Source: an uncultured Lachnospiraceae bacterium (GTDB lineage Bacteria; Bacillota; Clostridia; Lachnospirales; Lachnospiraceae). Taken from it: 55,823 nt of DNA. Location of the stretch: assembly GCA_902788555.1 (NCBI GenBank), contig CADAKQ010000016.1, positions 1 through 55,823 of the forward strand, written 5' to 3'. Below are positions 1-55,823 of the stretch, in pieces. Both the position numbers and the translations under genes were made by a program. Numbering within the stretch: position 1 is the first letter of the stretch; every line of letters begins with the position of its first letter. The notes under the pieces were generated by a model, which saw only the letters and a list, made by a program, of their open reading frames with translations, did not search any database and had not been told where the DNA came from.

Positions 1-59
1 ATTGATTTCACAAATTGTTGGCACGTTGTGTATCAGCCTTTTTCATATGCTTTCCTGTT

Positions 60-98
60 AAAAAATATTGGCGGTGTGAAATATATAAGTATTTTCAC
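60..98 (-). terminator. Possible weak terminator downstream of pckA
   Basis: On the minus strand a hairpin of about nine pairs with one bulge (GTGAAA...TTTCAC core, positions 76-98) lies about 40 nt after the pckA stop and is followed about 10 nt later by a run of six T (plus-strand A run 60-65). The distance between stem and T run is longer than usual, so this is only a tentative terminator. Confidence 0.35.
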
Positions 99-140
99 TT
101 ACACCCTACAGCGATAAACAGAAGTTAATACTTACATGTT

Positions 141-1745
141 TTATAACTGAGGACCTGCTGAAACTAAAGCCTTACCTGCTTCATTTCCTTCGTACTTAGC
201 AAAGTTCTTTATGAATCTGCCTGCTAAATCCTTAGCCTTCTCATCCCATGCAGAAGCATCTGCATATGTATCTCTTGGATCAAGAATCTTAGGATCAACA
301 CCCGGAAGCTCTGTAGGAACCTCAAAGTCAAATACAGGAATCTTCTTGGTAGGAGCATCAAGGATTGCACCACTTAAGATTGCATCAATGATTCCACGTG
401 TATCCTTGATTGAGATACGCTTTCCTGTTCCGTTCCAACCGGTATTTACAAGGTATGCCTTTGCACCGCTCTTTTCCATCTTCTTAACGAGCTCCTCTGC
501 ATACTTTGTAGGATGAAGCTCAAGGAATGCCTGACCGAAGCAGGCTGAGAATGTAGGAGTAGGCTCTGTGATTCCTCTCTCAGTACCTGCAAGCTTAGCA
601 GTAAATCCTGATAAGAAGTAATACTTAGTCTGTTCAGGAGTAAGTATTGATACAGGAGGAAGTACTCCGAATGCATCTGCTGAAAGGAAGATAACATTCT
701 TAGCCTCAGGTGCAGATGAAATAGGTCTTACTATATTCTGAATATGATCAATAGGATAAGATACACGGGTATTCTCTGTTACACTCTTATCTGTAAAATC
801 AATCTTGCCGTTTGCATCAACTGTAACATTCTCAAGAAGAGCATTTCTCTTGATTGCATTATAGATATCAGGCTCTGAATCTTTATCAAGGTCGATAACC
901 TTTGCGTAGCATCCGCCTTCAAAGTTAAATACTCCGTTGTCATCCCATCCGTGCTCATCATCACCGATAAGAAGTCTCTTAGGATCAGTTGAAAGAGTAG
1001 TCTTACCTGTTCCTGAAAGACCAAAGAAGATTGCAGTATTCTCACCGTTCATATCTGTGTTTGCTGAACAGTGCATTGAAGCAATACCCTTAAGTGGAAG
1101 ATAGTAGTTCATCATTGAGAACATACCCTTCTTCATCTCTCCACCATACCATGTGTTGATAATTACCTGCTCACGGCTTGTGATATTGAATACAACTGCT
1201 GTCTCTGAATTAAGTCCTAACTCCTTGAAGTTCTCAACCTTGGCCTTTGAAGCATTGTATACTACGAAGTCAGGCTCAAAATTCTCAAGCTCTTCATCAG
1301 TTGGTTTAATGAACATATTCTCTACGAAATGTGCCTGCCAAGCAACCTCCATAATAAAACGTACTGCCATACGAGTGTCCTTGTTAGCACCGCAAAATGC
1401 ATCTACCACATAAAGCTTCTTGTCTGAAAGCTCTTTGATAGCGATGTCCTTAACTGCCTTCCATGCTTCCTGTGTAGCAGGGTGGTTATCATTCTTATAC
1501 TCATCTGAAGTCCACCATACAGTATCCTTGGAATTCTCATCAACTACGATAAACTTATCTTTAGGTGAACGTCCTGTGTAAACACCGGTCATTACATTAA
1601 CTGCATCAAGCTCAGTAAGCTGTCCCTTATCATATCCCTCAAGGTCCGCCTTTGTCTCTTCCTCAAACAAATACTCATAAGAAGGATTGTAAACTACTTC
1701 CTTGGCACCGGTTATGCCATACTTACTTAAATCAACATTTGCCAT
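141..1745 (-). CDS. pckA: Phosphoenolpyruvate carboxykinase (ATP)
   Basis: Interconverts oxaloacetate + ATP and phosphoenolpyruvate + CO2 + ADP in the cytoplasm; in anaerobes of this type it often runs in the PEP-carboxylating direction toward succinate or amino acids. The 534-aa length fits the ATP-dependent family. Visible signatures are [10 protein letters not shown] (residues 56-65, substrate-binding Arg), YGGEMKKG (200-207), the kinase-1a loop GLSGTGKTT (242-250) and the kinase-2 metal site [11 protein letters not shown] (261-271). The ATG at 1745 is preceded by an AGAGG-type RBS about 10 nt upstream. A good sigma-A promoter lies 60-90 nt upstream and the gene seems to be monocistronic. 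Confidence 0.97.
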
Positions 1746-1806
1746 CTTGTCTTACCTCTTTTCTATAAATTTTAACGATATCATTAATACAAATCAATCG
1801 CTTAAT

Positions 1807-1835
1807 AGTATAAATTCTTGTGTAAAATAAGTCAA
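1807..1835 (-). promoter_or_regulatory. pckA promoter
   Basis: Minus strand carries TTGACT (1830-1835), exactly 17 nt of spacer, then TATACT (1807-1812). Both hexamers are one mismatch from consensus. It lies in the 127-nt gap between the DUF885 gene and pckA and directs transcription into pckA. Confidence 0.7.
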
Positions 1836-1872
1836 TATTTTCCTTTGAAAAAAATAAATTTCAGACCTGAGG

Positions 1873-3795
1873 TTATTTTACACTTTGAACGTACTGCTCA
1901 ACCTTATTACGGAGAAGATAGAACTGACATGGTCCTGCATCCAGGATTACTTTATGAAATTCCTTTTCGTCAAATTTATCGCCCAGCGCATCCTCCGCAT
2001 AATCCTTTAAGCCTTCAAATTCAAGCCAGCCTGTGCAATACATCTGATAATTTCCCGGTTCTGCCACAACATAGTCAATTATATCCTGTGCGGCATCAGC
2101 CATAAATCCGTTTGAAGAAAGATAATTCTTTGTATCCTCTAAATCCCAGCCTTCATAATTTACACCTATCTCAACTCTCGCACTGACAAGAAGATTCAGC
2201 CTGTTGTTTGCAGACTCAAAAGCTGCATAAGCAGGATTATCATATTTATCATAATAATCAAAGGACATCATCTCCACATAGGTTGCCCATCCTTCCTGAT
2301 ATCCTGTAAAATCAAGCAGTGTCCTTATCGGTTCAGGATCACTTGAAAGAAAGTATACAAACTGGTACATATGTCCGGGTACGCCCTCATGAGCAAGCGT
2401 GCTCCAAAGCGACTGCGAGCTTGAAGTACCCTGATTGATATAAATGGAATTATGCTCATAGTCATCAAGTGGAGGTGTCATATAGAAGGCCGGACTTACT
2501 ATATTTTCCAAGGATTTATGAACCGGAGTAACCTTAAAGTCAATATCCGGTATCTCAGGAAATCTGTCGTCAACGGCATCTTCAAAAAATTCAATAGTTT
2601 CCTTATAATCAAAATCCTCATAAAGAGTTTCTTCATCTATTGCCGTAAAATAATCATTATATGCCTCGTAATCAGAGAAAAGCTGCGAATATAGATCGGA
2701 CATCGTATCTTCAATTGCATCATCAAGTAAATCTATCACTTCTTCGGGTGTCTTATCTGTTCCCGTCTTACTTCTAAGAAGATAAGCATAGTATTCCTTT
2801 CCGCCCTCCAGATAACAAAGTCCCAAATCATTATTTCCTGTATTTTTCAACTGCTTAAATGTATCTATCACACTCTGATATGCCGGAATAATATAATTAA
2901 CTACATTGTCATGATTCGTTTTAATATACTCCTGTATCTCACTTTCCGAAAGTCCATCCACCTGCCTTATCTTATCCTCAAAGGTTTCTATAAGCAAATT
3001 TTCCTCAGGCTTAGCGGTAAACTCTGAGCACTGTCTTATTACTTCATTGGCACTATGTGAGGACATAAACAATCCTTTTTCGGACTTAACTTTTTCAAAG
3101 TCGAGACACTCGGAAAAATAATCCGGTGTCAAAGTAAGAAGTGTCAGATAATCCTCAACATCCTGCTTATCATAGAAATTATACTCAGCTAAAACTATCG
3201 GCATATTGCTATGAACTCCGCTTGTATAAGCAAATGGTTCGTAAAGGTACATATAGTCATATGACATAAGATTTGTTTCCGTAACATCATACAGTATATC
3301 ATAGGTGAATTTCTGTTCCTCCGTAAGAAGACTATAATCAAAATCTTCCATCTCTTTTATGCTGTCAAGCGTATCCTGTTTATCCTGTTCCATACTCTCT
3401 TCAGACATATCTATCTCACCATAAGTTGCATCAGTGGGAGTAACACCATATTCTTCAGGATTAGCAAGACTGTAATTTAAGGTTATACTATCTGCGTTAA
3501 CCATATCAACAAAGGAATCCCATAGCCAGTCATCAAAGCGTTCCTGTTCAGCTATAGCTTCGGAGGAATTTAAATCTACATCTTCCTCCGTTGTTGTAAC
3601 CTCTGTATTGGTTACATCCACACTCGGCTCCTCTGATATCTCCGAAATATCTGAATTATCAGATTCGGATTCAGTCGTAACAACCTCAGAGGTTTCCTTC
3701 TGACCATCATCTTTTTTATTTTTCCCACAGCCTGCCATACCTAAGGTCATAACCGCTGCCAAAAATATTGCCATTATTTTTTTGTTCTTTATCAT
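1873..3795 (-). CDS. DUF885-family putative zinc metallopeptidase lipoprotein
   Basis: A 640-aa protein with a lipoprotein signal (lipobox LGMAGC, Cys23) followed by an acidic Ser/Thr/Glu-rich linker to about residue 80. The remainder matches the DUF885 architecture: HEGVPGH at 469-475 resembles an HExxxGH zinc site, and YQEGWATYVE at 499-508 supplies a plausible downstream Glu ligand (E501). DUF885 proteins are generally regarded as putative metallopeptidases; substrate is not known to me. It should be anchored on the outer face of the membrane. GGGAG RBS lies 9 nt before the ATG. It is followed by pckA, which has its own promoter. It could also be described simply as a predicted surface hydrolase. 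Confidence 0.85.
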   Translation of the reverse strand: MIKNKKIMAIFLAAVMTLGMAGCGKNKKDDGQKETSEVVTTESESDNSDISEISEEPSVDVTNTEVTTTEEDVDLNSSEAIAEQERFDDWLWDSFVDMVNADSITLNYSLANPEEYGVTPTDATYGEIDMSEESMEQDKQDTLDSIKEMEDFDYSLLTEEQKFTYDILYDVTETNLMSYDYMYLYEPFAYTSGVHSNMPIVLAEYNFYDKQDVEDYLTLLTLTPDYFSECLDFEKVKSEKGLFMSSHSANEVIRQCSEFTAKPEENLLIETFEDKIRQVDGLSESEIQEYIKTNHDNVVNYIIPAYQSVIDTFKQLKNTGNNDLGLCYLEGGKEYYAYLLRSKTGTDKTPEEVIDLLDDAIEDTMSDLYSQLFSDYEAYNDYFTAIDEETLYEDFDYKETIEFFEDAVDDRFPEIPDIDFKVTPVHKSLENIVSPAFYMTPPLDDYEHNSIYINQGTSSSQSLWSTLAHEGVPGHMYQFVYFLSSDPEPIRTLLDFTGYQEGWATYVEMMSFDYYDKYDNPAYAAFESANNRLNLLVSARVEIGVNYEGWDLEDTKNYLSSNGFMADAAQDIIDYVVAEPGNYQMYCTGWLEFEGLKDYAEDALGDKFDEKEFHKVILDAGPCQFYLLRNKVEQYVQSVK

Positions 3796-3827
3796 ATTGA
3801 AGCTCCCTATTTTTTATTAATTAAATA

Positions 3828-4875
3828 TTAGTATATAACAACATCCGCTGTTTTATTATTTAAATCAAGTGAAACGGAAATTGCAATATAATTCTCTTCA
3901 AGCAGATACTGAAGAATACTGTCACTGCCATAATTCAAATTATCGGAAAGTGCTTTTGTAAATTCAGTGTGTGTCTCCGAAAGCTCCTTACCATATATAT
4001 AATAATCACTTTCAAATATCTCTGCCTCGTTAAAAACCTCTGAAGCATTTAGAGCATCACAGGCCGCATCTTTTATTTTACTCTTCAAAGCCTTAACATA
4101 TTCATCATCTATATTTACATCAAATTTTTCCTTCTCATCATTTAATGTAAACTCATATCCGTATTCCACTATATTGTCCTTAGAATTATACTTTCCATAA
4201 TCCACACTTCCGTTTACATCGGTAAAGGTTATCCCATCGCCCTTCACCTCATAAGTTCCAAGCTCATAACCTTCATCCTTATCATAGACTGCATATACGC
4301 CGTCATCAAAAAGTAAATATCCTCCGAAATCCTTGTTTTTATACTCTCCCTTTGGTTCGTTATTTCCTTTTAGCTTCGGCATAATAAAGACAAAAAATAC
4401 CGTTGCAAGAGCTGCAATAAAAAGCAAAACAACTATAAATGCCACAAATCCCTTATGCTTTTTCTTCGGAGCCGATGTATTCTGCCCCTGACTAATCTGC
4501 TGCTGCACCGCCTGCTGCGGCTGACTTATCTGCTGCTGCACCGCCTGCTGTGGCTGACTTATCTGCTGTTGCACCACCTGCTGTGGCTGACTTATCTGCT
4601 GCTGCACCGCCTGCTGTGGCTGACTTATCCTGCACCGCCTGCTGTGGCTGACTTATCTGTTGCTGCTGCACCGCCTGCTGTGGCTGACTTATCTGCAGCT
4701 GCACCGCCTGCTGCGGCTGACTAACAACCTGTCTGTAATTCTCAGGTATCTGCAGCTTTGGTCTTACCTCCTCAGGTTGCTTAATCTGTACATTATATAT
4801 AATTAACGGTGCTCCGCAATCATCACAATATGTTGCACCATCAGGATTGTTTGCACCACATATTTTACAAATCAT
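3828..4875 (-). pseudogene. Zinc-ribbon / Gln-rich repeat / single-TM protein, frameshifted in its repeats
   Basis: Two adjacent reading frames clearly belong to one gene. The N-terminal part (start 4875, AGGAG RBS) has a zinc ribbon CKICG...CDDCG and enters PQQAVQQQISQ repeats; it runs out of frame into ADKSATAGG repeats and stops at 4492. The C-terminal part (readable to the stop at 3828) resumes the same PQQAV repeats, then a transmembrane helix (FVAFIVVLLFIAALATVFFV) and an extracytoplasmic domain with GTYEV...DYYIYG motifs. Repeat unit 3 is 28 nt instead of 33, a 5-nt loss near 4630. Adding 5 nt gives 1053 nt, i.e. 350 aa, close to the intact 345-aa paralogue just upstream. Function unknown. 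It may be a decaying gene, a slippage-switchable one, or an assembly error; a start inside the repeats (GTG at 4607) has no RBS. Confidence 0.8.
4488..4716 (-). repeat. Seven tandem 33-nt CAG-rich coding repeats
   Basis: Units on plus coordinates: 4488-4520, 4521-4553, 4554-4586, 4587-4619 (33 nt each), 4620-4647 (28 nt), 4648-4683 (36 nt) and 4684-4716 (33 nt). The consensus encodes PQQAVQQQISQ. One unit gained one CAG-like codon and one lost 5 nt, showing that the tract changes length. Confidence 0.95.
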
Positions 4876-4895
4876 ACTTTATCTCCTATAAGAAT

Positions 4896-4927
4896 AATTG
4901 CGAAACTTATATAAAAGCTTCGCAATT
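4896..4927 (-). terminator. Stem-loop between the two zinc-ribbon genes
   Basis: A 13-bp stem (4896-4908 with 4915-4927, one G-T pair) and a 6-nt loop lies about 11 nt after the 345-aa gene and just before the RBS of the next. The following bases on the minus strand (ATTCTTATAGG) are not a convincing T tract, so it may be a partial terminator or an RNA-stability hairpin. Confidence 0.55.
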
Positions 4928-4938
4928 ACTCTTAAAAC

Positions 4939-5976
4939 TTAATCTATTTCTACTGTTACAACTCCGCTTGAAGATATACTTATATCAACGCTTATTAGAT
5001 AATTCTCCAACAAAAACTGTAAGGTTTTGTCACTATCATATCCTATTGCCTTTGCAAGTGCTTCTTCAAAATCAGAGTAAGGATCCTTTAAATCACTTCC
5101 ATATATATAGTAAGAATTCCAATAGGTTGCCTCCTCATATGCTGTCTCATCTTTAAGCGCTTCTTCCGAAGCAGTTTTAAACTTAGCTTCAAGACCATCT
5201 AAATAAGCCTTATCAATGTCAAAATCCAACTTGGCTTTCTTATCTTTTGATTTATATTTTATTCCCCAATCAGACGTCACTACATTATCATCATCATCAA
5301 ACTTAAATGTTTGTGTTTCTCCGTCTATTGATGTCATGGTTATCTTACCATCTTTATAGGTATATGTTCCTATATAGTAATAATCCTTCTCAGTTTCACC
5401 CTCGTCAATATCATATCCTACATATACTCCGTCATCAAACACATAATAGCTCGTATAATATGAACCTTTATAGCTGTATGAGCCCTTAAGCTTTGCACGT
5501 GTAAGTATAGGGAATATAAATATAAAGAATATTCCTATAAGAAGCGCGGCTGAAAGACCTGCTATAATTCCAATCTTTGCCCCTTTGGAAAGTGGTTTCT
5601 TTGGTTTAGGCGGCTGTCCGTATCCGTTCATATTTGGCATTCCCGGCTGTCCATACGGGGCCTGCTGCATCATAGGCTGACCAAACTGTCCGTTCGGCAT
5701 CTGCTGCTGCATATTCGGCTGAGCAAACTGTCCTCCCGGCATCTGCTGCTGCATATTCGGCTGACCAAACTGTCCGTTTGGCATCTGCTGCTGCATATTC
5801 GGCTGACCAAACTGTCCGTTTGGAACCTGCTGCTGCATATTTGGCTGAGCAAACTGTCCTCCCGGCATCTGCTGTTGCATACCCGGCTGGCTTTGCGCGT
5901 TATTAAGCGGCAATCCACAGGCCGAGCAATAAGGTGCCCCCTCCTGATTCTCAGTACCACATACTATACACTTCAT
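4939..5976 (-). CDS. Zinc-ribbon / Gln-rich repeat / single-TM protein
   Basis: A 345-aa protein with an N-terminal zinc ribbon (CIVCG...CSACG, residues 3-20), five 14-residue repeats of the form NMQQQMPNGQFGQP (about 33-105), a Pro/Lys-rich stretch, one transmembrane helix (about 137-158, IGIIAGLSAALLIGIFFIFIF) and a C-terminal extracytoplasmic beta-rich domain ending in SVDISISSSGVV. Zinc ribbon plus TM plus exported domain is a common clostridial layout of unknown role. It is paralogous to the frameshifted gene downstream: both end in a YYIYG...DFxxAL...LQ(F/Y)LLE-(N)Y segment. RBS GGAGG is strong. I do not recognise a function. Confidence 0.85.
   Translation of the reverse strand: MKCIVCGTENQEGAPYCSACGLPLNNAQSQPGMQQQMPGGQFAQPNMQQQVPNGQFGQPNMQQQMPNGQFGQPNMQQQMPGGQFAQPNMQQQMPNGQFGQPMMQQAPYGQPGMPNMNGYGQPPKPKKPLSKGAKIGIIAGLSAALLIGIFFIFIFPILTRAKLKGSYSYKGSYYTSYYVFDDGVYVGYDIDEGETEKDYYYIGTYTYKDGKITMTSIDGETQTFKFDDDDNVVTSDWGIKYKSKDKKAKLDFDIDKAYLDGLEAKFKTASEEALKDETAYEEATYWNSYYIYGSDLKDPYSDFEEALAKAIGYDSDKTLQFLLENYLISVDISISSSGVVTVEID
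5675..5884 (-). repeat. Five tandem 42-nt coding repeats
   Basis: Units start at 5675, 5717, 5759, 5801 and 5843, each 42 nt, encoding variants of the 14-aa NMQQQMPNGQFGQP repeat (NG/GG and GQ/AQ alternation). All lengths are multiples of three, so this paralogue is still in frame. Confidence 0.95.
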
Positions 5977-6003
5977 AAAAAATACCTCCTCATTTTATCA
6001 ACA

Positions 6004-7773
6004 TTATTCTTCTTTATTCTCAATGTATTTATTAAGTGTTTCTACAACCGTATTTAAATTATACGGCTTAGCTATATAATCATCCAGCTTGTTTTCAAGA
6101 ATTCTTTCCTTATCTCCAAACATCGCTCTTGCGGTAACTGCAATAATCGGAAGTCTCTTTTTATGCTCTCTTTGTTCTATATCACGAATTTCCTGCGTTG
6201 CAGCTATACCATCCATAACCGGCATTTGCACATCAAAGAGTGCTGCATCATACTCCTTTTGCTGGAATAATTCTACTGCCTTTTCTCCATTCTCAGCTAT
6301 ATCATACGAAAAGCCTGCCATACCGAGAAGCTTTCCGATAACCTGCTGATTAACAGGCTCATCCTCAGCCACAAGTATTCTCGCCTTACTATGTGCATTT
6401 ATTGAGAATATAGCCGCATCTTCCTTCTTATCATCTACAAGCTTTTGTACATCAGCCTCAGCAGCCTTAACAACCTTAAGCGGAATCTCAGCTATAAAGG
6501 TTGAGCCTATACCTTCCTTACTCTGTACGGTAATTGTTCCTCCCATAAGCTCTGCTATCTGCTTTGATATAACAAGTCCGAGACCTGAGCCACCGTATTT
6601 TCTGGTATCGGATGCATCAACCTGTGAAAACCTTATAAACAGTTTATCCATATCCTTTTCAGATATACCGATACCTGAATCCGCAACGGCAATTCTCATA
6701 TTGATAGCTTCTTTATCCGTATCTATAGCGGCAACCTTTACTCTCACGCTTCCCTCGGAGGTAAACTTAAGTGCGTTTGATAACAAACAGTTAAGTATTT
6801 GCTGTATTCTCTGTCCATCTCCCTTGACAAGCTTAGGAATATTATTTCCAAAGGTACAGTCAAGATCAAGACCTTTGTTCGTAGCAAGCGGTACCTGAGC
6901 GGCAACCGTTTCCTCAATAGCACTTTTAACATCAAATATTTCTTCCTTGAGGTTATATTTACCTGCCTCAAGCTTACTTATATCAAGTATATCATTTATC
7001 AATCTAAGGAGTGTGTCAGCACAATTCTTTGCTGTTGTTAAGTTATCTCTATAGTCTGCCTGAAGGTCGTCAGCCATAAGTGTAAGCTGGAGCATACCAA
7101 GTATTCCGTTAATAGGAGTTCTTATCTCATGGCTCATATTGGCAAGAAATTCAGCCTGAGTCTTATAAGCTGCATTTGCATCCTCAATAGCCTTTGAAAG
7201 CTGATTTTCTGTCTCCTTTTGCTCGGTTACATCAATAACAACCATATTGATATAATCCGCTTCGGATTTGTACATAACGGTATTGAACACCTTACCAAGC
7301 TTCTCCATGGTAATCTCAACATCCATGAAGTCTCCCTCTCTTGTACCGGAGGTATTGTAAGCCATAAACCATGCATTGATATCCTGAAGCACATCTATCT
7401 TACTTTCTCCGAGAATCTTATCCTGATAATCGGAATCATCCAGATTAAAATAATTTCCAAACTTTTCATTGGCCTCTTCTATACAATATCCTACATTATT
7501 GCCCATCGAATCTGTAATTATCTTCGCATGCGCAAAGCCTATAGGAAGATTCATGAAAAGCTTTTTATATTTGTCACTTTTCGAGTGACCCTTTACCTCA
7601 TCAGCGCAAAGTGCAAATATAAATACACCTGCTATGGCAGCCGCAATCACACCGACAATAATTCCGGCCGGAACGCACTTAAATATTGCTCCCAATATTA
7701 TACCGAAAACAATATCCAGTACTGCGGAAACAATAATAAGTTTTTGCCAGCCCAATGCTTTTAATTTTTCCAT
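6004..7773 (-). CDS. Hybrid sensor histidine kinase with C-terminal receiver domain
   Basis: A 589-aa membrane-bound signalling protein. Two N-terminal transmembrane helices (about 11-31 and 35-56) with almost no external loop, a PAS-like segment (about 70-185, ending in the DVTEQKE coil typical after PAS), HisKA with phospho-acceptor His215 in NMSHEIRTP, an HATPase_c domain with GGSGLGL, then a receiver domain with VAEDEPVNQQ and phospho-acceptor Asp514 in LFDVQMPVMDG. There is no DNA-binding output, so phosphate presumably passes to another protein. The lack of a sensing loop suggests an intracellular or membrane signal. The ATG has a GGGGTG RBS. The neighbours do not identify the stimulus. 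Confidence 0.92.
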   Translation of the reverse strand: MEKLKALGWQKLIIVSAVLDIVFGIILGAIFKCVPAGIIVGVIAAAIAGVFIFALCADEVKGHSKSDKYKKLFMNLPIGFAHAKIITDSMGNNVGYCIEEANEKFGNYFNLDDSDYQDKILGESKIDVLQDINAWFMAYNTSGTREGDFMDVEITMEKLGKVFNTVMYKSEADYINMVVIDVTEQKETENQLSKAIEDANAAYKTQAEFLANMSHEIRTPINGILGMLQLTLMADDLQADYRDNLTTAKNCADTLLRLINDILDISKLEAGKYNLKEEIFDVKSAIEETVAAQVPLATNKGLDLDCTFGNNIPKLVKGDGQRIQQILNCLLSNALKFTSEGSVRVKVAAIDTDKEAINMRIAVADSGIGISEKDMDKLFIRFSQVDASDTRKYGGSGLGLVISKQIAELMGGTITVQSKEGIGSTFIAEIPLKVVKAAEADVQKLVDDKKEDAAIFSINAHSKARILVAEDEPVNQQVIGKLLGMAGFSYDIAENGEKAVELFQQKEYDAALFDVQMPVMDGIAATQEIRDIEQREHKKRLPIIAVTARAMFGDKERILENKLDDYIAKPYNLNTVVETLNKYIENKEE

Positions 7774-7844
7774 TGACTAAACACCCCTATTCCTTATTAT
7801 AAATAACACACACCTTAAACAAAAGGCTATATAAGAATATATTA

Positions 7845-10800
7845 CTATATATTTTCACTTAGGTCAATCTTATCATTGTCGTTTTTTACTAATTTTTTAC
7901 TACTTTTTTTATTACTATTGTACATTACCAAAGCAACAAATAAAAGCCATGAGGTTAATGATATAAGCATTCCGATATAAAGACCACACGGTATATATTT
8001 AAACTCTATATCATGCTCTCCCGGTTCCATATCCACCCCTATAAAAGCGCCAAGTGTCTTGTAATATCTTGTTTTTTTACCGTCTACCTTTACCGTCCAT
8101 CCCCTGTCGTAAGGAATTGAAGTGAAAAGAGTATCATTCGTCGGAATATTTATATTGCCGTGTATATAACCATCATCATATTCCGTTACATCAAGCTTAT
8201 TTAAATTTAACCTGTCATACACATTAATATAATTGCCGGTATCAAATTTTGCTGTTTCTATAGTCGCAGTCTTTTGCTCCGTACCCTGATTATTGTAGTT
8301 ATACTCAATCGCAACAACATCGCCTGCCTCAAGGTATCCGAGATGGAATATCTGTATCTGATATCTGTCATATGCATATTCCTTACCATTTATATAAAAT
8401 CTTATCTTGGTAACAGAATTTCCTCTACAATTTATATAGTAATCTCCTGCCTCTTCTACCACAAAGGAAGCCGTAAAATCAAGGTCGCCCGCTTCTCTTG
8501 GCTCAAGAGTAATCTTTTTATCGTTTACCTTTACATCCCCGGTTTTACTTGAAGCAGAAAATGTAACATCCGTCACATTCATAAAGCTGCTGTATCCGGT
8601 CATATAATATGCAAGATTATTTATATTTGAAAACGGATATCCCGCATCCGGATTCCATTCCTTTACCTTTTCGGAGACAGAAAAGCCAATAGCAAGCGGA
8701 TAGGGATTTTCATAGAGCTTGACACCGTCCACAGTTTCAAGATAATTATAATCAAAATTATCGAGGTTTCCATCCCGCCAAAGCAGATATCTTACGTTAA
8801 ATATTGAATTTGTAAATGGCGATGCCCCCATATAAAGAAATTCATTTGCACCCGTATAAAATCCAAGTTTTCCCATCGTATGAGTGACGTCTCCGAGAAC
8901 CGTCGAACAAAATGTACCTACACTCGGCATATTGTGCCATGTTACTTCGTCCAAAACTGTGGATTTCATAAGCTCGCTTCTGTAAAAGCCTGCATTTTCA
9001 TCTTCGGCTATTTCCGCAATCCGTTCATTTGCCTTTGTAACAGCCTTGGTGGTTTTATACTTTTCCGAGTAATCAGAATAACCGTTATAGAAAAAACCAA
9101 GCAGAGAGCTTATCGACATTTCAACCACACAAACAGAGGATATTATTATCTGAAAAACAAATTTTTTATATGCATTAAGCGAATACATCAGGAAAATAAT
9201 CGTATACAAAGAAAGCATTATAATTGATGCAGTCAAAACCTTTTTGGTTAAATGCTCATCTGCTTCCATACTGCAAAGCACCATATACGCTATAGATATA
9301 AGAAATGCTCCTACGATAAAAATGACATGTATTCCCCTCGCCCTTCTTATAGTCTCATAGGTCATAACAAGCAGAATGAAGATGAACAAAAATGAAAATC
9401 TGTTGGGAATTCCATACTGATTATGGAAACCGTGCCAGATATAATTTAATGTTGTTGAGTTAAAGCTTACGGCAAGAATTGTCAAAAGAAGAATATTTTT
9501 TATCTTCTCCCACACATTTATTTTTCCTGTAAATATATATAAGAAAGCGGTAAATACCGCAAGCATGCCACAGTATAAGTTTACTCCTCCGTCAAATGTC
9601 TGGTTCGTAATCGGCATAGTAAGGAAAAACTGCTGCTTAAGCAAATTAAAAATACTGCCATACCATTCCCACTTCGGAAGCTTCATATCTCCTGCTGCCG
9701 TAGACATTATTCCAAAATAAGCCGGAATCAGCAAAAATGCAGCCATTCCTCCGGATATAACGGAATAAATCGCAAACCTTATTCCGTCAACAAAAAATTT
9801 TTTTATATTTTTATGGTTGTATGTTAAAAACCAAAGCACCAAAAATACACAAACTATAAATCCTATATAATAATTGCAATAAAGTGCATAAAACATAGTC
9901 AGTGTATAAAGTCTCGGATCATTTTTTCTCATAAGCTTTTCAAATCCAAGCATTATAAGAGGAAATATCATAATAACATCCATCCACATTGTACACCAGT
10001 TATATCCAACCACGTAATTACTTAATGCATAACATACGGATACAGCAATAATCGAAAAGCTCTTATCAACCTTTTTACTGCTGTTTTTATGTGCAAGATA
10101 ATACGCCATGGAAGTCCCGCTAAGAGATACCTTAAGTGCTATTATAATACATGCTCCCGCAACTATATGCTCCTTATCAAATAAGAGTAAAAGATAATTA
10201 AACGGACTTGAAAGATAGTACGATGAAAGTGACATAAAATTCGAGCCTAAGGCTATATTCCATGTATAAAACAGACTTCCCTCAGCTTTAAGCTTGTCCA
10301 TATACTCGGCATAAAAAGGAACATACTGATGAAGGCTGTCTATAATTGTTATTGTATTATTACCAAACGGTGCTATTTTTTGTGCCACAAAAACAACAGT
10401 CATTATAACCATAACAATAAAGAAAGGTATATAATAACAGTAATTATCAAGCAGCCAGTTTTTTATTGTTTTTCTCTCTTTGTTGAACACAAATATTTTG
10501 CTGAAAATATAATTTAATACCAGAACTATTATCTGAATAATAAAAAGCTTTGCAATCCATTCCTTTATCCTGAAGCTGTCACAAAGTATAACTAAACCAA
10601 GCACCTCCACTGCCATAGATATAAGTCTGGCAACAAAAAAGGCGCCTGCTTCTCTTATTGCTTCAGAAATATTTTTTGTCTTACTCCTGAATACAAAATA
10701 TTTGTTTATAAAATATGCAAATATTATAGCCATAATTATGGCTATAATATTGCATACATTTCTATTTATATCTGTCAGTATTCTCAGCGAAAAGAATACC

Positions 10801-10886
10801 AGCATATTAACAAAAGTTGTTAAGCCTCCCGCAACAACATATCTTATCTTGTCATTTTTCAGAAGCTTTTTTACTAAGTCAAACAT
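7845..10886 (-). CDS. GtrA-YfhO fusion membrane protein (glycan/lipid-sugar transfer)
   Basis: A 1013-aa polytopic protein. Residues about 1-135 form a GtrA-like domain of four helices (start FDLVKKLLKNDKIRYVVAGG; proposed to move polyprenyl-linked sugars). Residues about 150-1000 match the YfhO family: many hydrophobic helices to about 590, then a large extracytoplasmic beta domain and a last helix near 975-995, similar in layout to the GT-C-like proteins implicated in glycosylating lipoteichoic acid or other wall polymers. GtrA and YfhO are usually separate genes; here they are in one chain, linking flipping and transfer. Only 22 nt separate it from the GH9 gene upstream, so it may be cotranscribed. 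Exact sugar and acceptor unknown. Confidence 0.85.
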   Translation of the reverse strand: MFDLVKKLLKNDKIRYVVAGGLTTFVNMLVFFSLRILTDINRNVCNIIAIIMAIIFAYFINKYFVFRSKTKNISEAIREAGAFFVARLISMAVEVLGLVILCDSFRIKEWIAKLFIIQIIVLVLNYIFSKIFVFNKERKTIKNWLLDNYCYYIPFFIVMVIMTVVFVAQKIAPFGNNTITIIDSLHQYVPFYAEYMDKLKAEGSLFYTWNIALGSNFMSLSSYYLSSPFNYLLLLFDKEHIVAGACIIIALKVSLSGTSMAYYLAHKNSSKKVDKSFSIIAVSVCYALSNYVVGYNWCTMWMDVIMIFPLIMLGFEKLMRKNDPRLYTLTMFYALYCNYYIGFIVCVFLVLWFLTYNHKNIKKFFVDGIRFAIYSVISGGMAAFLLIPAYFGIMSTAAGDMKLPKWEWYGSIFNLLKQQFFLTMPITNQTFDGGVNLYCGMLAVFTAFLYIFTGKINVWEKIKNILLLTILAVSFNSTTLNYIWHGFHNQYGIPNRFSFLFIFILLVMTYETIRRARGIHVIFIVGAFLISIAYMVLCSMEADEHLTKKVLTASIIMLSLYTIIFLMYSLNAYKKFVFQIIISSVCVVEMSISSLLGFFYNGYSDYSEKYKTTKAVTKANERIAEIAEDENAGFYRSELMKSTVLDEVTWHNMPSVGTFCSTVLGDVTHTMGKLGFYTGANEFLYMGASPFTNSIFNVRYLLWRDGNLDNFDYNYLETVDGVKLYENPYPLAIGFSVSEKVKEWNPDAGYPFSNINNLAYYMTGYSSFMNVTDVTFSASSKTGDVKVNDKKITLEPREAGDLDFTASFVVEEAGDYYINCRGNSVTKIRFYINGKEYAYDRYQIQIFHLGYLEAGDVVAIEYNYNNQGTEQKTATIETAKFDTGNYINVYDRLNLNKLDVTEYDDGYIHGNINIPTNDTLFTSIPYDRGWTVKVDGKKTRYYKTLGAFIGVDMEPGEHDIEFKYIPCGLYIGMLISLTSWLLFVALVMYNSNKKSSKKLVKNDNDKIDLSENI

Positions 10887-10908
10887 TTTCCTTTAAATCT
10901 CCGATTTC

Positions 10909-13212
10909 TTACTGAAATCCTCCCATGAGATATATAAGCGGTGAATTCCAATAAATAGTTACCTCATTACATGAGAAGCTTTGCTCATTATCCACATAAG
11001 CAAGTGCAGGCGCATAGCCATGAAGAACAGCCTTTGCATATGGGTCCTCAAGAGCATTGTCCGGTCCTCCAACAAGCATACCCGGCATTGTTTCCTTAAG
11101 AACCTGAGAAGGTCTGTGGTGTGTATGCTCCGGATACAAATCTCCGTATCCTGTTACATAGCAGTAACCTGTTCCGTTTACACCAAATATATAATCTCTG
11201 TGTCTTTGCGCATATTCGACATATTCTTCATTTGGCGAAATAATATTTGCCATTAGAAGAAGCATACCATTATTGGCAATATTCATATTGCTTCCCCAAG
11301 GATAGTTTGTTCCGAGTCCCATGAAAAACGGTTCTTTTTTACACTTTGCAAGAAGCTTATCCGCAGTCTCTAAAAGTGCTGTTTTTGCAGCTTCATTTAC
11401 ACCGGTATCTATATCCTTTGCCTTTGCCAAATCATAAAGTGCATATCCGCCTATATCTGCCCATCCAAGTCCTGTAGCAGGTCTGTCATTTACCATTTCA
11501 TTTACAACATCAAGATATTTATCGTCCTTGGTTGCAATATAAAGTTCTGCCGCTGCCCACAGCTTTTCATCCGCTATCTGATTATCAGGATACTCACCTG
11601 TAACTATCTCCTCAGGATTTTTGTAACCCTTCATTCCTTCATTTGCTTCAAGATAAGCATAAGCATTTTCTGCTGCTGCAAGGCACTTAGCTGCAAAATC
11701 CTTATCATACTCTCCATACAAAACTGAGGCTTTTGCCATAACTGCTGCGAAATCACCTGTTGCAGCATAGGATATCGGTGCAAGCACAAGTTGGTCGGTT
11801 TCATCAACCGCCAAAACCGTTTCAGGAAATACAAGTGCCGTAACCTTATGATAAACTCCGCCGGATTCCCCATCCTGCATCTTAAGCATCCAGTCAAGCT
11901 CATACCTTGCCTCATCAAGCAAATCAGGTATACCATTTCCACTTTCAGGAATTCCTATATCATCTTCAGACAGACCAAAATCTTCATATGTAAGGAATAA
12001 ATCCTGAACAGTCTTTGCCCCCGAAACCACATATCTTCCGTAATCTCCGGCATCATGCCAGCCACCTGATACATCCACCGTACTACTTGATAAAGAGCCA
12101 TAAACTATGGCATTATCCGTATGGCATGCCTCATGTGCAAAATCACCTGCTATTTCTTCTGTTACCTCACAGCCGCATCTTTGTCTGTAAAGCATAAGAA
12201 TTACATCCCTGTAAATATCATCATATAAATTATAGCCTATTTCAAAATCATATGATTCGCCTGAAGGACTCGAAATCACCTTATAGGTTCCCGGATATTT
12301 AAAATCTGAGAAATCGCCCTGCTTTACGCTCATATTTACAGTACTGTCAAATGCCATATCGCCATATTCGCCTATATAAACTGTATCTCCTGTTGAAGCA
12401 TCAACAATCTTAAATTTTTCATCATCCTTAGATGTAACAATAACCGTCTTCTTATCCTCAGGCTCATATCCTATCTGATTAATCTTAACCTGAATAGGTG
12501 TCGGTGCTCCTTCTATTTTATCTGCCTTTGAACTGTCTGTAACAAAAAGTGAGAAGTTATCAAAATATATCTTATGTGCACCCGGGTCACCTCCGTTTTC
12601 GTCAAAGGCTCCCATATTAATGGCAAGTCTCGGAGCAGGGTCCGAATCCTCATCCATAGTGAATTCATAATCTATTGTCTGAACCTCTGAGGTAACCGCC
12701 ACTTTATCGGAAGCATAAGCGTGATAATCTCCGCCGTTTACCTGAACTCTCCACTCCAGATTACAAGGCACATCTGAACGTACATCAAAAGAAACGGTAT
12801 AGACACAGCCTCTTGCCATGGTAAAGCCATCATAATAAAGCTGACAGGAATGCTCAAGTGTACCTGTTTTTGCAATATCAGCAACAAGCTCACCATCCTC
12901 TACATAAAGCTGATAGTCACCACCATTTACATAGGTTGTAAAGCCTGCCGTATCTCCATCATCAAAGTTGATTCCGAGTACATCCGCACCCTCAACAGTA
13001 GTAAATCTGTCATCCTCAACATAGGGTTCCTCAGTGGTGGTCCAATCCTCATTATCTTCAATAACAGGAGCAGGACCTAAATCCTCGGTTGTCTTTTTTG
13101 CATCTGTATCGGTTGCAGAGTTATTATCAGTTTTTCCCTTTCCGCAGCCATATACGGAAAGCATCATTACTGCAGCCATTGATATAGCTGCTAATTTCTT
13201 CATTTTCCTCAT
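10909..13212 (-). CDS. GH9 endoglucanase-like lipoprotein with N-terminal CBM
   Basis: A 767-aa surface lipoprotein (lipobox SVYGC, Cys23). After an acidic linker, residues about 78-225 look like a CBM4/9-type jelly-roll module (INFDDGD...KIYFDNFSLFV). Residues about 238-330 are the immunoglobulin-like CelD_N domain (VKINQIGYEPEDKKTVIV) and the rest is the GH9 (alpha/alpha)6 barrel: GGWHDAGDYG at 383-392 holds the catalytic-base Asp pair (D387, D390), HHRPS lies in the substrate loop, and NE (749-750) before VTIYWNSPL supplies the acid Glu. It should cut beta-1,4-glucan or a mixed or xyloglucan chain at the cell surface. RBS AAGGAGAAG fixes the ATG at 13212 over the internal Met at 13203. Confidence 0.93.
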   Translation of the reverse strand: MRKMKKLAAISMAAVMMLSVYGCGKGKTDNNSATDTDAKKTTEDLGPAPVIEDNEDWTTTEEPYVEDDRFTTVEGADVLGINFDDGDTAGFTTYVNGGDYQLYVEDGELVADIAKTGTLEHSCQLYYDGFTMARGCVYTVSFDVRSDVPCNLEWRVQVNGGDYHAYASDKVAVTSEVQTIDYEFTMDEDSDPAPRLAINMGAFDENGGDPGAHKIYFDNFSLFVTDSSKADKIEGAPTPIQVKINQIGYEPEDKKTVIVTSKDDEKFKIVDASTGDTVYIGEYGDMAFDSTVNMSVKQGDFSDFKYPGTYKVISSPSGESYDFEIGYNLYDDIYRDVILMLYRQRCGCEVTEEIAGDFAHEACHTDNAIVYGSLSSSTVDVSGGWHDAGDYGRYVVSGAKTVQDLFLTYEDFGLSEDDIGIPESGNGIPDLLDEARYELDWMLKMQDGESGGVYHKVTALVFPETVLAVDETDQLVLAPISYAATGDFAAVMAKASVLYGEYDKDFAAKCLAAAENAYAYLEANEGMKGYKNPEEIVTGEYPDNQIADEKLWAAAELYIATKDDKYLDVVNEMVNDRPATGLGWADIGGYALYDLAKAKDIDTGVNEAAKTALLETADKLLAKCKKEPFFMGLGTNYPWGSNMNIANNGMLLLMANIISPNEEYVEYAQRHRDYIFGVNGTGYCYVTGYGDLYPEHTHHRPSQVLKETMPGMLVGGPDNALEDPYAKAVLHGYAPALAYVDNEQSFSCNEVTIYWNSPLIYLMGGFQ

Positions 13213-13284
13213 ATAACTTCTCCTTATTTTTCATTTTTGTATTTATCATCATGTTAAATCTATGCTTATATCAGCTCATAATTA

Positions 13285-14061
13285 TTATGATCTGCATACA
13301 TCCAAAACCTTTTCAAATGGCATGCTTCCTCCAAATATATCAAGTGCACTGCCCACAGTTACATCAAGCTTATTTTTACCGAGCACCTTTAACTTATTTA
13401 TGTCTTCAAAGCATCCCACTCCTCCGGCATAGGTTATCGGAATTTTTGCCCAATTTCCGAGAAGCCTTACCAGCTCCTCTTCTATGCCACCGGCTTTCCC
13501 CTCTACATCTACGGCATGTATAAGAAATTCGTCCGCATAATCCGCAAAAAAATCAAGAGTTGCTTCATCTATCGTAACCTCAGTAAAGCTTTGCCATCTG
13601 TCTGTAACTATGTAATATTTATCATACTTCCTGCGGCAGCTTAAATCAAGTACCAGCTTTTCTTTCCCAACCGCATTTTTTAGCTTTTCAAGATTATCAT
13701 AATTTATTTTTCCATCCTTAAATACATAAGATGTAACTATAACCTTGTCTGCTCCCATATCTATAAAATCGTGGGCATTGTCACAGGTTATACCACCGCC
13801 TATCATAAGTCCGCCCGGATAAGCCGAAAGAGCAAGCTTTGCCTGTCTTATATCCTCGTCATAAAACTCACTTTGAACGGGATTTAAAATAATTATATGA
13901 CCTCCCGACAAGCCGTTTTTTTTATACAATTCTGCGTAAAAATCTGCCTCAAGCTCCGAAACAAAATTATCCTTTGCACTGTTTGCCTCGTCCTTAAGAC
14001 TTCCTCCGACTATTTGTTTAACCTTACCGTTATGAATATCTATGCATGGTCTGAATCTCAT
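13285..14061 (-). CDS. hisA: Phosphoribosylformimino-5-aminoimidazole carboxamide ribotide isomerase, eukaryotic-type HisA
   Basis: Fourth step of histidine biosynthesis, opening the ProFAR ribose ring to PRFAR. The 258-aa (beta/alpha)8 barrel has features I associate with the plant/fungal HIS6 sequence type rather than ordinary bacterial HisA: RFRPCIDIHNGKVKQIVG at the start, YPGGLMIGGGI, VIVTSYVFKDGKI, KLVLDLSCRRK, YIVTDRWQ and VTVGSALDIFGG. It stands alone without other his genes. The ATG begins one base after the TGA of the upstream glycosyltransferase (TGA-T-ATG), so it is probably translationally coupled, with the RBS GGAGA inside that gene. Function in histidine synthesis is inferred from the family. 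Confidence 0.88.
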   Translation of the reverse strand: MRFRPCIDIHNGKVKQIVGGSLKDEANSAKDNFVSELEADFYAELYKKNGLSGGHIIILNPVQSEFYDEDIRQAKLALSAYPGGLMIGGGITCDNAHDFIDMGADKVIVTSYVFKDGKINYDNLEKLKNAVGKEKLVLDLSCRRKYDKYYIVTDRWQSFTEVTIDEATLDFFADYADEFLIHAVDVEGKAGGIEEELVRLLGNWAKIPITYAGGVGCFEDINKLKVLGKNKLDVTVGSALDIFGGSMPFEKVLDVCRS

Positions 14062-14062
14062 A

Positions 14063-15967
14063 TCATTCTCCGTCTTTTTTTCTGCTTTCTGCCGATTCTA
14101 TGTCATCCTCTGAATTTTCGTTGACTTTTTCCCCGGTTTTTGCTTCCGTGCTGTTACCTGATAAATCGGAAGGCGTTATCTCCGGCAGAGTAAACTGCTT
14201 GCCTTCCCTTGCAAAATTAATATTATAAAACGGATCTCCGTCTCTTAATATATTAGGCCACATTATCCTGAAAAGGTCTTCTTCTCTTTCCAGCTCTTCT
14301 TCTATCCTAATCGTATTGCCGATTATAGGTTTAGTATCATGATAATGCCAGCCAGCATCAGCGATTGATACTACCCATCGGTTCAGCTCATTTAACTTAA
14401 AGCAAAAATCTATCTCTGAAAGCGAGGTCTTAAATTTATCAGAAAAGCCTCCCACCTTAAAAAACAGCTCCTTTTTCACCATCATACACGAGGCGGAAAC
14501 AGCACTGCAGTCAGTATTAATCTTGTTATGCATAAGATATCCTATATCATCCTTCACAAGTCCCTGGTAGAGATTTGAAACAAGCCCGTTTACACCTATA
14601 ACATAGCCCTTGTGATAAATCATATCATTATCATCATACAAAACTCCGGCAACAGCTCCAACCTCTTCACGCATACAATTTCCCAGCATTTCACCCATGG
14701 CTGTAACATCAATAAGCTCAACGTTGTTATCCAAGAAAAACAGATAATCGCCGTTAGCAAGTGAAGCACCAAAATTCCTTATGGCAGGAAGTCCGTCGAG
14801 CTTTGTATTTGTAATTATCTTTACATTTTTCCTTATGCTTTCAATCCTGTGATAAAAAGCCGTCATCTCTTTATTTTCACTTTCAGTATCTATAACCAGT
14901 ATTTCAAAATTATTATATCTTGCCTTTTCAAAAAGCGGAAATATACATTTTTCCAAAAGCTCCGGTGAGTTGCCTCCGGGAATTATTATGGTAAGAAAAG
15001 GATTGCCTGGAGTCTCATATTCCACCTTGTAAATCCCCCACATATCAGTATGAACGGCGGTAGCATAATAACCCATTCTTTTTATGTGTGCACCAAGAGC
15101 TCGTTTTCCTGCTTCCTTTGCATATTCCTTGTTATGAACATCAAGTGATACCGAAGAGTTATTAACTCTCTTATGATAGAGCACCTTAGGTATATGCCTG
15201 ATACTTGTCGTCCTTTCACAGCATCTTAGCGTAAAATCATAATCCTGTGCTCCGTCAAATTCCGAATCAAAGCCGCCTATACCTACAGCCATCTTTCTTT
15301 TTACAACGAAAAGATGCTTTATATAATTATATGCCCTAAGTATATCTATGCTGAAATCCGGCTTAAAAACCGGCTCCAGATATCTTCTTCCATCTGCCGA
15401 AATCTTATCCTCATCACTGTAAATAATATCATATCTTACCTCCTGAAGCTCATTTACAACAGTAAAAAGAGCCTCCGGAGGAAGCAGGTCATCATGATCG
15501 ACAAAGGTTACATAGTCACCCGTAGCCATCTGAAGAGCTTTATTGCTGTTTCCTGAAATACCGAGATTTCTGTCTACATACAGATAATTAATTCTATTAT
15601 CCTTCTCCATATATTCCTTAACAATGGTACTCTGTCTGTCCGAACCATCAACGATGCAAAGCTCCCAGTTTTCATAGCTTTGCGCAATTACAGACTCAAG
15701 CATCCTTCTGAGGTAAACCTCAGGTGTTTTATATACCGGTACAATCAGGCTTATAACCGGACTATATCCAAACCTGTGCTCCCTCTGTTTGGATATTTCA
15801 TCCTTATTTGCCTCATGCACTCTTTTATACCAGTTATTGTAAGCATTTCCGGGTCCGTTTGCCTTATCACGCATCCTTGACCATACGCCGCTTATACCAT
15901 TTGACCTTATATAATTAAAACCTTTTTTTATACTTGCAGCATTGATTGATGATATATCAAATTTCAT
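14063..15967 (-). CDS. Double-domain GT2 family glycosyltransferase
   Basis: A 634-aa soluble protein carrying two GT-A folds. The first starts near residue 67 (ISLIVPVYKTPEVYLRRM, then ELCIVDGSD and VDHDDLLPPEA as the nucleotide-sugar metal site). The second begins near 325 (PFLTIIIPGGNSPELLEKC) and has FLDNNVELI at the metal site and a KVGGFSDKFKTSLSEIDFC acceptor region. Such two-headed enzymes typically build rhamnose-containing wall or surface polysaccharides, adding two linkages. It shares YN-NW/SWxK(R), FDGAQDYDF and HIPKVLY with the next enzyme upstream, so the two are tandem paralogues. The strong AGGAGG RBS fixes the ATG. Sugar specificity cannot be read. Confidence 0.9.
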   Translation of the reverse strand: MKFDISSINAASIKKGFNYIRSNGISGVWSRMRDKANGPGNAYNNWYKRVHEANKDEISKQREHRFGYSPVISLIVPVYKTPEVYLRRMLESVIAQSYENWELCIVDGSDRQSTIVKEYMEKDNRINYLYVDRNLGISGNSNKALQMATGDYVTFVDHDDLLPPEALFTVVNELQEVRYDIIYSDEDKISADGRRYLEPVFKPDFSIDILRAYNYIKHLFVVKRKMAVGIGGFDSEFDGAQDYDFTLRCCERTTSIRHIPKVLYHKRVNNSSVSLDVHNKEYAKEAGKRALGAHIKRMGYYATAVHTDMWGIYKVEYETPGNPFLTIIIPGGNSPELLEKCIFPLFEKARYNNFEILVIDTESENKEMTAFYHRIESIRKNVKIITNTKLDGLPAIRNFGASLANGDYLFFLDNNVELIDVTAMGEMLGNCMREEVGAVAGVLYDDNDMIYHKGYVIGVNGLVSNLYQGLVKDDIGYLMHNKINTDCSAVSASCMMVKKELFFKVGGFSDKFKTSLSEIDFCFKLNELNRWVVSIADAGWHYHDTKPIIGNTIRIEEELEREEDLFRIMWPNILRDGDPFYNINFAREGKQFTLPEITPSDLSGNSTEAKTGEKVNENSEDDIESAESRKKDGE

Positions 15968-16034
15968 AAGGCAAACCTCCTTTCTTATGCTAAAAAAGAA
16001 CGATCAAATCCGCTTTATCCGTATCAAAATATCA

Positions 16035-18512
16035 CTAAACTCTGATAGAAAAATCCGCTTTATCAAGTGTCAGATTGACATTATAATACGGATCACCGTT
16101 TTCGATTATCTCGGGCCATCTGCTGTTGAAAAGCTTAATCTCGCTATTAAATCTTTCCTTCTTTTCAAAGGTATCCTCAGCACCTCTTGATTTTGACTCA
16201 TAGTGATGAAGCTTAGCATTGGCATTATATACAACAAGCTTTCCAAGCGCTCTTACCTTCATACAAAAATCTATATCGTTAAACGCAACCTTAAAGCTTT
16301 CCTCAAGTCCGCCGACCTCATCATATATTTTCTTTTTTGTCATAAGGCACGCAGCCGTAACAGCACTGTAATCACAGGCAACCTTTGTTCTCGACTGATA
16401 CAGATCACTTTCCTCATCCAATGTAACAAAGGCATGTCCTGCTATACCGCCAAAACCGATTACTACTCCGGCATGCTGAATCGTATCATCCTCATAGTAA
16501 AGTCTTGCCCCGACTATGCCTACATCCTCTCTCTGACAGTATCCAAGCATCTGCGACAGCCAGTCGCCGTTTATAACCTCAATATCGTTATTTAAAAGCA
16601 GGATATACTCACCCTTTGCTTCCTTTTCTCCAAAGTTATTGATAGCTGAGTAGTTAAATTCCTTATCCCAGTAAAGGACCCTGACATTATCTCTTTTTTC
16701 AAGCTCCTTATAATATTCAAATGTCAGTTCCTCTTCACTGTTGTTTTCCACTATTATATATTCATAATTCTTATAATCGGATTTTTCATCAACCGAATCC
16801 ATACATTTTTTCAGGTCTTCAACATGGTCCTTGTTCGGGATAATAATCGATATAAGAGGTTCACCTGCGATCTTATACGTGGTTTTATATAACCCCAGAT
16901 GATCTCCGTTTTCTACCGTTGCATCTATACCAAGCCGCTTATAATGAGCCTCTATGGCTCTTCTTCCCGCATCAAATGCATAAAGCTTGGAATCCGGTCT
17001 TTCGGATGTGGAATTGGTATGTGCTCTCCACCTGTATAAAACCTTAGGAATATGACAGACCTCATTTGCCTGTTCTACACATCGCAGAATAAAGTCGTAA
17101 TCCTGTGCACCGTCAAATTCATGATTGAAGGTTCCGACTCTGTCAACCAAGGTTTTCTTGGCTACAAACATATGACAGATATAGTTGCAGGAGCGAAGAA
17201 GATCTATGTTAAAATCCGGTTTGAAGTTTGCTCCGAAAAATCTTTTTCCCTTTTCATCAGTCTTATCCTCGTCCGTATAAATAACATCTACCTGCCTGTT
17301 GTTTAAAACCTTAACACATTCAAACAAAGCATCCGGTGTAAATAAATCGTCGTGGTCCCCAAGAACGATATAATCTCCCCCGGCAAGCTCATAAGCCTGA
17401 TTTGTATTGTCGGAAATACCCAAAGGTCCCTTTTTTTTGGCTATATATTTTATTCTGTCATCCAACGCCATATAAGGTTCAAGTATTTTTCTCAACCTTT
17501 CACTGTCTCTGCTCCCGTCAGAAAAGCAGAGCTCCCAGTTTTTATAGGTCTGCTTTTTTACCGATTTAATCAGCTCAGCAAGAAAGTACTCACTCGTTTC
17601 GTATAAGGGTACAAGTATGCTGAACCTTGGGTTATATGAAAATTTTGTCTGCTCCTGCTTTAAAAGCTCCTTTTTATTCGGCATACGCTTTTTTATCCAC
17701 GAATTATAATTGGCAGTTGCAAATGCCGCCCGTGTACGAAGCCTTATCTTTATCTTAAGAAGTGTGCTTTTTAAGCCATAGTTCTTTGTATTTCTAACGG
17801 TTTTAGTGACAACATTTTTTATTTTATTTACGGCAGGTATTTTGCTTAACCCCTTTGAGCCGTTTATCCTGTACTGCTCGCTTTTATTTCCCGCTTTTAG
17901 ATAAAGGCGCATTTTATAATTATTATTTAAAAGCTTTATGACAAAGCCTATATCCCTTGTATTTTCAATTTCCACAAAGGAATCGCACACATCCGAACGC
18001 GTATAATGATTTAGCTCATATAAAAGCTTTTCCTCAGTGCCCTGTTCAATTCTCACAAGGTCAAAATCCACGTCACAACAGTCTACCGCCCATCCCTTTA
18101 TCATTATATATTTTCCGTCTGAAAAAACCGAGTCAATACAATAATTAAGCTTTGCCGCATAATGGTCTATCTCCTTACCCGTACATGAATATAATTCAAT
18201 CGGTGCAGCTTCACCCTTTTTCATATAGAAAAGCTTAAGCTTATCCTCCGATTCAAAGCTTTCATCCGGTTTTATGATTGCCGAAAGTGTTTTTACAATT
18301 TTTCCGCTTCCAAATAAATTTTTCTTATCAAGTGGTGCTTTTGAAATTATAAATTTGGAATCCACATGTTTACTTTTATTTTTTCCTTCAAGCACAATTT
18401 GCAGGGCATCTGCGGCATCGGAAAGCTCCTCACCGCAAAAGCCCTGCAAAACTATAGCCTTATCATCAGCTACGCTGCATCTGATTCTATTAAAGATAAA
18501 ATACTCATTCAT
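16035..18512 (-). CDS. Double-domain GT2 glycosyltransferase with N-terminal beta-rich domain
   Basis: An 825-aa protein. Residues 1-230 form an unassigned, probably beta-rich region (includes GKYIMIKGWAVD, about 133-144, a motif often seen in front of clostridial GT2 enzymes). A basic helical stretch leads into GT-A domain one from about 297 (FSILVPLYETSEYF, VLGDHDDLF) and GT-A domain two from about 573 (LISIIIPNKDHVEDL, LLNNDIEVI, RLYYEDDTIQHAGV). The C-terminal part strongly resembles rhamnosyl/galactosyl transferases of surface polysaccharide assembly. It starts 9 nt after trpS stops, and a paralogue follows 67 nt downstream. The RBS is modest (ACAGGGAT). Acceptor and sugar unknown. Confidence 0.9.
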   Translation of the reverse strand: MNEYFIFNRIRCSVADDKAIVLQGFCGEELSDAADALQIVLEGKNKSKHVDSKFIISKAPLDKKNLFGSGKIVKTLSAIIKPDESFESEDKLKLFYMKKGEAAPIELYSCTGKEIDHYAAKLNYCIDSVFSDGKYIMIKGWAVDCCDVDFDLVRIEQGTEEKLLYELNHYTRSDVCDSFVEIENTRDIGFVIKLLNNNYKMRLYLKAGNKSEQYRINGSKGLSKIPAVNKIKNVVTKTVRNTKNYGLKSTLLKIKIRLRTRAAFATANYNSWIKKRMPNKKELLKQEQTKFSYNPRFSILVPLYETSEYFLAELIKSVKKQTYKNWELCFSDGSRDSERLRKILEPYMALDDRIKYIAKKKGPLGISDNTNQAYELAGGDYIVLGDHDDLFTPDALFECVKVLNNRQVDVIYTDEDKTDEKGKRFFGANFKPDFNIDLLRSCNYICHMFVAKKTLVDRVGTFNHEFDGAQDYDFILRCVEQANEVCHIPKVLYRWRAHTNSTSERPDSKLYAFDAGRRAIEAHYKRLGIDATVENGDHLGLYKTTYKIAGEPLISIIIPNKDHVEDLKKCMDSVDEKSDYKNYEYIIVENNSEEELTFEYYKELEKRDNVRVLYWDKEFNYSAINNFGEKEAKGEYILLLNNDIEVINGDWLSQMLGYCQREDVGIVGARLYYEDDTIQHAGVVIGFGGIAGHAFVTLDEESDLYQSRTKVACDYSAVTAACLMTKKKIYDEVGGLEESFKVAFNDIDFCMKVRALGKLVVYNANAKLHHYESKSRGAEDTFEKKERFNSEIKLFNSRWPEIIENGDPYYNVNLTLDKADFSIRV

Positions 18513-18521
18513 ATCCCTGTC

Positions 18522-19607
18522 CTATCTTGAATACTTTTCAGACTGTTCTTTTATCAAAGCCTCATCTTCAAAATAATTTATCTTCATGGCCCTTTTTACC
18601 TCTGAGAGTGTAGAAGCTGCCGCTTCTCTTGCAATATCAGAGCCCTTTTTAAGTATATTATATACCTCAGGTATATCCTTTTCAAATTCCGCACGTCTTT
18701 TTCTTATAGGTGAAAGCTCATCCTGCAAAACATTATTAAGAAATTTCTTGACCTTTACATCCCCAAGACCACCTCTTTGATAATGTTCCTTTAACTCATC
18801 AAGATTATTATACTCAGGCAAAAACTCAGCAAAATGCTCCGGCTTTGAAAAGGCATCCAGATAAGTAAACACCGTATTGCCCTCTATCTTACCGGGATCT
18901 GTTATCTTGATATGGTCAGGATCGGTATACATGCTCATTACCTTATTTCTTACATCCTCCTCCGTATCGGAAAGGTAGATACAGTTACCAAGTGACTTAC
19001 TCATCTTGGCCTTACCATCCGTACCCGGAAGCCTTAAGCATGCCTCATTATCAGGGAGCAGAATCTCCGGCTCGACCAAGGTCTCACCATAAACCGAATT
19101 AAACTTTCTAACTATCTCCTTTGTCTGTTCGAGCATAGGAAGCTGATCCTCACCTACCGGAACCGTCGTTGCCTTAAATGCAGTTATATCCGAAGCCTGA
19201 CTTATAGGATATGTAAAAAATCCCACAGGTATGCTTGCTTCAAAATTACGCATCTGTATCTCGGCCTTAACAGTCGGATTACGCTGAAGTCTTGATACTG
19301 TTACAAGATTCATATAGAAAAATGTAAGCTCGGTAAGCTCAGAAATCTGTGACTGTATAAAAAGATTTGACTTTGCCGGATCAAGTCCCACAGAAAGATA
19401 ATCAAGTGCGACCTCTATAACATTTTGTCTTATTTTCTCAGGATTATCAGCATTATCTGTAAGAGCCTGAGCATCTGCAATCATTATAAATATCTTATCA
19501 AATTCTCCTGAATTCTGTAATTCCACTCTTCTTTTCAATGAACCAACATAATGTCCTACATGAAGTCTGCCTGTTGGTCTGTCACCTGTTAAAATAATCT
19601 TACTCAT
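18522..19607 (-). CDS. trpS: Tryptophanyl-tRNA synthetase
   Basis: Charges tRNA-Trp. A 361-aa class I enzyme with the HIGH-like motif [10 protein letters not shown] (about 13-22) and the KMSKS loop [11 protein letters not shown] (about 200-210), length normal for bacterial TrpRS. The sequence style ([22 protein letters not shown]) is that of the clostridial second TrpRS type. The ATG has an AGGAGG RBS 10 nt upstream. It appears to be the first gene of a unit running into two glycosyltransferases and hisA, since gaps are 9, 67 and 1 nt. The galT terminator isolates it from the galactan operon. Confidence 0.97.
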
Positions 19608-19670
19608 TTTAAAATAATCCTCCTATATTAAAGCGATATAAACCACCCAAATTTTTTTTTTCATTTAAAT

Positions 19671-19727
19671 TTTGTCTATCCTTTAATTTACCATAAATCC
19701 CTAACATTTGTCTATATTATTGTCTAT
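19671..19727 (-). promoter_or_regulatory. Three ATAGACAA(A/T) motifs in the trpS upstream region
   Basis: In the 139-nt space between the galT terminator and trpS the minus strand carries ATAGACAAA (19671-19679), ATAGACAAA (19707-19715) and ATAGACAAT (19719-19727). The middle copy could serve as a -35 (TAGACA) about 18 nt before TAAATT, giving a plausible trpS promoter. Repetition may be chance or a protein site. Confidence 0.35.
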
Positions 19728-19736
19728 CATTGCTTC

Positions 19737-19777
19737 AAAAAAATAAATCGGACAGGGAATTCCTTCCACTGCCCGAT
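19737..19777 (-). terminator. Rho-independent terminator of galT / galactan operon
   Basis: Minus-strand stem ATCGGGCAG (19769-19777) pairs with CTGTCCGAT (19747-19755), nine pairs with one G-T, followed directly by TTTATTTTTTT. It lies about 25 nt past the galT stop and cleanly ends the galactan unit before trpS. Confidence 0.88.
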
Positions 19778-19801
19778 ATTTCTCCAACAGCCTAAAAACA
19801 A

Positions 19802-21304
19802 TTATAAACTATCTATAAATCTTTGGAAATATTTTCTTCCGTCTTCGGTAGACTTATATACTCCCGCGCACTCAAGTACCTTTGCAAACACCTTGCCTAT
19901 CTCATCCTGAACAATCTTATGGATATTGGATGCATTTACATTATCATAATTCTTCATCCACTCACTTGCCCACTCAGCATGCGAAGCAGTCTGCTCATCA
20001 GAGCTTAAATCACCGCCACTAAGTATGAGTTCTTCCAAACGAGCCATCTCACCCTTAAGTCTTGCAGGAAGCACTGCAAGTCCCATAACCTCTATAAGTC
20101 CGATATTTTCCTTCTTAATATGATGGTACTGCGGATGCGGATGATACTCGCCCATCGGATGCTCATCAGTAGTAATATTGTTACGAAGTACGAGGTCAAT
20201 CTCAAAAAGCTCTCCTCTCATACGTGCAATCGGTGTAATCGTATTGTGTGGAGTGCCGTCTGTCTCAGCAAAAATAAATGCCTCCTCATCAGTATAGCTT
20301 CTCCACTTACCTAAGATGTGGTCAGAAAGCTCCACGAGTCTTTCCGCGTCTTTTGCCTGAAGTCTTATAGTTGACAAAGGCCAGTTGATAATTCCTGCGT
20401 GTATATCCTCATAACCTGTAACTGTAAACTCCTTCTCATATGGAGCTCTTACCATAGGAAACTCATAATTACCGCCCTGGAAATGATCGTGGCTTAGGAT
20501 AGATCCGCCGACTATCGGAAGGTCAGCATTAGAGCCTGCCGTGTAATGCGGAAACTGTCCGACAAAGTCAAGCAGCTTCTTAAAGGTATCCTTATCAATC
20601 TTCATAGGAATATGCTTTTCGTTAAATATAATACAATGTTCATTATAATATACATAAGGTGAATACTGAAGATTGTACTTCTCACCGCCAAGCATAATAG
20701 GTATTATACGGTGATTCTGTCTGGCAGGATGTGAAAAATGTCCTGCGTAACCTTCATTTTCACGACAGAGGAGACAGCTTGGATAACCCGACTTCTTAGC
20801 CTGTCCTGCCTTAGCAATATCTCTCGGGTCCTTCTCCGGCTTGGAAAGATTGATTGTAATATCAAGATCCCCAAATTCGGTAGGTGACTGCCACTTCTCA
20901 TCCTTCTTAATTCTTTCAACTCTTATATAATTAGTGGCTCTTGAAAAATCATAATAATAATCGGTTGCTTCCTTTGGAGATTTCGCAAGATGCGTTGCAA
21001 ATTCTCTTCTTATCACCGAAGGTGCCGGTGTAAGAAGTCCCATAATCTTAGTATCATATAAATCCTTATAGGTTATGGTATCCTCAGACATAATTTTTTT
21101 CTCGAAAAGAACTGCCAGCATATCCTCAAGAATCTCAAAAAGCGGTCTGCCATCACTTTCAACCGAAGCTTCTATATATTCCTGTTCTTCAAATAATTCG
21201 AGCAGCTTGTTTCTTGTGTATATAATATCATCAGTATCAACAAGTCCCGCTTTTACACCATAATTCAAAAGCTCATCAATAAGTCTGCTTATCTTCTCAG
21301 TCAT
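19802..21304 (-). CDS. galT: Galactose-1-phosphate uridylyltransferase (type 2)
   Basis: Leloir pathway enzyme exchanging UMP between UDP-glucose and galactose-1-phosphate. The 500-aa length and motifs fit the Gram-positive GalT class 2 family (TIGR01239-like), not the shorter HPH-type enzyme of E. coli: VGGSILSHDHFQGGNYEFP holds the His cluster of the active site, and CLLCRENEGYAGH and HPARQNHRIIPI flank the nucleotide site. It is the last gene of the minus-strand galactan operon, 66 nt after the GH53 lipoprotein, with a GGGAGGAG RBS and a good terminator behind it. Confidence 0.96.
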   Translation of the reverse strand: MTEKISRLIDELLNYGVKAGLVDTDDIIYTRNKLLELFEEQEYIEASVESDGRPLFEILEDMLAVLFEKKIMSEDTITYKDLYDTKIMGLLTPAPSVIRREFATHLAKSPKEATDYYYDFSRATNYIRVERIKKDEKWQSPTEFGDLDITINLSKPEKDPRDIAKAGQAKKSGYPSCLLCRENEGYAGHFSHPARQNHRIIPIMLGGEKYNLQYSPYVYYNEHCIIFNEKHIPMKIDKDTFKKLLDFVGQFPHYTAGSNADLPIVGGSILSHDHFQGGNYEFPMVRAPYEKEFTVTGYEDIHAGIINWPLSTIRLQAKDAERLVELSDHILGKWRSYTDEEAFIFAETDGTPHNTITPIARMRGELFEIDLVLRNNITTDEHPMGEYHPHPQYHHIKKENIGLIEVMGLAVLPARLKGEMARLEELILSGGDLSSDEQTASHAEWASEWMKNYDNVNASNIHKIVQDEIGKVFAKVLECAGVYKSTEDGRKYFQRFIDSL

Positions 21305-21370
21305 TTTCCTACTCCTCCCTTATATTATGATAAACTCGTAGTAATAATATAAATATTTCAAAGTTATAAA

Positions 21371-23443
21371 CTACTTGGCATAAAGATAAAAATCATCCCA
21401 AGCACCCCAGCCTTTAGCTGCTGCCTTAACCTTAACGCCTATCGTAAGCTCGGTGCCATCCTCGGTTATAACTATATTATCTATCTCAGGATTATCCCAT
21501 TCCTGCCACTTGGTAACTCCGGTCTTTTGCTCAAGGCTCTCATCACCATACTCTGCGTAAAGCACAAAGCTTGCATCATCACCGCAATCGCCGCCTTCTA
21601 TATATGTTCCGAGAACATACTCTCCTGCGTCGAGTGTAACCGTCTGATATACCGTATATTCTATATCCTTTTCCGACCAGAAATGAAGACAATAAGCTCC
21701 GTCATGCACATTACTCGAATCATCCTTACGGCTTATGATATCTGAGTCAATAACCCACATACTCATATCCTCATCCTCAAAGCCGGGATTAAGCAGGAGA
21801 TTTTCCGCTAAAAATTTTACCGTAAATATGACCGGATATTCTTCTCCATCAACTTCAACCGTACCCTCTATGGCAACCTCTCCGGGTGTGGAAATATCTA
21901 CATTTGCAACACTATCTTCATCCCATATTATCGGTTTCTCAGATATCGTTCCATCATTATATCTTACATGTGCTGTCTCAGGTAAACCATAATATTCATT
22001 AACACCAACCACGATACCATCGGTTGTAACTGCCGATACCGAAAGCGGTGCAACTGCGCCTGTTCTGATATATTTATAAATCTTAGCAGAAGCAAGAGGG
22101 TGACCATAGAAATCGAATAATGCTTCATTATCCACTGCCGAACCGCCATAATACTCCGCCGCATCCTCATCATAATCTGATGCATAGCTTGATGCCCAGC
22201 CTGAGCCTTTTTCCTCCCATAGCTTCCTGTTGTACTCATAGACCTCATCAGGATAGTCCGCATCAGCATAAACACTCACAGGAATCCATGCAGGCTCCCA
22301 ATAGAATATACCTATACCCGCTTCACCGCAAAATGCCACGGCATTTGCAGCTTCTCTTATCGCATCGCACTGTCCCTGTACAGACACATCATAGTAAAAT
22401 GCATCTCCTGCCTTGCCCTCTGATTCGGTATTGCCCGAGCCGTCGCCATCCTCATATGTATAGATGTAAGAAGTCTCAACTATCATTACCTTCTTGCCAT
22501 ACTTATTGACGATAGTATTTAATATAGCTTTCATGCTTCCTACCTCACCATGCCAGTAAGGATAGTATGAGGAAGCAAATACATCATAGTCCACACCATA
22601 CTGCTCAAGGTATGGAGCATAAGCAGGATATGAACCCTTCTCAGGATTGGTAAAATGAATCGCTATAAGGATATCCTTGTCAAATTCTCTTACCGCTTCG
22701 CTGCCCGCCTTAAATAATGTACACATATCCTCCCATTCTGTCTCACCGCAGAAACCGGTCGTCGTCTCATTTCCAATCTGAACCATACCGACATCAACAC
22801 CGGCATCTCTAAGTTCATTTAAGGAATCCTCCGTATACATTTTTAAAGCAACCGCCTTTTCATCTACGGAAAAATCACTCCATGCCTTCGGAGCCTTCTG
22901 CTTGCTTGGATCAGCCCAAAAATCCGAATAATGAAAATCAATCAGCACACGCATGCCTGCATTGGTAGCCCATGTTCCTATTCTTTTGGCAGTTTCAATA
23001 TCATTGTTACCGCCACCGTAGGAATTACCATTCTCATCATAAGGGTCTACCCAGACTCTTATACGTGCATAATTTACACCACATTCATCATACAGGAAAT
23101 CAAAAAATCCCTGCTCGTCTAATTCATTTCCATTAAAATCATAATACTTTACACCACTGTCAAACTCAGCAGCAATCGAGGATAAATCTGCCCCGGTTAT
23201 AAAATCGTCCGACAGATTGTCAATCTTTTCAACAAATACATCTGCCTCTACAGATGTATCCTCAGAGGAAGTGCCCGTTGGCAGAGGGATTACCTCATTA
23301 TTGTCTGCATCGTCAGGGGATGCAACACTCTCAGTAGCAATTTCGGTTTCGCTATTATCTGATGCTTCCTTCTTACTGCAGCCTACAGCAGATAATGTAA
23401 GTGCGAAAACAAGAATTGCTGTCAATATTTTTTTTAATCTCAT
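21371..23443 (-). CDS. Extracellular endo-beta-1,4-galactanase (GH53) lipoprotein
   Basis: Cuts beta-1,4-galactan side chains of pectin (arabinogalactan I) at the cell surface. A 690-aa lipoprotein (lipobox LSAVGC, Cys22), acidic linker, GH53 barrel about 80-440 with acid/base Glu226 (MVQIGNET) and nucleophile Glu323 (VMIVETSY), a DFHYSDFWADP substrate loop, a bacterial Ig-like domain (about 465-545, STPGEVAIEGTVEVDG) and a C-terminal carbohydrate-binding-like sandwich (about 550-690, LLNPGFEDED...WDDFYLYAK) similar in layout to CBM61-linked GH53s. The ATG at 23443 is chosen: GGGAGA lies 10 nt upstream, whereas the longer frame would need a TTG overlapping that RBS. 27 nt after galK. Confidence 0.93.
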   Translation of the reverse strand: MRLKKILTAILVFALTLSAVGCSKKEASDNSETEIATESVASPDDADNNEVIPLPTGTSSEDTSVEADVFVEKIDNLSDDFITGADLSSIAAEFDSGVKYYDFNGNELDEQGFFDFLYDECGVNYARIRVWVDPYDENGNSYGGGNNDIETAKRIGTWATNAGMRVLIDFHYSDFWADPSKQKAPKAWSDFSVDEKAVALKMYTEDSLNELRDAGVDVGMVQIGNETTTGFCGETEWEDMCTLFKAGSEAVREFDKDILIAIHFTNPEKGSYPAYAPYLEQYGVDYDVFASSYYPYWHGEVGSMKAILNTIVNKYGKKVMIVETSYIYTYEDGDGSGNTESEGKAGDAFYYDVSVQGQCDAIREAANAVAFCGEAGIGIFYWEPAWIPVSVYADADYPDEVYEYNRKLWEEKGSGWASSYASDYDEDAAEYYGGSAVDNEALFDFYGHPLASAKIYKYIRTGAVAPLSVSAVTTDGIVVGVNEYYGLPETAHVRYNDGTISEKPIIWDEDSVANVDISTPGEVAIEGTVEVDGEEYPVIFTVKFLAENLLLNPGFEDEDMSMWVIDSDIISRKDDSSNVHDGAYCLHFWSEKDIEYTVYQTVTLDAGEYVLGTYIEGGDCGDDASFVLYAEYGDESLEQKTGVTKWQEWDNPEIDNIVITEDGTELTIGVKVKAAAKGWGAWDDFYLYAK

Positions 23444-23470
23444 AATTTCCAAATCTCCCAATGAGTATAT

Positions 23471-24763
23471 TTATGCCACCTTAATACCGCCGTACTTTCT
23501 TATCATAAGTACATTACATGAGCCTTCTCCGAACAAATCATCCATAGCCTTTTTGTACTGCTCAACGACATCATTTTTAACAAATGCCTGAATGGTTCCT
23601 GCAAAGCCGCCGCCATGTACTCTGGCAACGCCCTTATCACCGAGCACAAGCTCGCTTAAACAAAGACCTACAGATACATTCTGATGTTCAACATCATGAT
23701 TGGTATATACATTCTGAAGATACTTATACGAAGAATCTCCTGATGACTTAAAGAGTCTTAAGAATTCTTCAAAATCATTATCCTTCAATGCTTTAGCTTC
23801 AAGCACTGCACGCTCATTCTCCTCTGCAAAATGAAGCGCACGAAGTGCTGCTCTGTCGCCATAAGCTTCTCTAATCTTATTTATACCTGCAATAAGCTCC
23901 TTCTTATCCACATCGCGAAGGAACTCCTTACCGAAGCAGGAAGCCGCATTCTTCATCTCAACAGGTACTGCCGCATAATCCGGTGTAAGGTCTGCATGTG
24001 AGCCCTTTGTATCAGTTATACATAAGCTGTAACCTACCTTGCTTAAGTCGAATTCAACTCTGTCTATAACAGGCTCCTCCGGATTCTTAAAATCTATCTG
24101 GCATAGAGAACCTACCGAGCAAGCCATCTGATCCATAAGTCCGCACGGCTTACCGAAATATACATTTTCCGCATACTGTCCAAGCTTAGCTATCTCAACC
24201 GCATCTATCTTCATATCGTTGTAAAGTCCCGAAAGAATTGTTCCGATTATTGTCTCAAATGCAGCAGATGAAGAAAGTCCGGAACCGCTTAAGACATCAC
24301 TTGTTATATAGGCATCAAAGCCGCCTATATTATAGCCTGCATTCTTTACGCCATAGATTACACCCTTGATAAGAGCTACAGTTGTTCCTTCCTCGCTGTC
24401 AAGTTTTTCAATATTATTAAGAGGTATGGTGAGCATATCATATCCCTTGGATAACACTCTTACTGTATCGTTGTTTGCATTTCCGACTATCGCTATAGCA
24501 TCATCATTGATTGAAGCCGCAAGTACATTTCCATGCTGATGGTCTGTGTGGTTTCCGCCTATCTCGCTTCTGCCTGGTGCACTGTAAATCTCCACATCTT
24601 TTTCAGTATCGCCATCCGCAAATATACGTGCGTACTCAGAAAGCGCCTCCACATATCTTTCTCTTTGATATGAAAGCTTTGATACATCTACATATATATC
24701 CTTGATTTTTTCGTCTAATTTTCCCTCTTTTATATCAAGGGAAAGTGCTGAAATCTTATTCAT
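23471..24763 (-). CDS. galK: Galactokinase
   Basis: Phosphorylates alpha-D-galactose to galactose-1-phosphate, first Leloir step. A 430-aa GHMP kinase: galactokinase signature GRSEIGGNHTDHQHG at 64-78 (the usual GExxD variant becomes GGNHTD), GHMP ATP loop SGSGLSSSAAFE, and a C-terminal GGGFAGT loop (HGGGFAGTIQAF). About 30-40 residues longer than E. coli GalK because of an N-terminal helix extension, common in Clostridia. RBS AGAAAGGG. Sits between galE (87 nt) and the GH53 lipoprotein (27 nt). Confidence 0.96.
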   Translation of the reverse strand: MNKISALSLDIKEGKLDEKIKDIYVDVSKLSYQRERYVEALSEYARIFADGDTEKDVEIYSAPGRSEIGGNHTDHQHGNVLAASINDDAIAIVGNANNDTVRVLSKGYDMLTIPLNNIEKLDSEEGTTVALIKGVIYGVKNAGYNIGGFDAYITSDVLSGSGLSSSAAFETIIGTILSGLYNDMKIDAVEIAKLGQYAENVYFGKPCGLMDQMACSVGSLCQIDFKNPEEPVIDRVEFDLSKVGYSLCITDTKGSHADLTPDYAAVPVEMKNAASCFGKEFLRDVDKKELIAGINKIREAYGDRAALRALHFAEENERAVLEAKALKDNDFEEFLRLFKSSGDSSYKYLQNVYTNHDVEHQNVSVGLCLSELVLGDKGVARVHGGGFAGTIQAFVKNDVVEQYKKAMDDLFGEGSCNVLMIRKYGGIKVA

Positions 24764-24850
24764 ACTTAAAGCCCTTTCTAAACCTACTTACTTTATCTTA
24801 TTTAATCATCTATCCATCCCGTTATCTTCTGACTGATTATTCTTATATAC

Positions 24851-25873
24851 CTATTCTACTGTATTGTATCCATCCGGATTCATGCTCTGCCACTTCCAGG
24901 AAGAAGCACACATTTCATCTATGCCGTACTCCGCTTTCCAGCCGAGCTCCTTAAGCGCAAGACTTGCATCCGAATAACATACCGGCACATCGCCTGCTCG
25001 TCTTGGCTTTATAACATAAGGTATCTCATGTCCGCACGCCTTACCGAAAGCCTTAACCACATCAAGCACGCTCTGACCGTTTCCTGTTCCGAGATTATAT
25101 ACCTTAACTCCCGGATTATCCTTTATCTTATTAATTGCAGCCACATGTCCTCTCGCCAGGTCAACTACGTGAATATAGTCTCTGATACAGGTTCCGTCAG
25201 GGGTATCATAATCGTCTCCGAATACTCCGAGCACCTCTCTTTTTCCGATTGCAACCTGAGCCACATATGGCACAAGATTATTCGGAATGCCCTTAGGGTC
25301 TTCACCTATAAGTCCGCTCTCATGTGCACCTATCGGATTAAAGTAACGAAGAAGTATCACATTCCAATCCTTGTCTGCCGTATGAAAATCCGTAAGAATC
25401 TGCTCTATCATATGCTTTGTCCAGCCGTAAGGATTGGTACATATCCCCTTCGGACACTCTTCTGTAATAGGTATAAATGCAGGGTCTCCGTAAACCGTGG
25501 CAGATGAAGAAAAGATTATATTTTTAACACCATGCTTTCTAAGTGCATCACATAGAGTAAGAGTTCCGCCTATGTTATTCTGATAGTATTCAAGCGGCTT
25601 CTCAACCGACTCACCTACAGCCTTAAGTCCTGCAAAATGAATAACACAATCTATTTTATTCTCATCCAAAACCTTATTCATAGCAACCGAATCACAGATA
25701 TCCGCCTCATAGAATTTGACCTTCTTGCCGGTAATCTGCTCTACCCTCTCAATAGCCTTAGGACTTGAATTATACAGATTATCAACGACGACAACCTCAT
25801 ATCCTTCATTTAATAATTCCACGCAGGTATGACTTCCGATATAGCCTGCTCCTCCTGTAACCAAAATTGTCAT
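24851..25873 (-). CDS. galE: UDP-glucose 4-epimerase
   Basis: Interconverts UDP-galactose and UDP-glucose, closing the Leloir pathway and supplying UDP-Gal for surface glycans. A 340-aa extended short-chain dehydrogenase with the Rossmann motif TGGAGYIGSHT (residues 6-16), the SSSATVYG catalytic Ser/Thr region and YGWTKHM (YxxxK). The fold and length are standard for GalE. RBS GAGGAGG is strong. A 120-nt gap separates it from the upstream GGDEF gene; I see no clear promoter or terminator there, so read-through is likely. Confidence 0.97.
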   Translation of the reverse strand: MTILVTGGAGYIGSHTCVELLNEGYEVVVVDNLYNSSPKAIERVEQITGKKVKFYEADICDSVAMNKVLDENKIDCVIHFAGLKAVGESVEKPLEYYQNNIGGTLTLCDALRKHGVKNIIFSSSATVYGDPAFIPITEECPKGICTNPYGWTKHMIEQILTDFHTADKDWNVILLRYFNPIGAHESGLIGEDPKGIPNNLVPYVAQVAIGKREVLGVFGDDYDTPDGTCIRDYIHVVDLARGHVAAINKIKDNPGVKVYNLGTGNGQSVLDVVKAFGKACGHEIPYVIKPRRAGDVPVCYSDASLALKELGWKAEYGIDEMCASSWKWQSMNPDGYNTVE

Positions 25874-25993
25874 TTTATTATCCTCCTCTTTCTTACGATT
25901 TATTGATATTCCCTATAAAGCATTCTGTAAACCAAAATACCTTTTCATCCTATCTTTCGGGTTATCCTTTTTCTGTGTTTAAATTATTATGCG

Positions 25994-27925
25994 TTATACC
26001 CGATTCATCTTTCTTGCCACCTTGTTCCGGTACATGATATCATCGGCTCTTTGAACAAGTACATCCAAAGAATTATCTTCATCAGGTTTACCGATTACAT
26101 ATCCCGTGCTTGCCGTAAGTGTAACCGGAAGCCGTTCTCTCTTACTTATATCCTCAAGGCGCTTATCAAGTGATGCCAGTCTGCTTTCTATATCCTCCTT
26201 GGAAATAAATTTATCCAATACAAGAAATTCATCACCACCAAGTCTGAAGCAAAGTCCATCCTCTGTCGCTATCGCCATCGAAAGTCTGGCCACGGTTTTT
26301 ATCGCATAGTCGCCTACCTCGTGGCCGTAATTATCATTAATAAATTTCAATCTGTCCAAATCTATGTACACAACTGCGATGTCTTCGCCATTGTTAAATA
26401 ATTTTCTGTAGAAGTTCTCTGCATACTCCGTATATCCGAGTCTGTTATAAAGGCCTGTCATGGAATCATGGTTGTAAAGTGCTGAAAGTGCACTGTTTAA
26501 ATTGGCAAGCTTGCTTCTGAAGAAAAGCTGTTCCATACCACTTGTAAGCGAATTCATTATACCAAATAAGAACTGCTGCTCCATAAGATATATTGCATTT
26601 TTAATTGCAAAATAACCTATACATTTCTCTCTGAAATGAAGAGGTAAAAACAGGAAATTCTGCCCCTTTTCCTCAGTATCGAAAAGAGGAAAAAGACCGT
26701 TTATAACACGGCTTTCTCCTGCAAGTCTTTCGGCTCTCTCATCACCGTAAGCAAGAGCAAGCATCATATCCTCAGGATATCCGTTCACTAAAAATTCCGA
26801 TTCAATATTTGCAACCTTCTTTGCTTTATCAACGTCAGCCTCAACTTGGTCGAGTCCTATCAAACGCCTGTCAACCACCTGATACATCGCATCACATCTG
26901 AATGCGGGTATGCTCTCCGGTATACAGGCAATCATTTCCTCTATCGTATTGACATGTGCAAGTCTTGAATCAAGGGCAAGCTTACAACCTTCAAAATAGC
27001 CCTGTTCGATATTCCAAAGCATATTCCACTTCATCTGCTGTCTTGGATCCACTTCAATATCCGACTCGCACCCGCAGCTTTCCCAAAATATAGGCTTAGC
27101 CTTCGTATGTCTGTAACTTTCCGGCTCCTTACCATTCCATATATCCAAAAACATATTTATACATTCATAACCTGCATCCTCACGTACATAGCTCATAGTC
27201 GATATTCTCGGAGTATAATATCTTGACTTGTCTAAATCATCGAAACCGGTAATGATAAAATCGCAAGGTGCAGTAAGTCCCTTCTTTTCCGCTTCCGCCA
27301 AAACTCCTACAGCAATATTGTCATTTGCGCACACAACTGCATCAGGCATTTTCCCTTTTTTACCATATAATTCTATAAATCCAAAAGCGCCGGTATTATA
27401 ATCAAAATCGTCGCTATAAAACTCACACGCGCTATCAGGCAATTCTTTCTCTTTTATATAATCACGAATTGCCCTCTCCCTTTCCTTACTTTCAAAATTA
27501 TCCTCCGGTCCAAGTATAAACCAAAAGGTTCTGCTGCCATGGTGCTCATAGAGATGCTCAACTATACTTCTCATCGCCGCATAATTATCTATGCCGACAG
27601 AATAAAATCCGTCATAGCGATTATTTATAACTATACCGGGCACACCGGATTCGCGAATTTTTTGCAAGACCTCTTGTCTTACATCGTCATCAATGGTATT
27701 GTTCAGGTCTATAACCACACCATCAAAATCCTTATAATCAGGCAAATTAAATATATTATATTCGCCCTTATTATACTTTCTGTCACTGCTCCAGTTTGCC
27801 GAACTGTTGAATATGTAGAGACTTATATCCTCATCCGTTTCCTTTATCCTTTGCAGCATGCCTGAAGGCCATGCATAGGTAAAGTATCTCATCCAGCTTT
27901 CCATAACAACCGCAACTTTTTTCAT
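25994..27925 (-). CDS. LacI-type sugar-sensor domain fused to GGDEF diguanylate cyclase
   Basis: A 643-aa protein. Residues 1-290 resemble the periplasmic-binding-like ligand domain of LacI/GalR regulators (VAVVMESWMRYF, FDGVVIDL, DAVVCANDNIAVGVLAEAEKKG, DFIITGFDDLDKSRYYTPRISTM) but there is no HTH, no signal peptide and no transmembrane helix. A GAF-like middle (about 300-475) leads to GGDEF (about 490-643): IDLDRLKFINDNYGH carries the metal Asp and GGDEF is intact at 563-567, so c-di-GMP synthesis is expected. The RxxD inhibition site is absent (ATED there). Starts 10 nt after the cytoplasmic GH53 with an AAGGAGA RBS, so it is cotranscribed with galactan genes. Ligand is inferred, not shown. 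Confidence 0.87.
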   Translation of the reverse strand: MKKVAVVMESWMRYFTYAWPSGMLQRIKETDEDISLYIFNSSANWSSDRKYNKGEYNIFNLPDYKDFDGVVIDLNNTIDDDVRQEVLQKIRESGVPGIVINNRYDGFYSVGIDNYAAMRSIVEHLYEHHGSRTFWFILGPEDNFESKERERAIRDYIKEKELPDSACEFYSDDFDYNTGAFGFIELYGKKGKMPDAVVCANDNIAVGVLAEAEKKGLTAPCDFIITGFDDLDKSRYYTPRISTMSYVREDAGYECINMFLDIWNGKEPESYRHTKAKPIFWESCGCESDIEVDPRQQMKWNMLWNIEQGYFEGCKLALDSRLAHVNTIEEMIACIPESIPAFRCDAMYQVVDRRLIGLDQVEADVDKAKKVANIESEFLVNGYPEDMMLALAYGDERAERLAGESRVINGLFPLFDTEEKGQNFLFLPLHFREKCIGYFAIKNAIYLMEQQFLFGIMNSLTSGMEQLFFRSKLANLNSALSALYNHDSMTGLYNRLGYTEYAENFYRKLFNNGEDIAVVYIDLDRLKFINDNYGHEVGDYAIKTVARLSMAIATEDGLCFRLGGDEFLVLDKFISKEDIESRLASLDKRLEDISKRERLPVTLTASTGYVIGKPDEDNSLDVLVQRADDIMYRNKVARKMNRV

Positions 27926-27935
27926 TACAATCTCC

Positions 27936-29036
27936 TTAAAAATCTCTTATGGTAGAAAGTGCCGGTAATGCGTTTCCATCGTAGTCAAACAGTGCCTGAT
28001 TCGCCCATTCGTTTCCTCCCGGACCTTTCTCACCGGTAAACTCAAGTGCCGCCTCTGTAGCCCAGCCACAGCCCGGTACCGGTATCCAGCCCGGCTCCCA
28101 ATAGAAGAATCCAAGACCTCCGTCCACAGCCTTTATACGATTCATAACATCCAGCATAAAGTCAGCCTGTCCCTGCTTGGTCATAGGATATGTAAGCTTT
28201 TCAAGAAGCTCTTCTCTTGTCGCCATACCCTTAAGCTCATCCGCTGGTCTACCCTCATAGCTTCGGTAGTCCTCCATGCTAAAGCCCATGGAAACCTCAG
28301 CAACTACTATTTTTTTACCATATCTTTTTGCCATATCCTGCATATTAAATGAAAGCTCATCCAAAGTACCATGCCAGAACGGATAATAAGAAAGTCCGAT
28401 TATGTCAAAATCTTCTCCACGCTTGACAAAATTATCAAACCATTCCACATACATTTCATTTAATCCACCATTATCTAAGTGTATCATAATCGGTACGTTT
28501 TTATCAATAGCTCTTACCGCTCTAATTCCTGCATTTATAAATAATGCAATCTCATCAAAATTAGGCTTTAAACCATATGGCCATAAAAGTCCGTTAGTAA
28601 TTTCATTTCCGACCTGAACCATAGTAGGCGGAACTCCCTCATCATGCAGTCTTTTCATGGTTTCAAGAGTGAAATCATATACGGCTTCTTCAAGCTCCTT
28701 TACATTCATTCCCTTCCACGCCTTAGGGATTATCTGTTTTCCCGGGTCAGCCCAGAAATCACTGTAATGCAAATCGAGAAGTATCCCCATATCATGCGCC
28801 TTGGCACGTTTTGAAAGCTCTATGGTTTTATCTATATCATTGGTACCTGCTCCGTATGGATTACCATTTTCATCATAAGGATCATTCCAAAGTCTTAATC
28901 GCACATAATTTGTACCATAACTCTTAAGAATGTCAAGCAAGTCCCCTTCTTTTCCGTTATCATAATATCTTGCCCCACACTCTTCCTCTTCGATAAGTGT
29001 GGATACATCCATTCCCTTTATAAAGTTTTCCGTCAT
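27936..29036 (-). CDS. Cytoplasmic GH53 endo-beta-1,4-galactanase-like enzyme
   Basis: A 366-aa GH53 barrel without signal peptide or accessory domain, so it should act inside the cell on imported galacto-oligosaccharides. Acid/base Glu145 (MVQVGNEIT), nucleophile Glu247 (IVVAEVSM), DLHYSDFWADP and LSYYPFWHG substrate loops are all present, so it is probably active. The ATG at 29036 is preceded by AGGAGA at 7 nt; a longer in-frame extension upstream is only the translated hairpin DNA. It is clearly related to, but not identical with, the exported GH53 in this locus. 84 nt after the zinc-ribbon gene, 10 nt before the GGDEF gene. Confidence 0.9.
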   Translation of the reverse strand: MTENFIKGMDVSTLIEEEECGARYYDNGKEGDLLDILKSYGTNYVRLRLWNDPYDENGNPYGAGTNDIDKTIELSKRAKAHDMGILLDLHYSDFWADPGKQIIPKAWKGMNVKELEEAVYDFTLETMKRLHDEGVPPTMVQVGNEITNGLLWPYGLKPNFDEIALFINAGIRAVRAIDKNVPIMIHLDNGGLNEMYVEWFDNFVKRGEDFDIIGLSYYPFWHGTLDELSFNMQDMAKRYGKKIVVAEVSMGFSMEDYRSYEGRPADELKGMATREELLEKLTYPMTKQGQADFMLDVMNRIKAVDGGLGFFYWEPGWIPVPGCGWATEAALEFTGEKGPGGNEWANQALFDYDGNALPALSTIRDF

Positions 29037-29081
29037 ATCCGCTCTCCTTATATATATTACCTCGCATGCCTGCTTCGCAAA

Positions 29082-29111
29082 GAGCTCCGGCAGACCGCCC
29101 TGCCGAAGCTC
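29082..29111 (-). promoter_or_regulatory. GC-rich intercistronic stem-loop
   Basis: A 12-bp stem (29082-29093 with 29100-29111, one G-T) with a 6-nt loop lies 10 nt after the zinc-ribbon gene. Only three T follow, so it is not a clear terminator; it may slow decay of the upstream mRNA or partly attenuate transcription into the cytoplasmic GH53 and GGDEF genes. Confidence 0.7.
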
Positions 29112-29120
29112 CACATTATA

Positions 29121-29333
29121 CTAATCAAAATCTGTTATACGGTCATACATAACCTTGTAACGAAAACGTATCATTTCATTTTTTTCAAGTACATCCTTTT
29201 CGTTTCCTACATACTGACAGCGGATGCAGTAATACTCATCCTTGTCCTTGTCGTAGAACATATCTATGTCCAAATCCCTTAAAAAACAGGACGGACATCT
29301 ATAGTTTAATTTGCCTTTTCCACCTTGAGCCAT
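29121..29333 (-). CDS. 70-aa zinc-ribbon protein overlapping the sugar-enzyme gene
   Basis: Small protein with CPSC (residues 14-17) and CIRC (36-39) knuckles, the spacing of a zinc ribbon, and a charged C-terminal tail (RFRYKVMYDRITDFD). Its ATG lies inside the last codons of the 613-aa gene (28-nt overlap in another frame) and an excellent RBS, AAGGAGGT, sits 9 nt upstream, so it is translated and very likely coupled. No signal peptide. I do not recognise a family with known function. Its position suggests a cytosolic partner or regulator for the galactan enzymes, but that is inference. Confidence 0.8.
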   Translation of the reverse strand: MAQGGKGKLNYRCPSCFLRDLDIDMFYDKDKDEYYCIRCQYVGNEKDVLEKNEMIRFRYKVMYDRITDFD

Positions 29334-31147
29334 GTTGAAAATACCTCCTTAGCTTTTACCTGTTTTTTAACACCGAGTGTGAACATAGGTGAGAATGCAT
29401 ATCCCTCTCTTATGTAACAATCAGCCTCCTTAGACTCTGTCTTAAGCGAAACCTTTGTCTCTATGGCAGGTATGACTGCTTCGGCAGTTGTTGCGCCCTG
29501 CACATCTGCTTCACGGCACTTATATGCATAATCAATGCTCTTTTCCTCCGAGCCACCCTTAACCTTAAGTGTAATACCCGTCATATCTTCAGGATACTCC
29601 GTGGTTCCGTAGCAGGCTACCATATATTCATTTAAGGTAACCTCCGCATCAGGATTGCTCATTTCTAAGATATTTCTTTCTATCTGTATATCTGATGAGC
29701 CCTCCTTAAATATAACCTTAGTCTGAAGCTTAACCGTCAAATCATAAAACTCTATATCAACCGGATCAAGAGTAAGAGTTCTTACTCCGTTTTCCTCCGA
29801 AAAGCTTGCATGGGTTCTGCACTGGCATAAATCAACCTCTTCGCCATTATAGGAAAGCTTCGCACTTCTTACGGTACCCTCACCTGCATAATGTGTAAAA
29901 TATCCTGCTCTGTATTTTTCCTGTATAAGGAAAGGATAGGATGCATCCTGAACATGCTTTGTTCCTATACCAACCTCCCACTTAAGTTTAGCAGCATAAG
30001 GTCTAAGGTCAACGATAGCTCCACCCTGATCCATATTTACACAAGCTCTCATATATGGGTCAACATACCAGAAAAGCTGCTTGTTTGAACCATATAAAAT
30101 GTCCTTCCAAAGAGCACATTCAGGTTCGGTGTAATGCTTGTTTGCACGATAGAAATCTGCAAACTCAGCCATAGTCATATCAACAAGCTCTCCCTTTTTC
30201 TTAAGCTCTCCATAGTAAGCCATACCGTCCTCATAGGACTTCTTGAGAAGCTCATACGGTTGCTCCCAGCGGCCCATCTTGTTAAGCCAGCCCGGTCCAA
30301 CAAACATCATATTATAAGAATATCCGTTATTGTATTTTGCAAGATGTCTGTACTGGTCAATCAGGTTATAAAGATACGGATATTCCCAGGTCTTAGTATC
30401 GTAAATCATACCACGAAGTACATTCTGCGGATGAGTACCGAAGTTTGAACCGTTTCCGTCATAGCATGCAAGCAAATCTCTTGAAAGATGAGGTATGGCA
30501 ACTATACCGCTGTCCTCCTCTTCATTTGCTGCAGGTGCATGAGTATTCTGCTTGGAAGGTATCCAAGGTGCCCATGGTCCTCCGTCAAACAAGGTATACC
30601 AGGAATTATTGCAGGTATGATATGCCTTTGGTCCTTCCTCCCAGCAGGTAGCCACGGCACATTTTACCATCGGGTACTTTTCCTTTATGTAATTGGTAAG
30701 GTCTGCATCCATATAGTAGGAGCCTGTTGACTCAGGATAAAATCCGAACCTCTCGTAGAACTTACCGAATACATCATCTACTATCTGCTTTTTGTCCTCC
30801 ATATCAAACATCCAGATACAGAAATCCTTAGTCTTATATTTCTCACGGAATTCCTTACAAGGAAGTCCGAGCAGAGAAAGTGCTATCTCGTCTCCATATT
30901 TCTCGTGATGCTCCTTTGCAAGCTCGCATGCCTCATCATTGAAAAGTGAAGCATATGTCATCTGAATAGTAGTCTTAAGACCATTTTTATGCGCAGTCTC
31001 CTGCTGAAATTTGAATATATCGAGAGACTCTGTAAGAAGAGCCTTTCTGCCTATATCCTCCGCCTTGCCGTGTCCGGTTACCTTTTCGGCATACTCAGGA
31101 ACCATCTCAGGACGGTGTATAATATTTACTGCAAATGTTTTTTCCAT
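29306..31147 (-). CDS. Unassigned 613-aa protein, candidate glycoside-active enzyme
   Basis: A cytoplasmic protein (no signal) I cannot place in a named family. The first about 370 residues look like an alpha/beta barrel of the GH57/GH38/NodB style (FAVNIIHRPEMVPEYA, FYPESTGSYYMDADLTNY, CAVATCWEEGPKAYHTCNN, DGGPWAPWIPSKQNTHAPA, PHLSRDLLACYDGNG), rich in Trp, His, Asp and Glu as in a sugar site; the last about 220 look like a beta-sandwich (DLTVKLQTKVIFKEGSSD, LNEYMVACYGTTEYPEDM). Start at ATG 31147: AGGAGA lies 11 nt upstream; an 18-codon longer frame has no better RBS. It lies 57 nt after the permease gene and overlaps the zinc-ribbon gene. Role in galacto-oligosaccharide breakdown is inferred from context. 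Confidence 0.7.
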   Translation of the reverse strand: MEKTFAVNIIHRPEMVPEYAEKVTGHGKAEDIGRKALLTESLDIFKFQQETAHKNGLKTTIQMTYASLFNDEACELAKEHHEKYGDEIALSLLGLPCKEFREKYKTKDFCIWMFDMEDKKQIVDDVFGKFYERFGFYPESTGSYYMDADLTNYIKEKYPMVKCAVATCWEEGPKAYHTCNNSWYTLFDGGPWAPWIPSKQNTHAPAANEEEDSGIVAIPHLSRDLLACYDGNGSNFGTHPQNVLRGMIYDTKTWEYPYLYNLIDQYRHLAKYNNGYSYNMMFVGPGWLNKMGRWEQPYELLKKSYEDGMAYYGELKKKGELVDMTMAEFADFYRANKHYTEPECALWKDILYGSNKQLFWYVDPYMRACVNMDQGGAIVDLRPYAAKLKWEVGIGTKHVQDASYPFLIQEKYRAGYFTHYAGEGTVRSAKLSYNGEEVDLCQCRTHASFSEENGVRTLTLDPVDIEFYDLTVKLQTKVIFKEGSSDIQIERNILEMSNPDAEVTLNEYMVACYGTTEYPEDMTGITLKVKGGSEEKSIDYAYKCREADVQGATTAEAVIPAIETKVSLKTESKEADCYIREGYAFSPMFTLGVKKQVKAKEVFSTWLKVEKAN

Positions 31148-31204
31148 TATTATTAATCTCCTATATGTTTTGCCACTTGGATAATCCAAACGGCAGAGCA
31201 TTTA

Positions 31205-32056
31205 TTAACCCTTTACCGAACCGCCGGTTACACCTTCTACATAGTACTTCTGCATGATTATGAAGAGTATTGATATAGGAATAGATACCAAAAGTCCTCC
31301 TGCACAGAATACCGAGAAGTAGTTGTTTACAAGTGAACGGTTCAGCATATTGTAAAGACCGATAGCTACTGTCCAGTCGCTGGATATGCCTGAGTTAAGC
31401 ATAAGCTTTGCAAGTACGAAGTCACCCCATGGTATGAGGAACGAGCTTATAATCTGATAAACTATAATCGGCTTGCAAAGAGGAATTACGACCTTAATAA
31501 AAATTGTAAACTCCGATGCTCCCTCAACCTTCGCTGCCTCTCTTAAGGAAGCCGGTATGGTATCCATAAATCCCTTTACGATTAGATACCCGAGTCCCGA
31601 ACCGGCCGAGTAAACTATAATCATACCGAGGTGGCTGTTGGTAAGTCCGATAGACTTCATAACAAAGTAAACAGCTATCATCGAAAGTACGCCCGGGAAC
31701 ATATTCAAGATAAGTGAAAATGTCATTATCTTCTTTCTTCCCTTAAATCGCATACAACTGAATGCGTAGCTTACCATAAGTACAAATATAGTTGAGATGA
31801 TACATGTAAATATGGCTATAACAAGTGTATTCTTAAACCATGTCATGTATTGCACAACCGAGTCCGGATGTAAAAATATCTTCTTGAAATTATCAAGTGA
31901 CCATGAGGTCGGGAAGAAATGCGCCTTATTTATTCCCGGATATCCCGAGAATGCCGTTACAACAAGCCATAGTATCGGAACAAGCCATATAACAACGAGT
32001 AGTGCCAAAAAAATATGTGAAACTATTGAACCTATAATCTTTTTTGTTTTCGCCAT
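31205..32056 (-). CDS. ganQ: Galacto-oligosaccharide ABC permease, MalG/GanQ type
   Basis: A 283-aa binding-protein-dependent permease with six predicted helices and the EAA loop REAAKVEGASEFTIFIKVVIPLCKP (ATPase contact). C-terminal VEGVTGGSVKG is typical of MalG homologues. Its ATG overlaps the upstream permease stop (TAATG), so the two subunits are translationally coupled, with GAGGAGG as RBS. The gene set around it points to beta-galactan oligomers as substrate, as for GanQ of Bacillus; the symbol is by context. Confidence 0.88.
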   Translation of the reverse strand: MAKTKKIIGSIVSHIFLALLVVIWLVPILWLVVTAFSGYPGINKAHFFPTSWSLDNFKKIFLHPDSVVQYMTWFKNTLVIAIFTCIISTIFVLMVSYAFSCMRFKGRKKIMTFSLILNMFPGVLSMIAVYFVMKSIGLTNSHLGMIIVYSAGSGLGYLIVKGFMDTIPASLREAAKVEGASEFTIFIKVVIPLCKPIIVYQIISSFLIPWGDFVLAKLMLNSGISSDWTVAIGLYNMLNRSLVNNYFSVFCAGGLLVSIPISILFIIMQKYYVEGVTGGSVKG

Positions 32057-33528
32057 TATTGATACTCCTCCTCTCTGTCTCCTGCGATAAGCTTGGAGAA
32101 TGATATAATCGTAAATACCGCACAGATTATAAATACTATGATACCTATAACGGATGCCATCTTGTAGTTATAGTATTCATTTGTAAGCCTGAACAACCAC
32201 GTTACAAGAAGGTCAACCTCCTTGGCATTTGCATTTGCAAGTGCCTGATCCGGTGTAATATATACATCCTGAGTCAAAAGGTAAATTACGTTGAAGTTAT
32301 TAATATTCTTTACAAAGTCTGTTATAAGTGCAGGTCCCTGAATAAATAATACATACGGCATGGTTATCTTCCAGAAAATCTTCCACTTGCTTGCACCGTC
32401 AATTCTTGCACTCTCAAGCTGGTCGGTAGGTATATTCATAAGAACACCGGTTGCAATCAGCATCTGATATGGTATACCAACCCAGATATTTATAATTACT
32501 ATCATGAACTTAGCCCAGTGCGGATCGGTTAAAAACGGTATATAATTAAGATGCGAACTTACAAGTCCGATAGATTTAAGCCAGTCTGTAAATCCGATGT
32601 TGGAACAGATAGTATTTACTATGCCCTGGTCACCGAAGAAGTTTCTTACAAGAAGAAGGGTTACAAACTGCGGTACTGCTATCGCTACTATGAATAAGCT
32701 TCTCCACATCTTAGGAAGCTTTGTTGTTTTCTTATTTATTAGCATAGCAAGAAGTATACCGCCTATAAAGGTTGTGAGTGTTGCAAGAACCGCCCATGTA
32801 AGTGTCCATCCGAGTATCTTCTTAAATGCATATCCAAAATAGTTACCCATGCCTTCGGTAAACAGCTTCTTAAAGTTTGAAAAACCAACCCAGTCAAGAA
32901 GCTTATTAGGCGGCATATGATTCTGGTCGTAATTTGTAAATGCTATTGCTATAAGAACAAATATAGGAATAACATTCATAAGAATAATTCCAAGAGTCGG
33001 AAGACTTAAAAGTGTAAGATGGAATTTGTTTCCCACAATTGACTTAACATTTTCTTTATTGGTTTCAATATGCTGTCCGAATTCCTTCTGCTTCTGAAGC
33101 TCATAACAGGCCTTTATGTTATAAATGTAAAAGAGAATAAAACATACAATAATAAATAAGGCTATTATGGAATTGAGAAGAATAAGGAATGAATTATCAT
33201 AGTCATTAACTGTCTGCTGCATGGTAAGAGGGTCAAACACAGCTTCTCTTTGAACCGTTCCTAAGGTGCCGAATTTAGCAAGATTAGGAGCCGCATAAAA
33301 GATACACATAATTATGAAAGCTATTTCAATAAGTGTAACAAAGATTCCTTTAAGCCACTGCCCCTTAAATGTGTAACCTGCACCCATGAACAGAAGTGAG
33401 CATTTTACTCCGGCATCGCCCTTTACTACAGCTTTGCCAAAATCCGCAAAATACCTGCCTATACCCTTGAAGAAATTTGCAAAGCCCCTGCCCATGGCCT
33501 TGAACGGATTTTTCTTTTCTTCTTTCAT
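32056..33528 (-). CDS. ganP: Galacto-oligosaccharide ABC permease, MalF/GanP type
   Basis: A 490-aa permease, longer than MalG because of an N-terminal extension: residues 1-40 amphipathic/basic, then two helices (about 60-85 and 115-140) before the main MalF-like helices from about 170. EAA loop LESARIDGASKWKIFWKITMP near residue 410. Start is the ATG at 33528 with AGGAGA at 7 nt; 17 more codons in frame lack an RBS and overlap the hairpin. Partner of the MalG-type subunit immediately downstream. No ATP-binding subunit is encoded in this locus, so a shared MsmX-like ATPase elsewhere is expected. Confidence 0.88.
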   Translation of the reverse strand: MKEEKKNPFKAMGRGFANFFKGIGRYFADFGKAVVKGDAGVKCSLLFMGAGYTFKGQWLKGIFVTLIEIAFIIMCIFYAAPNLAKFGTLGTVQREAVFDPLTMQQTVNDYDNSFLILLNSIIALFIIVCFILFYIYNIKACYELQKQKEFGQHIETNKENVKSIVGNKFHLTLLSLPTLGIILMNVIPIFVLIAIAFTNYDQNHMPPNKLLDWVGFSNFKKLFTEGMGNYFGYAFKKILGWTLTWAVLATLTTFIGGILLAMLINKKTTKLPKMWRSLFIVAIAVPQFVTLLLVRNFFGDQGIVNTICSNIGFTDWLKSIGLVSSHLNYIPFLTDPHWAKFMIVIINIWVGIPYQMLIATGVLMNIPTDQLESARIDGASKWKIFWKITMPYVLFIQGPALITDFVKNINNFNVIYLLTQDVYITPDQALANANAKEVDLLVTWLFRLTNEYYNYKMASVIGIIVFIICAVFTIISFSKLIAGDREEEYQ

Positions 33529-33561
33529 GACATCTCCTCTTTTCTTATATTTTTTGAAAAT

Positions 33562-33604
33562 AATAGCCCCAGACGCCATCCGGCGGATGATGTATGAGGC
33601 TATT
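33562..33604 (-). promoter_or_regulatory. Intercistronic hairpin between binding protein and permeases
   Basis: Outer stem AATAGCC/GGCTATT (33562-33568 with 33598-33604) and inner stem CATCC/GGATG (33577-33581 with 33585-33589) lie in the 145-nt gap after the solute-binding-protein gene. No T run follows on the minus strand. Such hairpins commonly make the binding protein more abundant than the permeases by protecting its mRNA or attenuating read-through. Confidence 0.65.
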
Positions 33605-33673
33605 AGTTATTTGGGTTTTTTTGTTTTTATTTTTTTTCGTGAATCATTTTTATTTTTTATATACGTTTTGTAA

Positions 33674-34972
33674 TTACTGTACAGGAGCAGTTATACCTTC
33701 AACTGCATTGTCAAGTAATGTCTGAAGGTCTGTACCATCAGGATTTCCTGAGATAAGTGTAAGTCCAAGAGTATTTGCCGGCTCCCAGTAGTTGCCGCCA
33801 ACTCTCTGTGGTACTGCATAATCAGCCTGCTTAGCAAGTGCTGCTATTGCAGGATTTGACTGTACATCACTTGAAGCTGCTGCATTTGCATTTGCAGGGC
33901 CAAGGCTTCTTGCATTAAATCTTGCTACCTGATTTTCTTCGTTAGTTAAGAACTCAGCGAGAATCATAGCCCAACCAACGTTCTTAGAGTGTGAATTAAC
34001 ACCGATTAACTTGTATCCTGAGAAAGATGCCATCTGTACCTGCTTACCTGCTACAGTATAAGTAGGAAGCTTAGTTGCTGCATAGTTATCACCCCATGCT
34101 GCCTTGATTGTATCTGCATTCCATGTACCGCTTACTGCTGCTGCGATTTTGCCTTCTGTTACGCCTGTTACGATATCTGCATCATTTGCATTTACAAATG
34201 CGCTTGACTTTCCTATGTCGATAATTGCCTGAGCTACGTCAGTTGCTCCGTCTGCATTCCAAGTACATGAATTAGTTACACCATCATCATTAAGAGTTAC
34301 ATCATAACCTGCACCCTTAAAGAATGAGTAGTTATACCAAGCACCTGAAACCTCCATAGCAACCTGCTTGCCTGCTGCACCTGCAACCTCAAGCATCTTG
34401 TCAAGTGTCTCAACATCTGAATCTGAGAATACTGATTTGTCATAGTATAAGAAGTAACCGTTATCAGCTGTCATTGGGTAAGCGTAAAGCTTTCCGTCCA
34501 TAGAAGCTGCTTCAACAGCTCCTGCTAAGGTCTCAGCCTTTACATCATAAGTATAAGTGCTTACAACCTCCTGAAGTGCACCTGCATTTACAAGCTCGTT
34601 CATCTGGTCATCTGCAAAAGTAAACACATCTGCTGCTGCCTCGATATCTGTTAAAACTGTATCCTTTGCATCTGCCTCCGAACATGCACCAAGCTTGATA
34701 TCAAATGTTATGTCAGGATATTCCTTTTTGAAATCATCGATAAGTCCCTGAGTAAAATCCTGATCCTCTTCTGATGCCCAAACAGTAAGTGAAACAGTTC
34801 CTTCTGTTGCAGATATAAGATTGTCAACTGCTTCCTGATTTACTCCGCTGTTTGAGCCGGTTGTTCCTGATGAAGATGAAGAATCATTTTTCTTTTCATC
34901 CTTACCACAGCCTGTTAAACATCCGGCAACTAAGGTTGTCGCCATAGCTAACGCTAAAAATTTCTTTTTCAT
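33674..34972 (-). CDS. ganS: Galacto-oligosaccharide ABC solute-binding lipoprotein
   Basis: A 432-aa type 1 extracellular sugar-binding protein (MalE-like) with a lipoprotein signal; Cys18 (LVAGC) or Cys22 (CLTGC) could be lipidated. A Ser/Gly-rich linker (about 28-45) leads to SLTVWASEEDQDFTQGLIDDFKKEYPDI and KIAAAVSGTWNADTIKAAWGDNY, both usual in this family. First gene of the operon, directly behind a LacI-type operator/promoter and a GGGAGG RBS. Substrate assignment to galactan oligomers follows from GH53/GH42 neighbours; it could also bind other beta-galactosides. Confidence 0.9.
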   Translation of the reverse strand: MKKKFLALAMATTLVAGCLTGCGKDEKKNDSSSSSGTTGSNSGVNQEAVDNLISATEGTVSLTVWASEEDQDFTQGLIDDFKKEYPDITFDIKLGACSEADAKDTVLTDIEAAADVFTFADDQMNELVNAGALQEVVSTYTYDVKAETLAGAVEAASMDGKLYAYPMTADNGYFLYYDKSVFSDSDVETLDKMLEVAGAAGKQVAMEVSGAWYNYSFFKGAGYDVTLNDDGVTNSCTWNADGATDVAQAIIDIGKSSAFVNANDADIVTGVTEGKIAAAVSGTWNADTIKAAWGDNYAATKLPTYTVAGKQVQMASFSGYKLIGVNSHSKNVGWAMILAEFLTNEENQVARFNARSLGPANANAAASSDVQSNPAIAALAKQADYAVPQRVGGNYWEPANTLGLTLISGNPDGTDLQTLLDNAVEGITAPVQ

Positions 34973-35045
34973 TCTTTTACCTCCCTTGGGATTATTGTTT
35001 CATCCCTGTTTAGTTTTTATTGTTTCGAATCCGGCGCAACTTATA

Positions 35046-35063
35046 TGCGCAACCGGTTGTTCA
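35046..35063. promoter_or_regulatory. LacI-family operator at the galactan operon promoter
   Basis: An 18-bp site TGCGCAACCGGTTGTTCA with the perfect palindromic core CAACCGGTTG. It begins 7 nt past the -10 of the operon promoter, over the expected transcription start. The same sequence with one change (A for G in the core) lies in the GH42/lacI control region. A further GCGCAAC half-site is at 35034-35040. Confidence 0.82.
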
Positions 35064-35070
35064 TAATATG

Positions 35071-35099
35071 AAGATACCACAAGTCAATACGAATGTCAA
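35071..35099 (-). promoter_or_regulatory. Galactan operon promoter
   Basis: Minus strand TTGACA (35094-35099), 17-nt spacer, TATCTT (35071-35076). The -35 is consensus. The operator downstream overlaps the start site, so repressor binding should block initiation. Confidence 0.75.
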
Positions 35100-35173
35100 C
35101 CCACTTTTTAAACTTTTTTCTTCTTTTTATTTATGATTAATTATTCTTATTTATGACTATCGGATTTGATTTA

Positions 35174-36178
35174 TTATTGAGTAGAGCCTTTTAGCAAAAC
35201 ATCATAGCTTAGTAAAAGCTTATTCTGAACAGTCCTGCCTTCAATCCTGTCAAATAATACCTTACATGCGGTTGCGCCAAGCTCCTTTGGATCATAACTG
35301 AGTGTGGTTATTGCCGGCTGGTTATTTTCAAGGATTGCACTGTTATAAAAGGACGCCACCTTTATATCACTCGGAATTTCAACTCCATCCTTTTTTAATT
35401 TTGCAAGCACATTTGCGCATATTCCGTCATCCATACACACAAGACATTCAGCACCGTTTCTTAATGCATCATCAACCGCTCTCTCAATACTTAGGGCATC
35501 ATCACTTCCGATATAGATAAGCTTTTCGTCCGGCTCAATCCCCTGTTCCTTTAACCCGAGCATAAAGCCATCCCTTCTGGTACGATTAACTACATGGTTA
35601 AGACTTCCTCCTATAAGAGCAAATTTTTTTATACCCTTCATAACAAGAATTGATGTAAGCTCTTTACAGGCTTTTATATGATCATTATCCACCTGAGTTA
35701 TATTTTTTATCTCAGTACTGCCTATTACAACAAAAGGAACTCCGCTCTTTTTTAAATATTCAACACTTAAATCATTCACAAGTGTTCTACCCAGAATTGC
35801 TCCATCAACCTTTTTATTGGTTATTATTCTCTTCAATTGATTAATATTATCATCGTATACCATAGATATGAGAATATCATAATTAAATCCCCCTGCAACA
35901 TCCGCTATTCCCATCATACACCTTTGAAAAAAAGGCAGCTCCGTAGCAACAGAATCTGCCGGAGTTACCCAGCATATGTTGTAGGTTTTTGATTGCGCAA
36001 GTCCTTTAGCCATTGGATTAGGCACATAATTATTTTCCTCAATATATTTTAAAACCCTTTCCCTTGTCTCATTACCTATTCTTCCCTTTCCTGATATAGC
36101 ACGTGAAACCGTTGTTTTAGATATATTGAGTGCTTCCGCTATATCAGTTATGGTGAGATTGTTATTCACAACAGCCAT
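35174..36178 (-). CDS. LacI-family transcriptional repressor of the galactan locus
   Basis: A 334-aa regulator with an N-terminal HTH (ITDIAEALNISKTTVSRAISGKGRIG, about 9-35), the hinge helix PNPMAKGLAQSKT, and a periplasmic-binding-like sugar domain (GAILGR, KKFALIGG, ECLVCMDDGICANVLAKLK). It lies between the two promoters that carry matching operators, and one operator also overlaps its own promoter, implying autoregulation. Likely released by galactose or a galacto-oligosaccharide (inference). AAGGAGA RBS 8 nt before the ATG. Confidence 0.92.
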   Translation of the reverse strand: MAVVNNNLTITDIAEALNISKTTVSRAISGKGRIGNETRERVLKYIEENNYVPNPMAKGLAQSKTYNICWVTPADSVATELPFFQRCMMGIADVAGGFNYDILISMVYDDNINQLKRIITNKKVDGAILGRTLVNDLSVEYLKKSGVPFVVIGSTEIKNITQVDNDHIKACKELTSILVMKGIKKFALIGGSLNHVVNRTRRDGFMLGLKEQGIEPDEKLIYIGSDDALSIERAVDDALRNGAECLVCMDDGICANVLAKLKKDGVEIPSDIKVASFYNSAILENNQPAITTLSYDPKELGATACKVLFDRIEGRTVQNKLLLSYDVLLKGSTQ

Positions 36179-36214
36179 TTTTATAACTCTCCTTAAATTA
36201 AATCTTTTGCACTA

Positions 36215-36243
36215 TTTACAATACGAAAAAGTTATGTTATACT
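36215..36243 (+). promoter_or_regulatory. GH42 gene promoter
   Basis: Plus strand TTTACA (36215-36220), 17-nt spacer, TATACT (36238-36243), with the operator beginning only 3 nt after the -10. The leader to the ATG is about 115 nt. Confidence 0.72.
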
Positions 36244-36246
36244 TTG

Positions 36247-36264
36247 TGCGCAACCGATTGTTCA
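36247..36264. promoter_or_regulatory. LacI-family operator between lacI-type gene and GH42 gene
   Basis: TGCGCAACCGATTGTTCA, identical at 17 of 18 positions to the operator of the ABC/GH53 operon. It overlaps the start region of the plus-strand GH42 promoter and lies just downstream of the -10 of the divergent repressor promoter. A shorter palindrome TTGCGCAA (36283-36290) nearby may be an auxiliary site. Confidence 0.82.
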
Positions 36265-36269
36265 CTTTT

Positions 36270-36298
36270 AGACTATCACTAGTTGCGCAAACTGTCAA
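36270..36298 (-). promoter_or_regulatory. Promoter of the LacI-family repressor gene
   Basis: Minus strand TTGACA (36293-36298), 17-nt spacer containing TTGCGCAA, then TAGTCT (36270-36275). It fires through the shared operator at 36247-36264, which suggests autoregulation. Confidence 0.65.
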
Positions 36299-36365
36299 GA
36301 ACAAAATAATAAATGTGACAAGGCTCACGTCCTATGACACAAAAATGCAATGGAGGTTATTATAT

Positions 36366-38438
36366 ATGAAGACTAATGATTTTTTATTTGGAGCGGCTTA
36401 TTATGAAGAATATATGCCGTATGAACGTACAGAAAAAGATTTTAAGCTTATGAAAGAAGCCGGCATAAATGTGATACGAATAGCCGAGTCCACCTGGAGT
36501 ACATGGGAACCAAGCGACGGAGTTTTTGATTTTTCTCATCTTAAGCATATGCTTGAATGTGCCGAAAAGTATGATTTAAAGGTTATAATAGGTACCCCTA
36601 CCTACGCTATACCTTCATGGCTTGCAAAAAAATATCCGGATATCATGGCTTACGGAAAAAACGGACATGAACTTTACGGACACAGGCAGCTATTCGATAT
36701 AACCAATCCCGATTATCTAAGATATGCTGAAAGAATTATAAGAAAGCTTATGGAAGTGGTAAAGGACAGTCCACAGGTTATCGGTTATCAGCTTGACAAC
36801 GAAACACGCTCTGCCGGCGCCGCATCAGAGGCAACGCAGAAGCTTTTTGTTAAAAAGCTTATGAAGAAATATCCTGACATAGAAGAATTCAACCGCGAAT
36901 TCGGTCTTGATTATTGGAGTAACCGCATATCCTCATGGGAAGATTTTCCTGATATAAGAGGTACGATAAACGGTAGTCTGTCCGCAGCATATAAGAGGTT
37001 CCTGCGCGACTGCATAACCGATTTCCTTACATGGCAGGCAGGCATAGTACGCGAATATATGCGCGAAGGACAGTTCATCACTCATAATTTTGATTATTCA
37101 TGGTGTGGCTACTCAGTAGGTATACAACCTGAGGTAGACCAGCATTCCGCTGCTAAATGTATGGACATAGCAGGTTGTGATATATATCATCGCATGCAGG
37201 ACTATCTGGATGGTTCAACTATAACATTTGGCGGAGCCGTCGCCCGTTCATTAAAAAAGGGCAATTATCTTGTCCTTGAGACAGAAGCTCAGGGAAATGT
37301 CGAATGGCTTGCCTATCCGGGACAGCTTCGACTTTCAGCCTTTAGCCATATAGCTAACGGTGCAAGCAGTGTTATGTACTGGAACTGGCATTCCATTCAT
37401 AATGCAATTGAATCCTACTGGAAGGGAGTTTTAAGCCATGACCTTACACCTCATGCCACTTATGAAGAGATTAAGAATTTCAGACATGAACATATACCGA
37501 TTGAAGCTAAGATTAAGAACCTTAAGAAAAAACCATCTGTAGGAATTCTCGTTGATAATGCAAGTCTTACAGGACTTGATGAATTTCCTATAAGTGAAGA
37601 GCTTAATTATAATGCTATATTAAGATGGTTTGCGGATAGCTGCCATGAGATGAATATCGAATATGATTTGTTGTACAAGGAGGACATACTTAGCAAGAAT
37701 ATCTGTTTAGGTTCCGATGATGCTTCAGATTCAGAAAATGATACTTTAGGAAACAGTTATCTAAGTAAATACAAGCTCCTGATCGTTCCTGCTCTTTACT
37801 CAGCTTCGGATGATGTACTTCTTTGTATAAAGGATTATGTAAGAAGCGGCGGTCATCTCCTGCTGGGCTTTAAGAGTGCATTTTCCGATGACGAATTAAA
37901 GATTTATCACGATGCACAGCCTCATCTTCTGACAGACTGTATAGGCGCAACATATGATATGTTCACCATACCGAAGAATGTTAATATTAAATTCACTTTA
38001 GACAAATTCAATGCAGAAAATATATATCCGGCTAAAGAATGGATTGAGCTTGTAACTCCAACAACGGCTGATGTCTGGGCATACTATAATCATCAGTTTT
38101 GGGGTGATTATGCGGCGATTACCCACAATTCATACGGCGAGGGCACAGCCACATACATAGGATGTTATACCGAGAAAAAAGCTCTAAGGGCTGTCCTCAC
38201 TAAGCTTTGTCCTATAGCAGATATTCCTATGACCAGTCTGTGCCTGCCTATAATTAAAAAGACCGGAATTAATGAAGCGGGCAAATGCATAACCTTTTAC
38301 TTTAACTACTCTTCTGATGTTCAATCCTTTACATATGACGGTTCAGGTGGCACCGAGCTTTTAAGAAGCACTCCGATAGAATACGGCGAAACCGTAACAC
38401 TAAGACCTTGGGATTTAATTATAGTCGAAACAAAATAA
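36366..38438 (+). CDS. ganA: Beta-galactosidase (GH42)
   Basis: Intracellular enzyme releasing galactose from beta-1,4-galacto-oligosaccharides. The 690-aa length is usual for GH42. Catalytic acid/base is Glu146 (YQLDNET); the nucleophile is in VLETEAQGNVEW (Glu305, or less likely Glu307). Barrel to about residue 390, then a trimerisation-like Rossmann domain (SVGILVDNAS...LLLGFKSAF) and a C-terminal beta domain. Start: ATG at 36366 with GGAGG 8 nt upstream; an in-frame stretch further upstream covers promoter DNA and is not coding. The only plus-strand gene here, divergent from the repressor and sharing its operator with it. Symbol by homology of role to Bacillus GanA. Confidence 0.94.
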   Translation: MKTNDFLFGAAYYEEYMPYERTEKDFKLMKEAGINVIRIAESTWSTWEPSDGVFDFSHLKHMLECAEKYDLKVIIGTPTYAIPSWLAKKYPDIMAYGKNGHELYGHRQLFDITNPDYLRYAERIIRKLMEVVKDSPQVIGYQLDNETRSAGAASEATQKLFVKKLMKKYPDIEEFNREFGLDYWSNRISSWEDFPDIRGTINGSLSAAYKRFLRDCITDFLTWQAGIVREYMREGQFITHNFDYSWCGYSVGIQPEVDQHSAAKCMDIAGCDIYHRMQDYLDGSTITFGGAVARSLKKGNYLVLETEAQGNVEWLAYPGQLRLSAFSHIANGASSVMYWNWHSIHNAIESYWKGVLSHDLTPHATYEEIKNFRHEHIPIEAKIKNLKKKPSVGILVDNASLTGLDEFPISEELNYNAILRWFADSCHEMNIEYDLLYKEDILSKNICLGSDDASDSENDTLGNSYLSKYKLLIVPALYSASDDVLLCIKDYVRSGGHLLLGFKSAFSDDELKIYHDAQPHLLTDCIGATYDMFTIPKNVNIKFTLDKFNAENIYPAKEWIELVTPTTADVWAYYNHQFWGDYAAITHNSYGEGTATYIGCYTEKKALRAVLTKLCPIADIPMTSLCLPIIKKTGINEAGKCITFYFNYSSDVQSFTYDGSGGTELLRSTPIEYGETVTLRPWDLIIVETK

Positions 38439-38448
38439 AAGATAAAAC

Positions 38449-38497
38449 AAGACAGGTGCTTAACATAGTATAAGAAAGCTATGCAAGTACCTGTCTT
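38449..38497. terminator. Bidirectional terminator between GH42 gene and yhaM
   Basis: AAGACAGGT (38449-38457) pairs with ACCTGTCTT (38489-38497), with an additional inner CATAG/CTATG stem. The minus-strand side is followed by TTGTTTTATCTTTT, the plus side by ATTATT, so it probably serves both convergent genes, better for yhaM. Confidence 0.8.
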
Positions 38498-38508
38498 ATT
38501 ATTAACTA

Positions 38509-39450
38509 CTACTCATCGGTTACACGTACATTGGAATCAAACATCTTGTTATAGCCCATCCACTCTTTCTTGCCGTTGTTGGAATTGATAAGCTCTGTGA
38601 AGGTTTCAAGCTTGGCATCAAGATTATCCGCATGTGCAAGCGCAAGGGCTTCTATAATAGCCGGTTTTTTCGGTGAGCCAAATTCAAGCTCTCCATGATG
38701 AGCGAGTATGCAATGCTTAAGCTCGTTTCCGAGAACAGTCGGAAAGTCACCCATAGTCCTTATTTTCTCATCTACCATCATAGCACCCATAACTATATGT
38801 CCTATAAACTGACCTTCATCCGTATAGTCATTTTCAGGAAAGCTTGATAGCTCGTCAACCTTGCCTATATCATGAAGAAGAGCCGCCGTAACAAGCAAAT
38901 CTCTTTTAATAACAGGATAATTGTCTGCTATATATATACAAAGCTTTGCAACGGATAAGGAGTGTTCCAGCAGACCTCCTATAAATCCGTGATGTATGGA
39001 TTTTGCCGCCGAGTGAACCTTGAATTTCTTGATGAAGACTTCATCATCGACAAAAAAAAGCTTTAATAATTGGTTTAAATGCTCCTCTTTCACCGTATCA
39101 ACGATTCCGAGCAATTCCTTATACATACCATCTATATCCCTCCCGGAGCATGGAAAATAATCTGACGGGTCATACTCACCCTCATCTGCTTTTCTTATTC
39201 TTTTGACATTAAGCTGAAGAGCATTATTGAAGGACGTAACCTGAGCATCAACCCTTATATAATCCATAGCATCAAAATGCTCTATGGCATTGTTAAGCTC
39301 CCAAACCTTTGCATCAGCTACCCCTGTCTTATCCTGAAGTATAAGCGAATAATATGTTTTACCTGCCTTTGTGGTGGCGGTTGTCTTATTTTTACAAAGA
39401 TATACCTCCGAAATACTTTCGCCTTCTCTTAATTCATCAATAAAATACAT
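38509..39450 (-). CDS. yhaM: 3'-5' exoribonuclease YhaM family
   Basis: A 313-aa protein with an N-terminal OB fold (about 8-90: EGESISEVYLCKNKTTATTKAGKTYYSLILQDKTG) and an HD phosphohydrolase domain (about 150-270: HHGFIGGLLEHSLSVAKL, LHDIGKVDEL, CILAHHGELEFGSPKKP). This OB+HD layout is that of YhaM, involved in RNA 3'-end trimming. The ATG at 39450 is chosen because AAAGGAAG is just upstream; the longer frame would start with GTG inside the RBS. 25 nt behind a sensor kinase, likely cotranscribed. Confidence 0.9.
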   Translation of the reverse strand: MYFIDELREGESISEVYLCKNKTTATTKAGKTYYSLILQDKTGVADAKVWELNNAIEHFDAMDYIRVDAQVTSFNNALQLNVKRIRKADEGEYDPSDYFPCSGRDIDGMYKELLGIVDTVKEEHLNQLLKLFFVDDEVFIKKFKVHSAAKSIHHGFIGGLLEHSLSVAKLCIYIADNYPVIKRDLLVTAALLHDIGKVDELSSFPENDYTDEGQFIGHIVMGAMMVDEKIRTMGDFPTVLGNELKHCILAHHGELEFGSPKKPAIIEALALAHADNLDAKLETFTELINSNNGKKEWMGYNKMFDSNVRVTDE

Positions 39451-39475
39451 ACTGCTTCCTTTCTGCACCCTTTAA

Positions 39476-40915
39476 TTATTCCTCACTGCCACTTTCTTTT
39501 TCAACCAGTGACTTTGCAAGTGAAAAAGTAAACTCCGTACCGACACCCTCGGTGCTTACTACATTTATATTTTCATTATGTGCTTTTATAATCTCCTTTG
39601 TTATGGAAAGTCCCAAGCCCGTTCCCTGCTTATCCTTTCCGCGAGATGAGTCAACCTTATAAAAACGAACCCATATTTTCTGCAAATCCTCTTTTGAAAT
39701 TCCACATCCTTCATCCTTTATTGATATGAATATTTTCTCGTTTTTCTCAGTAAGGGTAATATATATACTTTTTCCCTCAGGTGTAAATTTAATGGCATTG
39801 TCAAGCAAATTGTAAATCACCTGCTGAATCTTGGTTTTATCTGCATAGACCATAGTATGCTCGCAATGATTATTAAGCCAGATTTTAACTCCCTTTTCTA
39901 TACATTTACCCTCATAGGAATTCATCGCCATTCTGACAAGCTCGAGTACATCAAAATCCTTTGCCACAAGCCAGATTCCGTATGAATCAAATTTATTGAG
40001 TTCCAGCAGACCTGTCGTTAGCTTGGAAAGTCTGTTTGTTTCATTTACAATTATATTAAGATATCTGTCCTGCTTTTCGGGTGGTATGGTTCCATCCTGA
40101 ATAGCCTGAACATAACCCTTTATGGAGGTAAGCGGAGAACGGAAATCATGTGAGATATTGGATATAAAATCCTTTCTGTACTCCTCCAGCTTGGAAAGCT
40201 CCGATGCCATATATTCAAGTGATGCAGCAAGCTGTCCGATTTCATTATCTGAGTTGATATCCAGCTTGACATCAAAATTACCTGTGGAATACTGCTCAGC
40301 AGCAGCATTTATCTTTCTTATAGGTCTCATAATTCTACCGGAGATAAGTCCTAAGGCAGCAAAAGAAATAACGAGCATAACCAAAAACGGAATATAAATC
40401 GCCTGAATTATATTTTTTTGCAGAGACCTTAATTCTTCCTCTGTCGAATGCATAAAAAGCATTCCGTCTGATATATTATTTATCCTTATCGGAATAGCAA
40501 CCGTAACTACATCCTCTTTAAAGTGTCCGTAAAAATCCCCCGAAAAAGTCTGTGTGGTAAGCATGTCAAAATCCTGATTTAAAAAAAATATATTTTTGGG
40601 TGCTTCAGGATGGGAAGCTGCTCTGGAGGAAGCTATAACTATACCCTTTTCATCTGTTATCCATATACTTGCCGCAAGCGTCTCACTGTAATATTCAAGA
40701 TTGTTTATAAGCTGTCTGTGTGTTATATTTCCCTGCATATAGTCTGCTACAGTCTGATCTGCTATAAGAAGAGCCTCATTGGTAAGTACCTCCGACCTTT
40801 CCTTAACCATGATTCTTCTTGTGGTAAATGTAGCATATACAACAACCGATATAAACAAAGCTATTGATAAAAACAAAAATCCCAGAAAGATTTTATCAAA
40901 CAATGAACGTTTCAA
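39476..40915 (-). CDS. Sensor histidine kinase (HAMP-HisKA-HATPase)
   Basis: A 479-aa membrane kinase. TM1 about 9-30, an extracellular sensor of about 140 residues, TM2 about 170-190, HAMP (GRIMRPIRKINAAAEQYSTGNFD), HisKA with phospho-His in NISHDFRSPLTS, N box NLLDNAIKFTPEG and G boxes DEGCGIS and GTGLGL. The start codon is TTG at 40915 (no nearby ATG; GAGGTGAGA upstream), 3 nt after the response-regulator stop, so the two are coupled. The sensor resembles PhoR/ResE-like wall-stress kinases, but no specific signal can be read. Confidence 0.92.
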   Translation of the reverse strand: MKRSLFDKIFLGFLFLSIALFISVVVYATFTTRRIMVKERSEVLTNEALLIADQTVADYMQGNITHRQLINNLEYYSETLAASIWITDEKGIVIASSRAASHPEAPKNIFFLNQDFDMLTTQTFSGDFYGHFKEDVVTVAIPIRINNISDGMLFMHSTEEELRSLQKNIIQAIYIPFLVMLVISFAALGLISGRIMRPIRKINAAAEQYSTGNFDVKLDINSDNEIGQLAASLEYMASELSKLEEYRKDFISNISHDFRSPLTSIKGYVQAIQDGTIPPEKQDRYLNIIVNETNRLSKLTTGLLELNKFDSYGIWLVAKDFDVLELVRMAMNSYEGKCIEKGVKIWLNNHCEHTMVYADKTKIQQVIYNLLDNAIKFTPEGKSIYITLTEKNEKIFISIKDEGCGISKEDLQKIWVRFYKVDSSRGKDKQGTGLGLSITKEIIKAHNENINVVSTEGVGTEFTFSLAKSLVEKESGSEE

Positions 40916-40918
40916 TTA

Positions 40919-41629
40919 TTATCTCACCTCAAATTTGTATCCCTTGCCCCAAACGGTAGTTATCGCCCAGTTGCTTCCGTCATGTATCTTTTCTCTAAGT
41001 CTTTTTATATGTACGTCAACAGTTCTTGAATCACCGACAAATTCATACCCCCACAGCTTATCCAAAAGCTGGTCTCTTGTAAAAACCTGATTCGGATGTC
41101 TTGCAAGAAAATATAAAAGCTCTAATTCCTTAGGCGGCATTTCAACCTGTGTCCCATCAAAGACAACTGTATAATTGGTTATATTTACAAGAAGTCCGTC
41201 ATATTCGACAAAATCTCCCTTGTGGTCCGTATCGGCAGCCAGGCTGTTTCTCTCAGGTGCATAACTTGACCTCCTAAGTACTGCCTTCACTCTTGCCACA
41301 AGCTCATTTGAATCAAAGGGCTTAATCATATAATCATCTGCCCCAAGCTTAAGTCCCAAGACCTTGTCGAACACCTCACCCTTGGCAGAAAGCATAATTA
41401 TCGGTATCTGCAGGGTTTTTCTGATTTCGGTGCAGACCTCATATCCGTCAATATCCGGAAGCATTATATCAAGGAGTACAAGATTAGGATTAAACGATTT
41501 GACAAGCTCCAATGCATCCCTGCCATTATATGCTATCTCTGTTTCAAAAAATTCCTTTGTCAAATAAAGAGATATAAGCTCTGCTATATTTTCATCATCA
41601 TCTACTATAAGTATTTTTTGTTTATCCAT
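40919..41629 (-). CDS. OmpR/PhoB-family response regulator
   Basis: A 236-aa two-domain regulator: receiver (1-120; acidic pocket DDDEN, phospho-Asp in LLDIMLPDIDGYE, Lys in MIKPFD) and winged-helix DNA-binding domain (about 135-235; ELLYFLARHPNQVFTRDQLLDKLWGYEFVGDSRTVDVHIKRLREKI). Partner of the adjacent sensor kinase. RBS is GGGGGAAGGGA just before the ATG. Regulon not visible. Confidence 0.94.
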   Translation of the reverse strand: MDKQKILIVDDDENIAELISLYLTKEFFETEIAYNGRDALELVKSFNPNLVLLDIMLPDIDGYEVCTEIRKTLQIPIIMLSAKGEVFDKVLGLKLGADDYMIKPFDSNELVARVKAVLRRSSYAPERNSLAADTDHKGDFVEYDGLLVNITNYTVVFDGTQVEMPPKELELLYFLARHPNQVFTRDQLLDKLWGYEFVGDSRTVDVHIKRLREKIHDGSNWAITTVWGKGYKFEVR

Positions 41630-41679
41630 TCCCTTCCCCCCTGATAAATTTTATATAAGCTACATTAAGCATATGTTTT

Positions 41680-44112
41680 TTATAATTCAACTATTGTTAC
41701 TCCGTATTCGCCTTCTCCGTATTCACCCGCTCTAAAGGATTTGACAAGAGGATGTTTTTTTAAAAACTGATGAATACCGTTTCTTAAAGCTCCTGTACCC
41801 TTTCCGTGAATGATAGTTACCTTCTCAAGATGAGAAAGTGCCGCATCATCAAGATACTTGTCTATTTCCGAGACCGCTTCATCCACAGTCTTTCCCATAA
41901 CATTTATCTCAGGCGATATAAACATTGCTTTTCCTGCCACAGGACTGCCGCCCTTAGCACGCTTAACATATTCATTTTTCGGTTCGGCATCCGGAATAAT
42001 AATAAGGTCGCTTATAGGCAGTCTGGAATTAAGAATGCCCATCTTAACACCGGCTACTCCGTTTGCATCCGGAAGCGAGGTTATGGTTCCTCTCGCATCC
42101 ATACTTATCACCTCTACGGTATCACCTATATGAAAATCCTTTGCCTTATGCTGTGAAGTACGTTTTGGCGAAGAGTTCTTCTTCCCGGATTCATAACTGT
42201 TAAGCTTATCACGAAGCTTACCTCTTTTTTCTTCCATGACCTTCATATCCGCTTTTTCCGGATTGTTACGCCATTTGTTATAATCACGAATTGTCTTATC
42301 CGCAAGCTCCTTGGCTTCTTCTATTATATCTGAGGCCTCTTCTCTTGCTTTGGCAATTATATCAGCCTTTTTTTCGTTAAGATTTTTTTCCTTTTCAATA
42401 AGGCTTTGCTTTAGTTCTTCAACTTCCTTCTTGTACTGCCCTATAGCTCTTTCATCTTCTTCTATGGCATTTTTACTTTTTTCAAGGTCTGCTATAAGAC
42501 TCTCCATATCTATACTGTCAGAGCTGACATTTGTTTTAGCCGCTTCAATTATATAATCAGGTAGTCCCAGCTTCTTTGAAATGGCAAACGCATTGGACTT
42601 TCCCGGTATACCTATCATAAGCTTATAGGTCGGTTGAAGAGTTTTTACGTCGAATTCGCACGAAGCATTTTCCACACCGTTTGTTGAAAGAGCGTAGGTC
42701 TTAAGCTCACTGTAGTGTGTGGTTGCCATACATCTTGCTCCCATTTCCTTAAGATGATTAAGTATGGCAATGGCAAGTGCAGCGCCTTCAACAGGATCGG
42801 TTCCTCCACCCAGCTCATCAAAAAGGCAAAGAGAGTTTTCCTTTGCATGAGCTACTATATAGACAATATTGCTCATATGGGATGAGAAGGTTGAAAGACT
42901 TTGCTCTATACTCTGCTCGTCACCTATATCCGCAAATACATCATCAAAAACAGAAAGTCTTGACCCCTCCATAGCCGGTATATGAAGTCCAGACTGTCCC
43001 ATAAGAGTAAATAATCCCAATGTTTTAAGTGAAACCGTTTTACCACCTGTGTTTGGTCCCGTTACGATAAGCAGATTATACTCCTCGCCCAGTCTTATAT
43101 CCACAGGCACAACACTGTGCTTTTCCAAAAGCGGATGTCTGCCCTGTTTTATATCTATAATTCCGTCTTCATTAAAAATCGGCTGGCTTCCGTTATATGA
43201 GCGGGCAAACTTAGCCTTGGCAAATATAAAATCAAGATCAACCAAAGTGTCAAGATTAAACTTAATATCCTCGACTGCCTCTGCTGCCATATTACTTAAG
43301 CTCTCAAGAATTTCCTCTATCTCGATTAATTCCTCGTTGGCAAGCTCCTTTATCTCGTTATTAAGATTAACCACCGCCATAGGCTCTATGAAAAGTGTCG
43401 AGCCTGACTGTGATCGGTCATGAATCATACCAGGAAACTGTGAGCGGTATTCCTGCTTAACAGGTATACAGTAACGTCCGTTTCTCATGGTTATTATGCT
43501 GTCCTGAAGCTTATCCTTTGAAGCATCGCTTTTAACAAGCTTAAGAAGCTGTTCATGAAGCTTATCATTTGTAAGCTTAATTCTCCTTCTTATGGACTTA
43601 AGCTTTGATGATGCATCATCAGCTATCTCATCTACAGCAAGTATGCATCTTCTTATCTCCGAAGAAATGTGGGGAAGTATAACGAGCTGATTAAATCTTT
43701 CGGTCAGCGAATCATAAACTATTCCCGGTTCTTCGTCTGCTTCACTCCTTTTTGAATTCTTTGCGGTAACCGTATCGGCTAGATCCGAACCGTCACCGTA
43801 AGCCTTAACCTCTATAGCAGCATTAATTACTCCTGCCACATCCAGAAGCTCCGCTGCCGTAAGTGCGCCCTTAACCTCAAGTCTTTTTATTGAAGCATAT
43901 ATATCCTTAAGTCCCGAAAATGATACATTACCCTGCTTATTCAGACGAAGCAATGCATCTCTTGTTTCCTCCTGATAGGTATTTATAACATTTATATCCC
44001 GCTGCGGCTTAATTCTGTCACAGCGTCTTTTTGCCATATCCGAAGCCGCATACTCAGTGAGCATACCAATTATTTTATTAAATTCAAGTACACGCAAGCT
44101 TCGTTTATTCAT
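41680..44112 (-). CDS. mutS2: MutS2, endonuclease/ribosome-associated ATPase
   Basis: A 810-aa MutS2: core and clamp region to about 320, ATPase with Walker A GPNTGGKT (352-359) and CLFDELGGGTDP (Walker B), a long coiled coil (about 515-650) and a C-terminal Smr domain (IHGKGTGALRNGIHQFLKKHP...GEGEYGVTIVEL). Lacks the mismatch-recognition N-domain of MutS1. Family roles are suppression of recombination and rescue of collided ribosomes. True start is ATG 44112 with AGGAGA 7 nt upstream; an 11-codon in-frame extension would begin inside the inverted-repeat element and has no RBS. Confidence 0.95.
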   Translation of the reverse strand: MNKRSLRVLEFNKIIGMLTEYAASDMAKRRCDRIKPQRDINVINTYQEETRDALLRLNKQGNVSFSGLKDIYASIKRLEVKGALTAAELLDVAGVINAAIEVKAYGDGSDLADTVTAKNSKRSEADEEPGIVYDSLTERFNQLVILPHISSEIRRCILAVDEIADDASSKLKSIRRRIKLTNDKLHEQLLKLVKSDASKDKLQDSIITMRNGRYCIPVKQEYRSQFPGMIHDRSQSGSTLFIEPMAVVNLNNEIKELANEELIEIEEILESLSNMAAEAVEDIKFNLDTLVDLDFIFAKAKFARSYNGSQPIFNEDGIIDIKQGRHPLLEKHSVVPVDIRLGEEYNLLIVTGPNTGGKTVSLKTLGLFTLMGQSGLHIPAMEGSRLSVFDDVFADIGDEQSIEQSLSTFSSHMSNIVYIVAHAKENSLCLFDELGGGTDPVEGAALAIAILNHLKEMGARCMATTHYSELKTYALSTNGVENASCEFDVKTLQPTYKLMIGIPGKSNAFAISKKLGLPDYIIEAAKTNVSSDSIDMESLIADLEKSKNAIEEDERAIGQYKKEVEELKQSLIEKEKNLNEKKADIIAKAREEASDIIEEAKELADKTIRDYNKWRNNPEKADMKVMEEKRGKLRDKLNSYESGKKNSSPKRTSQHKAKDFHIGDTVEVISMDARGTITSLPDANGVAGVKMGILNSRLPISDLIIIPDAEPKNEYVKRAKGGSPVAGKAMFISPEINVMGKTVDEAVSEIDKYLDDAALSHLEKVTIIHGKGTGALRNGIHQFLKKHPLVKSFRAGEYGEGEYGVTIVEL

Positions 44113-44127
44113 AATTTCTCCTATTAC

Positions 44128-44262
44128 GTACCACGTATATAACACCCCATCATAAACACGCTCTCGCTCGGATTTCGACGTAGTGGTACTAAACTCGAAA
44201 ATACCTCGCTAAGTACCAACGTCTCAATACGGTTTACTTATGGGGTGTTATATACGTGGTAC
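44128..44262. repeat. 135-bp element with perfect 23-bp inverted termini
   Basis: GTACCACGTATATAACACCC at the left terminus (44128-44150 in full) is exactly repeated in reverse complement at 44240-44262. Inside, TAAAC/GTTTA (44153-44157 with 44232-44236), GACGT/ACGTC (44177-44181 with 44219-44223) and TGGTACT/AGTACCA (44184-44190 with 44212-44218) allow one long imperfect hairpin. It fills most of the 211-nt aspS-mutS2 gap. It has no coding capacity and no T run, so it looks like a MITE/REP-like element or a structured RNA, not a standard terminator. Confidence 0.85.
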
Positions 44263-44323
44263 TTACACAATGACTTAATAAAAATAATTATATCTTAATA
44301 TTAGTTTTTATAACTGCATATCT

Positions 44324-46123
44324 TTATTCTTCTATGTCGTATGATTTAATAATATTAATTCCCAGCTCCTCAAGCTGCTTTTCATCTACTTTGTTCGGTG
44401 CCTCACTCATAAGACATGAAGCATCCTTAATCTTAGGGAAGGCGATGACATCACGAATCGAATCCTCCTTAGCCATAAGCATGGTAAGACGGTCAAGTCC
44501 GTATGCGAGTCCTGCGTGTGGCGGTACTCCGTACTTAAATGCGTTAAGCAGGAATCCAAACTGTTCGTAGGCCTTCTCCATAGTAAATCCAAGAGCCTTA
44601 AACATCTTCTCCTGAATATCATTCTGATGGATACGCACGCTGCCTCCTCCGATTTCATTTCCGTTTAATACGATATCGTATGCCTTTGCACGAACCCTGC
44701 CCGGATCACTCTCGATATACTCAAGGTCTTCCTCCATAGGCATGGTAAACGGATGGTGCATAGCCTGATATCTGCCTAAATCCTCGTTCCACTCAAGAAG
44801 CGGGAATTCGGTAATCCATACAAATCTGTACTCGTTCTTATCAAGGAGTCCGAGCTGGTTTGCAAGCTCTACTCTTAAAGCTCCAAGCACATCATATACA
44901 AGCTTATTCTTATCGGCTGCAAATAATAATAAATCTCCTGCTTCACCTTCCATAGCCGATATGATATTCTTCATCTCGTCCTCAGTCATAAACTTTGCAA
45001 AGGATGATTTATAGCTTCCGTCCTCCTGAATTGCTATATATGCAAGCCCCTTTGCACCGTAGCCCTTCGCAAAATCAACTAAGGCATCTATCTTCTTACG
45101 AGGCATAGCTCCTTGACCCTTGGCATTGATACCTCTTACGCTTCCGCCATTATCTATAGCACCCTTAAATACCACAAACTCGCAGTTTTTAACTACATCC
45201 GTGATATCCTTAAGCTCCATACCGAATCTAAGGTCAGGTTTATCGGAACCGAATCTCTCCATAGCCTCCTTGTAGGTCATTCTCTGTATAGGAAGCGAAA
45301 CATCAACTCCGATAGTCTCCTTAAAAAGCTTGGCAAGAAGTCTTTCATTTACGTCAATTACATCATCCACGTCCACAAATGAAAGCTCCATATCTATCTG
45401 GGTAAACTCCGGCTGTCTGTCGGCACGTAAATCCTCATCACGATAGCAGCGTGCTATCTGGAAATATCTGTCATAGCCCGAGCACATAAGAAGCTGCTTA
45501 TATATCTGCGGTGACTGTGGAAGCGCATAAAATGTCCCCGGATGCACACGGCTTGGTACAAGATAATCTCTTGCTCCCTCAGGAGTAGACTTACAAAGTG
45601 TAGGCGTCTCAATCTCCAAAAATCCCTCTTCGGCAAGAAATGCTCTTGTAAGAGTTGCAACCTTACTTCTAAGCATAATATTTTTTTGAAGATCAGGTCT
45701 TCTTAAATCTAAGTATCTGTATTTTAATCTTAATTCTTCCTTAGTCTTGCTGTTTTCCTCAATCGGAAACGGAGGTGTATCCGCTTCGGAAAGAATTCTT
45801 ATATCGGAAGCTATTACCTCTATATCACCTGTTGCGATATTTTCATTTACGGCACCGGCTCTTTTTGCAACCTTACCGGTAATTGCAACTACAAATTCAC
45901 TTCTTAATTTTTCTGCCTTGGCATACTTTTCAGAGCCGACATTTGCCTCCTCAAAAATAACCTGAAGTATACCTGAACGGTCACGCAAATCAACAAAGAT
46001 GATACCACCCTTATTTCTGCTCTTTTGCACCCATCCCATAACCGTAACCTCGTTACCTATAAGTGCATTACTAACCTCTGTACATCTGTGACTTCTTTTA
46101 AGTCCTTTCATTGTTTCAGCCAT
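44324..46123 (-). CDS. aspS: Aspartyl-tRNA synthetase
   Basis: Charges tRNA-Asp. A 599-aa bacterial-type class IIb enzyme: N-terminal OB anticodon domain (GNEVTVMGWVQKSRNKGGIIFVDLRDRSG), catalytic domain with motif 2 (QIARCYRDEDLRADRQPEFTQIDME) and motif 3 (GLAYGLDRLTML), with the inserted GAD domain about 290-420. Length is normal. Begins 2 nt after hisS stops; its RBS AAGGAGA lies in the end of hisS, so hisS-aspS are coupled as in many Firmicutes. Confidence 0.97.
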   Translation of the reverse strand: MAETMKGLKRSHRCTEVSNALIGNEVTVMGWVQKSRNKGGIIFVDLRDRSGILQVIFEEANVGSEKYAKAEKLRSEFVVAITGKVAKRAGAVNENIATGDIEVIASDIRILSEADTPPFPIEENSKTKEELRLKYRYLDLRRPDLQKNIMLRSKVATLTRAFLAEEGFLEIETPTLCKSTPEGARDYLVPSRVHPGTFYALPQSPQIYKQLLMCSGYDRYFQIARCYRDEDLRADRQPEFTQIDMELSFVDVDDVIDVNERLLAKLFKETIGVDVSLPIQRMTYKEAMERFGSDKPDLRFGMELKDITDVVKNCEFVVFKGAIDNGGSVRGINAKGQGAMPRKKIDALVDFAKGYGAKGLAYIAIQEDGSYKSSFAKFMTEDEMKNIISAMEGEAGDLLLFAADKNKLVYDVLGALRVELANQLGLLDKNEYRFVWITEFPLLEWNEDLGRYQAMHHPFTMPMEEDLEYIESDPGRVRAKAYDIVLNGNEIGGGSVRIHQNDIQEKMFKALGFTMEKAYEQFGFLLNAFKYGVPPHAGLAYGLDRLTMLMAKEDSIRDVIAFPKIKDASCLMSEAPNKVDEKQLEELGINIIKSYDIEE

Positions 46124-46125
46124 TT

Positions 46126-47451
46126 TTAAATCTCCTTATCCTTAAAAAACTCTACGAACTCAGTATAGCCTTCCTCTGCCATCTGATCCTTTTGGAATTT
46201 TTTATTTTTCTTCATAACAACCACATTGACAGTTTTTCCTGCCGCTCTTTCTTCCTTTGCCTTTTCAAGAATCTTAAGAAGCTTATCGGAAGGCATACCC
46301 TTTTCTACAAGATATGCTTTCTTTTCACTTTCTCCCGGAACCTTGAAATCATTTTCAAGCAAGAGCATTATAATTCTCTCAAATCCAATGGAAAAGCCGC
46401 AAGCCGGTGTAGGTGTTCCGATGAACTTTCCTATCATCTCATCATAACGTCCACCACCTCCGACAGAGCCGCCGTACTCATCCATGGATATCTCAAAAAT
46501 CGGTCCTGTATAGTAAGACATACCTCTTACAAGTGTAGGGTCAAACTGCATCTTAAAATCAGCAGCCTTAGCATTTTCCACACTGGTTATAATAGTCTCA
46601 AGATTGTCCGAAACCTCAGTATCAAGAAAATCGCCAAGCTCATCCCTGATAAATCTGACACCCTCTATATCACCTGTTGCTTTATCAAATAAATTGAGAT
46701 ATTTATCAACTGCTTCGCTTGAATATCCGCAGCCTAAAAGCTCTTCCTTAACTCCCTCAAGTCCAATCTTATCCATCTTATCAAGGATGATAAATACTGT
46801 ATCGTAATCGCTTTCAGGAAATCCCGAATAAGCAGCCATAGCCTTGAGTATTCTTCTGTCATTTATTCTTATAGTAAAATTCTTAAAATCAAGCCTGCCA
46901 AGCAAGGTTGTTGTAGCAAGTATAAGCTCTATCTCCGCTAAGATAGATGACTCCCCAAGTATATCTATATCACACTGCATGAACTGACGGTATCTTCCTC
47001 TCTGAGGTCTGTCGGCACGCCATACATTTCCCATCTGGAGTGCCTTAAACGGACTTGGGAGATCATTGGCATTATTTGAATAATATCTTGATAACGGAAG
47101 TGTCAGGTCATATCTTAAACCTCCGTCAACAAGTATTCCCGCATCTGCTTCGAGCTTTTCATTCGAATCATCTGCTGTCTCTTCCTTACTGTTTGCACCT
47201 TCCTTTAAAAGCGTGCTGACAGCCGAGGAAAGCTTGTCGCCTCTTTTTAATATCTTAAATATAAGCTTTTCATTTTCTCCGCCCTGATTACTGGAGAGGT
47301 TTTCTATATGCTCGACACAAGGGGTTTCCACCGAGGTAAAACCAAAGGTCTTGTATGTCTCCTTGATAAGTCCGATACAATAATCCCTTATCGCCATCTC
47401 CTTAGGGAGTATATCCTTCATACCTGTAACAGGCTTCTTCTTCATAGCCAT
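46126..47451 (-). CDS. hisS: Histidyl-tRNA synthetase
   Basis: Charges tRNA-His. A 441-aa class II enzyme with motif 2 (MGNVWRADRPQRGRYRQFMQCDIDILG), the HisA-type box (LVRGMSYYTGPIFEI) and motif 3 (GFSIGFERIIMLL). It has the beginning of an anticodon domain (KTVNVVVMKKNKKFQKDQMAEEGYTEF) that is shorter than usual, matching a clostridial form. RBS AGGAGG 8 nt before the ATG. 15 nt after hemZ and 2 nt before aspS. Confidence 0.95.
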   Translation of the reverse strand: MAMKKKPVTGMKDILPKEMAIRDYCIGLIKETYKTFGFTSVETPCVEHIENLSSNQGGENEKLIFKILKRGDKLSSAVSTLLKEGANSKEETADDSNEKLEADAGILVDGGLRYDLTLPLSRYYSNNANDLPSPFKALQMGNVWRADRPQRGRYRQFMQCDIDILGESSILAEIELILATTTLLGRLDFKNFTIRINDRRILKAMAAYSGFPESDYDTVFIILDKMDKIGLEGVKEELLGCGYSSEAVDKYLNLFDKATGDIEGVRFIRDELGDFLDTEVSDNLETIITSVENAKAADFKMQFDPTLVRGMSYYTGPIFEISMDEYGGSVGGGGRYDEMIGKFIGTPTPACGFSIGFERIIMLLLENDFKVPGESEKKAYLVEKGMPSDKLLKILEKAKEERAAGKTVNVVVMKKNKKFQKDQMAEEGYTEFVEFFKDKEI

Positions 47452-47466
47452 TTATCTATCCTCCTA

Positions 47467-49020
47467 CTATCTCTTTCTGTCTATCATCTCATCAAATCTG
47501 TCTATATAATCATCAATCGACTTGCAGTTTTCCGAGCGGTCGATTCGTATGATATTATCCTTTTCATCCCTTATAATATACTTCGAGGATGAGCCTGCAC
47601 CAACAGCGATTATATCAGTAAGCTCTTCCATAATAAGCACATTATATAAGCACTCCTTACCCGGCACGGAGTATCCGACATTTTCAAGATTACCACCTAT
47701 GTTTTTTTGCCTATAAAGGTAATATGGTTTTAATAAAAGCTCATCCGCCGTTTCGGAAACCAAATCAAGCATCTCATTTATATCATGATTAATCTTAGCC
47801 TTATACTCATCCATTTTTTCATTAAGCCCGGCTGCCCTTTTTACAGCAAGAGAATGAATGGTAAGGCTCTCCGGTCTTAGCTCTTTTACCCTTTCAAGTG
47901 TATACTTCATCATAGGCTTACTCTCACCCGGAAGTCCTGCTATTAAGTCCATATTTATATTATCAAAGCCACATTCCCGTGCAAGTAAAAATGCACGTTC
48001 CACATTCTCCACCGTATGTGCACGACCTATGGTTTTCAAAGTCGCATCATTCATAGTCTGTGGATTTATGCTAATCCTTGTTATATGATGTTTTTTCATA
48101 ACAAGAAGCTTTTCTCTTGTAATGCTGTCAGGTCTTCCTGCCTCTATCGTGTATTCAAGAAGTCTGTCAGTCTTATACGTTTTTTCTATGTGCGAAAGTA
48201 ATCTGTCAAGCTGTTCGGAATTTATCGAGGTTGGTGTTCCTCCTCCCATATAAATCGACAAAAGCTTTTTATCCATATATCTTTCCGCAACATATGTTAT
48301 CTCTTCACAAAGCCTGTCTATATATACGTCAACCTTATCACCATAAATCGCTATCGGATAAGCTGTAAATGAACAATAAAGACACCTGCTCGGACAAAAC
48401 GGAATTCCCACGTATAAACAGTAGGAATTTTTTAAATCAATATCTTTTATGAGTCTCAGTTCTCTATCTGCCACCTCAAAAGCAAGTCCTGCCTTATTTT
48501 CCCCTGCAGCATAGGTATTTATATAATAATCAACTATCTCATTCCTTGTCTTTCCCTCACGGATTTTTTTCATCGCAATCTTGGTCGGTCTTACTCCCGT
48601 CAGGTCACCCCAGGGAAGTTTTCTGCCCGTAAATTCGGATAATAATTTGTAAACCGCTAATTTCAAATGATTTCGAAATTCTTTTCTATCTTTAAAATCA
48701 CCCTTTACAAGATAGCTGTTTTTTCCGTTTTTTACTATAAAATTATTTTCATCCCATTTCGAAGGCTTATCCTGTTTTGAAACTTTTTCAAATTCCAGGA
48801 CATCATTTATCAAATCAACAGACAGCTCTGTTATCTCATTTTCCTTATAGGATGCAGATAACAAAAACCTTACTTTATCTGAATCCTCACCATGCTGACT
48901 CTCACATGCACGTTTTATATGTTTTTCATAATCCTCGATTTTTTCTCCGGGAAAAAAGGCCATAAGCATGGCACGCAAATCATTGTTATAATCCTGCACA
49001 TTTTGCTTAAGCAAAATCAT
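47467..49020 (-). CDS. hemZ: Radical SAM coproporphyrinogen dehydrogenase-like protein HemZ
   Basis: A 517-aa radical SAM protein: an N-terminal HemZ-specific region (about 1-165, ends ELPWGDLTGVRPTKIAMKKI-like), then the SAM cluster motif CPSRCLYCSF (three Cys), GGGTPTS, and a C-terminal HemN-like part with YYLYRQKNIGGNLENVGYSVPG. HemZ is the usual HemN paralogue in Firmicutes; true coproporphyrinogen activity is debated, and the absence of a haem locus here gives no help. ATG 49020 has GGAG about 9 nt upstream. In an operon between the MBL hydrolase and hisS. Confidence 0.9.
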   Translation of the reverse strand: MILLKQNVQDYNNDLRAMLMAFFPGEKIEDYEKHIKRACESQHGEDSDKVRFLLSASYKENEITELSVDLINDVLEFEKVSKQDKPSKWDENNFIVKNGKNSYLVKGDFKDRKEFRNHLKLAVYKLLSEFTGRKLPWGDLTGVRPTKIAMKKIREGKTRNEIVDYYINTYAAGENKAGLAFEVADRELRLIKDIDLKNSYCLYVGIPFCPSRCLYCSFTAYPIAIYGDKVDVYIDRLCEEITYVAERYMDKKLLSIYMGGGTPTSINSEQLDRLLSHIEKTYKTDRLLEYTIEAGRPDSITREKLLVMKKHHITRISINPQTMNDATLKTIGRAHTVENVERAFLLARECGFDNINMDLIAGLPGESKPMMKYTLERVKELRPESLTIHSLAVKRAAGLNEKMDEYKAKINHDINEMLDLVSETADELLLKPYYLYRQKNIGGNLENVGYSVPGKECLYNVLIMEELTDIIAVGAGSSSKYIIRDEKDNIIRIDRSENCKSIDDYIDRFDEMIDRKR

Positions 49021-49087
49021 TTCATATACTCCAAATCAGTAAATATATACCACTGCCACTATCTCATTCAATATTTTACATCTTATC

Positions 49088-49729
49088 TTAAAAATCAGAA
49101 AAATATGGATTCATCATCTTTTCTCTTCCAATGGTTGTCTTGCCGCCATGTCCGGAATAAACGACCACATCCTCCGGCAATGTAAGAAGCTTTTTCCTTA
49201 TATTTTCTTCCAAAGCCTCCCAGCTTCCGGTCGGAAAATCCGAACGTCCCACACTCATCTCAAAAAGTGTGTCCCCGGAAAAAACTATCTTATTTTCTTC
49301 AAAGTAATAGCACATACCGCCCTTGGTATGTCCCGGTACGTGAATACATTTTATGCTTGCTCCGATAAGCTCAAGCTTCTCATTGTCATCAACATAGATA
49401 TCCGCATCCAAAGTCATCTCAGGCGGAAAATCTATAGTCATATTTACATTGACATTTTTAAGGACATCCTCTTCCTCTTTGCCTGCATATACCTTTATAT
49501 CCGGATATTCTTTCTTAAGTCCCGGCACTGCTCTTATATGGTCGAAATGTCCGTGTGTAAGTAAAATTGCCTCTACCTTATACTGCTGTTCCTTGCATCT
49601 TTTTATAATAAAATCCGCCCTGTCCGCCGGGTCAATTATAAGCGTCTGTCTCGTGTCGGTATTTACTACCATATAGCAGTTTGTTGCAAGCGGTCCAAGC
49701 ACATTGGTAACTGTTATAATATTTGCCAT
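49088..49729 (-). CDS. MBL-fold hydrolase (glyoxalase II-like)
   Basis: A 213-aa metallo-beta-lactamase-fold protein with the zinc motif LLTHGHFDHI (HxHxDH), later His in IHVPGHTKGG, Asp in VFSGDTLF and His in YSGHGGKTTIG. It belongs to the small YcbL/GloB-like hydrolases that are regularly found between rel and hemZ in Clostridia. Exact thioester substrate is unknown. AAGGAAGG RBS. 14 nt after rel. Confidence 0.92.
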   Translation of the reverse strand: MANIITVTNVLGPLATNCYMVVNTDTRQTLIIDPADRADFIIKRCKEQQYKVEAILLTHGHFDHIRAVPGLKKEYPDIKVYAGKEEEDVLKNVNVNMTIDFPPEMTLDADIYVDDNEKLELIGASIKCIHVPGHTKGGMCYYFEENKIVFSGDTLFEMSVGRSDFPTGSWEALEENIRKKLLTLPEDVVVYSGHGGKTTIGREKMMNPYFSDF

Positions 49730-49743
49730 AAAAATTCCTTCCT

Positions 49744-52011
49744 TTAACCTGTAGTTCTTTCTATGTCGATAACACCTTCTATGTTTCTTACCTTGGCAAT
49801 TATCTTCATAAGCTGTTCCTTGGAATGTATATCAAACTTGACAGAAATCGTAGCCTTACCCTGTTTGCTTAAACGTACATTTAAGCCTGTAAGATTGATA
49901 TTCTCCTCGTTAAATATCTTTGTAAGAGCAAATACAAGTCCCTGCCTTTCGGTCGCATATACATTTATTTCCGCCGTATACAGGTTAGTGCTCTGTGACT
50001 GTCCGTCTGCCCATTCCGCCTCTATAAGTCTTTCTCTGTCAAGCTCGCTCATACAAAGTATATTGACACAATCGGTTCTGTGAATGGATATTCCTCTTCC
50101 TCTTGTAATATAACCGACTATCTCATCCCCGGGAACAGGTGCACAGCACTTTGAAAATCTTACGGCGACATCATCTATACCTTTTACGATTATTCCTTCC
50201 CTGCTGTTTTTAGCAGACCTTCCCGGAGCATTTATCTTTTCGACGATATCCTCTTCCGTAATCTTACGGGCAAGCTCGTTTTTATATTCCTCATTAAGTC
50301 GGTTTACTACCTGACCTTCTTTGATTCCGCCATGACCTATACTTGCCAAAAGTGCATCCCAGTTAGCAAAATTATATTTTTTCAAAACCCTTTCCATAAA
50401 TTCAGGTTTCATAATATTGGATGCGACTATACCCTTTGCCTTGCAATAAGAGTTTATCGCCTCACGGCCTTTTTGTATATTATCTTCCTTATTTTCAAGT
50501 CTGAACCACTGATTTATCTTGGTCTTTGCCTGAGTGCTTTTAACTACATTAAGCCAATCAAGGCTCGGTCCTTTGGAATTCTGCGAGGTTATAATCTCAA
50601 CACGGTCACCATTGTGAAGCTCTGTTTCGATAGGTACCTGTTTACCATTTACCCTTGCACCGACCATCTTGTTACCGACTGCTGTATGAATTATATATGC
50701 AAAGTCAATAGGAGTTGAACCCTTAGGAAGATTCTTTACATCACCTGCAGGAGTAAAGCAATAAACCTGATCGGAAAAGATATTTAAATCCGTCTTAACC
50801 GCACTTACAAACTCCTTATTATCTGTTGTATCCGTCTGCCATTCAAGTATCTGCCGCAACCAGCTAAGCTTCTTTTCTTCGGACTCTTTTCCGCCTCCGC
50901 CGCCTTCTTTATATTTCCAATGAGCAGCGATACCATACTCAGCCGTCTTGTGCATTTCATAGGTTCTAATCTGTATCTCAAACGGTTTACCCTCCGGTCC
51001 GATAAGCGTAGTGTGAAGTGACTGATACATATTGGACTTCGGCATAGCGATATAATCCTTAAACCGACCCGGAATCGGCTTGTACTTTTCGTGAATTATA
51101 CCAAGAGCCGCATAACAGTCTCTCACATTTTCCACCTTGATTCTGATGGCGTGAATATCATAAATCTGGTCGAGGGTTTTACCCTGTGTAACCATCTTCT
51201 TATATATACTGAATAAATGCTTGACTCTGCCGTCAACCTCAGCCTCTATTCCTGCCTCCTTCATATAATCACTAACCTCTTTTACCATATGATTAATGAA
51301 TTCCTCTCCGGCAGATACATAGTTTTCTATCTCCTCCTTAAGATTTTCATATACATCAGGATAGAGATATTTCATAGATAAATCATCAAGCTCAATCTTA
51401 ATCTTGGATATACCTAACCTGTGTGCCAAAGGAGCATATATATCCATCGTCTCCCTTGACTTTTCTATCTGCTTTGCAGGTGTCTGATACTGGAGCGTTC
51501 TAAGATTGTGAAGTCTGTCCGCAAGCTTGATAAGAATAACTCTTATGTCCTTTGCCATGGCAAGAAACATCTTTCGTAAATTTTCTGCCTGAACTTCAAT
51601 TTTATCCTGAGATAAATCTAACTGTGTAAGCTTTGTAACACCATCCACCAAAAGTGCAATCTCCGGAGAAAATTCCTTAGAAATCTCCTCACTCGTCATA
51701 ACAGTATCTTCAACCACGTCATGGAGTAAGCCTGCCGCTATGGTCTCCTTGTCAAGCTCAAGCTCCGCAAGTATTATGGCAACACAAAGGGGGTGAATTA
51801 TATATGGTTCACCCGATTTACGCTTTTGATCCTTATGAGCCTCCGCAGCCACCTTATATGCCTTTTCAATAATAGTCAAGTCATCGGACGGATGATACTT
51901 CAAAACAGTTTCTTTAAGCTGTTTGAAAAGGTCCTCCGGTGGAGTAAAATCACTCGGTGTACTCAATTCATTTTTCAATGTACTATGTGCTATTTTTGCC
52001 GACTCCGACAT
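49744..52011 (-). CDS. relA: Bifunctional (p)ppGpp synthetase/hydrolase Rel
   Basis: A 755-aa long RSH protein: HD hydrolase domain (about 45-190; HDVVEDT and DRLHNLRTL intact), synthetase domain (about 230-360; RFKDYIAMPKSNMYQSLHTT, EIQIRT), TGS (about 395-460; VYCFTPAGDVKNLPKGSTPIDFAY) and C-terminal zinc-finger/ACT part. Both active sites are preserved, so it should make and remove the stringent alarmone. Start ATG 52011: AAGGAG lies 9 nt upstream; an ATG 27 nt earlier has no RBS. Between apt and the MBL hydrolase, a conserved order. Confidence 0.96.
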   Translation of the reverse strand: MSESAKIAHSTLKNELSTPSDFTPPEDLFKQLKETVLKYHPSDDLTIIEKAYKVAAEAHKDQKRKSGEPYIIHPLCVAIILAELELDKETIAAGLLHDVVEDTVMTSEEISKEFSPEIALLVDGVTKLTQLDLSQDKIEVQAENLRKMFLAMAKDIRVILIKLADRLHNLRTLQYQTPAKQIEKSRETMDIYAPLAHRLGISKIKIELDDLSMKYLYPDVYENLKEEIENYVSAGEEFINHMVKEVSDYMKEAGIEAEVDGRVKHLFSIYKKMVTQGKTLDQIYDIHAIRIKVENVRDCYAALGIIHEKYKPIPGRFKDYIAMPKSNMYQSLHTTLIGPEGKPFEIQIRTYEMHKTAEYGIAAHWKYKEGGGGGKESEEKKLSWLRQILEWQTDTTDNKEFVSAVKTDLNIFSDQVYCFTPAGDVKNLPKGSTPIDFAYIIHTAVGNKMVGARVNGKQVPIETELHNGDRVEIITSQNSKGPSLDWLNVVKSTQAKTKINQWFRLENKEDNIQKGREAINSYCKAKGIVASNIMKPEFMERVLKKYNFANWDALLASIGHGGIKEGQVVNRLNEEYKNELARKITEEDIVEKINAPGRSAKNSREGIIVKGIDDVAVRFSKCCAPVPGDEIVGYITRGRGISIHRTDCVNILCMSELDRERLIEAEWADGQSQSTNLYTAEINVYATERQGLVFALTKIFNEENINLTGLNVRLSKQGKATISVKFDIHSKEQLMKIIAKVRNIEGVIDIERTTG

Positions 52012-52085
52012 AGTATCACGCTCCTTACTTTGATACATATTATTTATATATCAAATCCTTCTGCCAAGCTCTGCACGTTCTTTTA

Positions 52086-52610
52086 TTATGCTCCTTCATA
52101 CTGAACAACGGATTCTATAACATAATCCTTAAGCTTTTCTCTTCCTCCAAGGTCTGTAAGCTCAATCAAAAACACCATCTTAACCACCTCACCGCCAAGC
52201 TCTTCGATAAGCTTTGCAGCAGCTTCAATAGTTCCGCCCGTAGCTATAAGGTCATCAACCAAAACCACCTTATCCCCCGGTTTAATAGCATCTTTATGAA
52301 TCTCAATGGTAGCTGTACCATATTCAAGCTCATAGCTTCTTTCTATTGTCTCTCTCGGAAGCTTGCCCTTCTTTCTAACCGGCACAAAGCTCTTTTTATT
52401 TATATACGCAAGCGGTGCTCCGAATATAAAGCCTCTCGATTCCGTTCCGGCTATAACATTATATTCAACTCCGTCAAGAAATTTATTCATTTCGTCAATC
52501 GCAAGAGCATATCCCTCTTCATTCTCAAGTACGCTCGTTATGTCTCTGAATATTATACCCTCACTCGGAAAATCCGGTATACTTGTTATATAATCCTTAA
52601 TGTCTTTCAT
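52086..52610 (-). CDS. apt: Adenine phosphoribosyltransferase
   Basis: Salvages adenine to AMP with PRPP. 174 aa, normal length, with the PRPP loop VVLVDDLIATGGT and RGFIFGAPLAY in the base site. AGGAGG RBS. Apt next to rel and recJ is the standard Firmicutes order. 15 nt after recJ, so one operon. Confidence 0.97.
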   Translation of the reverse strand: MKDIKDYITSIPDFPSEGIIFRDITSVLENEEGYALAIDEMNKFLDGVEYNVIAGTESRGFIFGAPLAYINKKSFVPVRKKGKLPRETIERSYELEYGTATIEIHKDAIKPGDKVVLVDDLIATGGTIEAAAKLIEELGGEVVKMVFLIELTDLGGREKLKDYVIESVVQYEGA

Positions 52611-52625
52611 CTTAAATAATACCTC

Positions 52626-54395
52626 CTACGCTTTTTGATATCTGTCCGGTCTTATCTGAATATATGTATTACCATTATAATAATTAAGCTCCGGATGATA
52701 TGCAACATTTATCTTAATGTTGTTTGGCTGTCCTCGTAACATTTTATCACATTCCTGCTCTCCAAACCACATTTTTATGTTTTCTACAAAAGAATTAATC
52801 CGAAAATCCACCGCCTCTGCCCTAAATCCTCGTTCATCCTGAAGGGTTATGCGTCCGAATTGATTATCCTTACCCATAAACCTTAACCTCACAACGCTCA
52901 AATTGCCCTGTCCGAATAATGCTTTAGGATTATCTTTTCCATATGGCTCAAGCAGTTCCAGTTCATTTATAAGCTTAGGCGTGATATAAGAAAACGGCAT
53001 TGCCACATCTATATGAACCTTGCATGTCAGGTCTTCTTCCGTAAGAGATTGTCTTTTGTTTAATTCGTCCCTGATTATCTCAAGCTTATCCTTCTCTACG
53101 GAAAAGCCTGCCGCCATCTCATGTCCGCCCATCTTAAGAAAATGCTTTCTTATGGCATTTAGTTCGTCAAACATATTATAGCCCTCTATCGAGCGTCCCG
53201 AACCTTTAAGAATTCCATCCTCCCCATCAGTAAACAAAAGTGTGGGTTTATAATACTTTTCCTTAATTCTTCCTGCTACAATTCCCGCCAGACTTTCGTG
53301 AAGCTTAGGGACATATATAACTAAGATTATATCATTTTTATAATCCTTTTCAACAATTTCTATAGCTTTCCTTGTACCTTCTTCAGTCATTTCTTTTCTT
53401 TCGGCATTAATAGATTTTATATTCTCTGCTTCCCTTGCAGCAAATTCCTCATCCTCCGAGAGTAAAAGAGAAAGTCCCACCTTTGCACTTTCGAGTCTTC
53501 CGGTAGCATTAAAGCACGGTCCCAAAACAAACCCGAAGTCATATGTCGTAAGCTTTCTGTTGAGAAGCCCGTTTACCGAAAGAAGCGCTTTAAGACCTAT
53601 ATTATCAGTATCCTTAATTATATCCAATGCTCTTTTTACATATACCCTGTTTTCATCAGTTATGGACATAATGTCGCAAACTGTTGCAAGTCCGAGCATT
53701 TCGATATATTTATCCTCGTCCTCCCACGATTTATCCATAAGCTCATATAATCTTCTTATAAATTTATATGCCACACCCGCACCGCAGATTTCCTTGAAAG
53801 GATAATTGCAGCCCTGTTGCTTTATATCTATGACCGCATCCGCAGGTACAAGCTTATAGCTTCTTGTCCCATCCGAATTTGTTTCGTAAGGCACTTCATG
53901 ATGGTCAGTAACAATTATCGTCATGCCGTAGTCCTTCGCAAGTTCTACCGCCTCAAAAGCAGCTATACCGTTATCACAGGTAATAATAGTGTCGATTCCG
54001 TCATTTTTTGCATCCCGGATAATCCTTGTGTTAATTCCGTATCCGTCCGTAAGTCTGTCCGGTATCTCGTAGCTTACATCCGCACCTGCCTCCATAAGTC
54101 CCTTATATAATATGTAATTGGACATAATACCGTCTACATCATAATCCGAAACAATACGTACAGCTTTACCCTGTCTGATTTTATCTATCATAATAAGGCA
54201 GCCCTTATCCATATCCTTCATAAGCTTTGGAGCATAGGTATCCTTAAAGCTCCCATGAAGATATTTTTCTATCGCTTCATCACCCACTATGTCCCTGTTC
54301 CTAATGACTCTTGCCACAACCGGGTCTATACCGTATTTTTTTCCTATCTCATTAAAGTCTGCCCTCTTGGCATATACAGTCCATTTTTCTTTCAT
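52626..54395 (-). CDS. recJ: Single-stranded-DNA exonuclease RecJ
   Basis: A 589-aa DHH/DHHA1 phosphoesterase: SDYDVDGIMSNYILYKG (about 81-97), VTDHHEVP motif (DHH), GAGVAYKF, CFNATGRLESAK, and the DHHA1 part GGHEMAAGFSV, followed by an OB domain. It acts 5'-3' on ssDNA in repair and recombination. The length fits the shorter clostridial form without the C-terminal extra domain of Bacillus RecJ. AAAAGGTG RBS. First gene of the recJ-apt-rel-MBL-hemZ-hisS-aspS run. Confidence 0.94.
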   Translation of the reverse strand: MKEKWTVYAKRADFNEIGKKYGIDPVVARVIRNRDIVGDEAIEKYLHGSFKDTYAPKLMKDMDKGCLIMIDKIRQGKAVRIVSDYDVDGIMSNYILYKGLMEAGADVSYEIPDRLTDGYGINTRIIRDAKNDGIDTIITCDNGIAAFEAVELAKDYGMTIIVTDHHEVPYETNSDGTRSYKLVPADAVIDIKQQGCNYPFKEICGAGVAYKFIRRLYELMDKSWEDEDKYIEMLGLATVCDIMSITDENRVYVKRALDIIKDTDNIGLKALLSVNGLLNRKLTTYDFGFVLGPCFNATGRLESAKVGLSLLLSEDEEFAAREAENIKSINAERKEMTEEGTRKAIEIVEKDYKNDIILVIYVPKLHESLAGIVAGRIKEKYYKPTLLFTDGEDGILKGSGRSIEGYNMFDELNAIRKHFLKMGGHEMAAGFSVEKDKLEIIRDELNKRQSLTEEDLTCKVHIDVAMPFSYITPKLINELELLEPYGKDNPKALFGQGNLSVVRLRFMGKDNQFGRITLQDERGFRAEAVDFRINSFVENIKMWFGEQECDKMLRGQPNNIKINVAYHPELNYYNGNTYIQIRPDRYQKA

Positions 54396-54470
54396 TAATG
54401 CACCTTTTCCTTAGTCCGACATAATCCAAATATTAATTAAAATCATATTCCAAATTATACAATAACACAC

Positions 54471-54516
54471 AAAAATATGCCATAGAAACATTTTTATAAA
54501 ATGCTTCTATGGCATA
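54471..54516 (-). terminator. Strong terminator of the wall-binding protein gene
   Basis: A stem of about 18 pairs (54476-54494 with 54498-54516, one G-T) on the minus strand is followed by TTTTTGTGTG. It lies about 14 nt after the stop at 54530 and separates that gene from recJ. Confidence 0.9.
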
Positions 54517-54529
54517 AATATTTGTTTAT

Positions 54530-55823
54530 CTAATAAAGTGCTACTCCATTGCCCTGCATATAGCAAGGTCTGCCTTCCCAGTCATAGGTATACTGGTCAC
54601 GCATTAAGGTTGCATCCTCCATAGCATAGCCATAACCGCCTGCCATGCCTTCATCTACAGGTGTTCCGTCTGCCCATACCACTGTCTCTGAGAATTGGAA
54701 CCACTTGCCTACCTCAAGCACTCCGTAAGGATTTGCATAAAGGAGCTTGGTTCCTGTCTGATCCCATGTAAGAACATCCACATACATATGTCCGTACACA
54801 TCAAAGAAGCAGTAATCGTCAACCTCTTCTCCTTCTATACTATGCTTTACATGTGCATAATCATTAAATATCTCATGTCCTTCTTCATCAAAGTATATAA
54901 TATGTTCTCCGTCCGGATGATAGGTTAATCTGTCTCTCATAGCCGTTCCGTCATACTGGAAGAAATATGTATCAGTTCCGTCACAGGCAAAGCCTCTGTA
55001 GACCTCTTTATCGTTTGCCGTGTAACATGTAACATCTCCGTTATCCTGTATATAGAAATGAAGTCCGTCATTGTCTGCAACAAGCTCACCCTCGTCCAAA
55101 TCCTCCGGCTTCAAAATGACCGGTTCTTCAGGTTTTGGTTCTTCCTTTGCAGGCTCCTCCTTCGGCTCTTCTTTTGCAGGCTCTTCTTTTGCAGGCTCCT
55201 CCTTCGGCTCTTCTTTTGCAGGTTCTTCCTTTGCAGGCTCCTCCTTCGGCTCTTCTTTTGCAGGTTCTTCCTTTGCAGGCTCCTCTTCAATTGTCACTTC
55301 AATACACTCAGCATCCACATCATTATGATTAACGTCTCCTACAACCTTGTACCATACGTAGTAGGTTCCGGCGTCGGTTCCGGTAGGGATGGATGTGGAA
55401 TATTCTTCGGTTGCAGCATCCTTCGTACCAAGGGCGTACTGCATCTCGCCGCCTGTAGCTGTTCCGGCAGTTACAAGCTCCTGTGCCTTTCCGTTATATG
55501 TCAGGGTCTTAGCCATCGGTGCGGTCACGGTTGGATCAGCTTTGTTGACGGTCAGCTTCACCTTGCATTCAACTGCTGCATAGTTGTCGGCGTCCGTCGG
55601 TGTAAACATCACAGCATACTCAATAGTGTTGCTGTCGGAAACAGAGGGCTTTGTTTCTGTACTCTTCCATGTAAACTTGCCTTCCACTGTATTATCTCCC
55701 AGCTTTGCAACTCCGTTCGTAAGCGTGCTGTCTGCAAGCTTTTGACCATAGGTAACGGCTGATGCTGTCGGAATCGTTTCGATTGACGGGGTTGCCTTTG
55801 CGATTGTGAAGTCCACGCTGGCG
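54530..55823 (-). CDS. Secreted Ig-like / cell-wall-binding-repeat protein, 3' part
   Basis: The reading frame is open to the right window edge (codons upstream of 55816 read ASV), so the N-terminus is missing. Visible from the edge: about 180 residues in two MBG/Ig-like domains (TYGQKLADSTLTNG...FTPTDADNY; LTYNGKAQELVTAGTATGG...GTDAGTYYVWYKV), an EPAKEEPKEEP linker, then about 185 residues of aromatic Gly-rich repeats (GLHFYIQDNGDVTCYTAN, GTAMRDRLTYHPDGEHIIYFDEEG, GYGYAMEDATLMRDQYTYDWEG) of the clostridial cell-wall/choline-binding type. A surface protein of unknown enzyme content; the catalytic or adhesive part would be to the right. Base composition of the 5' part is visibly richer in G and C than neighbouring genes. 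Confidence 0.88.
   Translation of the reverse strand, partial: ASVDFTIAKATPSIETIPTASAVTYGQKLADSTLTNGVAKLGDNTVEGKFTWKSTETKPSVSDSNTIEYAVMFTPTDADNYAAVECKVKLTVNKADPTVTAPMAKTLTYNGKAQELVTAGTATGGEMQYALGTKDAATEEYSTSIPTGTDAGTYYVWYKVVGDVNHNDVDAECIEVTIEEEPAKEEPAKEEPKEEPAKEEPAKEEPKEEPAKEEPAKEEPKEEPAKEEPKPEEPVILKPEDLDEGELVADNDGLHFYIQDNGDVTCYTANDKEVYRGFACDGTDTYFFQYDGTAMRDRLTYHPDGEHIIYFDEEGHEIFNDYAHVKHSIEGEEVDDYCFFDVYGHMYVDVLTWDQTGTKLLYANPYGVLEVGKWFQFSETVVWADGTPVDEGMAGGYGYAMEDATLMRDQYTYDWEGRPCYMQGNGVALY
55137..55288 (-). repeat. EPAKEEP-coding tandem repeats
   Basis: About 50 codons alternating EEPAKEEP and KEEPKEEP, built on a GAA/GAG-GAG-CCT-GCA-AAA pattern of 18-21 nt units. It codes a stiff charged linker between the Ig-like domains and the wall-binding repeats. 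Confidence 0.9.

Follow-up and report, generated by a model that had tools for sequence, protein, structure and literature searches.

A 613-amino-acid protein of an uncultured Lachnospiraceae bacterium (hereafter X613) is encoded by an intact minus-strand gene (29306..31147, 613 codons) in a complete type I galactan locus, and its gene overlaps that of a 70-aa zinc-ribbon protein. We propose, with a probability of roughly 45%, that X613 is the catalytic part of a cytoplasmic oligosaccharide-processing enzyme made up of two proteins. X613 would represent a new GH57/GH38/NodB-like family and would cleave or transfer glycosidic bonds. A role in the processing of imported oligosaccharides is suggested because the locus, the fold class and the conserved acidic residues of the protein all point there; we likewise infer the catalysis itself, the bond cut, the acting residues and the binding of X613 to the zinc-ribbon protein. 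All coordinates refer to the 55,823-nt stretch of DNA that was analysed, hereafter the window.

Galactan locus and overlapping gene pair

The initial annotation placed a 613-aa enzyme candidate at 29306-31147, and the intact reading frame, its orthologues and the excess of synonymous over nonsynonymous differences bear this out. The plus-strand reading of the same interval is full of stops and non-coding by translation. A Shine-Dalgarno-like GGAG lies 10 nt 5' of the start ATG at 31147. The mechanically called frame is longer (631 aa, with an earlier start); we prefer the 613-aa start because in the alignment the orthologues start there or close by. In a scan of contigs, X613 is encoded in all of the best 80 of at least 577 confirmed stretches with 83-99% identity, one copy (L051) being interrupted by a contig end, and in the eight loci compared pS ranges from 0.37 to 0.88 and pN from 0.010 to 0.117. 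The orthologues, the 80 loci and the ratio of pN to pS together rule out a chance or artefactual reading frame. In every one of the 71 loci that allowed a comparison of the two, X613 is better conserved than GH53 (median identity 84% vs 65%, median difference 20 points), and in 55 of 55 it is better conserved than MalG, a comparison that is biased in favour of X613 because the loci were chosen by X613 similarity.

The setting in a complete galactan operon is likewise borne out, since two GH53 enzymes, GH42, an ABC importer, a LacI regulator and the gal genes together make up a complete type I galactan locus. On the minus strand, upstream of X613, are found the LacI-family regulator (35174..36178; PF00356, PF13377), an extracellular solute-binding protein (33674..34972; PF13416) and two ABC sugar permeases that we label MalF-like (32056..33579) and MalG-like (31205..32056; both PF00528). 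Downstream on the same strand follow the zinc-ribbon gene (29121..29333), a cytoplasmic-type GH53 endo-galactanase (27936..29114; PF07745, E 3.9e-122), for which ATG at 29036 is the more likely start and no signal peptide is evident by eye, and a protein in which Pfam finds a LacI-type sugar-binding domain together with a GGDEF domain (25994-27925). The latter is succeeded by a UDP-glucose 4-epimerase-like gene (galE, 24851..25873) and a galactokinase-like gene (galK, 23471..24763), both labelled by eye, a second GH53 that has a Big_4 domain and, by eye, starts like a lipoprotein (21371..23461), and the galactose-1-phosphate uridylyltransferase gene galT (19802..21304; PF01087, PF02744). A GH42 beta-galactosidase is encoded divergently on the plus strand (36216..38438 as scanned, with the mechanical frame starting at 36126; PF02449). 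A scan of 27700-36400 for promoters and terminators gave no signal above that of shuffled sequences. The protein at 25994-27925, in which the LacI-type sugar-binding domain is fused to a GGDEF diguanylate cyclase and a helix-turn-helix match is absent, has homologues in 10 of the best 80 of at least 577 loci and is possibly a cytoplasmic sugar-sensing cyclic-di-GMP enzyme. Elsewhere in the window, a 1013-aa membrane protein with YfhO and GtrA/DPMS domains is encoded at 7845-10886 on the minus strand.

As to the immediate neighbours, the two permeases (BPD_transp_1) upstream and the cytoplasmic-type GH53 downstream stand as first described, and the gap between X613 and GH53 is filled by the 70-codon zinc-ribbon gene, which had been missed and turned out to be a stricter companion of X613 than GH53 (27 of 27 genomes, vs 23 of 26 for GH53). 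The gene starts, after an AAGGAGG motif, with an ATG located in the final 28 nt of the X613 gene, so that 25 coding nt at the end of X613 belong to both genes. Among the best 80 of at least 577 loci, 76 extend 350 nt or more downstream of X613; of these, all but L047 (75 of 76) carry the gene there, and the two-CxxC pattern is likewise present in 75 of 76. The start position is identical in all 75 loci (72 ATG and 3 GTG codons), a Shine-Dalgarno-like motif lies within 20 nt of it in 74, and pN is below pS in all 75 with the overlapping codons left out. The four cysteines of the two CxxC pairs (C13, C16, C36 and C39) are invariant in 8 of 8 aligned rows. The protein gives nothing over the cut-off in Pfam and NCBIfam and no match in PADLOC; its sub-threshold resemblances include zinc ribbons of the DnaG and TFIIB types.

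The co-occurrence of the two genes is strict also at the level of genomes. With a query of eight rows, four of which come from the 200 sampled family genomes, strong zinc-ribbon matches (E <= 2.6e-29) were obtained in 27 of the 200, namely the 26 with a close X613 orthologue and one (G030) with a 39% relative; every one of them overlaps an X613-type gene by position, and none of that strength occurs in the 173 genomes outside the X613 clade. Two weaker matches (~5e-5 to 7e-5) lie inside longer frames, one in an X613 genome and one in another. The zinc-ribbon gene also stands behind a 40% relative (L121) and a 39% relative (L117) of X613, which shows that the pair is not confined to galactan loci, as these relatives belong to other sugar loci; the pair thus appears to be older than the galactan setting. 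Because the genes overlap, co-occur strictly and recur in different sugar loci, the observations point to a functional pair, and probably a complex, of X613 and the zinc-ribbon protein.

Distribution and distant relatives

Matches to X613 were found in 29 of 200 genomes sampled from its own family, the Lachnospiraceae, comprising 26 close orthologues (75-100% identity; in G029, two contigs each contain part of the gene) and three more distant relatives. The order-level sample gave 7 matching genomes of 295, its own included, and the phylum-level sample gave its own genome alone (1 of 398). The two nearest relatives among the best 80 of at least 577 contig loci, both 99% identical, are titled Lachnospiraceae MAGs from roe-deer stomach. 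GH53 is present anywhere in 73 of these 80 loci; where more than 1.5 kb flanks X613 on each side (69 loci), a GH53 gene lies no farther than 900 nt from X613 in 62. Among the 200 family genomes, GH53 occurs in 23 of 26 with X613 vs 19 of 174 others (Fisher p ~1e-15, uncorrected for relatedness).

Three genomes carry X613 without any GH53 (G015, G057 and G148, the last listed as 99% complete). A gene matching the Melibiase profile is located near X613 in G015 and G148, and genes resembling GH42 and GH2 by eye in G057. In the GH53-free loci of G015 and G148 (L123 and L125), X613 and the zinc ribbon follow genes that look by eye like permeases; L123 also encodes a 2209-aa protein with FIVAR, Big_2 and F5_F8 domains. 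At L058 X613 and the zinc ribbon stand alone, with recognisable galactan genes absent within 10 kb on either side, and three further loci (L084, L091 and L109) are near-minimal units of X613, zinc ribbon and GH53, no GH2 or GH42 homologue being detected in the stretches searched. A genome of the same genus listed as 100% complete (G180) has neither X613 nor GH53 nor the zinc ribbon, for which reason the module looks as if it had been acquired or lost in one piece. Two loci titled Muribaculum/Muribaculaceae (L034 and L110) carry X613 galactan loci of Lachnospiraceae type, perhaps through errors of binning or naming. X613 had no match in plasmids and no confirmed relative in three scans of viral contigs, on which basis we reject a mobile or phage origin; a role in defence is rejected as well, PADLOC giving no match for either X613 or its partner.

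The distant relatives fall into those with 39-40% identity to X613 (L027/L117 and L121) and a second group with 15-19% identity in the multiple alignment (L118, L119, L120 and L122). The two groups are homologous, since a profile built from the second group alone retrieves X613 orthologues with E-values down to 8.7e-15. In the neighbourhoods scanned, the L117 relative adjoins an alpha-L-fucosidase; that of L121 lies near a GlcNAc 2-epimerase-type protein, an MGH1-like glycoside hydrolase and a GH2; that of L119 near a GH127 catalytic domain; and that of L122 near a BNR-repeat protein and DUF4838, which places four of six distant relatives in carbohydrate loci. The L118 relative lies among housekeeping genes (by eye), and that of L120 on a 4.3-kb contig. 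For the four relatives of the second group, short stretches on the downstream side were inspected, and no zinc-ribbon gene was found in them. The L118 (7568-9985) and L122 (6568-8928) relatives contain a CHB_HEX_C_1 domain, the latter also an F5/8C domain, and Pfam matches are absent over their barrel part, which suggests another unnamed barrel group.

Family searches, predicted fold and candidate active site

No family could be assigned to X613 when it was first read, and the searches lead to the same result. Against Pfam at E <= 10 it gave one match (DUF5437, E 0.082), against NCBIfam and PADLOC at E <= 1 none, against PHROGs at E <= 1 one (E 0.16), and against PDB sequences calmodulins alone (E 0.035 and above) among the best 60 of 107 matches; the calmodulin, DUF5437 and PHROG identities are treated as chance. 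A confident match to a non-carbohydrate family, named in the initial annotation as the outcome that would speak against a sugar enzyme, did not turn up in any of the families searched. Matches to PF03065 (GH57; none in its own genome, the control matching in 9 of 14), PF01074 (Glyco_hydro_38N; none in its own genome) and PF01522 (Polysacc_deac_1) are absent from X613, and so is PF12979 (DUF3863, gathering score 27 bits), which appears below that score in one of the four second-group relatives (13.2 bits, E 0.039) and in none of 100 genomes, where the control likewise matched nowhere. By hhalign, the X613 profile aligned with sets of GH57 (12 of 16 loci used), GH38 (11 of 12) and CE4 proteins (10 of 14; the remaining loci fell to a length filter or had no ORF) no better than with seven control families that are unrelated to it. 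For this reason we reject a direct sequence relationship with any of these three groups and claim similarity of fold alone. As judged by Pfam, NCBIfam, PHROGs, PADLOC and PDB sequences, X613 apparently forms a new family in a known superfamily; membership in a recently named CAZy family is conceivable. Among beta-galactosidases, PMC11739564 names GH147, GH154, GH165 and GH173 as recent families. Openly licensed papers yielded no literature on DUF3863/3864, none on topic by title that mentions 3LM3, and none on GH53 with a zinc ribbon or on the X613 pair.

Two models of modest confidence were obtained for X613 (mean pLDDT 65.5 for the full length and 59.0 for the barrel only), the model alignments A4 and A7 holding sequences of 83-88% and 88-95% identity. 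They suggest an (alpha/beta) barrel at about residues 5-340 and a mutarotase-like beta-sandwich at about 424-611. In Foldseek, the full-length model matched by E-value first GH57 1k1w (E 8.7e-8, TM 0.24, rmsd 20.2) and then GH38 7ufr (TM 0.20, rmsd above 20), followed by YidC periplasmic domains and galactose mutarotases, which correspond to the C-terminal sandwich; the best 50 matches listed do not include 3LM3. The barrel-only model matched 3LM3 first (E 1.5e-7, 17% identity, TM 0.47/0.46, rmsd 7.4), then, at ranks 2-10, chains of polysaccharide or peptidoglycan deacetylase entries and, at rank 12, the GH57 4-alpha-glucanotransferase 1k1x. A sequence profile of nine relatives also had 3LM3 as its first PDB match (E 0.039, colinear over 255 profile positions), with a YPS...PAQ motif common to both; the second-group profile alone had no match in PDB. 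Two weak and largely separate lines, barrel Foldseek and the nine-sequence profile, thus agree on 3LM3 in that both put it first. With moderate confidence the predicted fold class is GH57/GH38/NodB-like, in agreement with the barrel and C-terminal sandwich expected from the first reading, and X613 probably shares its architecture with enzymes that cleave or deacetylate sugars.

Conserved acidic residues had also been expected in homologues, and they extend to the distant ones: E87, D147, E/D170, D224 and E/D328 are acidic in 9 of 9 superfamily rows, and at D147, E/D170 and D224 this conservation reaches relatives with as little as ~15% identity. Barrels of this kind carry their active sites on the side after the strands. 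In the model D147 follows strand 4 (140-143), E170 strand 5 (163-166) and D224 strand 6 (216-219), the placement of E170 and D224 being uncertain since both lie in segments with pLDDT below 50 in both models. D147 presumably sits at the position of the GH38 Asp and GH57 Glu nucleophiles. In the alignment with 3LM3 the D224 position is kept as Asp, and D147 and E170 are not kept.

The same matches lend something to the idea that X613 is a carbohydrate deacetylase, esterase or other non-glycosidase sugar enzyme, which would strip substituents from imported oligosaccharides and so open them to GH53 and beta-galactosidase. All barrel matches at ranks 2-10 are titled as deacetylases, 3LM3 itself as a "putative glycoside hydrolase/deacetylase", and such an activity would fit a helper of GH53. 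However, X613 lacks PF01522, its CE4 profile signal is not above the controls, and a barrel followed by a C-terminal sandwich is what the GH57 and GH38 matches show. The classical metal triad of CE4/NodB deacetylases is Asp-His-His, and it is not evident by eye in the X613 alignments (A1, A3). We regard this alternative as unlikely.

Proposed function and comparison with known systems

X613 could also be read as a non-catalytic sugar sensor, a degenerate barrel that would bind the imported sugar, with the zinc ribbon as an effector that binds nucleic acid or protein and regulates the operon. In favour of this, X613 is strictly paired with the zinc ribbon, which below threshold shows, among others, resemblances to the DnaG and TFIIB types. 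The persistence of the pair without GH53 and in other sugar loci is consistent with this idea. The operon, however, already has a LacI regulator, the acidic residues are retained across the superfamily, and a sensor would be expected to diverge, yet the median identity of X613 exceeds that of GH53 in loci that were, admittedly, picked by X613 similarity; we consider a sensor improbable, and on a par with a deacetylase. A phosphorylase, transglycosylase or epimerase for galactobiose or galacto-oligosaccharides, for which we know of no reaction of this type, would suit the near-isolated units in which GH2 and GH42 went undetected (L084, L091 and L109) and the glucanotransferase as top full-length match, but beta-galactosidase genes could sit elsewhere in those genomes, and we hold this to be the least probable case. 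The likeliest reaction is cleavage or transfer of glycosidic bonds, with deacetylation and sensing next and phosphorylase-type chemistry last.

For a two-protein oligosaccharide-processing enzyme, the following scheme can be drawn. The ABC importer would bring in beta-1,4-galacto-oligosaccharides, X613 and the cytoplasmic GH53 would shorten or modify them, and GH42 together with galK/E/T would finish galactose. X613, a putative distant relative of PDB 3LM3 in the glycoside hydrolase/deacetylase superfamily, would cleave or transfer glycosidic bonds via D147, with E170 and D224, and the zinc-ribbon protein made from the overlapping gene would probably bind it as a structural or regulatory subunit. 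In gut and rumen Lachnospiraceae, the usual account of GH53 galactan loci has GH53 act first, beta-galactosidase second and the Leloir pathway last; the conservation of X613 above that of GH53, with a strict zinc-ribbon partner, suggests a step missing from this picture. More tentatively, X613 and its zinc ribbon may be the first described obligate two-subunit carbohydrate enzyme of the NodB/GH57/GH38 superfamily, a new family at CAZy level with a small subunit of its own. The order to which this bacterium belongs would have put it to use in loci for galactan, fucosides and other oligosaccharides, and in galactan loci it would add a step on galacto-oligosaccharides beyond those of GH53 and beta-galactosidase. 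The partner had been overlooked by ORF length cut-offs, and the pair offers a testable object for enzyme discovery in the use of pectic galactan, possibly including a new CAZy family.

Galactan loci of Roseburia and E. rectale combine GH53 with ABC transporters and LacI, as does the X613 locus, and an arabinogalactan locus is described in R. hominis and R. faecis (PMC5320581); the portions of that paper available to us name neither an X613-type protein nor a zinc-ribbon gene, and its figure legends colour hypothetical genes white.

Among known enzymes, NodB/CE4 deacetylases (3qbu, 1z7a, 3rxz, 3s6o) are similar to X613 in the barrel, whereas X613 has an extra predicted C-terminal sandwich, no PF01522 and no evident metal triad. 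The GH38 alpha-mannosidase 7ufr (Bl_Man38A) is its second full-length match and shares an Asp after strand 4, in GH38 the nucleophile; X613 differs in its size (613 aa vs frames of roughly 1000 aa for many of the GH38 proteins found) and in the lack of PF01074. GH57 (1k1w/1k1x), the top full-length match, combines a barrel with a C-terminal sandwich, as the models suggest for X613, and an HRP motif near the X613 N-terminus resembles the HQP motif of that family, but X613 lacks PF03065, the TM-score is low, and Asp147 presumably stands in place of the Glu nucleophile. The predicted barrel of X613 resembles by Foldseek that of 3LM3, which is BDI_3119 of Parabacteroides distasonis and probably a DUF3863/DUF3864 protein.
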